DNA of 56,097 bases from NCBI GenBank assembly GCA_021778115.1, contig JAJYCS010000005.1, positions 1 to 56,097 of the forward strand, written 5' to 3'. Of this stretch, positions 1 to 56,097 are shown in pieces. The stretch's first letter is position 1. Every line of letters starts with the position of its first letter. A program made the position numbers and the translations under genes. The notes under the pieces were generated by a model. It ran no database searches, had not been told where the DNA came from, and saw only the letters and a list, made by a program, of their open reading frames with translations. The stretch is from Deltaproteobacteria bacterium. GTDB lineage: Bacteria > Desulfobacterota > Desulfuromonadia > Geobacterales > Pseudopelobacteraceae.

Positions 1-690
1 TTCGTCAACATCAACAGCGAGAAGATGAGCAAGTCCCTGGGCAACTTCTTCACCATCCGCGAGGTGCTGGAGCTGTTCGATCCCGAGGTCCTGCGCTTCT
101 TCATCCTGCAGGCCCATTACCGCTCTCCCCTGGACTACTCGGACCAGAACCTGCGGGAGGCCCAGGCCGGCCTGACCCGCATCTACGAGGCCCTGGCCGC
201 CCTGCACGAGGCGCTGGCCAGACCGGCCGGCAGCGGGCCGGCAGCGCCATCCCTGGATGAACTGCAGGAGAAGGCCCGGCAGCTCCTCCCCCGCTTCACC
301 GAGGCCATGGACGATGACTTCAACACCGCCCAGGCGTTAGGCGCGATCTTCGACCTGGTGCGGACACTCAACCGTTACCTGGCCGAGGCCGGCCAGCCCG
401 ATACCGCCGGCCGCCAGACCCTGACCGCCATCCGCAGCGCCTTTGACGAGATCGGCCGGGTCGTGGGGCTGTTCCTGAGCGATCCTGCCCAATGGCTGGC
501 GGCGCGGGAGGCCGACAAGGCCGGCAAGCTGGCCATGGCGCCCCAGGAGATTGAGGCGCTGATCGCCGAGCGGGCCCAGGCCCGCAGAGAGAAGAACTTC
601 AAGCGCAGCGACGAGATCCGCGACCACCTGCTGGCCAACAACATCCAGCTGGTGGACACCCCCCAGGGGACCAGCTGGAAGCTACGATAA
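1..690 (+). CDS. cysS: Cysteinyl-tRNA synthetase, 3' part
   Basis: This is the C-terminal 229 codons of a class I cysteinyl-tRNA synthetase, which charges tRNA-Cys in the cytoplasm. The frame is open from the first base, so the gene begins upstream of the window. The class I signature KMSKS is visible at fragment residues 8-12, followed by the family's LGNF and then the helical anticodon-binding region. The C-terminal end, rich in Arg and Lys around KNFKRSDEIRD and finishing at GTSWKLR, is typical of CysS. The catalytic Rossmann fold and the zinc site lie outside the window. Nothing in the visible part looks damaged. The next gene starts about 75 bases downstream behind its own promoter-like sequence, so the two are probably separate transcription units. 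Confidence 0.97.
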   Translation, partial: FVNINSEKMSKSLGNFFTIREVLELFDPEVLRFFILQAHYRSPLDYSDQNLREAQAGLTRIYEALAALHEALARPAGSGPAAPSLDELQEKARQLLPRFTEAMDDDFNTAQALGAIFDLVRTLNRYLAEAGQPDTAGRQTLTAIRSAFDEIGRVVGLFLSDPAQWLAAREADKAGKLAMAPQEIEALIAERAQARREKNFKRSDEIRDHLLANNIQLVDTPQGTSWKLR

Positions 691-719
691 CCCCTGCGCC
701 CCCACAACCGCCACCGCCC

Positions 720-747
720 TTGACCCCTGCTGAACCGGTGGTATGCT
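720..747 (+). promoter_or_regulatory. Putative sigma70-type promoter of the histidine kinase-response regulator pair
   Basis: TTGACC at 720-725 and TATGCT at 742-747 are 16 bases apart. The -10 box overlaps the ATG at 743, which argues that the kinase starts at the later ATG at 767, where CGGAG (755-759) gives a ribosome binding site. The transcript leader would be only about a dozen bases. Confidence 0.45.
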
Positions 748-766
748 TGGCCTTCGGAGCCTTTGC

Positions 767-2404
767 ATGGACAATGCCGCCGTACAATGGGAATGCTGCT
801 GGGACCGTGACCTGACCTCCCTGGAGGACTGCCCCAACCTCCACGAAGGGGATGGGGACCTCCTGGCCTCCCGCCCCCGCCGATTTCTGGAAAAATGCTG
901 CGACTGCGACCGATTCAAGACCGATCTTTCCCGTTTCAGGGAGTCGGGACATCCCCTGGCCCCCTTTTTCGCCATCCTCCACAACGACTACCGCCGTCAG
1001 CGTTCCCAGATCCAGTCCCTCGGCAGTTTCCTCGACACCAAGACCCTGGAGGTCCGGTTCCTGCACGAACTGGGCTCGGTGCTGCAGAGCTCGGTGGACC
1101 TTGACGAGGTCCTGTCGGTGGCGCTGACCGCCATCACCTCCGGCAAGGGGTTCGGGATGAACCGGGCCTTTCTGCTGTTGGCCGATAAGGAGCGCCACTT
1201 CCTGCGGGGCCATCTGGCCATCGGTCCCCGTTCCGCCGAGGAGGCGGGCCGCACCTGGCAGGAGGTTTCCACCAGCGATCTCGACCTGCAGCACCTCTCC
1301 CGCGCCTTCCGCCAGCACAAGCTCTCTGCCGAGCGGGACAAATTCCAGGACATCCTGGGTCGCCTGGTGATCTCCATGGACAACATCCACCATATCGTGA
1401 TCCGCTCCCTGGAGGAGAAAAAACCGCTCCTGGTGCAGAACGCCTTTCAGAATCCCGATGTCGATCAGGAGCTGGCCCAACTCTTGGGGGTGGACAGCTT
1501 CCTGATCCTGCCGATGCTGGCCCGCAACCGCCGGGTCGGCGCCATCCTGGCCGACAACGTCATCACCCGCCAGCCGATCACCGAAGACGATCTCCGCTCC
1601 ATCGAGACCTTCACCTTTCCGGTGGCCTTCGCCATCGAGCGGGCCTCCCTCTATGAACGGCTGCAGGTGGAGGTGACCAAGTTGCAGGACGCCAACCAGC
1701 GCCTCCAGGAGCAGCAGGAGCTGCTGGTGCGGATGGAGAAGATGGCCCTGGTGGGGCGGATCACCTCAAGTATCGCCCACTCCATCAGAAACCCCCTGAT
1801 GATCATCGGCGGCTTTGCCCGCTCCATCCTCAAGGCCACCCCTGAAGACGACCCGAAGCGGGGTTTCATCGACTCCATCGTCTCCGAGGCCCAGCAGATG
1901 GAAGAGGTGCTGGACGAGATTCTCACCTATTCCGATGCCCTGTATCCGGTGCGGGACTTCTGGGATGTGAATCAGCTGGTGGAGACCGTACTGCGGGATA
2001 TCCAGGAGAAGGCCCTCAGCCAGAACTACGCCTGCCGCTTCCATCCCGCCGAGGGGCTCCCCTCCGCTTATTTGGACTACAAGCAACTCTCCTACTGCCT
2101 CCGCAACATCCTGGTGGGCACCATCGACGGCCTGGAGAACGGCGCCCTGGAGATCAGCACCCGCCTCGACGGCGACCGGATCGAGATCCTGATCGACGAT
2201 CGCTCCCGACGCCTCTCCGAAGATGAGCTGGAGGCCCTTTTAACCCCCTTTGCCGAGACCCACGAGATGGGCTCCGGCCTGAACCTGGCCCTCTGCCGCA
2301 ACATGCTCGAAAAACAGGATGTGCCGTTCCTGGTGGTTGCGCCACCGGATGACGGCATCCGTTACAGCATCAAACTACCCACCCGCAAGGAGGAAGAGCC
2401 ATGA
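767..2404 (+). CDS. GAF-domain sensor histidine kinase with N-terminal Cys cluster
   Basis: This is a predicted soluble sensor kinase of 545 residues with no membrane segment. I chose ATG 767 over ATG 743 because CGGAG lies about seven bases upstream and 743 falls inside the putative -10 box. The first 60 residues hold many cysteines (ECCWD, EDCPN, EKCCDCDRF), which could bind metal or an Fe-S cluster. A GAF domain spans about residues 95-295 and a coiled coil joins it to a HisKA region with His338 in AHSIRNPL. The ATPase part is degenerate: the N-box reads NILVGTIDGL, the first glycine box reads DDRSRRLS, and only GSGLNLAL resembles a normal G2 box. ATP binding may therefore be weak or altered. 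The stop overlaps the ATG of the receiver gene, so the two form a translationally coupled pair. The signal is unknown; redox or metal is a guess from the cysteines. Confidence 0.88.
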   Translation: MDNAAVQWECCWDRDLTSLEDCPNLHEGDGDLLASRPRRFLEKCCDCDRFKTDLSRFRESGHPLAPFFAILHNDYRRQRSQIQSLGSFLDTKTLEVRFLHELGSVLQSSVDLDEVLSVALTAITSGKGFGMNRAFLLLADKERHFLRGHLAIGPRSAEEAGRTWQEVSTSDLDLQHLSRAFRQHKLSAERDKFQDILGRLVISMDNIHHIVIRSLEEKKPLLVQNAFQNPDVDQELAQLLGVDSFLILPMLARNRRVGAILADNVITRQPITEDDLRSIETFTFPVAFAIERASLYERLQVEVTKLQDANQRLQEQQELLVRMEKMALVGRITSSIAHSIRNPLMIIGGFARSILKATPEDDPKRGFIDSIVSEAQQMEEVLDEILTYSDALYPVRDFWDVNQLVETVLRDIQEKALSQNYACRFHPAEGLPSAYLDYKQLSYCLRNILVGTIDGLENGALEISTRLDGDRIEILIDDRSRRLSEDELEALLTPFAETHEMGSGLNLALCRNMLEKQDVPFLVVAPPDDGIRYSIKLPTRKEEEP

Positions 2405-2781
2405 ACCGGATCCTGGTGGTTGACGATGAGGCGAACATCCGTCTGCTCTACGCCGAAGAGTTGGCCGACGAAGGGTATGAGGTGGCCACCGCCGCCACCA
2501 CCGCCGAGGCGGTAGAACAGCTGCAGAAGCAGAACTTTGACCTGGCGGTGCTGGATATCAAGCTAAAGAACGAGAGCGGCATCGAGCTGCTGCAGAAGAT
2601 CGTCAAGGAGCGCCACGACATGCCGGTGATCCTCTGTTCGGCCTTTTCCTGCTACAAGGACGACTTCTCGGCCTGGCTGGCCGACAGCTACGTAGTAAAG
2701 TCAGGGGATCTGACCGAGCTGAAGGAAGAGATCAAGCGGGTGCTGGCCAAGAAGGCCCAACGCAAGGCCAGCGGGATGTAA
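2401..2781 (+). CDS. Single-domain response regulator
   Basis: A 126-residue stand-alone receiver domain. The acidic pair is Asp8-Asp9, the phosphorylated aspartate is Asp52 in VLDIKL, the conserved Ser/Thr position is Ser80 in LCSAF, and the conserved lysine is Lys100 in VVKSG. There is no output domain, so it probably acts by protein contact or passes phosphate on, as CheY-like and relay receivers do. It overlaps the upstream kinase gene by four bases (ATGA), which makes that kinase its likely partner. The next gene starts 21 bases downstream behind AAGGAG, so it may be co-transcribed with the nucleotidyltransferase. Confidence 0.92.
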   Translation: MNRILVVDDEANIRLLYAEELADEGYEVATAATTAEAVEQLQKQNFDLAVLDIKLKNESGIELLQKIVKERHDMPVILCSAFSCYKDDFSAWLADSYVVKSGDLTELKEEIKRVLAKKAQRKASGM

Positions 2782-2802
2782 CTTACCATAAGGAGACTTG
2801 TT

Positions 2803-5310
2803 ATGAAGGCAGTGATTATGGCCGGCGGTTTCGGCACCCGCATCCAACCCCTCACCAGCAGCATCCCCAAGCCGATGATCCCGCTGTTTAACCGGCCGAT
2901 CATGCTGCATATCGTTGAGCTCCTGAAGAAGCACGACATCACCGACCTGGTGATGCTGCTCTACCACCAGCCGGAGGTGATCAAGAACTTCTTCCGGGAC
3001 GGCGCTGACTTCGGGGTTAGGATCACCTATGTCACCCCCCTTGAGGACATGGGAACCGCCGGGGCGGTGAAGGCGGCCGAGAAATACCTGGACGAGCGAT
3101 TCCTGGTGATCTCCGGTGATCTCCTGACCGACTTCAACCTGCGCAAGGTGATCGACTTCCACACCGAAAACGGCGCCATGGCCACCATCACCCTCACCTC
3201 GGTGAAGGACCCGTTGCAGTTCGGGGTGGTAATCACCGACAAGGAGAAGCGGATCACCCAGTTCCTGGAGAAACCGGGCTGGGGGGAGGTGATCTCCGAC
3301 ACCATCAACACCGGCGTCTACGTCCTGGAACCGGCCATCTTCGGCTACATCCCGGCCGGGGAGAACTTCGACTTCTCTCAGGACCTGTTCCCGCTCATGC
3401 TGAAAAACAAGGATCCCCTCTACGGTTACGCCGCCAAAGGGTACTGGCGGGACATCGGCAACACCGATTCCTACCGGGAGGCCCACCACGACATCTTCAA
3501 GGGGAGGGTCAACCTCCGGATCGATGAGGAGAAGCAGGACTTTGTGGGAAAAGACCTGCGGATCGGCGCTGATGTTACCCTGGAGGACCCCTCCGGTCTC
3601 TCCGGCACGGTGGTGATCGGCGACAACTCCCAGATCCGGGGGGAGGTCCAGATAAAAGATTCGGTGATCGGCCGTAACTGCACCATCGAGGACGGAGTCC
3701 GGCTCTCCCGCGCCGTGCTGTGGGACAACGCCTACGTGAAAAAGGGGGCACGGATCACCGATAGCGTGGTCTGCGCCAATGTCCGGGTGGGGCAGGCGGC
3801 CGTGCTGGAGGAGGCGGTGATCGTGGCCGACGACACCTCCATCGGCGACGAAGTCCATATCAAGCCGGATGTCAAGATCTGGCCCCGCAAGGTGATCGAG
3901 GCCGGCGCCATCGTCACCGCCAATCTGATCTGGGGGGAGAAGTGGAAAAAGTCCCTGTTCGAGGGGGCGATCATCAAGGGGTTGTCCAACGTGGAACTGA
4001 CCCCGGAGTTTGTGGCCAAGCTGGGCTGCGCCTACGGCACCATGCTCCCCAAGGGGAGCTTTGTCCTGGGTGGACGTGACGCCAACCGCTCCTCCCGGAT
4101 GCTCAAGCGCTGCTTTGTGGGGGGGCTGCTCTCCGCCGGGGTCAACGTCCGGGACATGACCATGACCTCGCTGCCGATCATCCGCTACAAACTGAAGTCC
4201 TTCGGCGAGGTGGGGGGGTTCCACTTCCGTCAGGCCCAGGACGACCCGGCCTCCATGGAGATCGTCTTTATGGACGGCGACGGTCTGGACTTCTCCAGCA
4301 ACATGGCCAAAAACGCCGAGCGGATTTTCTTCAAGGAAAACTTCAGGCGCGCCCACCACACCGAACCGGGGGCCCTGATCGACATACCCCACGCCATCGA
4401 CTTCTACCGTGAGGGATACCTGCGGGCCTTAAATCGCGAGGCGATCCGCAGGGCCACCCCCACCGTGGTGGTTGACTTCAACTACTCCCATGCCTGCCAG
4501 GTGCTGCCGATGCTCTTAAACGAGCTGGGCTGTAACGTGGTGGCCCTCAACGCCTATGTGGACGAAGGAAAGGGGGGCGTGGCCCCCCATCCGAAGGCCG
4601 AGGCCCTGGCCCAGCTGGCCACCGTGGTGGGGGCACTCTCGGCCCAGGCCGGTTTCTGGTTGGAGCCCAACGCCGAGGCGGTGGCCCTGGTGGACGAGAG
4701 CGGCGCCATCCACGAAGGGACCGCCCTCCTGGAGCTGGTCACCGCCCTCACCCTGCGGGCCGACGGCGGTGGGACCATCGCCGTGCCGGTGCAGGCCCCT
4801 TCCACCATCGAACAGATGGCCCTGAAACGGAAGTGCGCCGTCACCCGCACCAAGAGCAACGATCGGGCCATGCTGGAGGCCGCCTCCTCATCGGAGGTCA
4901 TCCTGGCCGGCAGCACCGACGGCCGCTTCGCCTTCCCCGTCTTCCAGGCGGCCTTTGACGGCCTGTTCACCATCGCCCGTCTGATCGAGCTGACCGCAGT
5001 CCTGAACCTGCCGCTCTCCAAGGCGTTAAGCGATGCGCCCCACCGCGCCTATCTCCAGACCAGCGTCTCCTGCCCCTTTGAGATGAAGGGGGGGATCATG
5101 CGGAAGATGAGCGAGGACTCCCTGGATAAGGAGGCCACCTTCATCGACGGGATCAAGGTCCATATCGGCAATGACTGGGCCCTGGTGCTGCCGGACCAGT
5201 ACGCCTCCTTTGTCCATATCGTGGCCGAGGCCAAGGACGACAGGACCGCCGCCAGACTGCTGGACGAGTACCAGAAGAAGGTCATCCGCTGGAAGAAGGA
5301 GCTGGAGTAG
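2803..5310 (+). CDS. Nucleotidyltransferase with hexapeptide repeats fused to a phosphomannomutase-like domain
   Basis: An 835-residue fusion. Residues 1-235 are a sugar-1-phosphate nucleotidyltransferase with the signature GGFGTRIQPL at 8-17. Residues about 250-375 are left-handed beta-helix hexapeptide repeats (for example VIGDNSQIRGEV). Residues about 380-835 resemble phosphomannomutase/phosphoglucomutase. The family is usually called mannose-1-phosphate guanylyltransferase, making GDP-mannose or a related NDP-sugar. The mutase half looks inactive: where the phosphoserine motif TASHNP is expected I read AQDDP near residue 478, and the metal loop DGDGDR is replaced by DGDGLDF at 491 with no later DxDxD. 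It may be structural or regulatory. ATG 2803 has AAGGAG in front. The GH57 gene follows six bases after the stop, suggesting shared work on a polysaccharide or storage glycan. Confidence 0.9.
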   Translation: MKAVIMAGGFGTRIQPLTSSIPKPMIPLFNRPIMLHIVELLKKHDITDLVMLLYHQPEVIKNFFRDGADFGVRITYVTPLEDMGTAGAVKAAEKYLDERFLVISGDLLTDFNLRKVIDFHTENGAMATITLTSVKDPLQFGVVITDKEKRITQFLEKPGWGEVISDTINTGVYVLEPAIFGYIPAGENFDFSQDLFPLMLKNKDPLYGYAAKGYWRDIGNTDSYREAHHDIFKGRVNLRIDEEKQDFVGKDLRIGADVTLEDPSGLSGTVVIGDNSQIRGEVQIKDSVIGRNCTIEDGVRLSRAVLWDNAYVKKGARITDSVVCANVRVGQAAVLEEAVIVADDTSIGDEVHIKPDVKIWPRKVIEAGAIVTANLIWGEKWKKSLFEGAIIKGLSNVELTPEFVAKLGCAYGTMLPKGSFVLGGRDANRSSRMLKRCFVGGLLSAGVNVRDMTMTSLPIIRYKLKSFGEVGGFHFRQAQDDPASMEIVFMDGDGLDFSSNMAKNAERIFFKENFRRAHHTEPGALIDIPHAIDFYREGYLRALNREAIRRATPTVVVDFNYSHACQVLPMLLNELGCNVVALNAYVDEGKGGVAPHPKAEALAQLATVVGALSAQAGFWLEPNAEAVALVDESGAIHEGTALLELVTALTLRADGGGTIAVPVQAPSTIEQMALKRKCAVTRTKSNDRAMLEAASSSEVILAGSTDGRFAFPVFQAAFDGLFTIARLIELTAVLNLPLSKALSDAPHRAYLQTSVSCPFEMKGGIMRKMSEDSLDKEATFIDGIKVHIGNDWALVLPDQYASFVHIVAEAKDDRTAARLLDEYQKKVIRWKKELE

Positions 5311-5316
5311 CTGCCC

Positions 5317-7506
5317 ATGCCTGCCCCCCTTGACGTCGTCTTCATCTGGCACATGCACCAGCCGTACTACCGGGATACGGTGACGGGTGAGTACGCCCTC
5401 CCCTGGACCTACCTGCATGCCGTGAAGGATTACTACGACATGCCGGCCATCGTGGAGGCGACGCCCGGCGCCCGGGCGGTGTTCAACCTGGTCCCCTCCC
5501 TGGTGGAGCAACTGGTGGAGTACGCCGCCGGCGCCGCGGTGGATCCGTTCCTGATCAAAGGACGACAGGATCCGGCCACCATGGACGACGATGACAAGGT
5601 GTTCCTGCTGGAGAACTTCTTCTCCGCCAACCGGCAACGGATGATCGAACCGCACCGCCGCTACCTGGAGCTGTTATACATGGCAGGCGAGGGGAAGGCG
5701 GGGTCGGCCCGGGAGCGGATCCGCCACTTCAGCGATCAGGACCTGCGGGACCTGCAGGTCTGTTTCTTTCTGGCCTGGACCGGCGAGGCGGCCCGCCGCC
5801 GCTTCCCTGAGTTCCAGCAGCTCCTGGAGAAGGGGGAGCGGTACGACGAGGCCGACAAGGAGCTGCTGTTCGCCACGCAGCACCGCCTGCTGAACGAGAT
5901 CCTGCCGCTGTACAGACGGCTCCATGAAGAAGGACGTATCGAGCTGGCGCTGTCACCCTACTTCCACCCGATCCTGCCCCTTCTGTGCGATACCCAGCTG
6001 GCCCGTGAGGCGATGCCGAAGGTGACCCTCCCCAAGGAGCGGTTCCGCCACCCGGAGGATGCGGCAGCACAGATCCGGCGGGGGCTTACCTACTTCCAGG
6101 AACTCCTGGGGATCACCCCCCGGGGGATGTGGCCCTCGGAGGGGTCGGTGAGCGACGAGGCGCTGACGATCATCGCCCAGTGCGGCCTCTCCTGGGTGGC
6201 CAGCGATGAGGAGGTGCTGGCAAAGTCCCTTGACGGCGGTCTGGGGCACCATCAGGAACGGCTGTACCGGCCGTGGCGCTTTGCCACCGGCCAGGGTGAG
6301 CTGGGGATATTCTTCCGCGATCACCGCCTCTCCGATCTGATCGGCTTCACCTACAGCCAGTGGGAACCGGGCCGGGCGGTGCTGGACTTCTGCGGCCGCC
6401 TGCGCCAGATATGCCACCAGTTGGGGAGCGAGGGGCGGGTGATACCGGTTATCCTGGACGGGGAGAACGCCTGGGAGTTTTACCCCGACAACGGCTACCA
6501 CTTCCTGGCCGGCCTCTACGCCGCCGTGGCAGCCGCACCGGAGCTGCGGCTGGCCACCTGCAGCGAGGTGCTGGAGCGGTCCACCTTCGAGGGACGCCTG
6601 CACCGGATCCACCCCGGTTCCTGGATCAACGCCAACTACGGCATCTGGATCGGCCACCCGGAGGAGAACCTGGCCTGGGATCTGCTCTACCAGGCCCGAC
6701 AGGCGGTGAGCGACCACCATCCCGAGGCGGCCCGTATCTTAAACGCCTGCGGCAGCGATGGCGATGATGCGGCCCGGATGCTCTGCAGCTCCCTCTACGC
6801 CGCCGAGGGGAGCGACTGGTTCTGGTGGTTCGGCGACGATCACTTCTCCCCCCACAGCGACCGCTTCGACCGGCTGTTCCGACGGCATCTGGCCAATGTC
6901 TACCGGCTGCTGCAGATCGACGCTCCCCCGGCGCTTCTGGAGCCGATCAAGAAGAAGAGCCCGGCAGGACTGGTGCGGGAGCCGGCCGGTTTCATCGAGC
7001 CGGAGATCAACGGCCGGGTGAGCGATTACTTCGAATGGCTGGCCGCCGGCCTGTTCGACCTGACCCGTCAAGGCTCGGCCATGCACTCAAGCGACCGGTT
7101 GTTACAGGGATTCTACTGGGGTTACAGCCGCGACCATCTCTTCTTCAGGATCGACGGTATCCAGGAGCTGACCAGACTCTTGAAGGAGATGGACATCCTG
7201 GCCCTGCACCTGATCACCGACCGGGAGTACCGCCTGCCGATGCAGCGCAGCACCACCCAGGGGCTGCTGCTGGTGAAAGAGGGGGGCGGCTGGATACCCA
7301 CCAACGCCTGCTGCCGCTGGGCCATCGAGCGGACCTGCGAGGTGGCGCTCCCCCTGGAACCCCTGGGGCTACAGCCGAAGTCAAAGCTGTTTGCCGCCGT
7401 CACCCTGACCCGCGACAGCGAACAGATCGGCCGCTGGCCCTCCGATGCGCCGCTGATGCTCAGATATGAGGGGCCGGACCTTGAGGCGAACGACTGGCTG
7501 ATATGA
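5317..7506 (+). CDS. Glycoside hydrolase family 57 protein
   Basis: A 729-residue GH57 enzyme, a family of alpha-glucan hydrolases and glucanotransferases with a retaining mechanism. The N-terminus carries the family motif WHMHQPYY (first conserved region). The predicted nucleophile is Glu275 in MWPSEGS and the predicted acid/base is Asp381 in LDGENAWEFY. No signal peptide is visible, so it should act in the cytoplasm. Residues beyond about 530 look like the helical and beta C-terminal parts found in long GH57 members. The exact substrate (amylose, glycogen or an oligosaccharide) cannot be read from sequence. It sits directly after the nucleotidyltransferase fusion and before galT, and a glycogen synthase lies 15 kb downstream, which favours a role in glycogen or alpha-glucan metabolism. 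A GGAG at the end of the upstream gene supplies the ribosome binding site. Confidence 0.92.
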   Translation: MPAPLDVVFIWHMHQPYYRDTVTGEYALPWTYLHAVKDYYDMPAIVEATPGARAVFNLVPSLVEQLVEYAAGAAVDPFLIKGRQDPATMDDDDKVFLLENFFSANRQRMIEPHRRYLELLYMAGEGKAGSARERIRHFSDQDLRDLQVCFFLAWTGEAARRRFPEFQQLLEKGERYDEADKELLFATQHRLLNEILPLYRRLHEEGRIELALSPYFHPILPLLCDTQLAREAMPKVTLPKERFRHPEDAAAQIRRGLTYFQELLGITPRGMWPSEGSVSDEALTIIAQCGLSWVASDEEVLAKSLDGGLGHHQERLYRPWRFATGQGELGIFFRDHRLSDLIGFTYSQWEPGRAVLDFCGRLRQICHQLGSEGRVIPVILDGENAWEFYPDNGYHFLAGLYAAVAAAPELRLATCSEVLERSTFEGRLHRIHPGSWINANYGIWIGHPEENLAWDLLYQARQAVSDHHPEAARILNACGSDGDDAARMLCSSLYAAEGSDWFWWFGDDHFSPHSDRFDRLFRRHLANVYRLLQIDAPPALLEPIKKKSPAGLVREPAGFIEPEINGRVSDYFEWLAAGLFDLTRQGSAMHSSDRLLQGFYWGYSRDHLFFRIDGIQELTRLLKEMDILALHLITDREYRLPMQRSTTQGLLLVKEGGGWIPTNACCRWAIERTCEVALPLEPLGLQPKSKLFAAVTLTRDSEQIGRWPSDAPLMLRYEGPDLEANDWLI

Positions 7507-7553
7507 AGCGGTCTTTTTCCGCCCCAGCTCCTGCAACACTGTAGCGGCACAGT

Positions 7554-7657
7554 CACAGGCTCCAGATGCCAGGCACGCGAGGAGCGCGGCGCGACGGCGT
7601 ACAACAGCAGTACGTCGAGCGTCGCGGGGCGCGTGTAACGAAGCAGATGGACCTGTG
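7554..7657. repeat. Large imperfect palindrome, REP-like intergenic element
   Basis: The gap between the GH57 gene and galT is almost filled by a roughly 104-base imperfect inverted repeat centred near 7606. The inner arms are GTAC (7599-7602) and GTAC (7610-7613) around a 7-base loop. The middle arms are GC-rich (ACGCGAGGAGCGCGGCGCG against GTCGCGGGGCGCGT). The outer arms are CACAGGCTCC at 7554 and GGACCTGTG ending at 7657. It has no T run, so it is not a standard terminator. It looks like a dispersed repetitive palindrome or small non-autonomous mobile element, but only one copy lies in this window. Confidence 0.6.
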
Positions 7658-7678
7658 GCGAAGCCGCCCGGAGGATAT

Positions 7679-8704
7679 ATGTCTGAATTACGCTGGGATC
7701 CGTTAAAACTGCACTGGGTGATTATTGCGACCGAACGGGGCCGCCGCCCCAGGGATTTCCAGACCGAACCGGAACCGGCGCCGATGACCGCCTGTCCGTT
7801 CTGCTACGGCAACGAGGACAAGACCCCGCCGGAGATCTTTGCCAGCAGGCCAAGCGGACTCCCCAACAGCCCGAACTGGAAGGTGCGGGTCATCCCGAAC
7901 AAGTACCCGGCCCTGCGGGTGGAAGGTGAGCTGGAAAACCGCGGCTACGGCCCCTACGACGTCATGAACGGCATCGGCGCCCACGAGGTGATCATCGAGA
8001 CCCCGGACCACGACAAGTCCATGGCCGACCTGACACCAACGGAGCTGACCGGGGTGCTGATGGCCTGGCGCAGCCGCCTGCTGGACCTGCGCCGCGATTT
8101 CCGCTTCCGCTACATGATCCTGTTCAAGAACCACGGTCTCCGGGCCGGCGCCACCCTGGCCCATTCCCACAGTCAGCTGATCGCCGTACCGATGCTGCCG
8201 CCGGTTGCCGCCACTGAGCTTAAGGTCTGCCGGCGCTACTACGCCGACAAGGAGCGCTGCCTGTACTGCGACCTGATCGCCTTTGAGCTGGAGCAGCGGA
8301 GCCGCGTGGTGCGGGAATTCTCCAACTATGTCACCCTGGCCCCCTATGCGGCCAGCCTGCCGTTCGAGCTGCGACTCTACCCCAAGCGCCATGCCCATGA
8401 TTTCGCCCTGATGAACGACGCCCAGCTTGCGGAACTGGCGCCGGCCCTGAAAGACATGCTCATCCGGGTCAAACTGGTCCTGAAGGACGCCCCGTACAAC
8501 TTCATCCTGCACACCAGTCCACCGATGCACAAACGACCGGGAAAACCCTCCCTCTGGTCCTCACTGGAGTACGACTACCACTGGCATATCGAACTGGTGC
8601 CGCGGCTTACCTCCATCGCCGGTTTCGAATGGGGCACCGGGTTTTACATCAACCCGACCTCGCCGGAGGATGCGGCCCTCTTCCTCCGTGAGGCGGAGGT
8701 GTAG
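7679..8704 (+). CDS. galT: Galactose-1-phosphate uridylyltransferase-like protein
   Basis: A 341-residue HIT-superfamily nucleotidyltransferase of the GalT family, which transfers UMP between UDP-sugars and hexose-1-phosphates. The active site HxHxQ is His162-Ser-His164-Ser-Gln166, with His164 the predicted nucleophile. Zinc-type cysteine pairs occur at Cys39/Cys42 (CPFC) and Cys194/Cys197 (CLYC). The start at 7679 follows GGAGG at 7670-7674. An earlier in-frame start at 7655 would lie inside the palindrome and is less likely. Members of this family from related bacteria may prefer other nucleotides or sugars (for example ADP-glucose phosphorylase-like activity), so the exact substrate is uncertain. 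The stop TAG overlaps the GTG start of the next gene by one base. Confidence 0.88.
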   Translation: MSELRWDPLKLHWVIIATERGRRPRDFQTEPEPAPMTACPFCYGNEDKTPPEIFASRPSGLPNSPNWKVRVIPNKYPALRVEGELENRGYGPYDVMNGIGAHEVIIETPDHDKSMADLTPTELTGVLMAWRSRLLDLRRDFRFRYMILFKNHGLRAGATLAHSHSQLIAVPMLPPVAATELKVCRRYYADKERCLYCDLIAFELEQRSRVVREFSNYVTLAPYAASLPFELRLYPKRHAHDFALMNDAQLAELAPALKDMLIRVKLVLKDAPYNFILHTSPPMHKRPGKPSLWSSLEYDYHWHIELVPRLTSIAGFEWGTGFYINPTSPEDAALFLREAEV

Positions 8705-9579
8705 TGCCCCGTCCCCCCTCCCTCAAGACCACGCTGGAGGCCCTCTATGCCGGCCGTTCCCAGCGCCACCTGGCCAACGACCCGCTCTCCTTCTGCCACC
8801 GGTATCCCGATCCCGCGGACCGGGAGGTGGCTGCCCTGATCGCAGCGGTCTTCGCCTACGGCAACGTCCGGGTGATCAAGGGGAGCCTGGAGCGGATCGC
8901 CGCGACATTGGGACCATCACCGGCCCGTTTCATTGACCGTTTCGATCCTGGGGCGGCGCAGACCGCCTATGCCGATTTCAGACACCGCTTCAACGACGGG
9001 CGGGATCTCCGTGCCCTCTTCTGGGCCATCCGCCTGATCCGGGAGGAGGCCGGCACCATCGAGGCCTTCTTCACCCGCCGTCACGACCCTGCCGCCGCCA
9101 CCGTGGAACAGGGGCTGAACGGCTTCTGCGCGGCGGTACTGGACCTCGATTACCGCCCGGTGTACGGCCCCGGCGGCCTTCCCCGGGACGGCTCCTTCCG
9201 GTTTCTCTTCCCCGCCCCTGCCGGCGGCAGCGCCTGCAAACGGCTCTGCATGTTCCTGCGCTGGCTGGTCAGACCGGCAGACGGCATCGATCTGGGGCTC
9301 TGGAGAACCACCGTGACACCCCGCCAGCTGGTGATCCCGGTGGACCGGCATATCGAGCGGATCGGCCGCCTGTTGGGGTTCACCGCCCGCCGTACCCCCG
9401 GCTGGCAGATGGCCCTGGAGATCACGGCGGGACTGCGCCGCTATGCCCCGGCCGACCCGGTACGGTACGACTTCAGCATCTGCCACCTGGGGATATCCGA
9501 GGGATGCGCCGGTCGGCACGGAACGGCCTGCCTCCACTGCCCGCTGGCAGCCCATTGCCAAGCCTGCCTCCACGGATAA
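8704..9579 (+). CDS. TIGR02757 (DUF2400) family protein
   Basis: A 291-residue protein that matches my memory of the TIGR02757/DUF2400 family, whose function is not established. It starts with GTG at 8704, overlapping the galT stop by one base. Recognisable parts are the N-terminal DPLSFCHRYPDPADREV and ALIAAVFAYGNV stretches and the basic, helical middle. The C-terminus is rich in cysteine (SEGCAGRHG, ACLHCPLAAHC, ACLHG). The spacing is reminiscent of the Fe-S loops of DNA glycosylases such as endonuclease III, so a cluster or a nucleic-acid role is possible, but this is inference. No transmembrane segment is visible. It is probably translated with galT. Confidence 0.8.
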   Translation: MPRPPSLKTTLEALYAGRSQRHLANDPLSFCHRYPDPADREVAALIAAVFAYGNVRVIKGSLERIAATLGPSPARFIDRFDPGAAQTAYADFRHRFNDGRDLRALFWAIRLIREEAGTIEAFFTRRHDPAAATVEQGLNGFCAAVLDLDYRPVYGPGGLPRDGSFRFLFPAPAGGSACKRLCMFLRWLVRPADGIDLGLWRTTVTPRQLVIPVDRHIERIGRLLGFTARRTPGWQMALEITAGLRRYAPADPVRYDFSICHLGISEGCAGRHGTACLHCPLAAHCQACLHG

Positions 9580-9583
9580 GAAA

Positions 9584-9612
9584 TTGACACCTCCCCCCCT
9601 TTCTGGTACAAA
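9584..9612 (+). promoter_or_regulatory. Sigma70-type promoter for the zinc-ribbon membrane protein
   Basis: A perfect TTGACA at 9584-9589 and TACAAA at 9607-9612 are separated by 17 bases. It lies five bases after the stop of the TIGR02757 gene and about 60 bases before the next start. Confidence 0.7.
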
Positions 9613-9674
9613 ATCGCTGGTTTATTGGCCTTTCAAGGCACGCGACCAACCAACCCGCGGAAACGGAGCTGGCG

Positions 9675-11204
9675 ATGATCATTCAATGCGAGCAGTGCCG
9701 AACCAAGTTCAAGCTTGATGATGAAAAGGTGACGGAGCGGGGCGCCCGGGTCCGCTGCGCAAAATGCCGGCACATCTTCACCGTCCGCAGGCCTGAGGCA
9801 GCGCCGCAGCCAGCGACATCTCTCGCCGAGGAGACCGTCCTTCCGACGCCGACGGCCCCGCCACCCTTCGCCGTTGAACCTGAAGCCCCCTTCGACAGCG
9901 AAAGCCGCCAGGTTGCCGCCACGGTTCCGGAGCAGACCGCTCCGCCTGCCCCTGACGACTTCGATTTCGGTACGGTCTCCTTCGCCGATCTCGCCACCGA
10001 CACGCCGTCCCCCCCCCAGCCGTCGGAACCGTCCGGCAACGGCATCGATTTCGGCACGATCCTCCCCGCGACATCCGACACCAAGCCCACACGGGAGATC
10101 CACTTCGACTTCGGCGAGGCCACCCCCTCTGCCGACACCCCATCTGAGACCGCTTTTGACTTCGGCAGACCTGATGCCGTTACGCCACCGCCTACCGCCG
10201 ATCTGGATTTCGGCGGTTTCGACTTCGGTGAGCTGCCCACGGTGGGACGCAATGACCGCGCCAACCTGACAACCACCGATTTCAGCACCCTGGGCGCACC
10301 TCCGACCCCGACCACCGTCGGCGATACCGGGCTGGACTTCGGGTTCGGCGAGGCCACAACCGCCCCCGGGACACCGACGGCCGGGCTTGATTTTTCCGCC
10401 CTCGACTTCGGCGGGGCGCAGACGCCTGAATCGACAGCCGCACCCTCCGGTGACGCCTTCAACCTGGGAGAGCTTGATTTCAGCACCGTGGATGCCCCGG
10501 TCCCTATGCCGGCGCTGCAGCCGGAACAGGACAACCCCCTGTTCACCTTCAGCCAGCCCCCCGCCACGACTGCACCGACTGGGCCGGACGAGGAGCTACC
10601 TCTCACCGCCCCTGCAACGCCGCAACCGCCGGCCCCGGAGGAGACCCCACCCCTTTCCATCGCCTCCCGACGCCGCCAAAATCCCCTGATTTCGGCCCTG
10701 ATTCTGGTGGCCGGCCTCCTGCTGGTCGGGGTTCTGGCCTTCATGGGATACCTCTTCCTGGGGGATGGGGATAAGGCCGCCAGGATGATCGGCGCAGGGA
10801 CCACCGCCGATGAAGGCAGGATCGTGGTGCAGAAGATCCAGGCATCCTTCCTGACCAAGGCAACGGCCGGTGATCTGCTGGTCATCACCGGCGAGGCCTT
10901 GAACCGATACGGCAAGCCGCGGGCCGCCCTGCAGGTGAAAGGGACCGTCTTTGGTCCCAACAACGAGTCATTGGCCTCACAGACCTGCTATGCGGGGAAC
11001 CAGCTCACCCGTGAGCAGCTGGCCACCATGCCCAGGGACAAGATCCTGTCCACCATGAACAACCAGTTCGGCGATTCCCTTGCCAACCTGGAGGTCCCCC
11101 CCGGCAAGGCGATCCCCTTTACCCTGGTGATCATCAACCCGCCGGCCAATGCCAAGGATTTCGGTGTGGAGGCGGTGGGATCCACCGTGGCGGCCGGCAA
11201 ATAG
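9675..11204 (+). CDS. MJ0042-type zinc-ribbon protein with FDFG-repeat linker and DUF3426-like C-terminus
   Basis: A 509-residue single-pass membrane protein of unknown function. The N-terminal zinc ribbon has Cys5, Cys8, Cys28 and Cys31 and the family pattern RVRCAKC. Residues about 45-330 are a low-complexity Pro/Ala/Thr-rich linker in which short DFG or FDFG units recur roughly ten times (DFDFGTV, IDFGTI, FDFGEA, LDFGGFDFGEL and so on). One transmembrane helix lies at about 338-362. The remainder, with EGRIVVQKIQ and an immunoglobulin-like extracellular part, matches DUF3426. The zinc ribbon would be cytoplasmic and the C-terminal part outside. The gene has its own promoter and a terminator hairpin, so it is probably a single transcription unit. 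GGAG precedes the ATG. Confidence 0.85.
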   Translation: MIIQCEQCRTKFKLDDEKVTERGARVRCAKCRHIFTVRRPEAAPQPATSLAEETVLPTPTAPPPFAVEPEAPFDSESRQVAATVPEQTAPPAPDDFDFGTVSFADLATDTPSPPQPSEPSGNGIDFGTILPATSDTKPTREIHFDFGEATPSADTPSETAFDFGRPDAVTPPPTADLDFGGFDFGELPTVGRNDRANLTTTDFSTLGAPPTPTTVGDTGLDFGFGEATTAPGTPTAGLDFSALDFGGAQTPESTAAPSGDAFNLGELDFSTVDAPVPMPALQPEQDNPLFTFSQPPATTAPTGPDEELPLTAPATPQPPAPEETPPLSIASRRRQNPLISALILVAGLLLVGVLAFMGYLFLGDGDKAARMIGAGTTADEGRIVVQKIQASFLTKATAGDLLVITGEALNRYGKPRAALQVKGTVFGPNNESLASQTCYAGNQLTREQLATMPRDKILSTMNNQFGDSLANLEVPPGKAIPFTLVIINPPANAKDFGVEAVGSTVAAGK

Positions 11205-11232
11205 GCCGTCTGTGACCCTCGCGTATCAACAC

Positions 11233-11262
11233 AAAAGGGCTGCCGAAACCGGCAGCCCTTTT
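11233..11262. terminator. Bidirectional rho-independent terminator
   Basis: A perfect 13-base stem (AAAAGGGCTGCCG, loop AAAC, then its complement ending in TTTT) lies between the convergent zinc-ribbon and FKBP genes. A/T tracts on both sides allow it to work in both directions. Confidence 0.9.
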
Positions 11263-11297
11263 GTTACGTGTCGCACCTCACCGAGAAAGACCGTTTC

Positions 11298-11795
11298 CTA
11301 GACGATCTCCACCAGCCGGATAGCGAAGGTAAGATCCCTCCCCGCCAACGGATGATTGGCATCCAGGGTGACCGACCGATCGGTCACCTCGGTGATCAGC
11401 ACCGGCATGGTGGCGCCGTCCTGCAGCACCACCTCAAGGTGCTGTCCCTCGATCGGCTCGACACCCTCTCCCAGTTCGCTCCGCTCCACCACCGCAACCA
11501 TCTGCTCATGACGGGGACCATAGGCCTCGTCGCAGGAGATGGTTACCGTGGTGCTGCTCCCCACGGCCAGGCCGATCACCGCCTTTTCAAAGCCGGGGAT
11601 CACGTTTCCCTGACCTATGACAAACTCCAGCGGGTCGCAACCGCAGTCAGCGGCGGTTCCACAACCACCTGAACTGCTGCATCCGCAGCCGCACGACTCC
11701 TCCTGAGAGGCCTCAGAAGAGTCGAACACGGTCCCGTCCTCCAGCGTCCCGGTGTAATGAACGCGTACCCGATCACCATTTTTAGCCAACAGCAT
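11298..11795 (-). CDS. SlyD-like FKBP peptidyl-prolyl isomerase with Cys-rich insert
   Basis: A 165-residue FKBP-type prolyl isomerase and folding chaperone of the SlyD class. The FKBP strand VRVHYTGTLEDGTVFDSS and the later PLEFVIGQGNVIPGFE are clear, and the insert-in-flap domain typical of SlyD (DEAYGPRHEQMV onward, then a return to LTFAIRLVEIV) is present. The unusual part is residues 35-53, where six cysteines (35, 37, 39, 45, 51, 53) are placed in the loop after FDSSEAS. Escherichia coli SlyD instead carries its metal-binding His/Cys tail at the C-terminus. The insert probably binds a metal such as nickel, zinc or copper; this is inferred. I chose the second ATG (11795), because AGGAAAGG abuts the first ATG at 11801 too closely. 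The gene is expressed alone, convergent to the zinc-ribbon gene. Confidence 0.9.
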   Translation of the reverse strand: MLLAKNGDRVRVHYTGTLEDGTVFDSSEASQEESCGCGCSSSGGCGTAADCGCDPLEFVIGQGNVIPGFEKAVIGLAVGSSTTVTISCDEAYGPRHEQMVAVVERSELGEGVEPIEGQHLEVVLQDGATMPVLITEVTDRSVTLDANHPLAGRDLTFAIRLVEIV

Positions 11796-11848
11796 CTGCA
11801 TCCTTTCCTGAATCTTAAATCCCGTGCCCCGGCAGGGGGACGGGTACT

Positions 11849-12154
11849 CTACGCGAAGGCCTGTTCAAACTGGGCCGCCGTGACGCCCGAAACCCGTATC
11901 CGCTTATGACGCGAGGTCTCGCCGGACTCAATCCGGACTGCCGATTTGGGTACCCGCAGCAGCTTGGCCAGAAACTCCCGACAGCAGTCGTTGGCGGCTC
12001 CGTCCACCGGCGGCGCGGTCAGGCGCAGCTTCAATTCATCACCCTGCAGGCCGCAGAACTGGCTGCGAGAGGCCCTGGGCTGCACCACCACCCGCAGCAC
12101 CAGGCCGTCTGCCTGCTCCTGCCAGGGGGAATCACTCCTGTCGGGCATTCTCAA
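11849..12154 (-). CDS. DUF167 (YggU) family protein
   Basis: A 101-residue protein of the DUF167/YggU family, small conserved alpha/beta proteins of unknown role. Family motifs visible are VVVQPRASRS, GDELKLRLTAPPVDGAAN and the C-terminal VRIESGETSRHKRIRV. The start could be ATG 12154 or the in-frame ATG at 12148; either one overlaps the end of the DivIVA gene, which indicates coupled translation. The order yggT-divIVA-yggU is a common bacterial arrangement and suggests a cell-envelope or division context. Confidence 0.88.
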   Translation of the reverse strand: MRMPDRSDSPWQEQADGLVLRVVVQPRASRSQFCGLQGDELKLRLTAPPVDGAANDCCREFLAKLLRVPKSAVRIESGETSRHKRIRVSGVTAAQFEQAFA

Positions 12155-12584
12155 TCAGCCGGGCGTGGGCGTCCAACAGTCCTTTAAGCTCCAGCTCAAA
12201 CTGCAGCCGCTGACGCCGCGTCTCCTGCACCTTCACCTGCAGTTCGGCCACGGTCCGTTCCGCCTCGTCCACCAACCTGCGCGCCTGCTGCTGGGCCTCG
12301 GCGATAATCAGCTCTCCTTCCTTCTGGGTGTTGGCCTTCATCTCTTCGGTAATGGTGCGGGCCGCCAGCATGGTCTCACGCAGCTCCTTGTCCCGCTCGG
12401 TCAGTTCGGCCAGATCCCGCGCCTGACGGCTGACCTGCTCTTTCAGTTCCGTGTTCTCCCGCATGAGTTCTTCCATCTCGGCTGAAACCGCCTGCAGAAA
12501 GGCATCCACATCATCGGCGTCCAGGCCTCCGAACATCTTTCCCTTGAACTGTTGCTGCTGGATATCGAGCGGTGTGATCTTCAT
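12132..12584 (-). CDS. DivIVA-domain protein
   Basis: A 150-residue DivIVA-type coiled-coil protein. The N-terminal DivIVA lipid-binding region is recognisable in ITPLDIQQQQF and the following DADDVDAFLQAVSAEM. The rest, from about residue 35 to 145, is almost entirely heptad-rich and charged and should form a long coiled coil. DivIVA proteins gather at curved membranes and recruit division or cell-wall factors; in this lineage the exact partner is unknown. The gene lies between yggT (start of the operon) and the DUF167 gene, overlapping the latter by more than 20 bases. Confidence 0.9.
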   Translation of the reverse strand: MKITPLDIQQQQFKGKMFGGLDADDVDAFLQAVSAEMEELMRENTELKEQVSRQARDLAELTERDKELRETMLAARTITEEMKANTQKEGELIIAEAQQQARRLVDEAERTVAELQVKVQETRRQRLQFELELKGLLDAHARLIENARQE

Positions 12585-12600
12585 GACGGGTATCCTCTGG

Positions 12601-12924
12601 TTAGCGTAACCGCAGTGTGAGGCTGGCGTCGAACAGATATTGGTAGATGGTGTCGAGCACCACTATCTGCAGCAGGTAGATCAGGGCAAAGGCCACCAGG
12701 GGGGAGAGATCGACGGCGCCGGTGTCGGGCAGATACCGCCGGATACGCCGGAGCAGCGGCTCGGTGACCCGGTAGAGAAAACTGACGATCGGGTTGTACG
12801 GGTCGGGGTTCACCCAAGAGATCAGGGCTGCCGCGATCAGGACATATTTGTAGAGGGTCAAGAGGCCGTTGGCCATCTCGACGATGACCGACAGGGCTCT
12901 GAGCAGATTGGCGAGCAGGATCAT
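12601..12924 (-). CDS. yggT: YggT family membrane protein
   Basis: A 107-residue integral membrane protein of the YggT family. It has hydrophobic segments at about residues 1-35 and 68-95, and the family signature around SWVNPDPYNPIVSF, RVTEPLLRRIRRYLP and DLSPLVAF between them. Its role is not firmly known; relatives have been linked to osmotic tolerance and to cell-division loci. The start at 12924 is supported by GGAGGAG a few bases upstream. It is the first gene of the yggT-divIVA-DUF167 operon. Confidence 0.9.
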   Translation of the reverse strand: MILLANLLRALSVIVEMANGLLTLYKYVLIAAALISWVNPDPYNPIVSFLYRVTEPLLRRIRRYLPDTGAVDLSPLVAFALIYLLQIVVLDTIYQYLFDASLTLRLR

Positions 12925-12954
12925 GGCGGCACTCCTCCGTTGAACGCGCCGGAA

Positions 12955-12983
12955 ACTATGCCTGAAACACCACGGAATGTCAA
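12955..12983 (-). promoter_or_regulatory. Promoter of the yggT-divIVA-DUF167 operon
   Basis: On the minus strand, TTGACA (complement of 12978-12983) and CATAGT (complement of 12955-12960) are exactly 17 bases apart, about 30 bases upstream of the yggT start. It is divergent from the promoter at 13004-13033. Confidence 0.65.
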
Positions 12984-13003
12984 AGCTGTATGCGTTGTCG
13001 CGG

Positions 13004-13033
13004 TTGACGCTGGAGGCCCCCTTCCGGTATGCT
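13004..13033 (+). promoter_or_regulatory. Promoter of the small TM2-like gene
   Basis: TTGACG at 13004-13009 and TATGCT at 13028-13033 with an 18-base spacer, about 45 bases before the ATG at 13079. It forms a divergent pair with the yggT promoter. Confidence 0.55.
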
Positions 13034-13078
13034 GCGATCATCTCACCTGGCGACACAACGCAGGTCTGGAGGAGCTGC

Positions 13079-13411
13079 ATGAAACGACCGCTGGTTGCCC
13101 TACTCTTAAACTCCCTGGTTCTCCCCGGTCTCGGTCAGCTCTACCTCGGGCGCAAACGGCAGGGGATCCTCCTGATTGTGGCCGTCAACCTCCTCCTGGT
13201 GGTGGCCCTGTTTCTCGTTATGAAGATTGCCGCCCCCCTCGTGGGGGTACAGCTGGCAGGGGGGCAGGTAACGCCGGCCATGATCGCGGCTCAACTGCAG
13301 CCCTACCTCCTCTGGACACGGCTCCTCATGGCGGCCTTCATCGCCCTGTGGGGATACGGTCTCCTGGATCTGCTCCCGACCCTGCGTCCCCCCCGGTCGA
13401 ATAGCTTTTGA
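13079..13411 (+). CDS. Small membrane protein, TM2-domain-like
   Basis: A 110-residue protein with three likely membrane helices (about residues 5-20, 27-47 and 80-100). The N-terminal PGLGQLYLGRKRQGI resembles the conserved turn of TM2/DUF5683-type small membrane proteins (PGxGxxYxGxxxxG), but I cannot place it more precisely and its function is unknown. ATG 13079 follows GGAGGAG, which settles the start against earlier in-frame codons. It has its own promoter and ends 34 bases before fabH. Confidence 0.75.
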   Translation: MKRPLVALLLNSLVLPGLGQLYLGRKRQGILLIVAVNLLLVVALFLVMKIAAPLVGVQLAGGQVTPAMIAAQLQPYLLWTRLLMAAFIALWGYGLLDLLPTLRPPRSNSF

Positions 13412-13437
13412 CAAACGATGTTTGCCTATGGCATATA
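13408..13437 (+). promoter_or_regulatory. Putative fabH promoter giving an almost leaderless transcript
   Basis: A perfect TTGACA at 13408-13413 overlaps the end of the preceding gene. The best -10 match is CATATA at 13432-13437 (18-base spacer, a weak 3/6 match). It would place the transcript start within a few bases of the ATG at 13446, which has no visible ribosome binding site. Confidence 0.4.
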
Positions 13438-13445
13438 GACTGGCT

Positions 13446-14426
13446 ATGAACTATTCACAGATTATCGGCAGTGGCGCCGGCCTCCCTGATCGGGTAGTCG
13501 GCAACGATTTTTTCTCCTACCTGATCGACGATGCCGATGAGTGGATCGCCTCCCGCACCGGCATCCGGGAGCGGCGGTTTGCCGCCCCCGATGAGTCCAC
13601 CGCCGATCTGGCGGTGCGCGCTGCCCGCGCCGCCCTGGCGGACGCCGGCATCCGGGGTGAGGAGATCGACTGCATCGTGGTGGGGACCTCCACCCCGGAT
13701 ATGATTCTGCCGGCCACCGCCTGCATGGTGCAGAAGGAGATAGGCGCCAAGGATGCCTTCGCCTTCGATCTGAACTCGGTCTGCGGCAGCTTCATCTTCG
13801 CCATGGATACCGCCGACAGCTTCATCCGGTCCGGCAAGGCCGCCACCGCCCTGGTGATCGGCGCCGATACCTACTCAAAGATCCTCAACTTCGACGACAA
13901 GACCACCTGCCCCCTGTTCGGCGACGGCGCCGCCGCCGTGATCCTCAGGGCCGGTACCGGGGAGACCGGCATCCGCCAGACCTTCATCCGCTCCGACGGC
14001 AACGGTTGGCCCCTGATTCAAGTCCCTTCCTCCGGCTCCCGCAAGCCGATCACCCCCGAGACCATCGCCGCACGGGAGAATACCTTCTACATGGCCGGCA
14101 AACAGGTCTACATCTTCGCCACCGAGGCGATTCCGGAGCTGATCAAGACCGTCTGCAGCCAGGCCGGGATCACCCCGGCCGATCTGGACTGGCTGATCCC
14201 CCACCAGGCCAACCTGCGGATCATCGACTCCGTGGCGAAAAAGCACAACATCCCCAAGGAAAAATTCCTGGTCAACCTGCAGAAATACGGCAACACCGCC
14301 GCCGCCTCAGTGGGACTGGCCTTTGACGAGTTCCGTCGCAACGGCACCATCAAACCGGGACAGCTGGTGCTGGTGATGGGCTTCGGCGGCGGCCTCTCCT
14401 GGGGCGGGCTCCTGGTCCGCTTCTAG
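13446..14426 (+). CDS. fabH: 3-oxoacyl-ACP synthase III
   Basis: A 326-residue thiolase-fold condensing enzyme of the FabH family, which joins acetyl-CoA to malonyl-ACP to start fatty-acid synthesis. The catalytic triad is visible as Cys113 (NSVCGSF), His253 (IPHQANLRI) and Asn283 (KYGNTAAAS), close to the Escherichia coli spacing. The C-terminal GFGGGLSWGGLLVRF is also typical. I used ATG 13446, since MNYSQIIGSGAGLP aligns with the usual FabH N-terminus; two earlier in-frame starts would add up to eight residues. It is not next to other fab genes here, so it may be an extra FabH or a related condensing enzyme. It is followed 24 bases later by a WYL regulator. Confidence 0.92.
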   Translation: MNYSQIIGSGAGLPDRVVGNDFFSYLIDDADEWIASRTGIRERRFAAPDESTADLAVRAARAALADAGIRGEEIDCIVVGTSTPDMILPATACMVQKEIGAKDAFAFDLNSVCGSFIFAMDTADSFIRSGKAATALVIGADTYSKILNFDDKTTCPLFGDGAAAVILRAGTGETGIRQTFIRSDGNGWPLIQVPSSGSRKPITPETIAARENTFYMAGKQVYIFATEAIPELIKTVCSQAGITPADLDWLIPHQANLRIIDSVAKKHNIPKEKFLVNLQKYGNTAAASVGLAFDEFRRNGTIKPGQLVLVMGFGGGLSWGGLLVRF

Positions 14427-14449
14427 CCGCACCCACCACCGAGGTCTCC

Positions 14450-15457
14450 ATGCCAACCCGCGGCAAGCCGGCCGGCCATTACACCCAGGCGGCCCGGCTG
14501 CATAACGTGATCCGCCTGATCGAATCCCGCCAGGGGATCACCCTGGACGAACTGGTTGAAGAGACCGGCGTCGATCGCCGGACCGTACACCGCGACCTTG
14601 CCGCAGTTCTGGAGGCCGGCTATCCGCTGTTCTCCCAATGGGAGGCCGGCAAGAAGGTCTACCGGTTCCTGACCCGCAGCCGCCAGATCCCGCCGATCAC
14701 CTTTACCCTGGATGAACTGGTCTCCCTGCACCTGCTCCGTTCCCTGGCGCCGCTTCTGCCTGCCGCACCGTTCGGCGCCGAGATCGATGCCCTCTTCGCC
14801 AAGATCCACGCAGCCCTCCCCCCCCGCTCCGTGGCTCACCTGGAACGGATCAGCCGGGTTGCCCTGCCTCGTCTCCAGGGGGTACGGGACTACGCCGGTT
14901 CTGCCGAGCTGTTGACCGAACTGCGCCGGGCCCTGCTCTACCAGTACCGGCTCAGACTCTCCTACCACCGCAACGGGAGACAGCCAACCGCCTACGAGGT
15001 TGATCCCTACACCCTGGTCCTGGCCAAAGGCGGGCTCTACCTCCTGGGGCATGCCCACAACCGCAACGCCATCCGCCTGTTCGCCGTGGAACGGATCGCC
15101 GCCCTGACCGTCACCCGGCAACATTTTGAGCTGCCCGACGATTTCGATCCTGAGGCCTGTTTCGCCGACGCCTTCGGCCTAGTGCGGGATCAGCCGATGC
15201 AGGTCACGGTCCGGTTCGACCGGGATGTCGCCCAGACCGTGCGGGAACGGATCTGGCGCCCGGGCCAGCTGGTCACCGATCAGCCGGACGGCGGCCTCCT
15301 CCTCTCCTTCGAGGCGTCCGGCGCCCTGGAGCTCCTGGCCTGGGTCCTCTCCTACGGCAGCCACGCCGAACTGCTGGAACCGCCGGAGCTGCGGCGGGAG
15401 CTGCGCCGCCAACTGAAAGGGCTGCGGGAGATCTACCGTAAAAAACCGAAAGAGTAA
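14450..15457 (+). CDS. HTH/WYL-domain transcriptional regulator
   Basis: A 335-residue regulator with an N-terminal winged helix-turn-helix of the DeoR/HTH_11 type (LDELVEETGVDRRTVHRDL at about residues 26-45) and a WYL domain at about 160-235 (YEVDPYTLVLAKGGLYLLGH). A WYL C-terminal extension follows. WYL proteins bind ligands, in several cases nucleic acids or nucleotides, and often control stress or defence genes. No obvious operator or target is visible; the downstream gene begins four bases after the stop and is likely co-transcribed. Local context (fabH, MidA-like methyltransferase) does not point to a specific regulon. Confidence 0.9.
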   Translation: MPTRGKPAGHYTQAARLHNVIRLIESRQGITLDELVEETGVDRRTVHRDLAAVLEAGYPLFSQWEAGKKVYRFLTRSRQIPPITFTLDELVSLHLLRSLAPLLPAAPFGAEIDALFAKIHAALPPRSVAHLERISRVALPRLQGVRDYAGSAELLTELRRALLYQYRLRLSYHRNGRQPTAYEVDPYTLVLAKGGLYLLGHAHNRNAIRLFAVERIAALTVTRQHFELPDDFDPEACFADAFGLVRDQPMQVTVRFDRDVAQTVRERIWRPGQLVTDQPDGGLLLSFEASGALELLAWVLSYGSHAELLEPPELRRELRRQLKGLREIYRKKPKE

Positions 15458-15460
15458 CCC

Positions 15461-16633
15461 GTGACCATCCCTCAGGACCCTCCATACACCGCACAGATTG
15501 CCGACAACCCGTTAGCAACCCGCATCTCCGACCGTATCCGCCGCAACGGCCCGATTACCTTCTGCGCCTTCATGGCCGCCTGCCTCTACGAACCTGGGCT
15601 GGGCTACTACACCTCACCCGGCCGCAAGGTCGGCACCGGAGGCGACTTCTACACCAGCATCACCGTCCATGCCGCCTTTGGTAGGGTGATCGCCCGCGAG
15701 GTCGCCCGGATGTGGCGATCACTGGGGGAACCGGCCACTTTTACCCTGGTGGAGGCAGGCGCTGGCCATGGCCGTCTGGCCTGCGACATCATGGACTTTC
15801 TGGCCGAACGGGAGCCAGTCTGTTACGCCGCCACCTCCCTGCTGCTGATAGAGCAGGAGCCGACCCTGGCAGGCGCCCAGGCCGAACTGTTGGCCTCCCA
15901 TCGCGGCAGACTGGACTGGCGCACCCCGTCAGAACTGGCCGATCTGCGGTTTGAAGGGGTGCTCTACTCAAACGAACTTCTGGACGCCATGCCGGTCCAC
16001 CGGGTGCTGATGACGGCCGACGGTCTGCGGGAGCTGTTCGTGACCCTTGACGGCGACCAGTTTGGGGAGCAGCTGGACCACCCTTCAACCCCAGCCCTGG
16101 CGGACTATCTCACCCGTTACGGCGCGCCGCTCATGGTAGGCCAGGAGGCCGAGATCTCCCTGGCGGGCCTCTCCTGGTTCGAGACCGCGGCAACGGCCCT
16201 TGCGCGGGGTTTTATTCTGACCGTGGACTACGGCTTCCCCAAGGCGGAGCTGTACACCCCCCGGCGCAACCGGGGGACGCTGCTCTGCTACCACCAGCAC
16301 CGGGTGGAGGACAACCCGTACCTCCGGGTTGGGCAGCAGGACATCACCAGCCATGTCAACTTCAGCGCCTTGATAGAGCGGGGGGAGGAGCTGGGGCTCA
16401 CCACGGTCTGGTTTGGGGAGCAGTACCGGTTCCTGCTGGCGGCCGGCATTGTGGAGGAGTTTGAGTCGATCGAGACCGCCGACCTGACCGAGGCGGAAAA
16501 ACTGCGCCGGCGGCTCACCCTGAAACGGCTGATCATGCCGGAGGGGGGGATGGGGGACACCTTTCGGGTCCTGGTACAGTCCCGCGGGGTGGAAGCGCCC
16601 GATCTGGGCTGCCTCCGGGGCATCGCCCCATGA
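15461..16633 (+). CDS. MidA/NDUFAF7-like SAM-dependent methyltransferase
   Basis: A 390-residue class I methyltransferase of the DUF185/MidA family. It begins with GTG at 15461. Family marks are the PITFCAFMAACLYEPGLGYY and GTGGDFYTS region near the N-terminus, the SAM-binding LVEAGAGHGRLA at about residues 96-107, SNELLDAMPVHR, and LTVDYGFP. The mitochondrial member NDUFAF7 methylates an arginine of the complex I 49-kDa subunit (NuoD homologue). A complex I operon is 24 kb away, so a similar target is possible but not shown. The stop overlaps the ATG of the following HAD gene. Confidence 0.9.
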   Translation: MTIPQDPPYTAQIADNPLATRISDRIRRNGPITFCAFMAACLYEPGLGYYTSPGRKVGTGGDFYTSITVHAAFGRVIAREVARMWRSLGEPATFTLVEAGAGHGRLACDIMDFLAEREPVCYAATSLLLIEQEPTLAGAQAELLASHRGRLDWRTPSELADLRFEGVLYSNELLDAMPVHRVLMTADGLRELFVTLDGDQFGEQLDHPSTPALADYLTRYGAPLMVGQEAEISLAGLSWFETAATALARGFILTVDYGFPKAELYTPRRNRGTLLCYHQHRVEDNPYLRVGQQDITSHVNFSALIERGEELGLTTVWFGEQYRFLLAAGIVEEFESIETADLTEAEKLRRRLTLKRLIMPEGGMGDTFRVLVQSRGVEAPDLGCLRGIAP

Positions 16634-17262
16634 GGCTCACCGCCGGCGCCATCACGGCCATCGTCTTCGATCTGGACGGCACCCTCTACGTAAGCGCCCC
16701 TCTGGAAGAGGCCATCGGACGTTCGGCGGCACGCTATGCCGGGGAACTGCTGGGGACGACGGCCGATGCGGGGGGACAACGGTTGATGGAGGTACGTCAG
16801 CGGCTCACTGATGAACGGGGCACCCTCCAGACCCTGGCGGTGGCCATTGAGACCATCGGCGGCACGGTGTCGGAACTGCACCGCCGCTTTGCCGCCGAGA
16901 TCGACCCCCGCCCCTATCTCCGCCCCGATCCTCGGGTAAACAACCTGCTAAACGGGCTGGGACGCCGGTACACCTGCTGGCTCCTGACCAACAACAACCG
17001 GACCCTGACCACCAAGATCCTGGCGGCCCTGGCAGTCCCCGAGGTCTTCCACCGGGTGATCACCATCAACGACACCTGGCGTCCCAAACCGGACGAGACG
17101 GTGCTGGACCGGCTGCTGGAAGAGCTGTCCCGCCCACCGGACCAGGTGTTGTTTGTCGGGGACCGTTACGATATCGATCTACGCCTGCCGGCCGACCGCG
17201 GCTGTCCGGTGCTGCTTACCCGAACCGTCGACGAACTCATGGCCCTGGAGGCCCTGCTCTGA
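16630..17262 (+). CDS. HAD-family hydrolase
   Basis: A 210-residue haloacid dehalogenase-type phosphatase. Motif I is FDLDGT with Asp14 (nucleophile) and Asp16; motif II is LLTNNN; the motif III lysine is in RPKPDE; motif IV is VGDRYDID. An alpha-helical cap lies between motifs I and II, as in phosphoglycolate phosphatase-like enzymes. The substrate cannot be told from sequence. ATG 16630 overlaps the stop of the methyltransferase gene by four bases. Confidence 0.9.
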   Translation: MRLTAGAITAIVFDLDGTLYVSAPLEEAIGRSAARYAGELLGTTADAGGQRLMEVRQRLTDERGTLQTLAVAIETIGGTVSELHRRFAAEIDPRPYLRPDPRVNNLLNGLGRRYTCWLLTNNNRTLTTKILAALAVPEVFHRVITINDTWRPKPDETVLDRLLEELSRPPDQVLFVGDRYDIDLRLPADRGCPVLLTRTVDELMALEALL

Positions 17263-17294
17263 AACCGTACCGACACCCACAAGGAGAACCGATC

Positions 17295-17744
17295 ATGTCA
17301 GACGCCAAGGCTGTGCTTGACGCCGTTATGCAGGCCATCGAGCTGGAGAAGGAGACCTTCGATTTCTACACCCGTGCCGCCCATAAGACCTTCAACCCGG
17401 AGGGGAAACGGATCTTCACCTGGCTGGCCAAGACCGAGGAGGTCCACTACCTGCAGCTGACCGAGCTGTACAACTCCCTGCACACCGGAGGGCAGTGGGT
17501 CTTCTACGGTGGCGCCACCATCAGTCTGGAGCCGTCCGATCCGACCACGGCGGTAACCTTCGATACCGATGACCATGCCGCCCTTACCATCGCCCTGGAG
17601 ATCGAACAACGGGGCCTTGACTATTACAACCGTCTCCTGGCCCAGACCACCGACCCCGACGGCCGCAGCACCCTGGAAACCCTGCGCCGTGAAGAAGAAG
17701 AGCATATCCGCCTCATCCGCGAACGCCTGGGACAACCGGCCTAA
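17295..17744 (+). CDS. Ferritin-like/rubrerythrin-type di-iron protein
   Basis: A 149-residue four-helix protein of the ferritin-like superfamily. Di-iron ligand motifs are visible: an early Glu in AIELEKETFDFY, EEVHYLQL, a second-half Glu in ALEIEQRGLDYY, and REEEEHIRLI. There is no rubredoxin domain, so it is an erythrin rather than a full rubrerythrin. Such proteins reduce peroxide or store and sense iron in anaerobes. AAGGAG precedes the ATG. It lies just before the haem chemoreceptor and hemerythrin block, so it fits an oxidative-stress setting. Confidence 0.88.
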   Translation: MSDAKAVLDAVMQAIELEKETFDFYTRAAHKTFNPEGKRIFTWLAKTEEVHYLQLTELYNSLHTGGQWVFYGGATISLEPSDPTTAVTFDTDDHAALTIALEIEQRGLDYYNRLLAQTTDPDGRSTLETLRREEEEHIRLIRERLGQPA

Positions 17745-17763
17745 CCGTCCGGTATCAAAGGGC

Positions 17764-17792
17764 TTGATTTTTAGACGCGGGTTTGGTTTACT
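17764..17792 (+). promoter_or_regulatory. Possible promoter of the chemoreceptor gene
   Basis: TTGATT at 17764-17769 and TTTACT at 17787-17792 with a 17-base spacer, about 60 bases upstream of the receptor start. The match is moderate. Confidence 0.35.
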
Positions 17793-17855
17793 GCAGTGCG
17801 TCCTGCGCAACCCGGTCAACACTGCGATCCGTCCCTTTCCGTGGAGGTGTTACCA

Positions 17856-19961
17856 ATGTTTCGTGTCCGTCTAACTGCCAAGGTGCTCATCGCCATCGCC
17901 GTTACCCTCTCCATCGGCTTTGCCTGCCTGGGTGTCTTGAGTCTCTACCTCTCCTACAACGCCATCCTCGACCTCCAGAAGAGCAATACCCGCCTGGCCG
18001 CCAACAGCGTGATCCACGATGTGGTGGAGCTGATGATGAAGGGGGATCTGGCGGCATACGACAGCTACGTCGCCAATCTGGTGAAACAGGGGGGTGCGGT
18101 GCAGGTGCAGCTCTGCAACGCCGACGGTCAGGACTACAAGACCAAGGAGCCGTGCCGTGAGATGCAGCAGGCCCTTGCCGCCGGCGCCCCCAGCGAGGGG
18201 ACCGAGACCCTGGGGGATCAGCAGGTGCTGCGCCTGGCGACCCCGCTCCCCAATGAGGCCCGCTGCTCCGCCTGTCACCCCAACGGCGGCAAGTTTCTGG
18301 GGGGGCTGCAGCTGACGGTCTCCGTCGAGCAGGGGGTTGCCAAGGCGAAACGGCTGGCCGTCATCCTCACCGCTGTCGGTCTCCTCTTTTTCTTCCTCAT
18401 CATCGGCGTCCTCTACCTGCTGATCTCCCGCCTGGTGGTGCGGCCGATCCGTGAGCTCTCCACCCAGGTAGAGGATATCGCCAAGGGCGAAGGGGACCTG
18501 ACCAAGGTCCTGCCGGTGCACTCCGAAGATGAGATCGGCCACCTGGCCGGCGAGGTGAACCACCTCACCCAGACTATCCGTGAGATCATCTCTTCCCTCT
18601 ATCAGCAGGCCTGCCATCTCGGGGGACATACCTGCGAGCTGGCCAACGCCACCGACCGGATCGCTAAAGAGATGCAGCAGCAGATGGAACACGCCGAGAC
18701 CGTGGCCACCGCCGCCGACGAACTGGCCAGCACCATCCACAACGTGGCCGACAACACCAACCAGGCGGTAGACCTCTCCGCCAGCGTCGATACGGCAGCC
18801 ACCACCGGGCTCACCGTGGTGCAGGAGACCTGGGAGTGCATGACCAGCATCACCCAAAGCGTTGAATCCACCCTGGAAGGGATCGCCGAACTGGAACGTT
18901 CCTCCTCCAGCATCGGCGATATGCTCTCCCTGATCGAGGATATTGCCGACCAGACCAACTTGTTGGCACTGAATGCCGCCATCGAGGCGGCACGGGCCGG
19001 CGAGGCGGGCCGCGGGTTTGCCGTGGTGGCCGACGAAGTCCGCTCACTGGCGGAAAAGACCACCAAGTCCACCAAGGAGATCGAGCGGATCGTGGCCAAG
19101 ATCCAGCAGGAGAGCAGTCGGGCCGCGGCCAGCATTCGCAGGGAAAACGATCTGGTGAGGACCGGCCTGCTGCAGGCCGAGGAGGCCCGTCGCCAACTGG
19201 AGGAGATCAAGAACTGCGCCCACGGTTCCCGCATGATGAGCGAGATGATCGCCGTGGCCACCTCCGAGCAGAGTACCGTCACCGGCGAGATCTCGGCCAA
19301 GATTCACCACATCTCCGATGCCTCCCACGGCACCAACCATATGATGAAGGTGAACAGCGAGACCTTTGCCAGCTTCGCCGACACCGTGGAGGAGATCTAC
19401 GCCACTGTGGGGCGGTTCTCGGTGGGAAACTACCACGATCAGGTGAAGGGGTACGCCAAGGAACTTCTGGAAGGGGTCCAGACCGCCATCACCGAGGCAC
19501 TCAGAACCGGCACCATCACCGAGTCCGACCTCTTCGACCGCAACTATCAGCCGTACCCGAAGAAGACCGATCCGCCCAAGTTCACCACCCGTTTCGACGC
19601 CTTCTTCGACCGGGTCATCTCCCCCCTGCAGGAAGCGATCGTCAACCGGGACAGCCAGCTGGCCTACGCCATCTGTTTCGACGACCACGCCTACGTGCCG
19701 ACCCACAACCTGCGGGTCAGCAAACCCCTCACCGGCGACCTCGAGGTGGACAAGGTAAACAACCGGACCAAACGGTTCTTCAACGATAACACCGGGACGC
19801 GTGGGGCCAAAAACACCCAGGGGGTACTGCTCCAGACCTATCGCCGCGATACCGGCGAGATCCTGAACGATCTGTCAGTGCCGATCTTCATCAACGGCCG
19901 CCACTGGGGTGGGATCCGGTTCGGCTACAAGGCCCCCTGCACCCTGAGCACCCTTAAATAA
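17856..19961 (+). CDS. Methyl-accepting chemotaxis protein with CxxCH haem motif and C-terminal sensor domain
   Basis: A 701-residue receptor. The start at 17856 follows GGAGGTG. Transmembrane helices lie at about residues 8-30 and 168-190, with a small periplasmic domain between them. That domain ends in [11 protein letters not shown], a CxxCH motif (Cys137, Cys140, His141) that would attach haem c in the periplasm. HAMP follows (about 190-245) and then the cytoplasmic signalling region with the hairpin tip [19 protein letters not shown]. The last 160 residues ([11 protein letters not shown] to [10 protein letters not shown]) form an extra cytoplasmic domain seen in some alphaproteobacterial and deltaproteobacterial receptors. 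The protein could therefore sense redox or gas ligands outside and something else inside. No cheA or cheW lies nearby, and the hemerythrin gene follows 46 bases later. Confidence 0.92.
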
Positions 19962-20007
19962 CCCACGAAGAAACCGGCGCCACACCGCGCCCGAAAGGAA
20001 CAACGCC

Positions 20008-20415
20008 ATGCCGTTACTACTCTGGGGACCGATGCTTGAGGTGGGAGTCAAGGAGATCGACAACCAGCACCGCAAACTGGTGGACCTGGCCAATGAACTG
20101 GCTGACGCCCTCAAATCGGGGCATGGCAAAGAGGTGCTGGGCAAGATCCTGACGGAGCTGGTCCGCTACACCCAGACCCACTTCACCACTGAAGAGCGGC
20201 TCATGGACCAGCATAAGTACCCTGCCGCCGCCGATCACAAGCAACTGCACAAGGAGCTGGTCAAGACCGTTACTGACTTCAAGGGAAAGTTCGACCGAGG
20301 TGATGCCTCCCTCACCGATGATCTCATGAACTTCCTCCGGGACTGGCTCACCAAGCATATCATGAATATCGACAAGGCCCTGGCTCGGGATCTGAAGGGC
20401 AAAGGGGTGGCGTAA
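20008..20415 (+). CDS. Bacteriohemerythrin
   Basis: A 135-residue single-domain hemerythrin that binds oxygen with a non-haem di-iron site. All seven ligands are present: His21 (DNQHRKL), His58 and Glu62 (HFTTEE), His77 and His81 (HKQLH), His117 and Asp122 (HIMNID). No membrane segment or signal sequence is visible, so it is cytoplasmic. It lies between the haem-type chemoreceptor and a phosphatase/kinase fusion, so it could deliver, buffer or report oxygen for that signalling group. The start at 20008 has AAAGGAAC upstream. Confidence 0.95.
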   Translation: MPLLLWGPMLEVGVKEIDNQHRKLVDLANELADALKSGHGKEVLGKILTELVRYTQTHFTTEERLMDQHKYPAAADHKQLHKELVKTVTDFKGKFDRGDASLTDDLMNFLRDWLTKHIMNIDKALARDLKGKGVA

Positions 20416-20436
20416 CCCGCTCGAGGTACTGATTGT

Positions 20437-22107
20437 ATGCTGGATGAAACGCTGGCCCCCTACACCCGTGACCTGACCCTCCTGTACGTGGAGGACGATC
20501 CGGTGAGCCAGCTGCTGATCAAAACCCTCATGCAGGGGCAGTTCCGCCGCATACTGCAGGCCAAGAGCGGCGCCGAAGGGCTGCGTACCTATGCAGAGGA
20601 GCACCCCGACATCATCCTCACCGATCTCTCCATGCCCGGCATGGACGGCATCAGCATGCTCCGGGAGATCCGCGCCACGGACCAGAAGACGCCGGTGCTG
20701 CTGATGACCGCATCCCTCGACCACCTGGAACTGGCCGAGGCGGTCAACCTGGGGGTCTCGAAGTTCGTGGCAAAGCCGCTGCAGCTTGAGCGGCTGAACC
20801 GATCGCTGGCGCAGGTGGCGCGGGAGATCGCCCTAGAGCGCCTGGCCAGGCAGGCGGCGGCCCAGGAGATGGAACTCCTCCGGTTCCGCGACCGCTACCA
20901 CTCACGTCAACAGGAACTGGCCCAACGGAAGGAACAACAGATCAACCGCAACGAGCTGGCGGGGCTCTTTCTGCCGATGCCGGGGGATGACGAGACCGGC
21001 TGCGTCGTCGAGCTGCTGCACCGGCCGAAGGATATCATGTCGGGCGACAGCTACACCCTCCGCCTGCTCCCCGACGGCCGTCCCTGCCTTTTTATGGCCG
21101 ATGCCATGGGCTGTGGCCTCTCCGCCTCGGTCACCTCCATGCTGGCCACCGCCTACGTCAACCACCTGCTGGATGAAGCCCCCCCGGACGATCTGCCGCA
21201 GCTGGTCATACGGACCATCGACTACCTGCAGCGCAACCTCCTCGACGACGAGGTCTTCAGCTGCCTCTTCGCCCTCCCCGATCCCGACGGGTCCCGGCTT
21301 TCCCTGGCGCTGTTCGGCGTCCCGCCGCTACTGTTGCTGCGGCATGGCCTGGTGGAGCGGGTAACCGGGGCCAACCCGCCCCTCTCCTCTTTTGCGACGC
21401 CCCCCCGCTTCCACAGCCTCCCCCTTGACGGGGTGACCGACCTGCTGTTCAGCACCGATGGACTCATGGATGCCCCCGCCGGTGATCATCCCTACCGGCA
21501 GCAGGTAGACCGTGATTTTGCCGCAACCGGCAGCGTGGCAGCGCTGTGGCGACGTTTCCAGGCCGCCTGTCCGGATGCCGACGACGACTGCACCGTTGTC
21601 CGGCTGCACCGCACCGCCAGCGCCGGGCAGACCGCCCGCCTCGACATCGCCGATGTCGGCAGCCTGGCCGGTATCGCCCAGCTCCAGCAGCGAGCCGCCG
21701 CCTTCCTCACCGCAGGCCGTGTTGCGCGCCAGGATCGTGAACAGCTGGAACTGGCCTTGGGGGAACTCCTGATGAACGCCTTCGAGCACGGCTGCCTGGG
21801 ACTTGGCCCGGCCAAATCCCAACGGATGTTGGACGGCAGCTACGAGGCCCTGCTGGGGGCCGCCAGTGCCCAGCGGGACTTGACGATCACGCTGCGGGGC
21901 CGGATCGCAGAACGGGGAGCGGATCTCTCGGTCTGGTTTGACCTGCAAGACCCTGGCGAGGGCTATGCCCCCCCGCCACACGCAGAGGCAGGGGCACTCT
22001 GCGGGCGGGGGCTCAAGATGGCGGCACAGTCGGTTGATCTGCTGGCGCGCACCGCCAGGGGGAACCGGGTGGTAATCCGAAAAACCGTTGGGAGGGAACG
22101 ACCATGA
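20437..22107 (+). CDS. Receiver-SpoIIE phosphatase-HATPase kinase fusion
   Basis: A 556-residue partner-switching regulator. Residues 1-125 are a receiver with phosphorylation site Asp63 (LTDLSMPGMDG) and Lys113. Residues about 175-385 are a PP2C/SpoIIE-type serine phosphatase (SGDSYT, ADAMGCGLSAS, STDGLMD). Residues about 405-550 are a GHKL anti-sigma-type kinase (ELALGELLMNAFEHG, DPGEGY, CGRGLKMA). Having phosphatase and kinase in one chain means it could both phosphorylate and dephosphorylate the STAS protein encoded next. The stop overlaps that gene's ATG by four bases. Phosphorylation by an upstream sensor, possibly through the Hpt protein two genes on, probably sets the balance. Confidence 0.9.
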   Translation: MLDETLAPYTRDLTLLYVEDDPVSQLLIKTLMQGQFRRILQAKSGAEGLRTYAEEHPDIILTDLSMPGMDGISMLREIRATDQKTPVLLMTASLDHLELAEAVNLGVSKFVAKPLQLERLNRSLAQVAREIALERLARQAAAQEMELLRFRDRYHSRQQELAQRKEQQINRNELAGLFLPMPGDDETGCVVELLHRPKDIMSGDSYTLRLLPDGRPCLFMADAMGCGLSASVTSMLATAYVNHLLDEAPPDDLPQLVIRTIDYLQRNLLDDEVFSCLFALPDPDGSRLSLALFGVPPLLLLRHGLVERVTGANPPLSSFATPPRFHSLPLDGVTDLLFSTDGLMDAPAGDHPYRQQVDRDFAATGSVAALWRRFQAACPDADDDCTVVRLHRTASAGQTARLDIADVGSLAGIAQLQQRAAAFLTAGRVARQDREQLELALGELLMNAFEHGCLGLGPAKSQRMLDGSYEALLGAASAQRDLTITLRGRIAERGADLSVWFDLQDPGEGYAPPPHAEAGALCGRGLKMAAQSVDLLARTARGNRVVIRKTVGRERP

Positions 22108-22397
22108 CCATCACCACAAGCGGCAGCAACGAACTGACCATTGACGACACCATCAAATCCATCGACGACTGCATCGCGCTGAAAGAGGCGGTAAACACCC
22201 TGTTGGCCGCCGGAAATCGGAGCCTCACCCTGCGGATCACAAACTCCTTCTCCCTGCCGTCGGCGGTCATCGGGTTTTTGATGAAGCTGGTCCGGCAGGA
22301 CCGGATCGTCCTGACCCTGCTGACCGGGGACCATCGGCTCTATGAGCTGCTGGAAGAGCTGCAGCTGGTGGAGCTGTTCGGGGTGCGCCCCCTGTGA
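22104..22397 (+). CDS. STAS-like anti-sigma factor antagonist
   Basis: A 97-residue protein that fits a divergent STAS domain. The segment LTLRITNSFSLPSAVIGFLMKL corresponds to the strand-loop-helix that carries the regulatory serine in SpoIIAA/RsbV; Ser50 or Ser53 is the likely phosphorylation site. It overlaps the phosphatase/kinase fusion gene by four bases, the classic partner-switch arrangement. What it binds in turn (an anti-sigma factor or another effector) is not encoded nearby. The assignment rests on context as much as on sequence. Confidence 0.75.
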   Translation: MTITTSGSNELTIDDTIKSIDDCIALKEAVNTLLAAGNRSLTLRITNSFSLPSAVIGFLMKLVRQDRIVLTLLTGDHRLYELLEELQLVELFGVRPL

Positions 22398-22459
22398 ACC
22401 GCCTTTCCCCTGCACCCGAAGCCGTTGCCCGCTACCGGTTGCAGTGAACGGAGATCGCC

Positions 22460-22828
22460 ATGGCAGAGCCCTTTCCCACCGCCGATGACCCTCTGGACCG
22501 CGACTACCTGGACCGCAACTACCTCGCACTGGGCTGCGCCGATGTCCTGGCCGATGTGGCGGTCATGTATCTGTCGAGCAGCGCCGAAAAACTATCGGCC
22601 CTCCATGGAGCGCTGTCGGACGGTCAGGGCGATCATGTTGCCCGGCTGGCCCATGGACTGAAGGGGGAATCCGGTTCCGTTGGGGCCAGGTTCGTCACCG
22701 CCCTGGCGGCCGCTCTCGAACAGAACGCCCGCCAGGGGGATCTGGCCGCCTGCCGGGAGGCCATGCCGGCCCTGGAACGGGAACTTGAGCGGGTGGGGAC
22801 GGTGCTGCGGGCGGAGTTCGGGGCGTGA
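22460..22828 (+). CDS. Hpt-domain histidine phosphotransfer protein
   Basis: A 122-residue helical protein with the Hpt signature RLAHGLKGESGSVGA, His65 being the predicted phosphorylated residue. Hpt proteins carry phosphate between receivers in multistep relays. It sits 62 bases after the STAS gene, and its last codon overlaps the ATG of glgA. It may pass phosphate to the receiver of the fusion protein at 20437, but this is inferred from position only. Confidence 0.85.
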   Translation: MAEPFPTADDPLDRDYLDRNYLALGCADVLADVAVMYLSSSAEKLSALHGALSDGQGDHVARLAHGLKGESGSVGARFVTALAAALEQNARQGDLAACREAMPALERELERVGTVLRAEFGA

Positions 22829-24336
22829 TGAAGCGGTTCAACCCCACCCCTACCCCCCCCCCTCAGCCGCTCCGGATCCTCTTCGCCGCCGCCGAGGCGG
22901 CCCCCTTTGCAAAGACCGGCGGTCTGGGGGAGGTGGTGGGCGACCTCCCCCGTTATCTGCACCGTCTGGGCCATGATGTCCGGGTGGTGCTCCCCCGCTA
23001 TTACAGCATCGATCCCGACCGTTACGGTCTGCGCCGTCTTCCCGGCGCCCTGGTGGTGCCGATGGGGATCATCGGCCCGATGTACTGCGGCGTCTGGGAG
23101 GGACGGCTCCCCAGAAGCGAGGTGCCGGTCTACTTCCTTGAACATGAAGGGCTCTACGGCAGGGACGGGATCTACGGGATCGACAACGTCGGTTTCCTGG
23201 ACAACGACAACCGCTTCGTCTTTCTCTCCAAGGCGACCCTGGAGCTCCCCAGGATGCTCGATTGGCAGCCGGACATCCTCCACGCCCACGATTGGCACAC
23301 CGCTGCCATCCCGGTACTGCTCAACACCAGCTACCGGGACGACCCGCTGGTGGGAAACGCCGCCTCCATCCTCAGTATTCACAATATGCAGCACCAGGGG
23401 ACCTTCTACCCTGGATTGATGGAGGTGCTGGATGTGGGGTGGGACCAGTTCACCTTTCTGGGCCTGGAACAGGACGACCGGGTAAACCTGCTCAAGGGGG
23501 GGCTCTACCACGCCACGCTGCTCAACACTGTCAGCCGTGGGTATGCCCAGGAGATCCAGACCCCTGCCTTCGGCTGGGGGCTGGAAGGGGTGGTCAGGGA
23601 GCGGGCCGCCGACCTGTACGGCATCCTGAACGGGGTGGAGTACGACGAGTGGGACCCGGCCACGGACCGGTATCTCCCGGCCACCTATACGGCCGCCGAT
23701 CTCTCCGGCAAGGCGATCTGCAAACGGGCCCTGCAGCGGCGCTTCGGCCTGCCGGAGCGGGACGACCTCCCCCTCTTCGGCGTGGTCTCCCGGATGGTCC
23801 CCCAGAAAGGGACCGACCTCCTGGCCGAGACCCTGCACCGGATACTGGAGCTGGAACTGCAACTCGTGGTGGTGGGGACCGGAGAACCCTGGGCCCACTT
23901 CTTCTTCGGCGGCATGGCCCACCGCCATCCTGACAAGATGGGCTGCTTTATCGGCTATGACAACCCCCTGGCCCACCTGGTAGAGGCCGGCGCCGATTTC
24001 TTCCTGATGCCGTCCGCCTTTGAACCATGCGGCCTGAACCAGATGTACTCCCTGGCCTACGGCACCCCGCCGATCGTGCGGGCCACCGGCGGCCTGGACG
24101 ACAGCGTCGAAAACTTCGACGAGGCCACCCTCGCCGGCGACGGCTTCAAGTTCTGGAGCCACAGCGCCGCCGCCCTGTACGACACCGTGGGGTGGGCCAC
24201 CTGGACCTTCTACCATAACCGGCGTGGCCTGGCGGCACTGCGCGCAAACGGTATGGCCAAACGCTTTACCTGGGAGAAGGCGGCAGAGAACTATGAGGGC
24301 CTGTATCGACAGGCCCTACGGAGGAGACGGGGGTGA
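22825..24336 (+). CDS. glgA: Glycogen synthase
   Basis: A 503-residue GT5 glycogen/starch synthase that extends alpha-1,4-glucan from ADP-glucose or UDP-glucose. The N-terminal substrate loop KTGGL is in FAKTGGLGEVVGDLP. The HDWHTA motif, NGVEYDEWDP, and the C-terminal LMPSAFEPCGLNQMYSLAYGT (with the conserved Glu) are all present. Length is near the usual 480-500, with a short Pro/Thr-rich start. It overlaps the Hpt gene by four bases and the following penicillin-binding protein gene by four bases. The GH57 enzyme at 5317 may act on its product. Confidence 0.95.
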   Translation: MMKRFNPTPTPPPQPLRILFAAAEAAPFAKTGGLGEVVGDLPRYLHRLGHDVRVVLPRYYSIDPDRYGLRRLPGALVVPMGIIGPMYCGVWEGRLPRSEVPVYFLEHEGLYGRDGIYGIDNVGFLDNDNRFVFLSKATLELPRMLDWQPDILHAHDWHTAAIPVLLNTSYRDDPLVGNAASILSIHNMQHQGTFYPGLMEVLDVGWDQFTFLGLEQDDRVNLLKGGLYHATLLNTVSRGYAQEIQTPAFGWGLEGVVRERAADLYGILNGVEYDEWDPATDRYLPATYTAADLSGKAICKRALQRRFGLPERDDLPLFGVVSRMVPQKGTDLLAETLHRILELELQLVVVGTGEPWAHFFFGGMAHRHPDKMGCFIGYDNPLAHLVEAGADFFLMPSAFEPCGLNQMYSLAYGTPPIVRATGGLDDSVENFDEATLAGDGFKFWSHSAAALYDTVGWATWTFYHNRRGLAALRANGMAKRFTWEKAAENYEGLYRQALRRRRG

Positions 24337-26285
24337 ACCGTCACAGCCTGTTCCAGCTAACCCTGCTTCTGCTGCTCCTGGCGGCCACGGCGGTATCGGC
24401 CGACGCCGCCGTTCAAGAGCCGTACCAGACCTACCCGACCCTCCCGACCGGCTACCGTTCCATCAGGGTCTTCGATCGCCAGCGGCGTTTTGTCGGCCGT
24501 CTGCTGCCGGAACAGCGCTATTGGGTCCCCTTGAACCGGATCCCTCTCTTCCTGCAAAAGGCGGTGGTGGCGGTGGAGGACTCCCGCTTCTACGAACATG
24601 GTGGCATCGACATCCGCGGCATCGCACGGGCCGCGGTCAAGGATCTGGTCACCGGCAGACTGGTCCAGGGTGGTTCCACCATCACCCAGCAGCTGATCAA
24701 GAACAAGTACCTCTCCAATGAGAAGTCCCTTGACCGAAAGATCAACGAGGGGCTTATGGCCATAGAATTCGAACGGAAGTACACCAAACAGCAGATACTG
24801 GAGATGTACTTAAACGAGATCTACTACGGCAATGGCGCCTGGGGGATTGCCCAGGCGGCCCGGATCTACTTCGACAAGAGCCCCGAAGAGCTGACCGATG
24901 CCGAATGCGTGCTCCTGGCCGGGATACCCAAAAATCCTGGCCGGTACAACCCCTTGGCCAAGCCGGCCGAGGTGGGGCAGCGCCGCGATATCGTCCTCAA
25001 ACGGATGCTGGAGGTAGGCGCCATCACCCCTCGCCAGTACCGGCAGGTGCGCAACCACCCGGCAGCGCCGATTCCGCCTGACCGGGCCCCCTACTATCTG
25101 GCCCTCCTGCGTGCCCAGCTCACCGAACGGTATGGAGCCGGTGTCATCGAACAGGGTGGGCTTGAGGTGACCGCCGCCCTGGATCTGCCGCTCCAACTGG
25201 CGGCCGAGAAGGCGATACGGACCGGTGTTGCCCGGATATCCCCCCAGCTGCAGGGGGCCCTGGTGGCCATCGATCCGGCAACCGGCGATCTGCTGGCCGC
25301 CGTTGGCGGCGTCGATTACCGGAAAAGCCCCTACAACCGGGCCGTGTATGCCAAGCGGCAACCCGGTTCGGCCATCAAGCCCCTCCTGTACGCCTTTGCC
25401 CTGGAACAGGGGGCCACCGCCGGGGACCTCTGGGACGACACACCGGTCTCCTATCCACGGGGTAACGGCCAGACCTGGCGCCCCCTGAACTACGACGGCC
25501 GGCGTCATGGCGTGCTCTCCCTGCGCCAGGCGCTGGCCACCTCCAACAACGTCATCGCGGTCAAGCTGCTGGATACGGTGGGGGCACCCGCCTTTGCTGA
25601 CTTTGCCGCCACGGTTGGCCTCCCACTCCGTCCCCCCCCCGATCTTTCCATGGCCCTGGGGACCGATGAGGTAACCCTGCACGACCTGGTGCTCGCCTAC
25701 GCCCCCCTGGACAACGGGGGCAACCGTGTCCAGTCCCGCAGCATCATCAGGATCTACGACACCTACCGGCACACCTGGCGTGAAGAACCGGTCCACAGCA
25801 CCCCGGTCCTCTCCCCGGCCAGCGCCTTTATCACCACCCAGATGATGCGGGATGTCCTCACCACCGGCACGGCCAAGGTGCTGCGCAGATTTGCCAGACG
25901 CTATCCAGCTGCCGGCAAGACCGGCACCACCAGCGACTACCACGACGCCTGGTTCATCGGCTACACCCCCCACCTCATGGCCGGCGTCTGGGTGGGCTAC
26001 GACCAGCCACGCTCTGGCGGCAGAGGGTTCACCGGCGGCGCCATCGCCGCCCCGATCTGGGAGCGGTTCATGCTGCCGGCCCTGGCGGGCAAGCCGATAA
26101 CGGACTTCGCCAAGCCGGATACGGTGCTCACCGTCAGCATCGACCCCGCCACCGGCCTCCTGGCGGCGCCGGACTGCCCCAGGAGACGGACGGAGTTCTA
26201 CGCCGCCGGCACCGAGCCCGGGGACTACTCTCCCTGCGGGTCGCCACCCGCCGCCCCCATACACCCCGACCTCACCACCCCGTAA
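24333..26285 (+). CDS. Class A penicillin-binding protein (transglycosylase/transpeptidase)
   Basis: A 650-residue bifunctional cell-wall enzyme starting with GTG at 24333, four bases inside glgA. A hydrophobic stretch at about residues 8-22 is the signal anchor. The GT51 transglycosylase has catalytic Glu82 in VEDSRFYEHGG and the QGGSTITQQL motif. The transpeptidase motifs are SxxK at Ser346-Lys349 (PGSAIKPL), SNN in ATSNNVIAV, and KTG at Lys529 (GKTGTTSDYHDAWF). It is short for PBP1a (often 750-850) and lacks a large insertion, resembling PBP1C or PBP2D-like forms. The C-terminal tail is Pro-rich. Confidence 0.93.
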   Translation: MNRHSLFQLTLLLLLLAATAVSADAAVQEPYQTYPTLPTGYRSIRVFDRQRRFVGRLLPEQRYWVPLNRIPLFLQKAVVAVEDSRFYEHGGIDIRGIARAAVKDLVTGRLVQGGSTITQQLIKNKYLSNEKSLDRKINEGLMAIEFERKYTKQQILEMYLNEIYYGNGAWGIAQAARIYFDKSPEELTDAECVLLAGIPKNPGRYNPLAKPAEVGQRRDIVLKRMLEVGAITPRQYRQVRNHPAAPIPPDRAPYYLALLRAQLTERYGAGVIEQGGLEVTAALDLPLQLAAEKAIRTGVARISPQLQGALVAIDPATGDLLAAVGGVDYRKSPYNRAVYAKRQPGSAIKPLLYAFALEQGATAGDLWDDTPVSYPRGNGQTWRPLNYDGRRHGVLSLRQALATSNNVIAVKLLDTVGAPAFADFAATVGLPLRPPPDLSMALGTDEVTLHDLVLAYAPLDNGGNRVQSRSIIRIYDTYRHTWREEPVHSTPVLSPASAFITTQMMRDVLTTGTAKVLRRFARRYPAAGKTGTTSDYHDAWFIGYTPHLMAGVWVGYDQPRSGGRGFTGGAIAAPIWERFMLPALAGKPITDFAKPDTVLTVSIDPATGLLAAPDCPRRRTEFYAAGTEPGDYSPCGSPPAAPIHPDLTTP

Positions 26286-26320
26286 CCCTGATCCGGTACG
26301 GGGAACCCAAGGGGGTTGCC

Positions 26321-27712
26321 ATGTTTTCCTCACTCCACGAGTTCGTCGCTCGCCTTGAGCACCTCAACGAACTGCACCAGGTGACGGCGCCGGTCAGCAC
26401 GGAACGGGAGCTGGCCGCCATCACCCGCCGGATCAGCGCCTATCCCCAGGGGGGACCGGCCCTGCTGTTCAGGCAGCCGGCGGGATACCCGTTCCCGGTC
26501 GCCACCAACCTCTTCGGCTCCCGGCGCCGGATCCGGCTGGCCCTGGGCCTGGATCGCCTTGAAGACCTGACCGACGACCTGCGCCGCCTGTTGCAACCAG
26601 CCACCATAGGGGGACTGCCCGATCTGGAGGTGGCCCTGGCCAATCAGCCGCTGTTACGCAACTGCCGGCCGGTGACGATCCCCACCGCCCCCTGCCGTGA
26701 CGAAAGCGGCACCGGGGCCGATCTCCTCCAATTCCCGTTTCTGCAGAACTGGCCGGACGACGGTACCGGCGGCGGTACCGGCCGGTATATCACCATGGGA
26801 CAGGTTTTCACGTCGCTGCCCGACGGCAGCCACCCCAACTGCGGCATCTACCGCTGCCAGATCCATGACGCACACACCCTGGCGATCCGCTGGCGCAGCG
26901 ACAGCGGTGCGGCCCGCCACCATCAGGCCTTTCTCGCACAGGGCCAGCGGATGCCGGTGGCCATCGTCCTGGGGGGACCGCCGGCCCTGACCCTGGCGGC
27001 GGCCTGGCCCCTGCCGGACGGCCTGGAGGAACTCAGTTTCGCCTGCTGGCTGCGGCAGGCGCCCCTCCCGGTGGTAAACTGTCCCCACGGACCGCTGTCC
27101 GTACCGGCCGAGGCCGATCTGGTGATTGAGGGCTTTGCCGAACCGGATCGGCCGCTCACGGAGGGGCCGTTCGGCAACCACACCGGCCGCTACGCCCCGG
27201 CCGGCCCGGCGGCCCGGATCACCGTCACCCGGATCACCCGGCGCGCCCAGCCGATCCTGCCGGCCACCGTGGTAGGGCCGCCACCTCAGGAAGACTGCTG
27301 GATGATGCAGGGCTGGGAACGTCTGCTGGCCGCCTTCCTCCCCCGTCTGATTCCGGGAGTGCGGGAGATCTGCCTGCCAATCGCCTGGGTCTTCCGTCAC
27401 AGCGCCATCATCGCCCTTGAGGACCCTACCGCCGTCTCAGTCCGGGAGACGGTCCACGCCCTCTGGCGGCTCCCCTGGTTTGCCAGGGCGCGCCTCCTGG
27501 TGCTGGTGGATGCCGCCATCGCTCCCCGCAACCTCCATCAAGTGGCCTGGCGGGTGGTGAATGAGACCGACTGGCTGGACGACCTGATCCTGGACGAACC
27601 GGGTGGACGACTGGCCATCGACGCCACCCGCCGCACCCTTGACGAGGGGCTGACCGACCCGGTCACCGAAGCGCTGATTAACCACCGTTGGAAGGAGTAC
27701 CAACTGCCGTGA
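26321..27712 (+). CDS. UbiD-family decarboxylase
   Basis: A 463-residue member of the UbiD family, which uses prenylated FMN to decarboxylate aromatic or unsaturated acids. The conserved cofactor and metal region EGPFGNHTGRYAP at about residues 279-291 is followed by VTRITRRAQPILPATVVGPPPQED. The prenylated flavin is made by UbiX, whose gene lies at 37206 beyond the restriction island, and the prenyltransferase UbiA follows with a four-base overlap. In bacteria with the futalosine pathway the trio corresponds to MqnL, MqnP and MqnM. Whether that pathway is used here cannot be read from the window. The protein is at the short end for this family. Confidence 0.88.
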   Translation: MFSSLHEFVARLEHLNELHQVTAPVSTERELAAITRRISAYPQGGPALLFRQPAGYPFPVATNLFGSRRRIRLALGLDRLEDLTDDLRRLLQPATIGGLPDLEVALANQPLLRNCRPVTIPTAPCRDESGTGADLLQFPFLQNWPDDGTGGGTGRYITMGQVFTSLPDGSHPNCGIYRCQIHDAHTLAIRWRSDSGAARHHQAFLAQGQRMPVAIVLGGPPALTLAAAWPLPDGLEELSFACWLRQAPLPVVNCPHGPLSVPAEADLVIEGFAEPDRPLTEGPFGNHTGRYAPAGPAARITVTRITRRAQPILPATVVGPPPQEDCWMMQGWERLLAAFLPRLIPGVREICLPIAWVFRHSAIIALEDPTAVSVRETVHALWRLPWFARARLLVLVDAAIAPRNLHQVAWRVVNETDWLDDLILDEPGGRLAIDATRRTLDEGLTDPVTEALINHRWKEYQLP

Positions 27713-28575
27713 CCGCCGTACTGAAAAAAATCGTGATCTTCATGGAGATGATCAAGTTCTCCCACACCGTCTTCGCCCTGCCGTTCGCCCTCGCCGGGGC
27801 GCTGCTTGCCATCCGTGGCCTCCCCAGCGGCCGTCAGCTCCTGTTCATCATCCTGGCCATGGTGGGGGCCCGCACCGCCGCCATGGCCATGAACCGGCTG
27901 ATCGACGCCGAGATCGACGCCAGGAACCCCCGCACCGCCGGCCGAGCCATCCCGGCGGGCCGGCTCTCCAAGGGGGCGGTCTTCGGCGCGATACTGCTGT
28001 CAGTTGCGCTGCTGCTCTGGTCGGCGGCCATGCTCAATCCGCTCTGCCTCAAACTGTCGCCCATCGCCCTCTTCTTTCTGGTGCTCTACTCCTACTGCAA
28101 ACGGTTCACCGCCCTGGCCCACCTGGTGCTGGGGCTCTGCCTGGCCGCCGCCCCCATCGGCGCCTGGGCGGCCCTGCGGGGGAGCATCGAGCTGCCGGCC
28201 ATCGTGCTGGGGCTGCTGGTGCTGTTCTGGGTGGCCGGGTTCGATATCCTCTACGCCCTCCAGGACCTGGAGTACGACCGCTCCGTGGGCCTGCATTCCA
28301 TCCCGGTGGCGCTGGGGGTGGGCGGCTCCCTCTGGCTGGCCCGGTTGTTCCACCTGTTGACACTGACGCTCCTGCTCTGGCTGATCTTCCTGCTCGGCCT
28401 GGGGATCTGGTTCCAGGTCGGCAGCGGCCTGATGGCCGCTATGCTGTTGTACGAACACTGGCTCTTGCGGGGCGGCGATCTGACCCGGCTGGATGCCGCC
28501 TTCTTCACCATGAACGGCTACATCAGCCTGACTTTCCTGGCCGCCACGGCCGCGGACGTGTTTTGGGGGAGATAG
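27709..28575 (+). CDS. ubiA: UbiA-family prenyltransferase
   Basis: A 288-residue integral membrane prenyltransferase that joins a polyprenyl chain to an aromatic acid in quinone synthesis. The two Asp-rich motifs are NRLIDAEIDARN (about residues 62-73) and DLEYDRSVGLHSIP, separated by hydrophobic helices. I used GTG 27709, which overlaps the UbiD gene stop; an in-frame TTG 21 bases earlier coincides with the ribosome binding site GGAAGGAG and is less likely. The protein is probably the menaquinone or futalosine-pathway prenyltransferase. The stop is followed after three bases by the hsdM start, so the restriction island begins at its very end. Confidence 0.92.
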   Translation: MTAVLKKIVIFMEMIKFSHTVFALPFALAGALLAIRGLPSGRQLLFIILAMVGARTAAMAMNRLIDAEIDARNPRTAGRAIPAGRLSKGAVFGAILLSVALLLWSAAMLNPLCLKLSPIALFFLVLYSYCKRFTALAHLVLGLCLAAAPIGAWAALRGSIELPAIVLGLLVLFWVAGFDILYALQDLEYDRSVGLHSIPVALGVGGSLWLARLFHLLTLTLLLWLIFLLGLGIWFQVGSGLMAAMLLYEHWLLRGGDLTRLDAAFFTMNGYISLTFLAATAADVFWGR

Positions 28576-28578
28576 GCG

Positions 28579-30939
28579 GTGCCGATCAAAAAGTCCGAAC
28601 TCTACTCCTCCCTCTGGAAGTCCTGCGACGAGCTGCGCGGCGGCATGGATGCCAGCCAGTACAAGGATTACGTGCTGGTGCTGTTGTTCGTCAAATACGT
28701 CTCCGACAAGTACGCCGGTGATCCCAATGCCCTGATCGAGGTGCCTGACGGCGGTAGCTTCAAGGATATGATCGCCCTGAAGGGTGACAAGGAGATCGGC
28801 GACCGGATCAACAAGATCATCGGCCGCCTGGCCGAGGCCAACGACCTCAAGGGCGTGATCGACGTGGCCGACTTCAACGACCCCGACAAGCTGGGCAAGG
28901 GCAAGGAGATGGTGGACCGCCTCTCCAACCTGGTGGCGATCTTCGAGAACCCCGGCCTGGACTTCAGCCGCAACCGGGCCGAGGGAGACGACATCCTGGG
29001 CGACGCCTACGAATACCTGATGCGCCACTTCGCCACCGAGTCCGGCAAGAGCAAGGGGCAATTTTACACCCCGGCCGAGGTGTCGCGCATCATGGCCAAG
29101 GTGATCGGCATCAGCAATGCCACCAGTTCCACCCAGACCATCTACGACCCCACCTGCGGCTCCGGCTCGCTGCTCTTGAAGGCCTACGACGAGGCGCCGG
29201 TGGATGTCACCATCTACGGTCAGGAGATGGACAACGCCACCGCCGCCCTGGCCCGGATGAACATGATCCTGCACGACTGCCCTGCGGCGGAGATATGGAA
29301 GGACAACACCCTCTCCAGCCCCCACTTCAAGGAGCCGGACGGCGGCCTCAAGCGCCACGACTATCTGGTGGCCAATCCGCCCTTCTCCACCAAGGCATGG
29401 AGCAACGGCTTCGACCCGGCCAACGACCTCTACGACCGTTTCAGGGATGGCATTCCGCCCGCCAAGAACGGCGACTACGCCTTTCTGCTGCATATCCTTA
29501 CCTCGTTGAAAAGCAGCGGCAAGGGGGCAGTCATTCTGCCCCACGGCGTGCTGTTCCGGGGCGGCGCAGAAGGGACCATCCGCACCAACATCATCCGCAA
29601 GGGGTACATCAAGGGGATTATCGGCCTGCCAGCCAACCTGTTCTACGGCACCGGCATCCCGGCCTGCATCATTGTGCTGGACAAGGAACATGCTGCCAGC
29701 CGCAGCGGCATCTTCATGATCGACGCCAGCAAGGGGTTTGTGAAGGACGGCAACAAGAACCGGCTGCGGCATCAGGATATCCACAAGATTGTTGATGTCT
29801 TCACCAAACAGACCGAGCTTGCCAAATACTCCCGTATGGTCAGCCGGGCCGAGATCGAGGCCAATGACTTCAACCTCAACATCCCGCGCTACATTGATGC
29901 CACTGAACCGGAAGACCTGCAGGATATTGAGGCCCACCTGAAGGGTGGCATCCCCAACCGGGATATTGATGACCTGAGCCGCTACTGGCAGGTTTTTCCA
30001 AATCTGCAGCAGGCCCTGTTTGCGCCACTGGAGCGTAGCGGCTACAGCAGGCTGACCGTTGCTGCTGCAGAGGTCAAGGCCACCATCTTCAGCCACCCGG
30101 AGTTCAGCGCCTTTAACCGTAAGATCACCGCCCTGTTTGAGCTTTGGAAGAGCGCCAACCGCCCAGAGCTGACCAGCATCAGCATCGGCGGCCATCCCAA
30201 ACAGTTGATCGAGACCATCAGCGAGAGCCTGCTGGACAGCTTCCGCAATGCTGCGCTGCTTGACCCGTACGATGTCTACCAGCACCTGATGACCTACTGG
30301 AGCGAGACCATGCAGGATGATGTCTACCTGATCGCCGCTGATGGCTGGCAAGGGACGCCGGAGCTGATCCCGCCGCCGCTCATCATCAGCCGTTACTTTG
30401 CGGCGGAGCAGCAGCAGATCGAGCAGCTTGAGGCTGCACGGGATGCCATCAGCCGCCAGATGGAAGAGCTGGAAGAAGAGAACAGCGGTGAGGAGGGCCT
30501 GCTGGACGAGGCCAAGACCGACAAGGGCAAGCTGACCAGCAAGAGCATCAAGGACCGGCTCAAGGCGATCAAGGGTGACAGGGATGCCGCTGATGAGCGC
30601 AAACTGCTGGAGCAGTATCTGGAGCTGATTGAGCAGGAGTCTGCTGCCAGCAAAAAGGTGAAGGATAGCCAGAAGGCGCTGGATGCCACGGTAGCAGCCA
30701 AATACGCCACCCTGACCGAGGCAGAGGTAAAGAGCTTGGTAGTGGATGACAAATGGCTGGCCACCCTGGCCGCTGATGTGCAGACCGAGCTGGACCGGGT
30801 ATCGCAGGCGTTGACCAGCCGGATCAGGCAACTGGCGGAACGGTATGCCACGCCGCTGCCCCAGTTGGTGCAGGAGGTAGAGGCGGTAAGCGCCACGGTG
30901 GATGCACACCTGCAGCGGATGGGGTTTGTATGGAACTGA
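28579..30939 (+). CDS. hsdM: Type I restriction-modification methyltransferase subunit
   Basis: A 786-residue N6-adenine methyltransferase of the HsdM family, which with HsdS methylates the recognition site. The N-terminal HsdM helical domain (ELYSSLWKSCDELRGGMDASQYKDYV) is clear. The SAM-binding motif I is DPTCGSGSLLLKA near residue 191, and the catalytic motif IV NPPF begins at Asn266. The C-terminal 280 residues extend beyond the classic 500-530 and contain a charged coiled coil (residues about 610-700). GTG 28579 has GGGGGAG upstream inside ubiA. It overlaps hsdS by ten bases. The first two thirds match neighbouring GC-rich codon use, while the tail is less GC-rich. Confidence 0.95.
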   Translation: MPIKKSELYSSLWKSCDELRGGMDASQYKDYVLVLLFVKYVSDKYAGDPNALIEVPDGGSFKDMIALKGDKEIGDRINKIIGRLAEANDLKGVIDVADFNDPDKLGKGKEMVDRLSNLVAIFENPGLDFSRNRAEGDDILGDAYEYLMRHFATESGKSKGQFYTPAEVSRIMAKVIGISNATSSTQTIYDPTCGSGSLLLKAYDEAPVDVTIYGQEMDNATAALARMNMILHDCPAAEIWKDNTLSSPHFKEPDGGLKRHDYLVANPPFSTKAWSNGFDPANDLYDRFRDGIPPAKNGDYAFLLHILTSLKSSGKGAVILPHGVLFRGGAEGTIRTNIIRKGYIKGIIGLPANLFYGTGIPACIIVLDKEHAASRSGIFMIDASKGFVKDGNKNRLRHQDIHKIVDVFTKQTELAKYSRMVSRAEIEANDFNLNIPRYIDATEPEDLQDIEAHLKGGIPNRDIDDLSRYWQVFPNLQQALFAPLERSGYSRLTVAAAEVKATIFSHPEFSAFNRKITALFELWKSANRPELTSISIGGHPKQLIETISESLLDSFRNAALLDPYDVYQHLMTYWSETMQDDVYLIAADGWQGTPELIPPPLIISRYFAAEQQQIEQLEAARDAISRQMEELEEENSGEEGLLDEAKTDKGKLTSKSIKDRLKAIKGDRDAADERKLLEQYLELIEQESAASKKVKDSQKALDATVAAKYATLTEAEVKSLVVDDKWLATLAADVQTELDRVSQALTSRIRQLAERYATPLPQLVQEVEAVSATVDAHLQRMGFVWN

Positions 30940-32069
30940 AGCCGGGGTACAAACAGACCGAGGTGGGGGTGATCCCGGAGGAGTGGGAGTGCATTCCGCT
31001 TGGCAAGCTGACCACACTTCAACGTGGTTATGATCTCCCACACCGGAATAGATTGCCGGGAGCATTTCCAATAATTACCTCATCAGGAGTTGGAGGAACA
31101 CACTCCGAACCTCGCGTCACTGCTCCCGGTGTAGTTACAGGTCGATACGGCACGATAGGGGAAGTCTTCTATGTTGAAGAAGACTTCTGGCCATTGAACA
31201 CAACATTATATGTCCGGGATTTTCATGGAAACCATGAGCTTTTCGCATCTTATTTGCTGCGCACAATAGACTTTCAATCGCATAGCGGGAAAAGCGGAGT
31301 TCCCGGAGTCAATCGAAATGACCTTCATGAACTTGCTGTTGCCCGCCCCCCTCTCCCCGAACAACGCGCCATCGCCACCACCCTCTCCGATCTGGATGCG
31401 TTGATCGCCTCGCTGGACAAGCTGATCGCCAAGAAGCGCGACCTGAAGCAGGCCGCCATGCAGGAACTGCTGACCGGTAAACGCCGCCTGCCGGGGTTCA
31501 GTGGGGAGTGGGAGGTGAAGCGGTTGGGGGAGGTGTGCGAAATTTCAATGGGGAGAACTCCAAGCCGTAGAAATCCTGCTTATTGGGGTAAGGGCTACAA
31601 GTGGCTATCTATCGCAGACTTGCAGGAAAAGGTTCTCGCTGAATCGAAAGAGGAAATTACTGAACTTGCAGCTTCTGAAATGGCAATCATTCCTAAAGGT
31701 ACGCTACTGATGAGCTTTAAGCTTTCAATCGGGCGACTCTGCTTTGCTGGTTGTGATCTGTTCACGAATGAAGCAATTTGCAGCTTCAATAAACTTCAGG
31801 CTAATGCTGACTACCTATACTATGCGCTTGGCCGTGTGGATTTCTCGCTTTACGGCAAGCAAGCAGTGAAAGGTTACACATTAAACAAGGAGTCTTTGAA
31901 GCTTGTAGAGGTTTCATATCCTCCCCTCCCCGAACAAACAGCCATCGCCGCCATCCTCTCCGACATGGACACCGAGATCTCTGCGTTGGAGCAGCGGCGG
32001 GACAAGACCCGGCTGCTGAAACAGGGGATGATGCAGGAACTGCTGACCGGCAGGATCAGGCTGGTATGA
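30930..32069 (+). CDS. hsdS: Type I restriction-modification specificity subunit
   Basis: A 379-residue HsdS with two target-recognition domains and two conserved regions. TRD1 is about residues 20-140, the first conserved region about 140-200 (PPLPEQRAIATTLSDLDALI), TRD2 about 205-330, and the second conserved region 330-379 (PPLPEQTAIAAILSDMDTEI). The recognition domains are visibly AT-richer than the conserved parts, suggesting they were exchanged horizontally. The conserved parts share exact DNA repeats of 20 bases (31458-31477 and 32031-32050) and 12 bases (31353-31364 and 31926-31937). The DNA target cannot be predicted here. It overlaps the end of hsdM. Confidence 0.95.
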   Translation: MELKPGYKQTEVGVIPEEWECIPLGKLTTLQRGYDLPHRNRLPGAFPIITSSGVGGTHSEPRVTAPGVVTGRYGTIGEVFYVEEDFWPLNTTLYVRDFHGNHELFASYLLRTIDFQSHSGKSGVPGVNRNDLHELAVARPPLPEQRAIATTLSDLDALIASLDKLIAKKRDLKQAAMQELLTGKRRLPGFSGEWEVKRLGEVCEISMGRTPSRRNPAYWGKGYKWLSIADLQEKVLAESKEEITELAASEMAIIPKGTLLMSFKLSIGRLCFAGCDLFTNEAICSFNKLQANADYLYYALGRVDFSLYGKQAVKGYTLNKESLKLVEVSYPPLPEQTAIAAILSDMDTEISALEQRRDKTRLLKQGMMQELLTGRIRLV

Positions 32070-32217
32070 GGCGGGTCGCGGGGTATTTATAAGAATTTAT
32101 TCGGGAGTATACGGCCAGATCCGAATACTGTCGTATAAAAGGGTATACATGACTTTTATTGACTTTTATTTGAAAAAAGATAAATTATCCAAAAAATAAT
32201 AAAACAGGATAATTGGC
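32070..32217 (+). promoter_or_regulatory. AT-rich control region with promoter and perfect inverted repeat
   Basis: This gap is much richer in A and T than its surroundings. It contains TTGACT at 32159-32164 and TAAATT at 32181-32186 (16-base spacer), a tandem repeat of GACTTTTATT at 32151-32170, and a perfect inverted repeat AATTATCC (32183-32190) and GGATAATT (32207-32214). The repeat overlaps the -10 box and ends four bases before the ATPase ATG, so it could be an operator or a translation-control hairpin. Confidence 0.55.
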
Positions 32218-33414
32218 ATGATCCATTACCCCCGAACGCAGCTGGCCGAAGAATTGGTAGTCGCTCTGCAGGGCAAGGCGGTTTTCAGCGATGCCCACAA
32301 TGGCTTGTTTTTGGCGGCGCCCCGACGGACCGGCAAATCGACCTTCCTGCAGGCCGACCTAATGCCGGCGCTGGAGCGGGCCGGCGTAGTGGTGGTCTAT
32401 GCGGATCTCTGGGCTGATCAGCGCCGCGACCCTGGAGCCTTGATTGCTGAAGTCATCGGACGGGCCCTGCAACCTCATTTGGGGGTCATTGCCAAGGCCG
32501 CCAAAAAGGCTGGGCTGGAAAAAATCAGCCTTGCAGGTTGGTTGCAGATTGATACCAGCAGAATCGGCAAGCTCGATGGTGTGCCGCTGGTTGAGGCGTT
32601 GCGGGCACTCAGCGAAACCGCCGACGCACCGATCGCGCTGATCATAGATGAAGCCCAGCACGCCCTGACCAGCGAAGCCGGTGAAAATGCCATGGCGGCG
32701 CTCAAATCGGCACGTGACCAGTTGAACCGTCCTGGTGCAATCAAGCTGATGCTGGTGATGTCCGGTTCGGATCGCGACAAGCTGTTGCGTCTGGTCAACA
32801 CGACTGGCGCACCGTTTTATGGTTCTCAAATTCAGCGCATGCCGGAATTGGGTCAGGATTTCATCGCCCATATCGGGGGGCTGATCGAGTCCCAGAGACC
32901 AGAGCTCAAGCCGGTAGACAATGCCGCGCTTTTCGAGGCGTTTCAAGGTTTTGGCTACCGCCCCCAATTTTTCATGGAAGCCCTCGGGTTGGTGTTAAGC
33001 CCTCTCTCCGGCATTGGCGGGCGTTTCGAGCAGGCGATGCTGGTGGCCGCGCAACAACGGCAACGTGACGACGAGGCGCAAATGGAATCAGATTATCTGG
33101 GCCTGAAACCTCTGGAGAGAGCGGTGCTTTGGCGCATGCTGGAACAGGGGCCGCGTTTCAGGCCCTATGATGCCGAGGCCCTCAAGTTCTATCGAGAACA
33201 AACGAGGACCTCGGTTAGTGCCCAAAAAGCGCAAAATGCCCTGGAATCGTTGCGCCAGCACGTTCCGGCGCTGGTCTGGAAATCGGCTCGGGGTGAATAT
33301 GCGGTCGACGATGCCGCAATGCACCGTTGGTATGAGAAACGCTTGAACGAAGGAAGTTGGCCACCTGCAGATTCACAGATCGACCTTGATTTTGAAGGGC
33401 AACAGTCCCCATGA
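32218..33414 (+). CDS. P-loop ATPase with C-terminal winged-helix-like region, embedded in the hsd locus
   Basis: A 398-residue AAA/STAND-like ATPase of unknown function. Walker A is unusual: residues 34-42 read APRRTGKST, with alanine where the first glycine is normal. Walker B is LIIDEAQ with Asp144-Glu145, and a sensor-like VMSGSDRD follows. The rest is helical, and residues about 300-385 look like a winged helix (LKPLERAVLWRMLEQG). It has no nuclease, protease or membrane motif that I can see. Its codon use is less GC-rich than hsdM or hsdR. It has its own AT-rich promoter region and ends four bases inside hsdR. Genes inserted in type I loci are often called R-linked ORFs; I do not recognise this one. 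It might regulate or load the restriction complex or be a separate defence gene. Confidence 0.75.
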   Translation: MIHYPRTQLAEELVVALQGKAVFSDAHNGLFLAAPRRTGKSTFLQADLMPALERAGVVVVYADLWADQRRDPGALIAEVIGRALQPHLGVIAKAAKKAGLEKISLAGWLQIDTSRIGKLDGVPLVEALRALSETADAPIALIIDEAQHALTSEAGENAMAALKSARDQLNRPGAIKLMLVMSGSDRDKLLRLVNTTGAPFYGSQIQRMPELGQDFIAHIGGLIESQRPELKPVDNAALFEAFQGFGYRPQFFMEALGLVLSPLSGIGGRFEQAMLVAAQQRQRDDEAQMESDYLGLKPLERAVLWRMLEQGPRFRPYDAEALKFYREQTRTSVSAQKAQNALESLRQHVPALVWKSARGEYAVDDAAMHRWYEKRLNEGSWPPADSQIDLDFEGQQSP

Positions 33415-36400
33415 CCACCGTCGGCCAGATCGAGCGCGCCACCCAGAATCGGGTGGTGAGGCTGTTCCGTGAGCAGTTGGGCTACGACTACCTGGGCAAC
33501 TGGGAAGAGCGGCCCGACAACCGCTGCGTGGAAGAGAAGCTGCTGCGCGGCGCTTTGCACCTGCACGGCTACGCCAACGACCTGATCACCCGTGCCATCC
33601 ACGAACTGCAGAAGGCAGCCGGCGACCAGGGCAGAAAGCTGTACGACCGCAACAAGGCGGTCTATGAGCTGCTGCGCTACGGGGTGAAGGTAAAGCCGGA
33701 GGTGGGCGAGAACACCGTTACGGTCTGGCTGATCGACTGGACTGACCCACTGAACAACGACTTTGCTCTGGCCGAGGAGGTGACCGTTAAGGGTGCCGAT
33801 GCCAAGGCCAGCACCAAGCGGCCTGACATCGTGCTGTATATCAACGGCATCGCCCTTGGGGTGCTGGAACTGAAACGCTCTACGGTCTCGGTCTCCCAGG
33901 GTATCCGCCAGAACCTGGATAACCAGCAGAAGCAGTTCATCGAACCGTTCTTCAGCACCATGCAGTTGGTGATGGCCGGCAACGACAGCGAAGGGCTGCG
34001 CTACGCTACCATTGCGACCCCGGAAAAGTATTACCTGACCTGGAAAGAGGAGAGCCCCGTCGAGAACCCGCTGGACCGTGGCCTGTTGCAGCTCTGCAGC
34101 AAAGAGCGGCTGCTGGAGCTGATCCACGACTTTGTGGTCTTTGACAGCGGCACCAAAAAGCTCTGCCGCCACAACCAGTATTTCGGTGTGCGGGCTGCCC
34201 AGGAGTATCTCAAGCGCCGCGAGGGCGGCATCATCTGGCACACCCAGGGGTCGGGCAAGTCCTTGACCATGGTCTGGCTGGCCAAGTGGATTCGCGAGAA
34301 CCTCACCGACAGCCGGGTGCTGATTATCACCGACCGCACCGAGCTGGACGGGCAGATCGAGACCGTCTTTATGGGGGTGCATGAGGCGATCTACCGCACC
34401 GCCAGCGGGGCCGACCTGATCGCCACCCTCAACGCCACGGCCCCCTGGCTGGTCTGCTCCCTGATCCACAAGTTCGGCAGCAAGGAAAACGACGACATCA
34501 ACGCCTATCTGAACGAGCTGCAAAGCGCCCTGCCACCCGACTTCAGGGCCAAGGGCGATCTGTACGTGTTTGTGGACGAGTGCCACCGCACCCAGTCAGG
34601 CGAGCTGCACAAGGCGATGAAGGCGATCCTGCCCAATGCCCTGTTCATCGGCTTTACCGGCACCCCGCTACTCAAGGCCGACAAGCAGAAGAGCATCGAG
34701 GTCTTTGGCCGCTACATTCACACCTACAAGTTTGACGAGGCGGTGCATGACAAGGTGGTGCTGGACCTGCGCTACGAGGCGCGGGACATCGACCAGAGCG
34801 TGAAATCCCAGAAAAAGATCGACGAGTGGTTCGAGGCCAAGACCAAGGGGCTGACCGATCTGGCCAAGGCCCAGCTCAAGGCCCGCTGGGGCACGCTACA
34901 GAAGGTGCTCTCCTGCAAAGAGCGCCTGGAGATGATCGTCAACGACATCCTGATCGACATGAACACCAAGCCGCGCCTGATGGATGGCCGGGGCAACGCC
35001 CTGCTGGTGTCGGGCAGCATCTACGAGGCCTGCAAGTTCTACGAGCTGTTCGCCAGGACCGAGCTGAAAGGCGCCTGCGCCATTGTCACCAGCTACAAGC
35101 CCCAGGTCAGCGACATCAAGGGGGAGACCAGCGGTGACGGCGAGACCGACAACCTGCGCAAGTACGACATCTACCGCGCCATGCTGGCCGACTGGTTCAA
35201 CGAGGCGCCGGAGACGGCGGTCAACAAGGTGGAGCTGTTCGAGGAGCAGGTCAAGAAGGTCTTTATCGAGGAGCCGGGCCGCATGCGGCTGCTGATTGTG
35301 GTGGACAAGCTGCTGACCGGCTTTGATGCTCCATCGGCCACCTATCTGTACATCGACAAACAGATGCGTGACCATGGCCTGTTCCAGGCCATCTGCCGGG
35401 TGAACCGGCTGGACGGCGATGACAAGGAATACGGCTACATCGTCGACTACAAGGACCTGTTCAAGAGCCTGGAAGGGGCGGTGCAGGACTATACCTCCGG
35501 CGCCCTGGACGGCTTTGACAAGGAGGATGTGGCCGGGCTGCTGGAGGACCGTCTGCAGAAGGCTAAGGAAGATCTGGAGGAGGCGCGGGAATCGATCAAG
35601 GCGCTCTGTGAACCGGTGGAGCCGCCCAGGGACACGTTGGCCTACCTGCGCTTCTTCTGCGCCGTTGAATCCGGCAATGCCGAACAGTTGAAGGAGAACG
35701 AACCCAAGCGGCTGGCCCTGTACAAGCTGACCGCCAGCCTGCTGCGGGCCTTTGCCGACCTCTCCGCTGAGCTGGCCGAGGCCGGCTACAGCGCCACGGA
35801 GATCGAGACCATCAAGGCAGAGGTGGATCATTTTGAGAAGGTGCGCAATGAGGTGAAACTGGCCAGTGGTGACTACATCGACCTGAAGATGTACGAGCCG
35901 GCCATGCGTTACCTGATCGACACCTACATCCGGGCCGAGGAGAGCGAGAAGGTCTCGGCCTTTGATGATCTTTCCCTGGTCAATCTGATCGTTGAGCGGG
36001 GCGAGGACGCTGTCGAGGCGTTGCCCAGGTCGATCCGCAGGAGCCAGCAGGCCACGGCCGAGACCATCGAGAATAACGTCCGCAAGCTGATCATCGACGA
36101 GCACCCGATCAACCCCCGCTACTACGACGAGATGTCGGCCCTGTTGCAGGCCCTAATCGAGCAGCGTCGCCAGGAGGCCATCAGCTATCAGGAGTATCTG
36201 CAGCAAGTGGTGGCGCTGACCCGCACGATCAAGCAACCCGCCAGTGCAAGCTATCCGTCCAGCCTGCATACGCGGGCCAGACGGGCGCTCTACGATAACC
36301 TGGACAAGGACGAGCTGCTGGCCGTGGCGGTGGACAACGCGGTGCGGGAAAGCATGCAGGATGGTTGGCGTGACAACAGCATCAAGGTGAAAAAGGTCAG

Positions 36401-36488
36401 GAACGCGGTTAAGGCCGTGTTGCAGCAGGATGAGGAACGTACCGAGCGGATCGTGGAACTGGTGAAACATCAACATGAATACCAGTAG
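33411..36488 (+). CDS. hsdR: Type I restriction endonuclease subunit
   Basis: A 1025-residue HsdR that translocates and cuts unmethylated DNA. The N-terminal PD-(D/E)XK nuclease motif is RPDIVLYINGIALGVLELK at about residues 139-157. The helicase core follows with Walker A in TQGSGKS near residue 279 and the DEAD-like VDECHRTQ near 388. Motif-like GFTGTP and LTGFDAP are also present. The C-terminal 300 residues are helical and probably bind the methyltransferase. It overlaps the ATPase gene by four bases and the YgjP-like gene by 14 bases, so the restriction subunit is translated together with both. Confidence 0.95.
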   Translation: MTTVGQIERATQNRVVRLFREQLGYDYLGNWEERPDNRCVEEKLLRGALHLHGYANDLITRAIHELQKAAGDQGRKLYDRNKAVYELLRYGVKVKPEVGENTVTVWLIDWTDPLNNDFALAEEVTVKGADAKASTKRPDIVLYINGIALGVLELKRSTVSVSQGIRQNLDNQQKQFIEPFFSTMQLVMAGNDSEGLRYATIATPEKYYLTWKEESPVENPLDRGLLQLCSKERLLELIHDFVVFDSGTKKLCRHNQYFGVRAAQEYLKRREGGIIWHTQGSGKSLTMVWLAKWIRENLTDSRVLIITDRTELDGQIETVFMGVHEAIYRTASGADLIATLNATAPWLVCSLIHKFGSKENDDINAYLNELQSALPPDFRAKGDLYVFVDECHRTQSGELHKAMKAILPNALFIGFTGTPLLKADKQKSIEVFGRYIHTYKFDEAVHDKVVLDLRYEARDIDQSVKSQKKIDEWFEAKTKGLTDLAKAQLKARWGTLQKVLSCKERLEMIVNDILIDMNTKPRLMDGRGNALLVSGSIYEACKFYELFARTELKGACAIVTSYKPQVSDIKGETSGDGETDNLRKYDIYRAMLADWFNEAPETAVNKVELFEEQVKKVFIEEPGRMRLLIVVDKLLTGFDAPSATYLYIDKQMRDHGLFQAICRVNRLDGDDKEYGYIVDYKDLFKSLEGAVQDYTSGALDGFDKEDVAGLLEDRLQKAKEDLEEARESIKALCEPVEPPRDTLAYLRFFCAVESGNAEQLKENEPKRLALYKLTASLLRAFADLSAELAEAGYSATEIETIKAEVDHFEKVRNEVKLASGDYIDLKMYEPAMRYLIDTYIRAEESEKVSAFDDLSLVNLIVERGEDAVEALPRSIRRSQQATAETIENNVRKLIIDEHPINPRYYDEMSALLQALIEQRRQEAISYQEYLQQVVALTRTIKQPASASYPSSLHTRARRALYDNLDKDELLAVAVDNAVRESMQDGWRDNSIKVKKVRNAVKAVLQQDEERTERIVELVKHQHEYQ

Positions 36489-37203
36489 CCATAAACAGCT
36501 TGAGGTGAGCGGCATTGCGGTTGAGGTGCACCGCAAGCCGATCAAGAACCTGCATATCGGTGTCTATCCGCCTGATGGCAGGGTGCGGGTCTCAGCCCCC
36601 AAACGGATGAACTATGAGGCAATCCGGCTGGCAGTGATCGGCAAGCTAGGCTGGATCAGAAAGCACCAGCAGAGGTTTGCCAGCCAGGAGCGGCAATCGC
36701 CCCGCGAGTATGTGACCGGCGAGACCCACTACTACCAGGGGCGCCGCCATCGCCTGGACATCCTGCTACACAGCGGCCGACCATCGGTAATGCTACACCA
36801 CGGCACCCTTGAACTACAGGTGGCGCCGGACAGTAGCGTGGAACAGCGCGAACAGCTGCTCTACCGCTGGTATCGCCGTCAACTGAAGCAACAGATCCCG
36901 GAGCTGCTGGCCAAGTGGGAGCAGGTGATCAGCGTGCAGACTGCCGAATGGGGCGTAAAAAGGATGAAGACCCGCTGGGGCACCTGCAACCCCACAGCTC
37001 GCCGTATCTGGCTTAACCTGGAGCTGGTGAAGAAGCCGGTAGCGTGCCTGGAATACATCATCGTACATGAGCTGGTGCATCTGCTGGAGCGGCTGCACAA
37101 CGATCGCTTCACCGCTCTTATGGATCAGTTCATGCCGCTCTGGCGGCAGTATCGCGAGGAGTTGAACCGGGCGCCGCTGGGGCATGGCGCGTGGAAGGAG
37201 TAA
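36475..37203 (+). CDS. YgjP-like (DUF45) metal-dependent hydrolase
   Basis: A 242-residue protein of the YgjP/DUF45 family. The zinc motif is HELVH (His198, Glu199, His202) with His208 six residues on (LERLHNDRF), similar to SprT-like metalloproteases. The WGTCN and WLNLELVKKP segments preceding it match the family. Members are often encoded next to hsdR, but their job in restriction is not settled. It overlaps hsdR by 14 bases. Its TAA stop at 37201-37203 touches the AAGGAG that serves ubiX, so the island ends with no spare bases. Confidence 0.88.
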   Translation: MNTSSHKQLEVSGIAVEVHRKPIKNLHIGVYPPDGRVRVSAPKRMNYEAIRLAVIGKLGWIRKHQQRFASQERQSPREYVTGETHYYQGRRHRLDILLHSGRPSVMLHHGTLELQVAPDSSVEQREQLLYRWYRRQLKQQIPELLAKWEQVISVQTAEWGVKRMKTRWGTCNPTARRIWLNLELVKKPVACLEYIIVHELVHLLERLHNDRFTALMDQFMPLWRQYREELNRAPLGHGAWKE

Positions 37204-37205
37204 CC

Positions 37206-37793
37206 ATGAATATCCTGCTGGCCATCACCGGAGCATCCGGCAGCATCTACGGACTGCGCCTGTTGGAGGAACTGTTGAAGGCAGGCCAGCAGGTGACGCT
37301 GGTGGCCAGCCGGAGCGGGCTGGAGGTCTGCCGGTTCGAAACCGGGGTGGCGTTAGACGATGCCGAGGCGCTGATGCGGCGCTGGGACCTGCCTGAGGCG
37401 GTGCTGACCATCCGCGCCGAGAATGATCTCTGGGCGCCGGAAGCCAGCGGATCGGCCGCCCCGGAGGCGATGGTGATCGCCCCCTGCAGCATGGGCACCG
37501 TGGGACGGATCGCAGCCGGCATCTCCGGCACCCTGATCGAACGGGCCGCCGACGTGCTGCTGAAAGAGGCCCGCCCGCTGATCCTGCTGCCGCGCGAGAC
37601 GCCGCTCTCCGCCATCCATCTGGAGAATCTGCTCAGGCTCGCCCACGCCGGGGCACGGATCGTGCCGGCCATGCCGGCCTTCTACCACGGCCCGCAGTCG
37701 CTGGACGACCTGGTGAACTTTGTGGTGGGTAAGCTGCTGGATCAACTGGGGATAAACCACAGCCTGTTCAGACGGTGGGGGTCTGAGGCGTAG
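37206..37793 (+). CDS. ubiX: Flavin prenyltransferase
   Basis: A 195-residue UbiX-type enzyme that makes prenylated FMN for UbiD-family decarboxylases. The flavin-binding start LLAITGASGS (residues 4-13), VIAPCSMGTVGRIAAG, and the C-terminal PRETPLS and MPAFYHGPQSLDDLV motifs are all present. ATG 37206 is preceded by AAGGAG (37196-37201), so five residues from an earlier in-frame start are not used. The matching UbiD and UbiA genes lie nearly 9 kb upstream beyond the type I island. I infer that the three were once adjacent. A strong terminator follows. Confidence 0.94.
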   Translation: MNILLAITGASGSIYGLRLLEELLKAGQQVTLVASRSGLEVCRFETGVALDDAEALMRRWDLPEAVLTIRAENDLWAPEASGSAAPEAMVIAPCSMGTVGRIAAGISGTLIERAADVLLKEARPLILLPRETPLSAIHLENLLRLAHAGARIVPAMPAFYHGPQSLDDLVNFVVGKLLDQLGINHSLFRRWGSEA

Positions 37794-37801
37794 CGCCATA
37801 T

Positions 37802-37829
37802 AAAAGGGCGGCCGGTTGGCCGCCCTTTT
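37802..37829. terminator. Bidirectional rho-independent terminator
   Basis: A perfect 12-base stem (AAAAGGGCGGCC, loop GGTT, complement ending in TTTT) sits between the convergent ubiX and flavodiiron genes. Confidence 0.9.
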
Positions 37830-37853
37830 AGGTTACGCCATCCGCAAGACGCA

Positions 37854-39047
37854 CTACCCTTTCTTTGCCACCGCCTCCGAGACCGCCGCACCCAGGGCAC
37901 GGCACTGCGACAGCACCTCATCGGTGGGGGTGAAAACGGCCCGCACCGGCTCGGCCACCAGCTTCAAGCCCATCCCTTTCAGCCGCTCTTCGGCCATCTT
38001 GCAGGCCTCACCGCTCCAGCCGTAACTGCCGAACACCGCTGCCAGGCTCGTCTTCAGCCTGACAGAGCTTAAAAATGCCAGCACATGCCAGACCGGCGGC
38101 GGTATGTCGCGGGCCACGGTGGGGATGCCGAACACCAGGGCGTCGGCCTCCTCCATCAGGGTACGGACCTCGTCGTCTGCCATGCCGACGATATGATGAC
38201 TGGAGACCTCGATGCCGTCCCGTGCCGCCCCTTCCGCCACCGCCTGAGCCATCTTTGCCGTGTTGCCGTGGGGGGAGAGGTACAACAGCACCACCTTCCT
38301 GCCGAAGGAGGTGGGCTTGCTCCACTGCTCGAACTGCTGGATGACCTTCCAGGGGTCGCGCCGGATGATCGGCCCGTGACTGGGGAGGATCATATCGATC
38401 ACGTCGTGCCGGATCTTCTCGATGGCGGCCAGCACCTTGTCCTTGAAGGGGCGGAAGATGCAGTCGAAATAAAACTGGCGGGCCGAGGTGAAGTCCTCGG
38501 TCTCGTCGTTGAAGATATGCTGCACATCGCAGTAATGGGCGCCGAAGGCGTCGCAGGTAAAGAGCAGGTTCTCCTCCTCCAGCCGGGTGAACATGGTGTC
38601 GGGCCAGTGCAGGAAGGGGGCGATAATAAACCGCAGGGTACGGCCCCCCAGATCGATGGTGTCACCATCCTTGACCACCCGGGAGACAAACGGTTTGTGG
38701 ATCATATTGCCGATAAAGTTCTTCCCCGCCTGGGTGGAGACCACCGTGGCGCCGGGGCACTGCTCCAGCAGGTAGGCCAGGGAACCGGAATGGTCCGGTT
38801 CGGTATGGTTGACAATGATGTAGTCTATCCCGGCCGGGTCCACCAATGAGCGGAGCTTGTCCAGGAACTGATCGGTGAACTTCCCCTTGACCGTGTCGAT
38901 CAGGGCGGTCTTCTGGCTCCCCTTGACCAGGTAGCTGTTGTAGGTGCTGCCGTGCTCGGTGGGAAAGAGGTCGTCGAAGACCCGCAACTCGGGGTGCAGG
39001 GCGCCGACCCAGTGGATATCCGGTTTTATCTCTACCGTGTGCAACAT
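37854..39047 (-). CDS. A-type flavodiiron protein (FprA family)
   Basis: A 397-residue flavodiiron protein that reduces oxygen or nitric oxide in anaerobes. The metallo-beta-lactamase domain has the di-iron motif HxExDH (His81, Glu83, Asp85, His86 in NHTEPDHSG) and further ligands in LHWPDT and FTCDAFGAHYC. The flavodoxin domain starts at about residue 255 (VLLYLSPHGNTAKMAQ). No rubredoxin or reductase fusion is present, so electrons come from a separate partner. It has its own minus-strand promoter. It fits the oxygen-protection theme of the hemerythrin and ferritin-like genes. Confidence 0.95.
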   Translation of the reverse strand: MLHTVEIKPDIHWVGALHPELRVFDDLFPTEHGSTYNSYLVKGSQKTALIDTVKGKFTDQFLDKLRSLVDPAGIDYIIVNHTEPDHSGSLAYLLEQCPGATVVSTQAGKNFIGNMIHKPFVSRVVKDGDTIDLGGRTLRFIIAPFLHWPDTMFTRLEEENLLFTCDAFGAHYCDVQHIFNDETEDFTSARQFYFDCIFRPFKDKVLAAIEKIRHDVIDMILPSHGPIIRRDPWKVIQQFEQWSKPTSFGRKVVLLYLSPHGNTAKMAQAVAEGAARDGIEVSSHHIVGMADDEVRTLMEEADALVFGIPTVARDIPPPVWHVLAFLSSVRLKTSLAAVFGSYGWSGEACKMAEERLKGMGLKLVAEPVRAVFTPTDEVLSQCRALGAAVSEAVAKKG

Positions 39048-39097
39048 CTGTGCAGTACTCCTTCTGCTGGAGAATAGTTGAGCAATTTGGTTAACGT

Positions 39098-39126
39098 ACT
39101 ATAACAAAGCAACCCCGCTGAGACAA
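39098..39126 (-). promoter_or_regulatory. Promoter of the flavodiiron gene
   Basis: On the minus strand, TTGTCT (complement of 39121-39126) and TATAGT (complement of 39098-39103) are 17 bases apart, about 50 bases upstream of the start codon. Confidence 0.6.
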
Positions 39127-39224
39127 GGGACAAGTGGCCGGTTGAGAGTCCGTGGGCTTTCTGTTAGATTGGCTGTTGTCCCGTTTTGATGCAGCCCTTG
39201 TGCCAATCCCCATCGGAGTATGCC

Positions 39225-40577
39225 ATGCGCCAGAAGACGGTCTATAGCTGCAGCCAGTGCGGCTGCCAATCCCCCAAGTGGCTGGGCAGGTGTCCCGACT
39301 GCGGGGCCTGGAACACCATGGCCGAGGAACGCCAGATGCCGGCCAAGGCTACCCATGGCCGGACACTGCCCGGCGCAAAGAACAGCCCGATGCCGATCAG
39401 CCAGGTCCCACCGCAGAACGAGGTGCGCCGCAGCTGCGGCATCGGCGAGCTCAACCGGGTGCTGGGGGGCGGGCTGGTGCCCGGCTCGCTGGTGCTGATC
39501 GGCGGCGACCCCGGCATCGGCAAATCGACCCTGCTGCTGCAGGCGATGCAACATCTGGCCGGTCAGGGGCCGGTCTTGTACGTCTCCGGTGAGGAATCGG
39601 CGGCCCAGACCCGGCTGCGGGGTGAACGGCTGGGGGTGGACGCCCCCAACCTGCTGGTGCTGGCCGAGAACTCCCTGGAGGAGATCGTCGCCCAGGTGGA
39701 GCAGCAGCGGCCTCAGGCGCTGGTGGTGGACTCGATCCAGACCGTCTGGACCCAGGCCCTCGAATCGGCACCGGGCAGCGTCAGCCAGGTGCGGGAATCG
39801 GCCGGCCGCCTGATGCTGCTGGCCAAGGGGAGCGGTCTGCCGGTCTTCCTGGTGGGGCACGTCACCAAGGACGGCGCCATTGCCGGCCCGCGGGTGCTGG
39901 AGCATATGGTGGACACGGTCCTGTACTTCGAGGGGGATCGGGGCCACCCCTACCGCATCTTGCGGGCGGTGAAGAATCGTTTCGGCTCCACCAATGAGAT
40001 CGGCGTGTTCGAGATGAAGGCCGGGGGCCTGGCTGAAGTGGCCAATCCGTCGGAACTGTTCCTGGCCGAACGGCCACTGGATGCCGCCGGTTCGGTGGTG
40101 ACCGCCACGTTAGAGGGGAGCCGTACGTTGCTGGTGGAGGTGCAGGCCCTGGTGACCCCCAGCGCCTATGGCACACCGCGCCGGACCACCATCGGCGCCG
40201 ACAGCAACCGGCTGGCCCTGCTGGTGGCGGTGCTGGAGAAGAAGGCAGGCCTGCACCTGGCTGGCCAGGACATCTTCCTGAATGTGGCCGGCGGCGCCCG
40301 GCTGTCAGAACCGGCCGCCGATCTGGCGATCCTGCTGGCGGTGGCATCATCCCATCTGGATCGCCCGGTTGATCCGCAGACCGTGGTGTTTGGTGAGGTC
40401 GGGCTTGCCGGCGAGGTGCGGGCCGTGACCCAGCCGGAACCCCGCCTGGCCGAGGCGGAAAAGCTCGGTTTTCAGCACTGCCTGCTGCCTGCCGCCCATC
40501 TCAAACGGCTGGCGCCGGCCTCCATGCGCTGTCAGGGCGCTGCCACCGTGCAGGAGGCGCTACAGCTCCTGGCATGA
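39225..40577 (+). CDS. radA: DNA repair protein RadA
   Basis: A 450-residue RecA-like branch-migration ATPase. The N-terminal zinc finger has Cys9, Cys12, Cys23 and Cys26. Walker A is GGDPGIGKST at about residues 93-102, and the RadA-specific KNRFGSTNE is near residue 250. A Lon-protease-like C-terminal domain follows. The start at 39225 has CGGAG six bases upstream. The gene converges on nuoN with 19 bases between the stops and no clear terminator hairpin there. Confidence 0.96.
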   Translation: MRQKTVYSCSQCGCQSPKWLGRCPDCGAWNTMAEERQMPAKATHGRTLPGAKNSPMPISQVPPQNEVRRSCGIGELNRVLGGGLVPGSLVLIGGDPGIGKSTLLLQAMQHLAGQGPVLYVSGEESAAQTRLRGERLGVDAPNLLVLAENSLEEIVAQVEQQRPQALVVDSIQTVWTQALESAPGSVSQVRESAGRLMLLAKGSGLPVFLVGHVTKDGAIAGPRVLEHMVDTVLYFEGDRGHPYRILRAVKNRFGSTNEIGVFEMKAGGLAEVANPSELFLAERPLDAAGSVVTATLEGSRTLLVEVQALVTPSAYGTPRRTTIGADSNRLALLVAVLEKKAGLHLAGQDIFLNVAGGARLSEPAADLAILLAVASSHLDRPVDPQTVVFGEVGLAGEVRAVTQPEPRLAEAEKLGFQHCLLPAAHLKRLAPASMRCQGAATVQEALQLLA

Positions 40578-40596
40578 GACACTGTATGCGTCTGCC

Positions 40597-42009
40597 CTAC
40601 CTGTTGAAACAGCGTGAGAACAGATCGAGCAGCGGTGATGGCCAGGCCCCGAGAACGATGATAAGGACCGCGAGGCACCCTAACGCGATCCGCTCGACGG
40701 GGGCGAGGAGAGGCTGCTGCCGAGCGGCTACGGGGGAGAAGTATAGGGAGGCGACGATCCGCAGGTAGTAGTACAGCGAGAGGGCGGTGGCGAGTATCCC
40801 CATGACGGCCAGGGGCAGCTCTCCGGCCCGGATCGCGGCCGTGAAGATCAGCCACTTGCCGGTGAACCCGGCAGTGGGGGGGATGCCGACCAGGGCAAAG
40901 AGCGCCAGGGTGAGGACAGCAGCGGGGAAGGCGTGCGTCGAGCCGACCCCGCGGTACGACTCCACCGTGGCGCCGCACCCGGTGCGCTCCAGGACGGCAA
41001 TGGCGCCGAAGGCGGCGAGACTGATGATACCGTAGGCAACGGCATAATAGGCGGCGGCCTGGTACCCGCCTGCTGCTCCGGCGACCAGCGCCACGGCGAC
41101 GTATCCCATATGGGCGATGGAAGAGTAGGCCAGCAGGCGCCGGACCCGGTTTTCGCGCAGGGCGGCCAGGTTGCCGGTCAGCATGGAGAGGAGCGCCAGC
41201 CACCAGAGCGGCAGGCGCAACAGTCCGGCATCACCGGCAGCAGGCAACAACCGCAGCAGAAACAGCACCGCCGCACCTTTCGAACCTCCCGACAAGAAGC
41301 CCGCCACCGGCGCCGGCGCCCCCTCATAGACATCAGGTGTCCAGAGATGGGCCGGGACCAGCGACAGCTTGAAGGCGATGCCGATCAGCATGAAGCTCCA
41401 GCCCGCCATGGCGAGCGAGGAACCCGCTCCGGGCAGCAGCGTTGCCTGAACCGCCTGACCGATGACCAACGTGCCGCAGAAACAGTAGATCAGGGCGATG
41501 CCGAAGACCATACATGCGGCGCTGAAGGCCCCGATCAGCAGGTATTTCAGCCCCGTCTCGACGGAACCGGCATGGCCCAGGTCCGATCCCACCAGGATAT
41601 ACAGGCCGAAGGTCATGGCTTCGAGGCCCAGAAACAGGGACAGCAGCGTTGTTGCCGAGGCCAGCGCCGTCATGCCGAAGGTGGTGAAGAGTATCGTGGC
41701 AGGATATTCCTCGCCGCGCAGGCCCCGTTCGCTGTTATACGTGCGGGAAAGGGCCAGCACCGTCGCTGCCATGAGACAGAAAAATACCGTAAAGAGACGG
41801 GCTAACCCGTCGGAAGCAAGCCCGACGGTCGATGCCGCCGCAGGCGACGGCGCAATCAGCGCCCAGAGCGCCGCCCCCAGTGTCGCCGGATATGCCACCA
41901 GATAACTGGCCCGTTCAGTGCGGGTGATCCCACCGCTGAGCAGGGCCAGCAGGGCGCCTCCCGCCAGCAGCAGGAGCGGCAGGACTATCCGGAGGTCGCT
42001 GGCGGTCAT
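40597..42009 (-). CDS. nuoN: NADH-quinone oxidoreductase subunit N
   Basis: A 470-residue antiporter-like membrane subunit of complex I. The multi-helix pattern and motifs such as LGLEAMTFGLYIL, ETGLKYLLIGAFSAA and LVPAHLWTPDVYEGAP are typical of NuoN. Charged residues in the membrane that form the proton path (Glu in LEAM, Lys in GLKYL, Lys in FKLSLVPAHLW) are kept. It follows nuoK directly with a four-base overlap, where nuoL and nuoM would normally lie. It is the last gene of the operon. Confidence 0.95.
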   Translation of the reverse strand: MTASDLRIVLPLLLLAGGALLALLSGGITRTERASYLVAYPATLGAALWALIAPSPAAASTVGLASDGLARLFTVFFCLMAATVLALSRTYNSERGLRGEEYPATILFTTFGMTALASATTLLSLFLGLEAMTFGLYILVGSDLGHAGSVETGLKYLLIGAFSAACMVFGIALIYCFCGTLVIGQAVQATLLPGAGSSLAMAGWSFMLIGIAFKLSLVPAHLWTPDVYEGAPAPVAGFLSGGSKGAAVLFLLRLLPAAGDAGLLRLPLWWLALLSMLTGNLAALRENRVRRLLAYSSIAHMGYVAVALVAGAAGGYQAAAYYAVAYGIISLAAFGAIAVLERTGCGATVESYRGVGSTHAFPAAVLTLALFALVGIPPTAGFTGKWLIFTAAIRAGELPLAVMGILATALSLYYYLRIVASLYFSPVAARQQPLLAPVERIALGCLAVLIIVLGAWPSPLLDLFSRCFNR

Positions 42010-42365
42010 GCCTCAGGCCCCTCCTCCAGAGGGCCCGCGGACGGTTCCGGTGCACCCGGCCGGCTGCCCGTGGTCAGCGCGTCCACGTTTACCGTATCCC
42101 TCTTCCGGTGCAGGTGGACCACCAAGGCCAGTGCCAGGGAGACCTCGGCCGAGGTCATGGCCATAATCATCAGCGCGAACACCTGGCCGTCGGCAGTTCC
42201 CCAGTGCCGTGCCCCTCCCACAAAGACCAGCATGGCGGCATTAAGCATGATCTCGATGCCGATCAGCAGCATGATGACGTTCGATCGCCAGACCAGGACG
42301 CAGAGCACCCCCAGGGCAAAGAGGATGCCTGCCAGGATCAGGACATGGGTCAACGGAACGATCAT
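42006..42365 (-). CDS. nuoK: NADH-quinone oxidoreductase subunit K
   Basis: A 119-residue membrane subunit with three helices and the conserved glutamates in IGIEIMLNAAML and MTSAEVSLALALV. The start at 42365 follows a GGAGGGGG. The usual C-terminal RKRDTVNVD is present, but 20 residues follow it (TTGSRPGAPEPSAGPLEEG and so on) that I do not recognise from NuoK. The unusual tail coincides with the position where nuoL and nuoM are missing, so it may be a scar of that loss. Confidence 0.93.
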   Translation of the reverse strand: MIVPLTHVLILAGILFALGVLCVLVWRSNVIMLLIGIEIMLNAAMLVFVGGARHWGTADGQVFALMIMAMTSAEVSLALALVVHLHRKRDTVNVDALTTGSRPGAPEPSAGPLEEGPEA

Positions 42366-42853
42366 GGCCCCCTCCGTTTGCCGAAGTAGAGGGCGCCAAC
42401 CACGGCGAAGAGCAACTGCAGGGAGATGATCTCGATGGCTACCCCGTGCTGCCTGAACAGGGTCAGGCTGAAGTCGCGCAGGGTCGCCGCAGCCCCGGCG
42501 CCAGGCGCCGGCCATCCTCCGTGCGCCAGCATCATCCCCAGCAGCGCCAGGATGACCCCGGCCAGGAGCATGGCCGGTAACCACTGCCGCAGGCCGGGAC
42601 GGAGCCCATCACCCGACCGGCCGACGTCGAGCATCATGATGACGAACATGAACAGCACCATGACGGCACCGGCATAGATGATCACCTCGAACATGGCGAT
42701 GAGCGGCGCGGCCAGCAGGAAGAAGATGGCCGCCAGGCTGAAGAACGAGCTTACGAGGTAGACGATGGCATGCACCGGGTGCTTCTCGGTAATGGCCAGG
42801 ACCGTGCCGATGACGGTGACCGCCGCCAGTAGGTAGAACAGGTACGCTTCCAT
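42362..42853 (-). CDS. nuoJ: NADH-quinone oxidoreductase subunit J
   Basis: A 163-residue membrane subunit of complex I with five predicted helices. The conserved helix FEVIIYAGAVMVLFMFVIMML, with the pi-bulge seen in NuoJ, is clear. The start at 42853 aligns with the family; an earlier in-frame ATG would add eight residues overlapping nuoI. It overlaps nuoK by four bases. Confidence 0.94.
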   Translation of the reverse strand: MEAYLFYLLAAVTVIGTVLAITEKHPVHAIVYLVSSFFSLAAIFFLLAAPLIAMFEVIIYAGAVMVLFMFVIMMLDVGRSGDGLRPGLRQWLPAMLLAGVILALLGMMLAHGGWPAPGAGAAATLRDFSLTLFRQHGVAIEIISLQLLFAVVGALYFGKRRGP

Positions 42854-42854
42854 A

Positions 42855-43385
42855 TCAGGGCAACAACCCCCGTACATCCACCGGCGGCTTCTCCTTTGGT
42901 CCGGCTCCCCGCGGCTGGGTCACGCCGATGCCGGCATGACGGTAAAAGTTGTAATCGTGCGATTTGCCGCAGCCATCGATCAGCAGATCCTCCTTTTCGT
43001 AGAGCAGCTCCATGATATCCCGCTTACAGATCTCGAAATCAGGTGTCATCTGTATGGCCAGGGTTGGACAGGCCTCGGCGCAGAGGCCACAGAAGATGCA
43101 GCGTGAAAAGTTGATTCGGAACCATGCGGCGTAGCGTCTGCCATCCGCAGCTTCCGCCGACTGCATGGAGATGCAGTCCACCGGGCAGGCCGCCGAACAG
43201 AGCTGGCAGGCGACGCAGCGCTCGCCGCCATCCGGGTCGCGGGTCAACACGATGCGGGCCCGGTAGCGCGGGTAGGGGGTACGCTTCTCCTCCGGGTACT
43301 GGATGGTCACCGGCCTCCGGAAGATATGCTGCCAGGTGATCCACATCCCGGTCAAAAGGGCGGTCATGTCAGATACAATTTTCAC
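42855..43385 (-). CDS. nuoI: NADH-quinone oxidoreductase subunit I
   Basis: A 176-residue ferredoxin-like subunit carrying two [4Fe-4S] clusters (N6a and N6b). The motifs are [12 protein letters not shown] and [12 protein letters not shown]. It begins with GTG, preceded by GAGG five bases upstream; an in-frame ATG lies six codons later. It starts one base after the nuoH stop. Confidence 0.95.
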
Positions 43386-43386
43386 G

Positions 43387-44379
43387 TCAGCCTCTCAACA
43401 CCAGCCACCAGGCGGTCACCAGAATGTTAAGCAGCGCCAGCGGCGTCAGGATCTTCCAGCCGAAATGCATCAGTTGATCGTAACGAAGGCGTGGCAGGGT
43501 GCCGCGTATCCAGATGAACAGGAAGGCAAAGGCCAGCACCTTGACGGAAAAACAGACCACCGGCGGCAGGAGCGGCCCGTGCCAGCCGCCCAGGAAAAAG
43601 GTGGCTGCCAGCCCCCCCAGCGCGATGATGTTGAGGTACTCCCCCACGAAGAACAGGCCGAAGCGCATGCCGGAGTATTCAGTGTGGAAGCCGGCCACCA
43701 GTTCCCCCTCGGCCTCGGGAAGGTCAAAGGGGATTCGTTTGCACTCGGCGGCGATGCTGATCAGGAAGATCATGAAGGCCAGCGGTTGATAGACGATGAA
43801 CCAGCATCCAGCCTGGGCGGCAACGATATCGGACAGACGGAAGGAACGGGCCAGCATCACCACCGGCACCAGCGACAGCCCCATGGAAAGTTCGTAGGAG
43901 AGCAGCTGGGCAAGGCCACGGATGCTTCCCAGCAGGGCATATTTGGAGTTTGAAGCCCATCCCCCCAGGGCGACACCGTAGACGGCGAGGGAGGAGAGCG
44001 CCACGAACAGGAGCAGCCCCACATGCAGGTCGGCCACCTGCAGCTGCACCGTATGGCCGAACAGCCTGAGCGGCGCGCCAAAGGGGATGACGGCAAAGAT
44101 CATGATGGCGGGAATGGCTGCCATGGCCGGTGCCAGATAAAACAGCCATTTGTCCGCCCCGATCGGACGGAAATCCTCCTTGGTCAGGAGTTTGATCAAG
44201 TCGGCCAGCGGTTGCAGCAGTCCGAAGGGGCCAACGCGGTTGGGCCCCTTGCGGTCCTGAATCCAGGCCAGCACCTTCCGCTCGGCAAAGACCAGATAGG
44301 CCGCCAGGGTCAGGATGACGAAGAATACCAGGGCGATCTTGGCCAGCATCAGTGCTATGTCGAGCGGGTCATAGATCAT
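43387..44379 (-). CDS. nuoH: NADH-quinone oxidoreductase subunit H
   Basis: A 330-residue membrane subunit that links the hydrophilic arm to the proton-pumping arm at the quinone site. It has about eight helices and the conserved loops [18 protein letters not shown] and [19 protein letters not shown]. It overlaps the end of nuoG by 11 bases. Confidence 0.96.
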
Positions 44380-46261
44380 GGGTCATGACCCCTTCGCTCT
44401 CTGCCTCAAGCTCCCGCAGGCGTTTCCATCTTTCGGAAAACGGTTCCGCAATCCGTTCGCCGCTCAGTCCTGCGATGATCAGCGCCACTATCTGCCAGGC
44501 CGGTTGAGGGTCGCCGCCTGGCGGGGTGCTGCGATGGATGTGGGGCGGATGAACGGCAGGGCCGAGGCCCCTGAGCGGCAGCCCCGGGTGCATGACCTTT
44601 TTGAAACGCTGGGCCCGTCCTTCGTGGTTGATGGCGGTGCCGTCCATCTCCACCCAGGCGGTGGTGGGGAGGAATACCTGCGCCGTCCGAACGGCTTCCG
44701 TCAGACGCCAGTCCAGCGCGGCTACAAACGGAATCCCCGCCAGCAGCTGCGGTGGAATATCGGCCTCTACGGAGATGATCCCCTTGATCGTGCCGGATGC
44801 GACGGCGCGTTCAAGGCTGATAGCGCCCTGTGCCATGGCCAGTTGCGCTGCACCAAAGCTGTTGGCCTCTGGAAACAGAACGGCCAGTTTCAGGTGGGTC
44901 TGCTGTTTCAGGGTTGCTGCCAGCAGGTCCGGCCTGTTGGCTGCAGAACAGATCAATACCGGTTGCTTGGCATCTGCCAGCGGCACCGCATCCAGTGAGG
45001 CAACCGTCGTGAAGGTGCAGGGGAGGTCGATGCCATCGCCGATGACATACACCACCCCCCCGTTTCTCCACGCCTGCCGCACCGCAAGGGCCAGCATCGG
45101 CGCCTCCTGCAGAGGATCGCAGCCGCAGATGACGATGCAGTCCGACTTTCTGACGTCCTGCTGCGAAGCCGACCTTTCGGCTGACAGCAGCCCCGTGAGG
45201 AAAAGCGTCGTGTCGCTCTCCTCTTGGGAGGTGAAGTAGCAGAGCGCCCCGGCGGAACAGCACTGTGCCAGCAGCGGCAGCAGCAGGGCGCCTTCGAGTG
45301 CCAGCCGTGGTGAGCCGACTATGGCGATGCTGCCGGTGCCGTACTGCTCTTCGATCTGGGCGATGCGCAGCAGCAGGGCGTCCAGCGCCTCGTCCCGGCT
45401 TGACTCCCTGTTGTCAACCAGCGGGGTGCGCGGGCGCTGCGGGTCGTTTACCTCGTTGTTGGCAAAGCGTCCCCGGTCGCAGATGAACCAGCCGTTCACC
45501 GCTTTGTTTTGACGGGCCGTGGTCTTGAGCAGTTCCCGATAGCGTGCCACCGGTGTCGTGTTGCAGCCCAACGAACAGCCCTGGCAGACCGAGGGGGCCA
45601 TCTCATAGTCCCAGTAGCGGGCTCGAAAACGGGCGGTTTTGTCGGTGAAAACCCCGGTAGGACAGAGGTCAACCAAGTTGCCGGAAAAGGGCGATTCCAG
45701 TTGGCCGTCCTGAAAACGTCCGAAATAGACCTTCCCGGCGCTCCCCATGACGCCGAAATCCGTGCCGCCGGCGTACTCCTGATAGAAGCGGACGCAGCGG
45801 TAGCACTGGATGCAGCGGTTCATTTCGTGCGCGATAAAGGGGCCGAGGTCCTGGTTGACGTGGGTGCGCTTGCTGCCGGTATAGCGCCGGATACCATGCC
45901 CGCCGGCAATGGTGAACTCCTGGAGCTGGCATTCGCCCCCCGCATCGCAGACCGGGCAGTCGTGGGGGTGGTTGATCATCAGCCATTCGATGACGTGGCG
46001 CCGCATGGCAACCGCCTCGGGATCAGTGGTTGACACCACCATGCCGTCCTGGGCAGGCAGCATGCAGGACATCTGGATCCCCTTGACCGGGCCGTCCACC
46101 AGCTTGACGGCGCAGACCCGGCAGGCACCGGCCTTGCCCAGCGCCGGGTGCCAACAGAAATGCGGGATCGGAATGTCCACGGATTGCGCTGCTTCCAGCA
46201 CCGTGGTCCCGTCGGCGACCTCCACCGATATGCTGTCGATAATCAGTTTCGGCATGGACAT
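44369..46261 (-). CDS. nuoG: NADH-quinone oxidoreductase subunit G, short form
   Basis: A 630-residue NuoG. The N-terminal [2Fe-2S] motif (HFCWHPALGKAGACRVC, SCMLP), the His/Cys cluster ligands (HDCPVCDAGGECQL), CIQCYRCVRF, and the molybdopterin-type [4Fe-4S] motif VCQGCSLGCN are all present. The C-terminal molybdopterin-like domain is short; Escherichia coli NuoG has about 900 residues. Short forms are known in some lineages, so I do not call it truncated. The start may be the first or the third codon. It overlaps nuoF by 19 bases. Confidence 0.95.
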   Translation of the reverse strand: MSMPKLIIDSISVEVADGTTVLEAAQSVDIPIPHFCWHPALGKAGACRVCAVKLVDGPVKGIQMSCMLPAQDGMVVSTTDPEAVAMRRHVIEWLMINHPHDCPVCDAGGECQLQEFTIAGGHGIRRYTGSKRTHVNQDLGPFIAHEMNRCIQCYRCVRFYQEYAGGTDFGVMGSAGKVYFGRFQDGQLESPFSGNLVDLCPTGVFTDKTARFRARYWDYEMAPSVCQGCSLGCNTTPVARYRELLKTTARQNKAVNGWFICDRGRFANNEVNDPQRPRTPLVDNRESSRDEALDALLLRIAQIEEQYGTGSIAIVGSPRLALEGALLLPLLAQCCSAGALCYFTSQEESDTTLFLTGLLSAERSASQQDVRKSDCIVICGCDPLQEAPMLALAVRQAWRNGGVVYVIGDGIDLPCTFTTVASLDAVPLADAKQPVLICSAANRPDLLAATLKQQTHLKLAVLFPEANSFGAAQLAMAQGAISLERAVASGTIKGIISVEADIPPQLLAGIPFVAALDWRLTEAVRTAQVFLPTTAWVEMDGTAINHEGRAQRFKKVMHPGLPLRGLGPAVHPPHIHRSTPPGGDPQPAWQIVALIIAGLSGERIAEPFSERWKRLRELEAESEGVMTHDL

Positions 46262-47508
46262 TTTCCGGTGCTGATATGTGCTCGCACCTCATCTTCAAAG
46301 TGCCTGAGCAGGCCGTCCACCGGACCCATGGCACCGGGTGCCAGGGCGCAGAAGGCGTTATTCAGATACGTGACATGGTCCCGCAGGATTGTGATCTGTT
46401 CTTCGCTCCCCTGGCCAGCCTCAATCTGTTCCAGTAGGTGAACCACGAACGGGAGTCCTTCGCGGCAGGGGGTGCACCAGCCGCAGGATTCACGGGCGTA
46501 AAACGTTACCAGATTGAGGGTGGCCGCCACCATGCAGGTCTGCTGGTCGAAGACCACGATGCCGCCGGTGCCGAGGCGCGATCCAGCCTTGGCCACCGGA
46601 TCGAAGTCCATCGGCACGCCCCACTGCTCCTTGGTGAAATACGGTGTGGAAGCGCCGCCCGGCAGGCAGGCCTTGAAGCTGCTCCCCGGCCGCATGCCGC
46701 CGCAGGGCCCGTCGATGATCTCTCCCAGCGTCATCCCCAGCGGCAGCTCGAAACAGCCCGGGTTGGCCACATGGCCGCTGATGCAGAACAGCTTCATGCC
46801 GGCTGCCTCGGGGGTGGCGGCGGTTGCCTTGAACCACTGGGGGCCGTGGGCAATGATGTAGGGTATGTTGGCCAGGCTCTCCACGTTGTTGACGACGGTT
46901 GGCCCACCCCATAACCCCTTGATGGCCGGGAATGGCGGCTTGGCCCGCGGGTTGGCCCGCTTTCCCTCCAGGGCGTTCATCAAGGCGGTTTCCTCGCCGC
47001 AGATGTAGCGCCCGGCAGAGAGATGCAGATCGATGTCGCAGGAAAAGCCGCTCCCCAGGATGTTCTCGCCCAGCAGCCCCGCTGCCGTTGCCTCGGCAAT
47101 GGCCCGGCGCAGATTGGCGGCGGCCTGTTCGTAGCCGCGCCGGATGAAGATGAAAGCGTGGCGCACGCCGATGGCGTAGCAGGCCAGCACTATCCCCTCG
47201 ACAAGTGAGTAGGGATTGGCTTCAAGCAGGATGCGATCCTTGTAGGTGCCCGGTTCCATCTCATCGCAGTTGCAGATGAGCCAGCGCGGCCCGGTCAGGT
47301 TCCGCGGCACAAACGACCACTTCTTCCCGGTGGGAAAGCCGGCGCCGCCGCGTCCGCGCAGGCCGGAGTCAATCACCACCTGCTGCACCTCATCGGGCGA
47401 CATGCTGGACAGCCCCTTTTTTAGCGCAGCAAAACCTCCCTCGGCCTGGTATTCGGCAAAGGTAACGCAGCGGCCGGGGCGGTTATGGCGAAACAGGATC
47501 TGTTCCAT
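46243..47508 (-). CDS. nuoF: NADH-quinone oxidoreductase subunit F
   Basis: A 421-residue subunit that binds NADH and FMN. The NADH loop GLRGRGGAGFPTGKKWSF, the FMN region CNCDEMEPGTYKDR, and the [4Fe-4S] motif SCGWCTPCREG with a later Cys in NNAFCALAPG are clear. AGAAGG precedes the ATG. Upstream, where nuoE should be directly adjacent, lies the accessory island of about 3 kb; expression of nuoF and the rest now depends on read-through or on a promoter inside the island. Confidence 0.96.
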   Translation of the reverse strand: MEQILFRHNRPGRCVTFAEYQAEGGFAALKKGLSSMSPDEVQQVVIDSGLRGRGGAGFPTGKKWSFVPRNLTGPRWLICNCDEMEPGTYKDRILLEANPYSLVEGIVLACYAIGVRHAFIFIRRGYEQAAANLRRAIAEATAAGLLGENILGSGFSCDIDLHLSAGRYICGEETALMNALEGKRANPRAKPPFPAIKGLWGGPTVVNNVESLANIPYIIAHGPQWFKATAATPEAAGMKLFCISGHVANPGCFELPLGMTLGEIIDGPCGGMRPGSSFKACLPGGASTPYFTKEQWGVPMDFDPVAKAGSRLGTGGIVVFDQQTCMVAATLNLVTFYARESCGWCTPCREGLPFVVHLLEQIEAGQGSEEQITILRDHVTYLNNAFCALAPGAMGPVDGLLRHFEDEVRAHISTGKCPCRN

Positions 47509-47520
47509 AAAAGCCTTCTA

Positions 47521-47548
47521 TGTGCCACAGAGGCACAGAGACACGGAG
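47521..47548. repeat. Fragment of the widespread CACAGAGGCACAGAGACACGG repeat
   Basis: The short sequence around GCCACAGAGGCACAGAGA and ACACGGAG, just upstream of nuoF, matches from memory a repeated sequence that is scattered through many bacterial genomes, often beside accessory genes. It marks the nuoF-side edge of the island. Only one copy is present here. Confidence 0.5.
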
Positions 47549-47649
47549 AAAGTCAAAAGCAGACGTTTTTACGATTTGTTGGACGCTTCTCTTTTTCATA
47601 CCGTGTTACTGCATTTGAAGTTGTTGGAATATTCCTGTCACCTTACCTG

Positions 47650-47678
47650 TTGACCGATACCAATAAATATTATAACTT
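47650..47678 (+). promoter_or_regulatory. Possible promoter of the parDE-like pair
   Basis: TTGACC at 47650-47655 is followed by TAACTT at 47673-47678 (17 bases) or the better-looking TATAAC at 47671-47676 (15 bases), in an AT-rich stretch about 35 bases before the antitoxin gene. Confidence 0.4.
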
Positions 47679-47710
47679 GATATTGTAACGGCATTGATGG
47701 AGGTCATCTC

Positions 47711-47953
47711 ATGCAAAAAAACACCAGTGTTTCCCTTGGTAAACACTACGAAAATTTTATTTCTCAGCAGGTTGTCCAAGGACGCTTTGGTTCAGCAAGC
47801 GAGACGATCCGTGCCGGTTTGCGACTCTTGGAAGAACGGGAAACCAAATTATCCCTGCTTCGCCGTGCACTCGTAGAGGGTGAAGAAAGCGGCACCTCTG
47901 ATTATTCACTTGAGACCTTACTTTCAGAACTTGACGGTGCAAGTTTAAACTGA
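47711..47953 (+). CDS. ParD-like ribbon-helix-helix antitoxin
   Basis: An 80-residue antitoxin of the ParD/CC2985 type. The N-terminal ribbon-helix-helix is NTSVSLGKHYENFISQQVVQG, followed by GSASETIRAGLRLLEERE. The C-terminal acidic part would bind the toxin. GGAGG precedes the ATG. Its stop overlaps the toxin ATG (TGATG). Antitoxins of this type usually repress their own promoter. The pair is on the strand opposite to the nuo genes. Confidence 0.9.
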   Translation: MQKNTSVSLGKHYENFISQQVVQGRFGSASETIRAGLRLLEERETKLSLLRRALVEGEESGTSDYSLETLLSELDGASLN

Positions 47954-48255
47954 TGCCTACTTTTACCCTCACTAGCATGGCAAAGGCGGATATGAAAGAA
48001 ATCGCCAAATTCACGCAAAACCGTTGGGGGCGTGAGCAGCGCAACTTGTATCTGCAAATGCTGGATGTTTCATTTCATCAGTTGGCTGCCAACCCACTCA
48101 AAGGAAAGGACTGCAGTGATATTCGAGTTGGCTACCGGAAATTGAATGCTGGCAGTCATGTAATCTTTTACCGCCGAACTCTCGCCGATACGATCGAGAT
48201 TGTCCGTGTTCTGCATGGACATATGGATATTGAAACCCGACTTTCTGAGTCGTAA
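47953..48255 (+). CDS. ParE/RelE-superfamily toxin
   Basis: A 100-residue toxin of the ParE type. The pattern FTLTSMAKADMKEIAKFTQNRW at the N-terminus, the central YRKLNAGSHVIFYR, and the C-terminal VRVLHGHMDIETRL are typical. Classic ParE toxins inhibit DNA gyrase; RelE relatives cut mRNA, and the sequence alone does not fully separate them, although the ParE fit is better. It is co-translated with the antitoxin. Confidence 0.9.
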   Translation: MPTFTLTSMAKADMKEIAKFTQNRWGREQRNLYLQMLDVSFHQLAANPLKGKDCSDIRVGYRKLNAGSHVIFYRRTLADTIEIVRVLHGHMDIETRLSES

Positions 48256-48318
48256 TACAGGAAGTATCCCTATTTAATTCGCCCAGTCTTTTCGGGCGGT
48301 CGGCGTCTATGGACCTGG

Positions 48319-49176
48319 TTATACCTTGATATTATCTACAACGTTTATTCCCAGCACATTCTTCACAGGAATCAACTCTGGTGGGAATGGTCCGCCAATA
48401 GCCAAAAATACTTTCACATTTTTGTTGTCATCTGAAACTGCAAGATATGCCTCAAGAAGTGCTTGGTATTTAACGCATTGAAACAAACCTCGAAGAATGT
48501 CTTCCTGAGAGGATATATGTGATTTAACCTCAACTCCAACCCACTCCTTGTCTGACCTGAACAAAATATCAACAGTGTCAGCAGAAGGGAGAAGGTATTC
48601 AGGTTTAGAGTCATAACCACTGTCAATGCCTATCAATGATGGGTTAGCCATTATCTGATTTTTCAATTTCTTGTGATGTTCACTCTCTCCGCCGTGCCCA
48701 TACTTTAACCCTGCTTTTTTAACCGCGTCTTTTATGATTGAGTTGTGAAGTGTCGGCTTAAGATCTAATGCCGCGAGAACCTCATCCCATTTATCGAATG
48801 CAAATATTTCAGATAAGACGCGATTGACGATTTCATTTTTCTGTTTTGTAGTAAGTTTTTTAAAGTCTGTTTTATCAATAAACCATCCAATACCTTCGCC
48901 AGGAAGCTCCGTGCCTTTGTTTACGACGATACATTGAATCTGAGGTATTTCGATTTTTAGCTTTTTACTGAGACTTTTCAGTGCATTTCCGATGGAACCG
49001 AGTGGATAATTCAAGTTTCTGGGGTTTGGGATGCCCACTTCTTCCGCCAAATTCGAGTAATATATTTTCTGGGCTGCCTTTGCTTGGCGAACAAGTATAG
49101 GAAGGACTTCTCTTGCCCTCTGCTGATATAGCTTCTCGCCACCAAGAAAATCATATGCTTTTCTTGCCGTTTCCAT
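48319..49176 (-). CDS. PD-(D/E)XK nuclease-like protein with N-terminal helical domain
   Basis: A 285-residue protein that I cannot assign to a named restriction family. The C-terminal part fits a PD-(D/E)XK nuclease: Glu165 in ESEHHKKLKNQI, Asp203 in SADTVDILF, and Glu216-x-Lys218 in GVEVKS. The N-terminal 100 residues contain a conserved-looking block (YYSNLAEEVGIPNPRNLNY, GSIGNALKSLS) ending in LPGEGIGWF, which I have seen in other uncharacterised bacterial proteins and which may bind DNA. AGGAGC precedes the ATG. No methyltransferase is nearby, so it would not be a simple type II enzyme. Base composition is clearly AT-richer than the nuo genes. Confidence 0.7.
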   Translation of the reverse strand: METARKAYDFLGGEKLYQQRAREVLPILVRQAKAAQKIYYSNLAEEVGIPNPRNLNYPLGSIGNALKSLSKKLKIEIPQIQCIVVNKGTELPGEGIGWFIDKTDFKKLTTKQKNEIVNRVLSEIFAFDKWDEVLAALDLKPTLHNSIIKDAVKKAGLKYGHGGESEHHKKLKNQIMANPSLIGIDSGYDSKPEYLLPSADTVDILFRSDKEWVGVEVKSHISSQEDILRGLFQCVKYQALLEAYLAVSDDNKNVKVFLAIGGPFPPELIPVKNVLGINVVDNIKV

Positions 49177-49209
49177 TCTTTGCTCCTATTGGTATAACTC
49201 ATTATTGAC

Positions 49210-49237
49210 CGGTTCACGCGCGCACGCCCGTGAACCG
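49210..49237. repeat. Perfect 9-base inverted repeat upstream of the nuclease gene
   Basis: CGGTTCACG (49210-49218) and CGTGAACCG (49229-49237) flank a 10-base GC-rich loop. It lies between the ATPase stop and the nuclease start on the minus strand, with no clear T run, so it could be a weak terminator or an operator. Confidence 0.55.
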
Positions 49238-49259
49238 ATGATCTTCCCAAATGGAACAG

Positions 49260-50432
49260 TTATTCCATGCTCCTGCTACCTGTAACCCCCAACAAAAAAT
49301 CCTCTACCGTATTTGCCGTGACATATCCGGTTACACTATCAGGATAGGCATCAATAAAGCTTTTGGGCAGTCGTGGTGTTCGGGTGGTTTTCCATGTGAA
49401 CTCCCAGGCAGAAAGCTGTCCATCGCGTTCTTCGATATAGTCAATTTCTTGTTGCGCGTGGGTACGCCAGAACCAGTAATTTGCCGGACGACCTGCATAG
49501 TGATTGGCCTTCAACCGTTCGGCCACCAGAAAATTTTCCCACAGTCCGCCGAGATCCTGGCGTAGATGCAATGGATTAAAGTTCTTGATGACGGCATTTC
49601 GTACGCCGGTATCCCAGAAATAGATCTTCCGGCTTTTTTTAAGCTCATTGCGTAGATTGCGGCTGAACGAGTTAAGCCGGAATACCACATAACATTTCTC
49701 CAGCAGATCTATATAGCGCTCAATGGTTTCCTTATCGGCTCCGACCAGTTGCCCCAGTTCATTGTATGACACTTCCGAGCCGATCTGCAGGGCAAGCGCT
49801 TGAACGATCCGCTCCAGCAGAGCGGGTTTTTTGGCGAGTCCCAAGCTGAATACATCCTTGTACAGGTAACTCTCGGCAAGCAGTGACAGCAACTCCCGCT
49901 CTTCGCCCGGTGATGTCACCACTTCGGGATAGTAGCCGTATACCAGCCGATGTTCCAGAAGCCGTTTTTCCTCAAGCAGACCATGATGTGCTACCATCTC
50001 GCCAAACGACAGTGGAAACAGATGATATTCGTATTTTCTGCCGGTTAGCGGTTCGCTTGTTGCTTCGGCAAGCTCAAAAGCCGATGATCCGGTGGCAATG
50101 ACCTGGGTTTCCGGAAGCATGTCCGCGCATAGCTTGAGTGCAATGCCGATGTTGTTGATGCGCTGGGCTTCATCAATAATCACCAGCCGCTTTGTGCCAA
50201 ACAATGCCTTCAAACGTGTGGAAGTGGTTTCGGAAAGCAGAACGCGGATGTCGGCCTCATCGCCACTCAGCCAGAGCGCGTCAAGCCCGGAATCTGCCGT
50301 AATAGTCCTGACCAGCGTAGTCTTGCCAGACTGACGTGGGCCAAATAACAAGACGATCTTGCCCTTGCCGATTCTTTCGTTTATCTGCTCTTTAATGCTA
50401 CGTTTGATTGCATTTAAAGTTTTCATACACAT
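49260..50432 (-). CDS. AAA ATPase of the DUF4143 type
   Basis: A 390-residue ATP-binding protein. Walker A is GPRQSGKTT (residues 31-39), Walker B is VIIDEAQ (Asp87, Glu88), and the sensor ATGSSAF follows. The C-terminal half (GYYPEVV, SYLYKDVF, FWDTGVRNAVIKNF, ENFLVAERLK, and YWFWRTHAQQEIDYI) is DUF4143. Such proteins are common in accessory regions of bacteria and archaea and have no firm function. The start is ATG 50432 or 50426; neither has a good ribosome binding site. It begins three bases after the nuoE stop, so it is probably translated from the nuo message. Confidence 0.88.
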   Translation of the reverse strand: MCMKTLNAIKRSIKEQINERIGKGKIVLLFGPRQSGKTTLVRTITADSGLDALWLSGDEADIRVLLSETTSTRLKALFGTKRLVIIDEAQRINNIGIALKLCADMLPETQVIATGSSAFELAEATSEPLTGRKYEYHLFPLSFGEMVAHHGLLEEKRLLEHRLVYGYYPEVVTSPGEERELLSLLAESYLYKDVFSLGLAKKPALLERIVQALALQIGSEVSYNELGQLVGADKETIERYIDLLEKCYVVFRLNSFSRNLRNELKKSRKIYFWDTGVRNAVIKNFNPLHLRQDLGGLWENFLVAERLKANHYAGRPANYWFWRTHAQQEIDYIEERDGQLSAWEFTWKTTRTPRLPKSFIDAYPDSVTGYVTANTVEDFLLGVTGSRSME

Positions 50433-50435
50433 ATT

Positions 50436-50948
50436 TTATATTAAATTTTCGGTTGTAACCACTAAATTTATCAATGCTGTACTCTGGCGAAGTTCAGCAA
50501 GGAAGGCTGCCACACTCTCGGCAGTTACTTTTCCATGGATCCTGTCCCCGATCATGAGGGTCGGCGCCTGCCCGCAGTTGCCGAGGCAGCAGCAGGGGAG
50601 CAGGGTGAACAGACCGTCGGCCGTCGTTTCGCCCGGCCGGATGCCGAGCAACTCCGCCACGCAGTCCATCAGGCTCGCCCCCCCCATGGCCCAGCAGGAG
50701 ATGGAATCGCAGACATGGATGACCTGTTGTCCCACCGGACGGCGGTAGATCATCTCGTAAAAGGTCGCCAGTTCCTCCACCTGCAGCGGCGAGAGTCCCA
50801 ACAGTCCGGCCGCCTCGAGCACCGCTTCGTCGCTCAACCAGCCATAGTGCGCCTGGAGCGCCTTCATCACATCCACCGCAGCCTCGCGGTTGGTGATGGC
50901 CGAGGCGATGCGGCGCTGGAGTTCATGTTTGAGTTCACTCGGGATCAT
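50436..50948 (-). CDS. nuoE: NADH-quinone oxidoreductase subunit E, with altered C-terminus
   Basis: A 170-residue [2Fe-2S] subunit of the NADH-oxidising arm. Ligands are Cys in CDSISC and in CCLGNC. The body matches NuoE well (HYGWLSDEAVLEAAGLLGLSPLQVEELATFYEMI). The last 15 or so residues (STALINLVVTTENLI) are encoded by AT-rich DNA and do not look like NuoE, so the island probably replaced the original 3' end. The core fold should be intact. It is five bases from the stop of the nuoBCD gene. Confidence 0.93.
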   Translation of the reverse strand: MIPSELKHELQRRIASAITNREAAVDVMKALQAHYGWLSDEAVLEAAGLLGLSPLQVEELATFYEMIYRRPVGQQVIHVCDSISCWAMGGASLMDCVAELLGIRPGETTADGLFTLLPCCCLGNCGQAPTLMIGDRIHGKVTAESVAAFLAELRQSTALINLVVTTENLI

Positions 50949-50953
50949 GGCCG

Positions 50954-53329
50954 CTACCTGTCCAGGTCCGCCAAAACAAAATCGATTGATCCCAGTATCG
51001 CCAGGAAATCCGCCACCAGCCAGCCACGGCTCATGACCGGCAACGCCTGTACGTGGGGGAAGCTGGGGGTCTTGATCCTGACACGATACGGGATGTTGAG
51101 GCCGTCCGAGACCACAAAATAACCGTTTTCCCCTTTCGGGGCCTCGATGGCGCTGTAGTTCTCACCCCTGGGGGCCGACATGCCCCGGGAACTGTTGACG
51201 AAGTGGTGGATCAGCGATTCGATATCCTTGAGTGTATCCGGTTTCTGCGGCAGCACAAAGCGGTAGTCATCGGTCATCCAGCGTCCGGGCGGCATGGTGT
51301 CGAAGCACTGCTGCACGATGCGTAGTGACTGTTGAATCTCCTCCATCCGCACCAGATAGCGTGCCCAGCAGTCACCCCCTTCGGCGGTGGGGATGTCGAA
51401 GTCAAAGCGGTCATAGCCGGAATAGGGGATCGTTTTGCGCAGATCCCATGCCATGCCGCAGGCGCGCAGGTTTGGCCCGGACAGCCCCCACTCCAGGGCA
51501 TCGTCCTTCGAGATGGCCCCAACCTCTTTCAGGCGGGCCATGAAGATCGGATTTTTGTCCAGCAGGGCGTGGTACTCCTTGAGACGAGCCGGCATCCAGG
51601 TCAGGAAATCCCGCACCGGACGCTCCCAGCCGTCAGGCAGGTTGTCAGCAACGCCGCCGATGCGGAACCAGGCGGGATGCATCCTGCCGCCGGTGATCAT
51701 CTCCACGATGTCGAAGATCTTTTCCCGGTCGGTAAAGGTGTAGAAAACCGGCGTCATGGCGCCGACGTCGGCGGTGAAGGTGCCGAGCCAGACCAGGTGA
51801 TTGGCGATACGGAACAGCTCGGCCAGCATGACACGGATGGTTTCAGCCCGCTCCGGCACGGTGATGCCGCACAGTTTCTCCACGGAGTTGCAGTAGGCCA
51901 GGTTGTTTTGCACCCCGGAGAGGTAGTCGATCCGGTCGGTGTAGGGGATGAACTGGTTCCAGTGCTGGCGTTCGGCGATCTTTTCCGCCCCCCGGTGGTG
52001 GTAGCCGATATCGCTGTCCATGTCGATGATCTCTTCGCCGTCCAGCTTCAGCATGCAGCGGATGATGCCGTGGGTGCCGGGGTGTTGCGGCCCCAGATTG
52101 AGGATGAGCGCCTCCTGATCGCTGTCGGCGAAGAACTGATCAGCCGGCAACGATTGGAACCTGCGGGCATCTTCGAGGGTATAGGGGGGCATCTCGGTGC
52201 CCCGGAAGGGGTGCGACTTTCGCAGGGGGTGCCCCTCCCAGTCGTGCGGCATCAAGATCCGGCGCAGGTTCGGGTGGCCCTTGAAGCTGAGCCCGTACAT
52301 GTCGAACACCTCACGCTCGTACCAATCGGCATTGGCAAAGATTTTTGTGACGCTGGGCAGCGGCGCCGATTCGTCCGGCAGCTCGGTCTTGATCCGGATG
52401 TGGCCGGGGATGTCGAAATTGAGCAGGTGGTAATTGACCGTATAGGCCTTGAAGCGCCCCGGTTCACGGCGACAGGAATCATCCACGCAGGCGATGTCCT
52501 CCAGCCGTCTGAAGGGGGCGGAGGTGCGGCTTTTCAGGTGTCCGATCACGCCGGGCAGCAGTTCCGGCGCAACTCGGTAGGTGAGCATGTCAGTGGCGGA
52601 ATCGTCGATGCGGATCTGTTCGCCGAAGATCGCCTCCAACTCGCCTGCCAGGCCGAAGTCGGGATAGACGCGTTGGGGGGCCGGAGGACACCATTGCTTG
52701 TCGCTGCGTGGCATCCAGCTACGGGGATGGCCGACCGATACGCCGCGGATGGCGGTCCCCTCCAGGCCGGGGCCGCGCGGGTCGCAGGTTTTGGAGACAC
52801 CATCCACCAGGACCGGTACGGTCGTGCCCTGGTTTCCGCCAGCCAGGTGCAGCACCGGGCGGGACGGGCGTTCACCGTTCCTGATTTTTTTCTGCAGTAG
52901 TGTCAGCCCCTGCAGGAAGGCCTCAGGGCGGGGCGGGCAGCCGGGAATGTAGATATCAACCGGCAGGAATTGGTTGACCCCCTGTACCACGCTGTAGACA
53001 TCGTACATGCCGCCGGAGTTGGCGCAACTCCCCATGGCAACCACCCAGCGGGGTTCGGCCATCTGTTCGTAGAGGCGGAGGATGTTGGGGGCCATCTTGC
53101 GGAACGGGGTGCCGGCGATCACCATCAGATCGGCCTCACGGGGGGTGCCGCGCAGCACCTCTGCGCCGAAACGGGAGACGTCATGGCGGGACGTGAAGGC
53201 GGTCATCATCTCGACGAAACAGCATGACAGACCGAAAAACATCGGCCAGAGCGAGTTGGCCCTGCCCCAGTTGATCAGGTCGTCCAGATTTGTCAGCAGA
53301 ATGTTGTCGGGAAGGTCAGCCGTTTTCAT
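50954..53329 (-). CDS. nuoBCD: NuoB-NuoC-NuoD fusion protein
   Basis: A 791-residue fusion of three complex I subunits. Residues 1-180 are NuoB with cysteines for cluster N2 ([27 protein letters not shown]). NuoC covers about 230-390 ([15 protein letters not shown] to [12 protein letters not shown]), and NuoD from about 420 ([21 protein letters not shown]) to the C-terminus. The fusion is found in related Geobacter-type bacteria, so I treat it as genuine and not as an assembly error. The start at 53329 has CGGAGG upstream; an earlier start would run into nuoA. It overlaps nuoA by 14 bases. Confidence 0.95.
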
Positions 53330-53702
53330 GGCGCCTCCGCGTCCGGGCAGGCCCCCAGTCAAGCCCACCCTTGAGCCACAACCAGACCAATCCCAGCAGC
53401 AACGTCACGATGAAGAAGGTGATGTGCAGCAGACCCGACATGCCGAGCTGATCCCAGACCGGGGCCCAGGTGAAGATGAAGGCGCTCTCCACGTCAAAGA
53501 CGATGAAGAAGATGGCGATGAGGTAGAAGGGGATGATAAGGGCACGACGGGCACTGCCGGAGGGGATTACGCCAGATTCGTAGGGGAGTTCCTTGTTGCG
53601 GTTGGTCGTCTTTGCGCCCAGCCACCACGCAGCCAGCAGCAGGCTGCCGATAATCACGACGGCAACGACGGCGTATATGATAACGGGAAACGTTTCCGAC
53701 AA
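53316..53702 (-). CDS. nuoA: NADH-quinone oxidoreductase subunit A
   Basis: A 128-residue membrane subunit with three helices and the conserved cytoplasmic loop [13 protein letters not shown] that contacts the quinone site (the usual Cys position is Val here). The [13 protein letters not shown] helix is also typical. It is the first gene of the operon. I do not see a confident minus-strand promoter in the 240 bases in front of it. Confidence 0.95.
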
Positions 53703-53882
53703 TCGTCACCTCGTTATGACACCGAGCTATCTACGCGCTGCTGACCTTATTCCTGCAAGAACCCCTTACTACAGCTTCGTTGGGCCTGTAAAGAATTTTG
53801 TGCCGGCCGCCGGAAAGCCGAGGACGCCTGTAAAAATTGCGCTGCCAGGGCAGAACGACCCACAACCCACTTTTTGCTGGAC

Positions 53883-53912
53883 TTGTTATACTTTACTCGC
53901 TAATATTACAAT
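53883..53912 (+). promoter_or_regulatory. Putative dksA promoter
   Basis: TTGTTA at 53883-53888 and TACAAT at 53907-53912 with an 18-base spacer, about 30 bases upstream of the dksA ATG. The region is AT-rich against a GC-rich background. Confidence 0.5.
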
Positions 53913-53940
53913 GTTTTAGACTTCTGCAACGGTGAGACTC

Positions 53941-54297
53941 ATGGATCCTGAAAAACACGAACAATACCGGCAGTTGCTGCTGGATGAGATGAAGGGGCTG
54001 CTGTCCGAGGCGGACAAGACGGTCCACGAGATGGCCGACGACGCCTCCCACTTTCCCGACCCCACCGACCGCGCCACCCAGGAATCGGACCGGACCTTTG
54101 AGCTGCGCATCCGCGACCGCGAACGAAAACTAGTCAATAAGATCAAGGAGGCGCTGGCGCGCCTTGATGACGGCACCTTCGGCATCTGCGAGGAATGCGG
54201 CGAGGAGATCGGCGAGGCCCGTCTGAAGGCGCGTCCGGTCACCACCCTCTGTATCAACTGTAAGATGGAGGCAGAGGAAAAGGAAAAACGGCTCTAA
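53941..54297 (+). CDS. dksA: DksA/TraR-family zinc-finger transcription factor
   Basis: A 118-residue DksA that enters the RNA polymerase secondary channel and acts with ppGpp. The coiled-coil tip has the conserved acidic pattern DPTDRATQESD, and the C4 zinc finger is CEECGEEIGEARLKARPVTTLCINC. The ATG at 53941 is preferred over the GTG at 53932, which overlaps the likely ribosome binding site GGTGAG. It has its own promoter and is divergent from the nuo operon. Confidence 0.94.
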   Translation: MDPEKHEQYRQLLLDEMKGLLSEADKTVHEMADDASHFPDPTDRATQESDRTFELRIRDRERKLVNKIKEALARLDDGTFGICEECGEEIGEARLKARPVTTLCINCKMEAEEKEKRL

Positions 54298-54346
54298 TCA
54301 CCCGGCGCATGTCTCGTCCGGCGCCTCAACAACTCAGGGCAGCGGC

Positions 54347-55762
54347 ATGGGTTATCCGCATCCGACAACGGTCACCGTTCATCATCACCCCGACGTCTGT
54401 GACGGCGCCCTGTCCTTGCTGTCGCTCTTCAGTTCCACCCTGCTCTCTACCAATCGTCTGAACAAGCTGCTGCACCTGATCCTTTCGGCCCTGGTGCACC
54501 CCGACACCCACCTGTTCGGTCGCGCCATGCTGTTTCTCCATAATGAGAAGACCGATATCCTGCAGGGGATGCTGGGCGTCACCCGAGCCGATGCCGTCGG
54601 CCTGCAGGTGGTGGGCAGCGATCCGGCCAATCCGCTGACCGGCCACTGGGAACTGCATGATGACCTGATGGCCCGCCAACGGCAGAGCGACTACTGCGCG
54701 GCAGTGCGTACCCTGCGGATCGACCTACACGACGAAGGGTGCTTGGTGGTTGGCAAGGCGCTGCGCCAGCGGCACCTCTGCCATGTTGAGGACACCGACT
54801 GCCAGAACTGCCGGGAGTGCACCTTCATCAAACGGTTCGGCATCGTCTCATTTGCTGCTGCACCACTGATCTCCCGCAACCGTACCCTGGGGGTGGTAAT
54901 CGTCGATTCCCCGGCTGACGCCGACGCTATCACCCGTGAACGCCTGCAGCTACTGCAGCTGTTTGCCAGCCAGGCGGGGATGGCCCTTGACAATTCCCGC
55001 CTCTACCGTAATCTGGAAGAGGCGCATCTGGAACTGCAGGAAAACAGGCAACGGCTGGTGCATTCGGCGCACCTGGCCGCAATCGGCGAGATGGCAGCCT
55101 CCATCTCTCACGAGCTGAAAACGCCGCTGATCACCATCGGCGGATTTGCCAACCGCCTGCTCCGGGCCTTACCCCCGGCGACGCCCGACCGGCACTATCT
55201 GGACACCATCATCAACGAGGCTCAGCGCCTGGAGTTGATGCTGGCCGACATTCTGGCCTACTCACGCAAGCCGACCATCTGCTACAGCCGCTGCGACCTG
55301 CGCACTGTGCTTCGGGAATGCCTTGACGACTACGCCACCTCGTTTGCGGAACGGGGCATTACGGTACAGGAGGCCCTGCCCGCCGGCTACTGGGAGATGC
55401 TGGGGGACTGCCACCAGCTCAAACAGATCTTTATCAACCTGTTGGTGAACGCCCAGGAGGCGATGCGTCAGGGTGGCAGCCTCACCATCACCCTGGAGGA
55501 GATAACCCACGGGGATCGAGTCTTCGCCTCGATCAGCATTGAGGACTCCGGCGGTGGCATCCCGGAGGAGGCGTTAAACAAGGTTTTCACGCCGTTTTTT
55601 ACCACCAAGCACCACGGCACCGGCCTGGGCCTGCCGATCGTCAACCGGATTGTGCAGAACCATGGCGGGGTGCTGCGGGCCGATAACAGCCAACTCGGCG
55701 CGGTATTTACCGTGCTGCTGCCGCTTGCCGAGTACCACGAAGAACCGGATAGGGGGATGTAG
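54347..55762 (+). CDS. GAF-domain sensor histidine kinase
   Basis: A 471-residue soluble histidine kinase. A GAF domain covers about residues 25-225 and contains a Cys-rich insert (LCHVEDTDCQNCRECTF), which might bind metal or an Fe-S cluster. HisKA has His255 in ISHELKTPL. The ATPase part is complete, with NLLVNAQEAM, DSGGGIPEE, and GTGLGLPIV. No response regulator gene is adjacent in the window. The TAG stop is formed by bases of the tRNA gene that begins inside the last codons. Domain layout resembles the kinase at 767, which has a degenerate ATPase by contrast. Confidence 0.93.
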   Translation: MGYPHPTTVTVHHHPDVCDGALSLLSLFSSTLLSTNRLNKLLHLILSALVHPDTHLFGRAMLFLHNEKTDILQGMLGVTRADAVGLQVVGSDPANPLTGHWELHDDLMARQRQSDYCAAVRTLRIDLHDEGCLVVGKALRQRHLCHVEDTDCQNCRECTFIKRFGIVSFAAAPLISRNRTLGVVIVDSPADADAITRERLQLLQLFASQAGMALDNSRLYRNLEEAHLELQENRQRLVHSAHLAAIGEMAASISHELKTPLITIGGFANRLLRALPPATPDRHYLDTIINEAQRLELMLADILAYSRKPTICYSRCDLRTVLRECLDDYATSFAERGITVQEALPAGYWEMLGDCHQLKQIFINLLVNAQEAMRQGGSLTITLEEITHGDRVFASISIEDSGGGIPEEALNKVFTPFFTTKHHGTGLGLPIVNRIVQNHGGVLRADNSQLGAVFTVLLPLAEYHEEPDRGM

Positions 55763-55828
55763 CTCAGCTGGGAGAGCACTGCCTTCGCAAGGCAGGGGTC
55801 GAGGGTTCGAATCCCTTCATCTCCACCA
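55753..55828 (+). tRNA. tRNA-Ala (anticodon CGC)
   Basis: A full 76-base cloverleaf with encoded CCA. The acceptor stem GGGGATG pairs with CATCTCC, the D-arm begins TAGCTCAG, the anticodon stem CTGCC/GGCAG encloses the loop TTCGCAA (anticodon CGC, reading GCG alanine codons), and the T-arm has GGTTCGAAT. Its first ten bases overlap the 3' end of the histidine kinase gene; the invariant T8-A9-G10 provides that gene's stop codon. Confidence 0.96.
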
Positions 55829-55835
55829 TCGCACG

Positions 55836-55870
55836 CGGGCTGTTACGGTCTCACCGTACCAGCCCGTTTT
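55836..55870 (+). terminator. Rho-independent terminator after tRNA-Ala
   Basis: A 14-pair stem with one mismatch (CGGGCTG then TTACGGT, loop CTC, and the complement), followed by TTTT at 55867-55870. It also contains the stop codon of the convergent LysR gene (55843-55845). Confidence 0.85.
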
Positions 55871-56097
55871 GTTACCTGCTCCAGCAGGAAATCGACGAAC
55901 GCCTGATTGGCACGCGACAGGTAGGCGTGTTTTTTCCAGGCAAGCTGCAGATCCAGATAGCGCGGCGGCGCAAACGAGACGGCCCGCAGCTCGGCGTCGT
56001 CCTCCACCACCATCCGGAGCAGGGTCGAGATCCCGAGTCCCCTTTTCACCAGTGACTTGACCATGGTGTAGAGATTGGTCTCAAACACAATCTCGGC
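55843..56097 (-). CDS. LysR-family transcriptional regulator, 3' part
   Basis: The last 84 codons of a LysR-type regulator; the gene continues beyond the window. The visible part is the end of the substrate-binding domain (LYTMVKSLVKRGLGISTLL, then LDLQLAWKKHAYLSRANQAFVDFL), with the usual LysR pattern of a Gly-Ile turn followed by a strand and final helix. The helix-turn-helix and the ligand identity are outside the window. Its stop lies inside the tRNA terminator hairpin. Confidence 0.85.
   Translation of the reverse strand, partial: AEIVFETNLYTMVKSLVKRGLGISTLLRMVVEDDAELRAVSFAPPRYLDLQLAWKKHAYLSRANQAFVDFLLEQVTKRAGTVRP

Follow-up and report, generated by a model that had tools for sequence, protein, structure and literature searches.

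The window analyzed here, a stretch of 56,097 nucleotides, is one whole contig (G000:C100) of a Deltaproteobacteria bacterium of the family Pseudopelobacteraceae (assembly G000; 2.29 Mb in 107 contigs, estimated 99.26% complete). On its minus strand we found an operon for complex I, a major proton pump of energy metabolism, with the order nuoA, nuoBCD (fused), nuoE, an island of other genes, nuoF, nuoG, nuoH, nuoI, nuoJ, nuoK, and nuoN, in which all ten nuo reading frames are open. The genes upstream of the island are nuoA (53316–53702, start codon uncertain), which encodes NADH-quinone oxidoreductase chain 3 (Pfam PF00507, E 4e-28), nuoBCD (50954–53368), which carries subunits B, C, and D in a single gene (NCBIfam NF009808, 1505.7 bits; cut-off 1156), and nuoE (50436–50948; NF005722, E 1.5e-60). 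The island is followed by nuoF for the FMN/NADH subunit (46243–47508; NF010120, 409.6 bits, cut-off 389; below the cut-off of TIGR01959, E 2e-164), nuoG (44369–46261; TIGR01973, 493 bits, cut-off 470), nuoH (43387–44379; NF004741, 358.5 bits, cut-off 305), and nuoI (42855–43385; NF004536, 291 bits, cut-off 212), the last with two 4Fe-4S motifs. Identification of nuoJ (42362–42853) is based on a match below the cut-off of NF005164 (E 3.6e-27) and on alignment, while nuoK (42006–42365) passes NF004320 (80.4 bits, cut-off 57) and has its best score, below the cut-off of 101, against NF004319 (93.5 bits); its C-terminal tail is longer than in the compared operons with the order K-L-M-N. The final gene is nuoN (40597–42009; TIGR01770, 342 bits, cut-off 332.6), and beyond it lies a convergent gene that we take from its domains to be radA-like.

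By gene content, the NADH module is present (NuoE, NuoF, and NuoG by NCBIfam, with no loss among the conserved Cys columns of these three and of NuoI), as are the quinone module of B, C, D, H, and I (NF009808, NuoH, and NuoI models, all above cut-off) and the E-channel subunits A, J, and K (NuoJ below model cut-offs; NuoK with the motifs IGIEIMLN and SAEVSLA). The fused nuoBCD above its cut-off and the order A-BCD-E-F-G-H-I-J-K are those of the Geobacter-type NuoBCD complex I, with the island interrupting this order between nuoE and nuoF.

The membrane arm is shortened. The preliminary description had nuoK directly followed by nuoN with a four-base overlap, and we found the same, the nuoK stop and nuoN start sharing an ATGA at 42006–42009 (minus strand), the site of nuoL and nuoM in relatives. 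Its claim that two of the three antiporter-like subunits are missing was also borne out, as a search of the window with PF00361 (the antiporter-like domain) matched nuoN alone; where respiratory complex I (NDH-1) has L, M, and N, this operon has only NuoN. A group 4 hydrogenase type complex (FHL, Ech) is excluded by NuoE, NuoF, and NuoG in the operon, with no hydrogenase module replacing the NADH module, and an Mrp-type antiporter (a MrpA/D set without redox subunits) by the redox subunits and by TIGR01770 as the best match of NuoN.

The island (47510–50435) has a G+C content of 0.458, compared with about 0.60–0.66 in the nuo genes. It contains an AAA_14/DUF4143 gene, a gene for a 285-residue protein without a Pfam match, and two small plus-strand genes that presumably resemble a ParD/ParE pair. 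The nuoE at its border has a tail longer than those of the compared relatives (170 residues vs 157–163). Among nine relatives' operons fetched with both nuoE and nuoF, none has a comparable island, the gaps being up to a few hundred bases. This A+T-richer insertion may harm expression by cutting nuoF–nuoN off from the upstream promoter. Elsewhere in the window are genes for a type I restriction enzyme R subunit (33411–36488; HSDR_N, SWI2_SNF2) and, after it, a YgjP-like metallopeptidase (36475–37203).

Distribution of the K-N order and of other nuoL and nuoM genes

The same K-N operon was found in a second genome of the family, the MAG STB_15 (G034; locus L097), where nuoK (9740–10096) and nuoN (10093–11496) have the same four-base overlap and no L or M matched downstream of N in the fetched stretch. 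There is no island between nuoE and nuoF in this genome. An assembly accident is unlikely because G034 has the same operon, the same overlap, and the same absence of L and M, and given the identical junction we rejected an assembly gap between nuoK and nuoN.

A fused NuoBCD scored above the cut-off in 40 of 76 family genomes, including that of the window; among the 15 genomes of the window's genus in this set, it did so in G000 only (0 of 14 others). We fetched the surroundings of 40 relatives' NuoBCD genes (39 above the cut-off plus that of G030, which is below it; G009 and G030 are partial). Nine of these loci continue with E and other nuo genes, and in 31 the fetched stretch holds A-BCD or BCD alone; several contigs among the 31 end within a few kb, and separation of the operon parts is not certain in all of them. 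NuoBCD and NuoM/NuoN of one genome (G057) lie 84–86 kb apart on one contig. The neighbor of K could be read in 17 operons (16 relatives and the window): it is L in 15 and N in two, the window and L097. With L after K in 15 of the 17, the K-N order is rare and appears beyond chance.

Counts based on NuoN gave a similar picture. We picked by eye 45 places of second-type (non-nuo-1, about 278–373 bits) NuoN in the 76 family genomes, and 40 of them have NuoM inside 4.5 kb. Besides the two K-N genomes, the exceptions are G019, with a solitary NuoN, G030, whose contig starts with NuoN, and G007, where the contig edge leaves a fragment of NuoM. For first-type NuoN, the only rows counted in a class sample of 117 genomes (second-type rows were left out), NuoM lies inside 4.5 kb in 106 of 107, and the remaining one starts at a contig end. 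The two K-N NuoN were also used to search the order (141 genomes) and the class (277 genomes), and no further K-N operon appeared among the best-scoring places: NuoM lies upstream in 28 of the 30 highest places for which loci were given, and next to the 947 and 935 bits of the K-N proteins, from which the model was built, the best score was 721 bits. Two solitary nuoN genes were set aside as further K-N cases since no nuoK adjoins them. One of these, in G019 (L107, 3807–5210), sits directly behind a radical-SAM-like gene (by eye), with no other nuo match in the fetched 9 kb; the other, nuoN-like, is on a contig of a Cytophagaceae MAG (L029, 3227–4693), with no other nuo match on the stretch examined.

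The operon shares its fused BCD and the gene order of its relatives, A-BCD-E-F-G-H-I-J-K, with the second complex I found in Geobacter, known in G. sulfurreducens as the "12-subunit" NADH dehydrogenase. According to the available part of one study, this 12-subunit enzyme, which we infer to be the NuoBCD enzyme, is conserved in every one of six Geobacter genomes apart from G. lovleyi (PMC2825233). The scarcity of NuoBCD in the window's genus would agree with a speculative assignment of that genus to the one of G. lovleyi. In the Geobacter-type relatives, nuoL comes after K, with nuoM and nuoN where the stretch reaches; among them only L097 differs.

The preliminary description had called for a genome-wide search for other nuoL or nuoM genes and a second nuo operon, and this search found a complete one, nuo-1, together with a hydrogenase-4-like cluster. 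PF00361 matched seven places in G000: the window nuoN, nuo-1 L, M, and N, and three genes in the cluster on contig C65. The nuo-1 operon is split over two contigs: C19 ends with NuoL, and C28 begins with NuoM and NuoN. Upstream on C19 are genes for A, B, C, D, E, F, G, H, I, and K (Pfam), as well as an open frame at the place of J, named by its place only. Over 142 bases, the end of C19 is identical to the start of C28 except for a single difference; this overlap and the remaining genes upstream indicate a complete ordinary operon cut by the assembly. G034 also has a complete nuo-1 (L110). In each of the two genomes, one NuoL and one NuoM score above the curated cut-offs, both in nuo-1, and the other NuoL matches of G034 all fall under the NuoL cut-off. 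Since nuo-1 thus holds the only above-cut-off NuoL and NuoM of both genomes, borrowing by the K-N complex is possible. Relocation of L and M as a separate nuoLM operon was rejected, as none turned up in G000 (PF00361) and G034 has a single NuoL above the cut-off. The preliminary description would have been contradicted by relatives with the same gene order and such a nuoLM operon; the sole relative found with this order, G034, has a complete nuo-1 instead. In the C65 cluster (G000:C65:60000–79000), one of the three antiporter-like genes is encoded on the other strand and stands behind a small gene that looks helix-turn-helix-like (named by eye).

Ancestry of the K-N end and constraint on NuoN

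Different parts of the window operon gave different ancestries. The NuoN protein tree joins the window and L097 in a single branch (96/91), set beside ten K-L-M-N NuoN, and forcing the window protein into the group of L091, L079, and L103 is rejected (p-AU 4e-43). The nuoN codons pair the same two genes at positions 1+2 (100/99) and at third positions (95/96), with the L079-group placement rejected for the latter (p 0.0079). By comparison, the tree of BCD+E+F+G+H+I puts the window inside the group of L091, L079, and L103, which have K-L-M-N operons (100/99), and rejects its pairing with L097 (p-AU 0.0085), and third positions of BCD, F, G, H, and I place it with L079 (100/99; L097 pairing rejected, p 0.0019). 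The nuoA tree pairs the window weakly with L097 (68/63); placement in the L079 group is rejected (p 0.019) but placement in a wider group is kept (p 0.18), and the J+K trees fit both ancestries (p-AU 0.12 and 0.32). The similarity of the window operon to L079 drops from within nuoJ onward, but the trees of J and K give no exact recombination point. The operon looks like a mosaic, with the K-N end of one lineage on the peripheral arm of another, and acquisition of this end by recombination somewhere in nuoJ–nuoK would be the simplest account.

Some comparisons fit this account less easily. Among five nuoN genes compared with that of the window, L079 shows the lowest uncorrected synonymous difference (0.57) and L097 the highest (0.68); we weighted the nuoN trees above these raw values, without certainty, because third-position base composition is uneven. 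The end branches of A, J, K, and N are long in both the window and L097. An acceleration after the loss was rejected as the cause, since the outgroup distances of N, J, and K lie within the K-L-M-N range (A had no outgroup), and for the same reason the long branches look more like an old split than a burst. A common origin of the two nuoK tails was likewise rejected, as their protein alignment is no better than shuffles (850 of 5,000 reach it). The DNA alignment of the tails beats all 3,000 simple shuffles and is given little weight because the compared stretch includes the ATGA.

We compared the two K-N NuoN proteins with 56 rows, namely, 33 second-type K-L-M-N rows from 29 genomes and 23 nuo-1 rows. 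Residues E130, K214, K244, and K385 (window numbering), which align with E. coli E133, K217, K247, and K395, are unchanged in both K-N proteins and in every one of the 56 rows. Changes of E. coli K247 or K395 lower activity to below one fifth and E133A is harmless, according to the accessible text of PMC13073174. At residue 286, both K-N proteins have Glu, while Gln is found in 33/33 K-L-M-N and 23/23 nuo-1 rows; the Gln of this motif is also present in nuo-1 NuoL and NuoM and in two of the three hydrogenase subunits (no motif was found in the third). From topology, we infer that this residue lies on the cytoplasmic side, along which the NuoL lateral helix runs, in the loop that follows helix 9. 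It is the sole site that is invariant across the 29 genomes yet changed in both K-N NuoN; such a double change of at least one otherwise invariant site occurs in 23 of 406 K-L-M-N pairs, and we therefore regard Glu 286 as a hint only. The K-N pair also shares six residues absent from all 29 genomes, a number that 4 of the 406 pairs reach (at least six), close relatives such as L146/L147 and L089/L143 among them. These shared residues fit common descent. At 81 sites diagnostic of nuo-1 versus family K-L-M-N NuoN, which are not limited to the NuoM-facing surface, the K-N proteins are nuo-1-like at five and two.

Signs of constraint are found along the operon. With synonymous sites close to saturated, the dN/dS ratio between the two nuoN genes is 0.15, and that of all ten genes ranges from 0.06 to 0.20. 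The window retains every one of 62 conserved Cys columns in BCD, E, F, G, and I, and L097 retains 60. The predicted structure of the window NuoN (470 residues; mean pLDDT 80) matched E. coli NuoN in a fold search that covered this protein alone (Z about 45, rmsd about 2.5 over about 455 residues), and the modeled chain ends without a lateral-helix extension.

A possible half-pump and the alternatives

From the quinone end, the membrane arm of complex I consists of H, A/J/K, N, M, and L. The loss of L and M takes exactly the distal end of this arm and thus leaves the quinone and E-channel part complete with one antiporter-like unit. We propose that the operon may encode a complete NADH- and quinone-reacting complex I with a heritable arm that ends at NuoN and has about half the proton yield; judged from the genes, we put the probability of this reading at slightly under one half (about 0.47). 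The arm would comprise H, A, J, K, and a single antiporter-like subunit; NuoM and NuoL, the latter with its lateral helix, would be missing, and the product would assemble without them. Like the Yarrowia complex lacking ND4 and ND5, it would move about 2 rather than 4 H+ per 2 electrons. Menaquinone has a potential of about -75 mV, below that of ubiquinone, and NADH one of -320 mV. With this quinone, a proton motive force too high for a 4 H+ pump could still permit one that moves 2 H+ per 2 electrons, and the lower yield might allow NADH oxidation with menaquinone at high proton motive force or make reverse electron transfer cheaper. A caveat is that the nuo-1 enzyme of the same cell, with its three subunits, would have to face the same quinone.

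Comparable complexes exist. In the sections available of two studies, the yield of E. coli complex I without NuoL and of Yarrowia complex I lacking ND4 and ND5 is about 1 H+/e- rather than 2 (PMC9271201, PMC7447434). Counting against a half-pump, quinone reductase activity is practically lost with a truncated NuoL, as stated in the available part of PMC3274701. The Yarrowia nb8m deletion and the plant complex I* likewise lack the distal pumping module and keep the ND2/NuoN side (PMC7447434, PMC9271201, same sections), but the former is a mutant and the latter an assembly intermediate, whereas here the operon itself is without L or M. As here, one antiporter-like subunit stands beside a NuoH homolog in formate hydrogenlyase and related group 4 hydrogenases (PMC9474812, text as available); in contrast, those enzymes have a hydrogenase module, and their E. 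coli subunit bears a lateral helix, where this operon has NuoE, NuoF, NuoG, and a NuoN predicted to lack the extension. A 2025 survey of about 11,000 species distinguishes complex I variants that are complete, lack EF/EFG, or are incomplete, and the portion of it available names no variant without L and M (PMC12361115). We found no report of a K-N operon in the open-licence literature searched; within that literature, the backbone is the known second, NuoBCD-type complex I of Geobacter and the shortened K-N variant is new.

The main competing explanation is completion in trans, in which NuoL and NuoM from nuo-1 join the K-N complex as a shared distal module and give an ordinary three-antiporter enzyme. 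The complete nuo-1 in both genomes speaks for it, as does a cyanobacterium whose NuoL/NuoM versions in use reportedly differ between ambient and low CO2 (PMC8235220, in its available part). We consider it rather unlikely, since the family relatives with both operons retain L and M in the second one, nuo-1 and the family second type share only about 46–51% identity in NuoM and 37–44% in NuoL, and, as a milder point, the K-N NuoN rarely have nuo-1-like residues at the diagnostic sites. The least likely explanation in our judgment is a decaying relic, an operon that lost L and M, was split by the island, and makes no working pump. It draws on the position of the island, the altered nuoE end, and the confinement of above-cut-off NuoBCD to one of the 15 genus genomes; it is opposed by the ten open frames, the Cys columns kept, and the low dN/dS. 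Moreover, G034 shares the form without an island and at about 64% NuoN identity, and the K-N form therefore seems long-lasting. We keep the relic explanation mainly for the window genome because the island could separate nuoF–nuoN from the upstream promoter.

A further alternative concerns history and not function: nuoL and nuoM may have been lost twice independently, with the likeness of the two NuoN arising by convergence or long-branch attraction. The separate placement of the two operons by their peripheral genes, the synonymous differences of nuoN, and the long end branches in both operons are in line with this scenario. It is nonetheless improbable given that protein data and nuoN third positions both reject the L079 group, the latter pairing the window with L097, and that the N, J, and K outgroup distances are unexceptional.

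The preliminary description had left the choice between L and M encoded elsewhere and a smaller pump. L and M are indeed present in nuo-1, with no separate nuoLM operon, and the evidence leans to the smaller pump because two species share the K-N form and their nuoN genes pair on trees, look constrained, and rarely resemble nuo-1 NuoN. The wider proposal is more tentative: an inherited natural half-pump with NuoN alone and no lateral helix, a K-N end that spread by recombination into a second backbone, and a Gln-to-Glu change that could be an adaptation to the free distal face. The K-N form is known from two genomes only.

How proton pumping is shared among NuoL, NuoM, and NuoN is still debated, and complexes without distal subunits may be distorted by the deletion, as noted in the available sections of PMC9271201. 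An operon kept without L and M offers a ready-made test. The H+/e- ratio of the K-N complex would tell if the proximal part pumps alone and if the distal subunit is the only proton exit. If the half-pump reading is true, bacteria can tune their energy yield through the loss of pump subunits.
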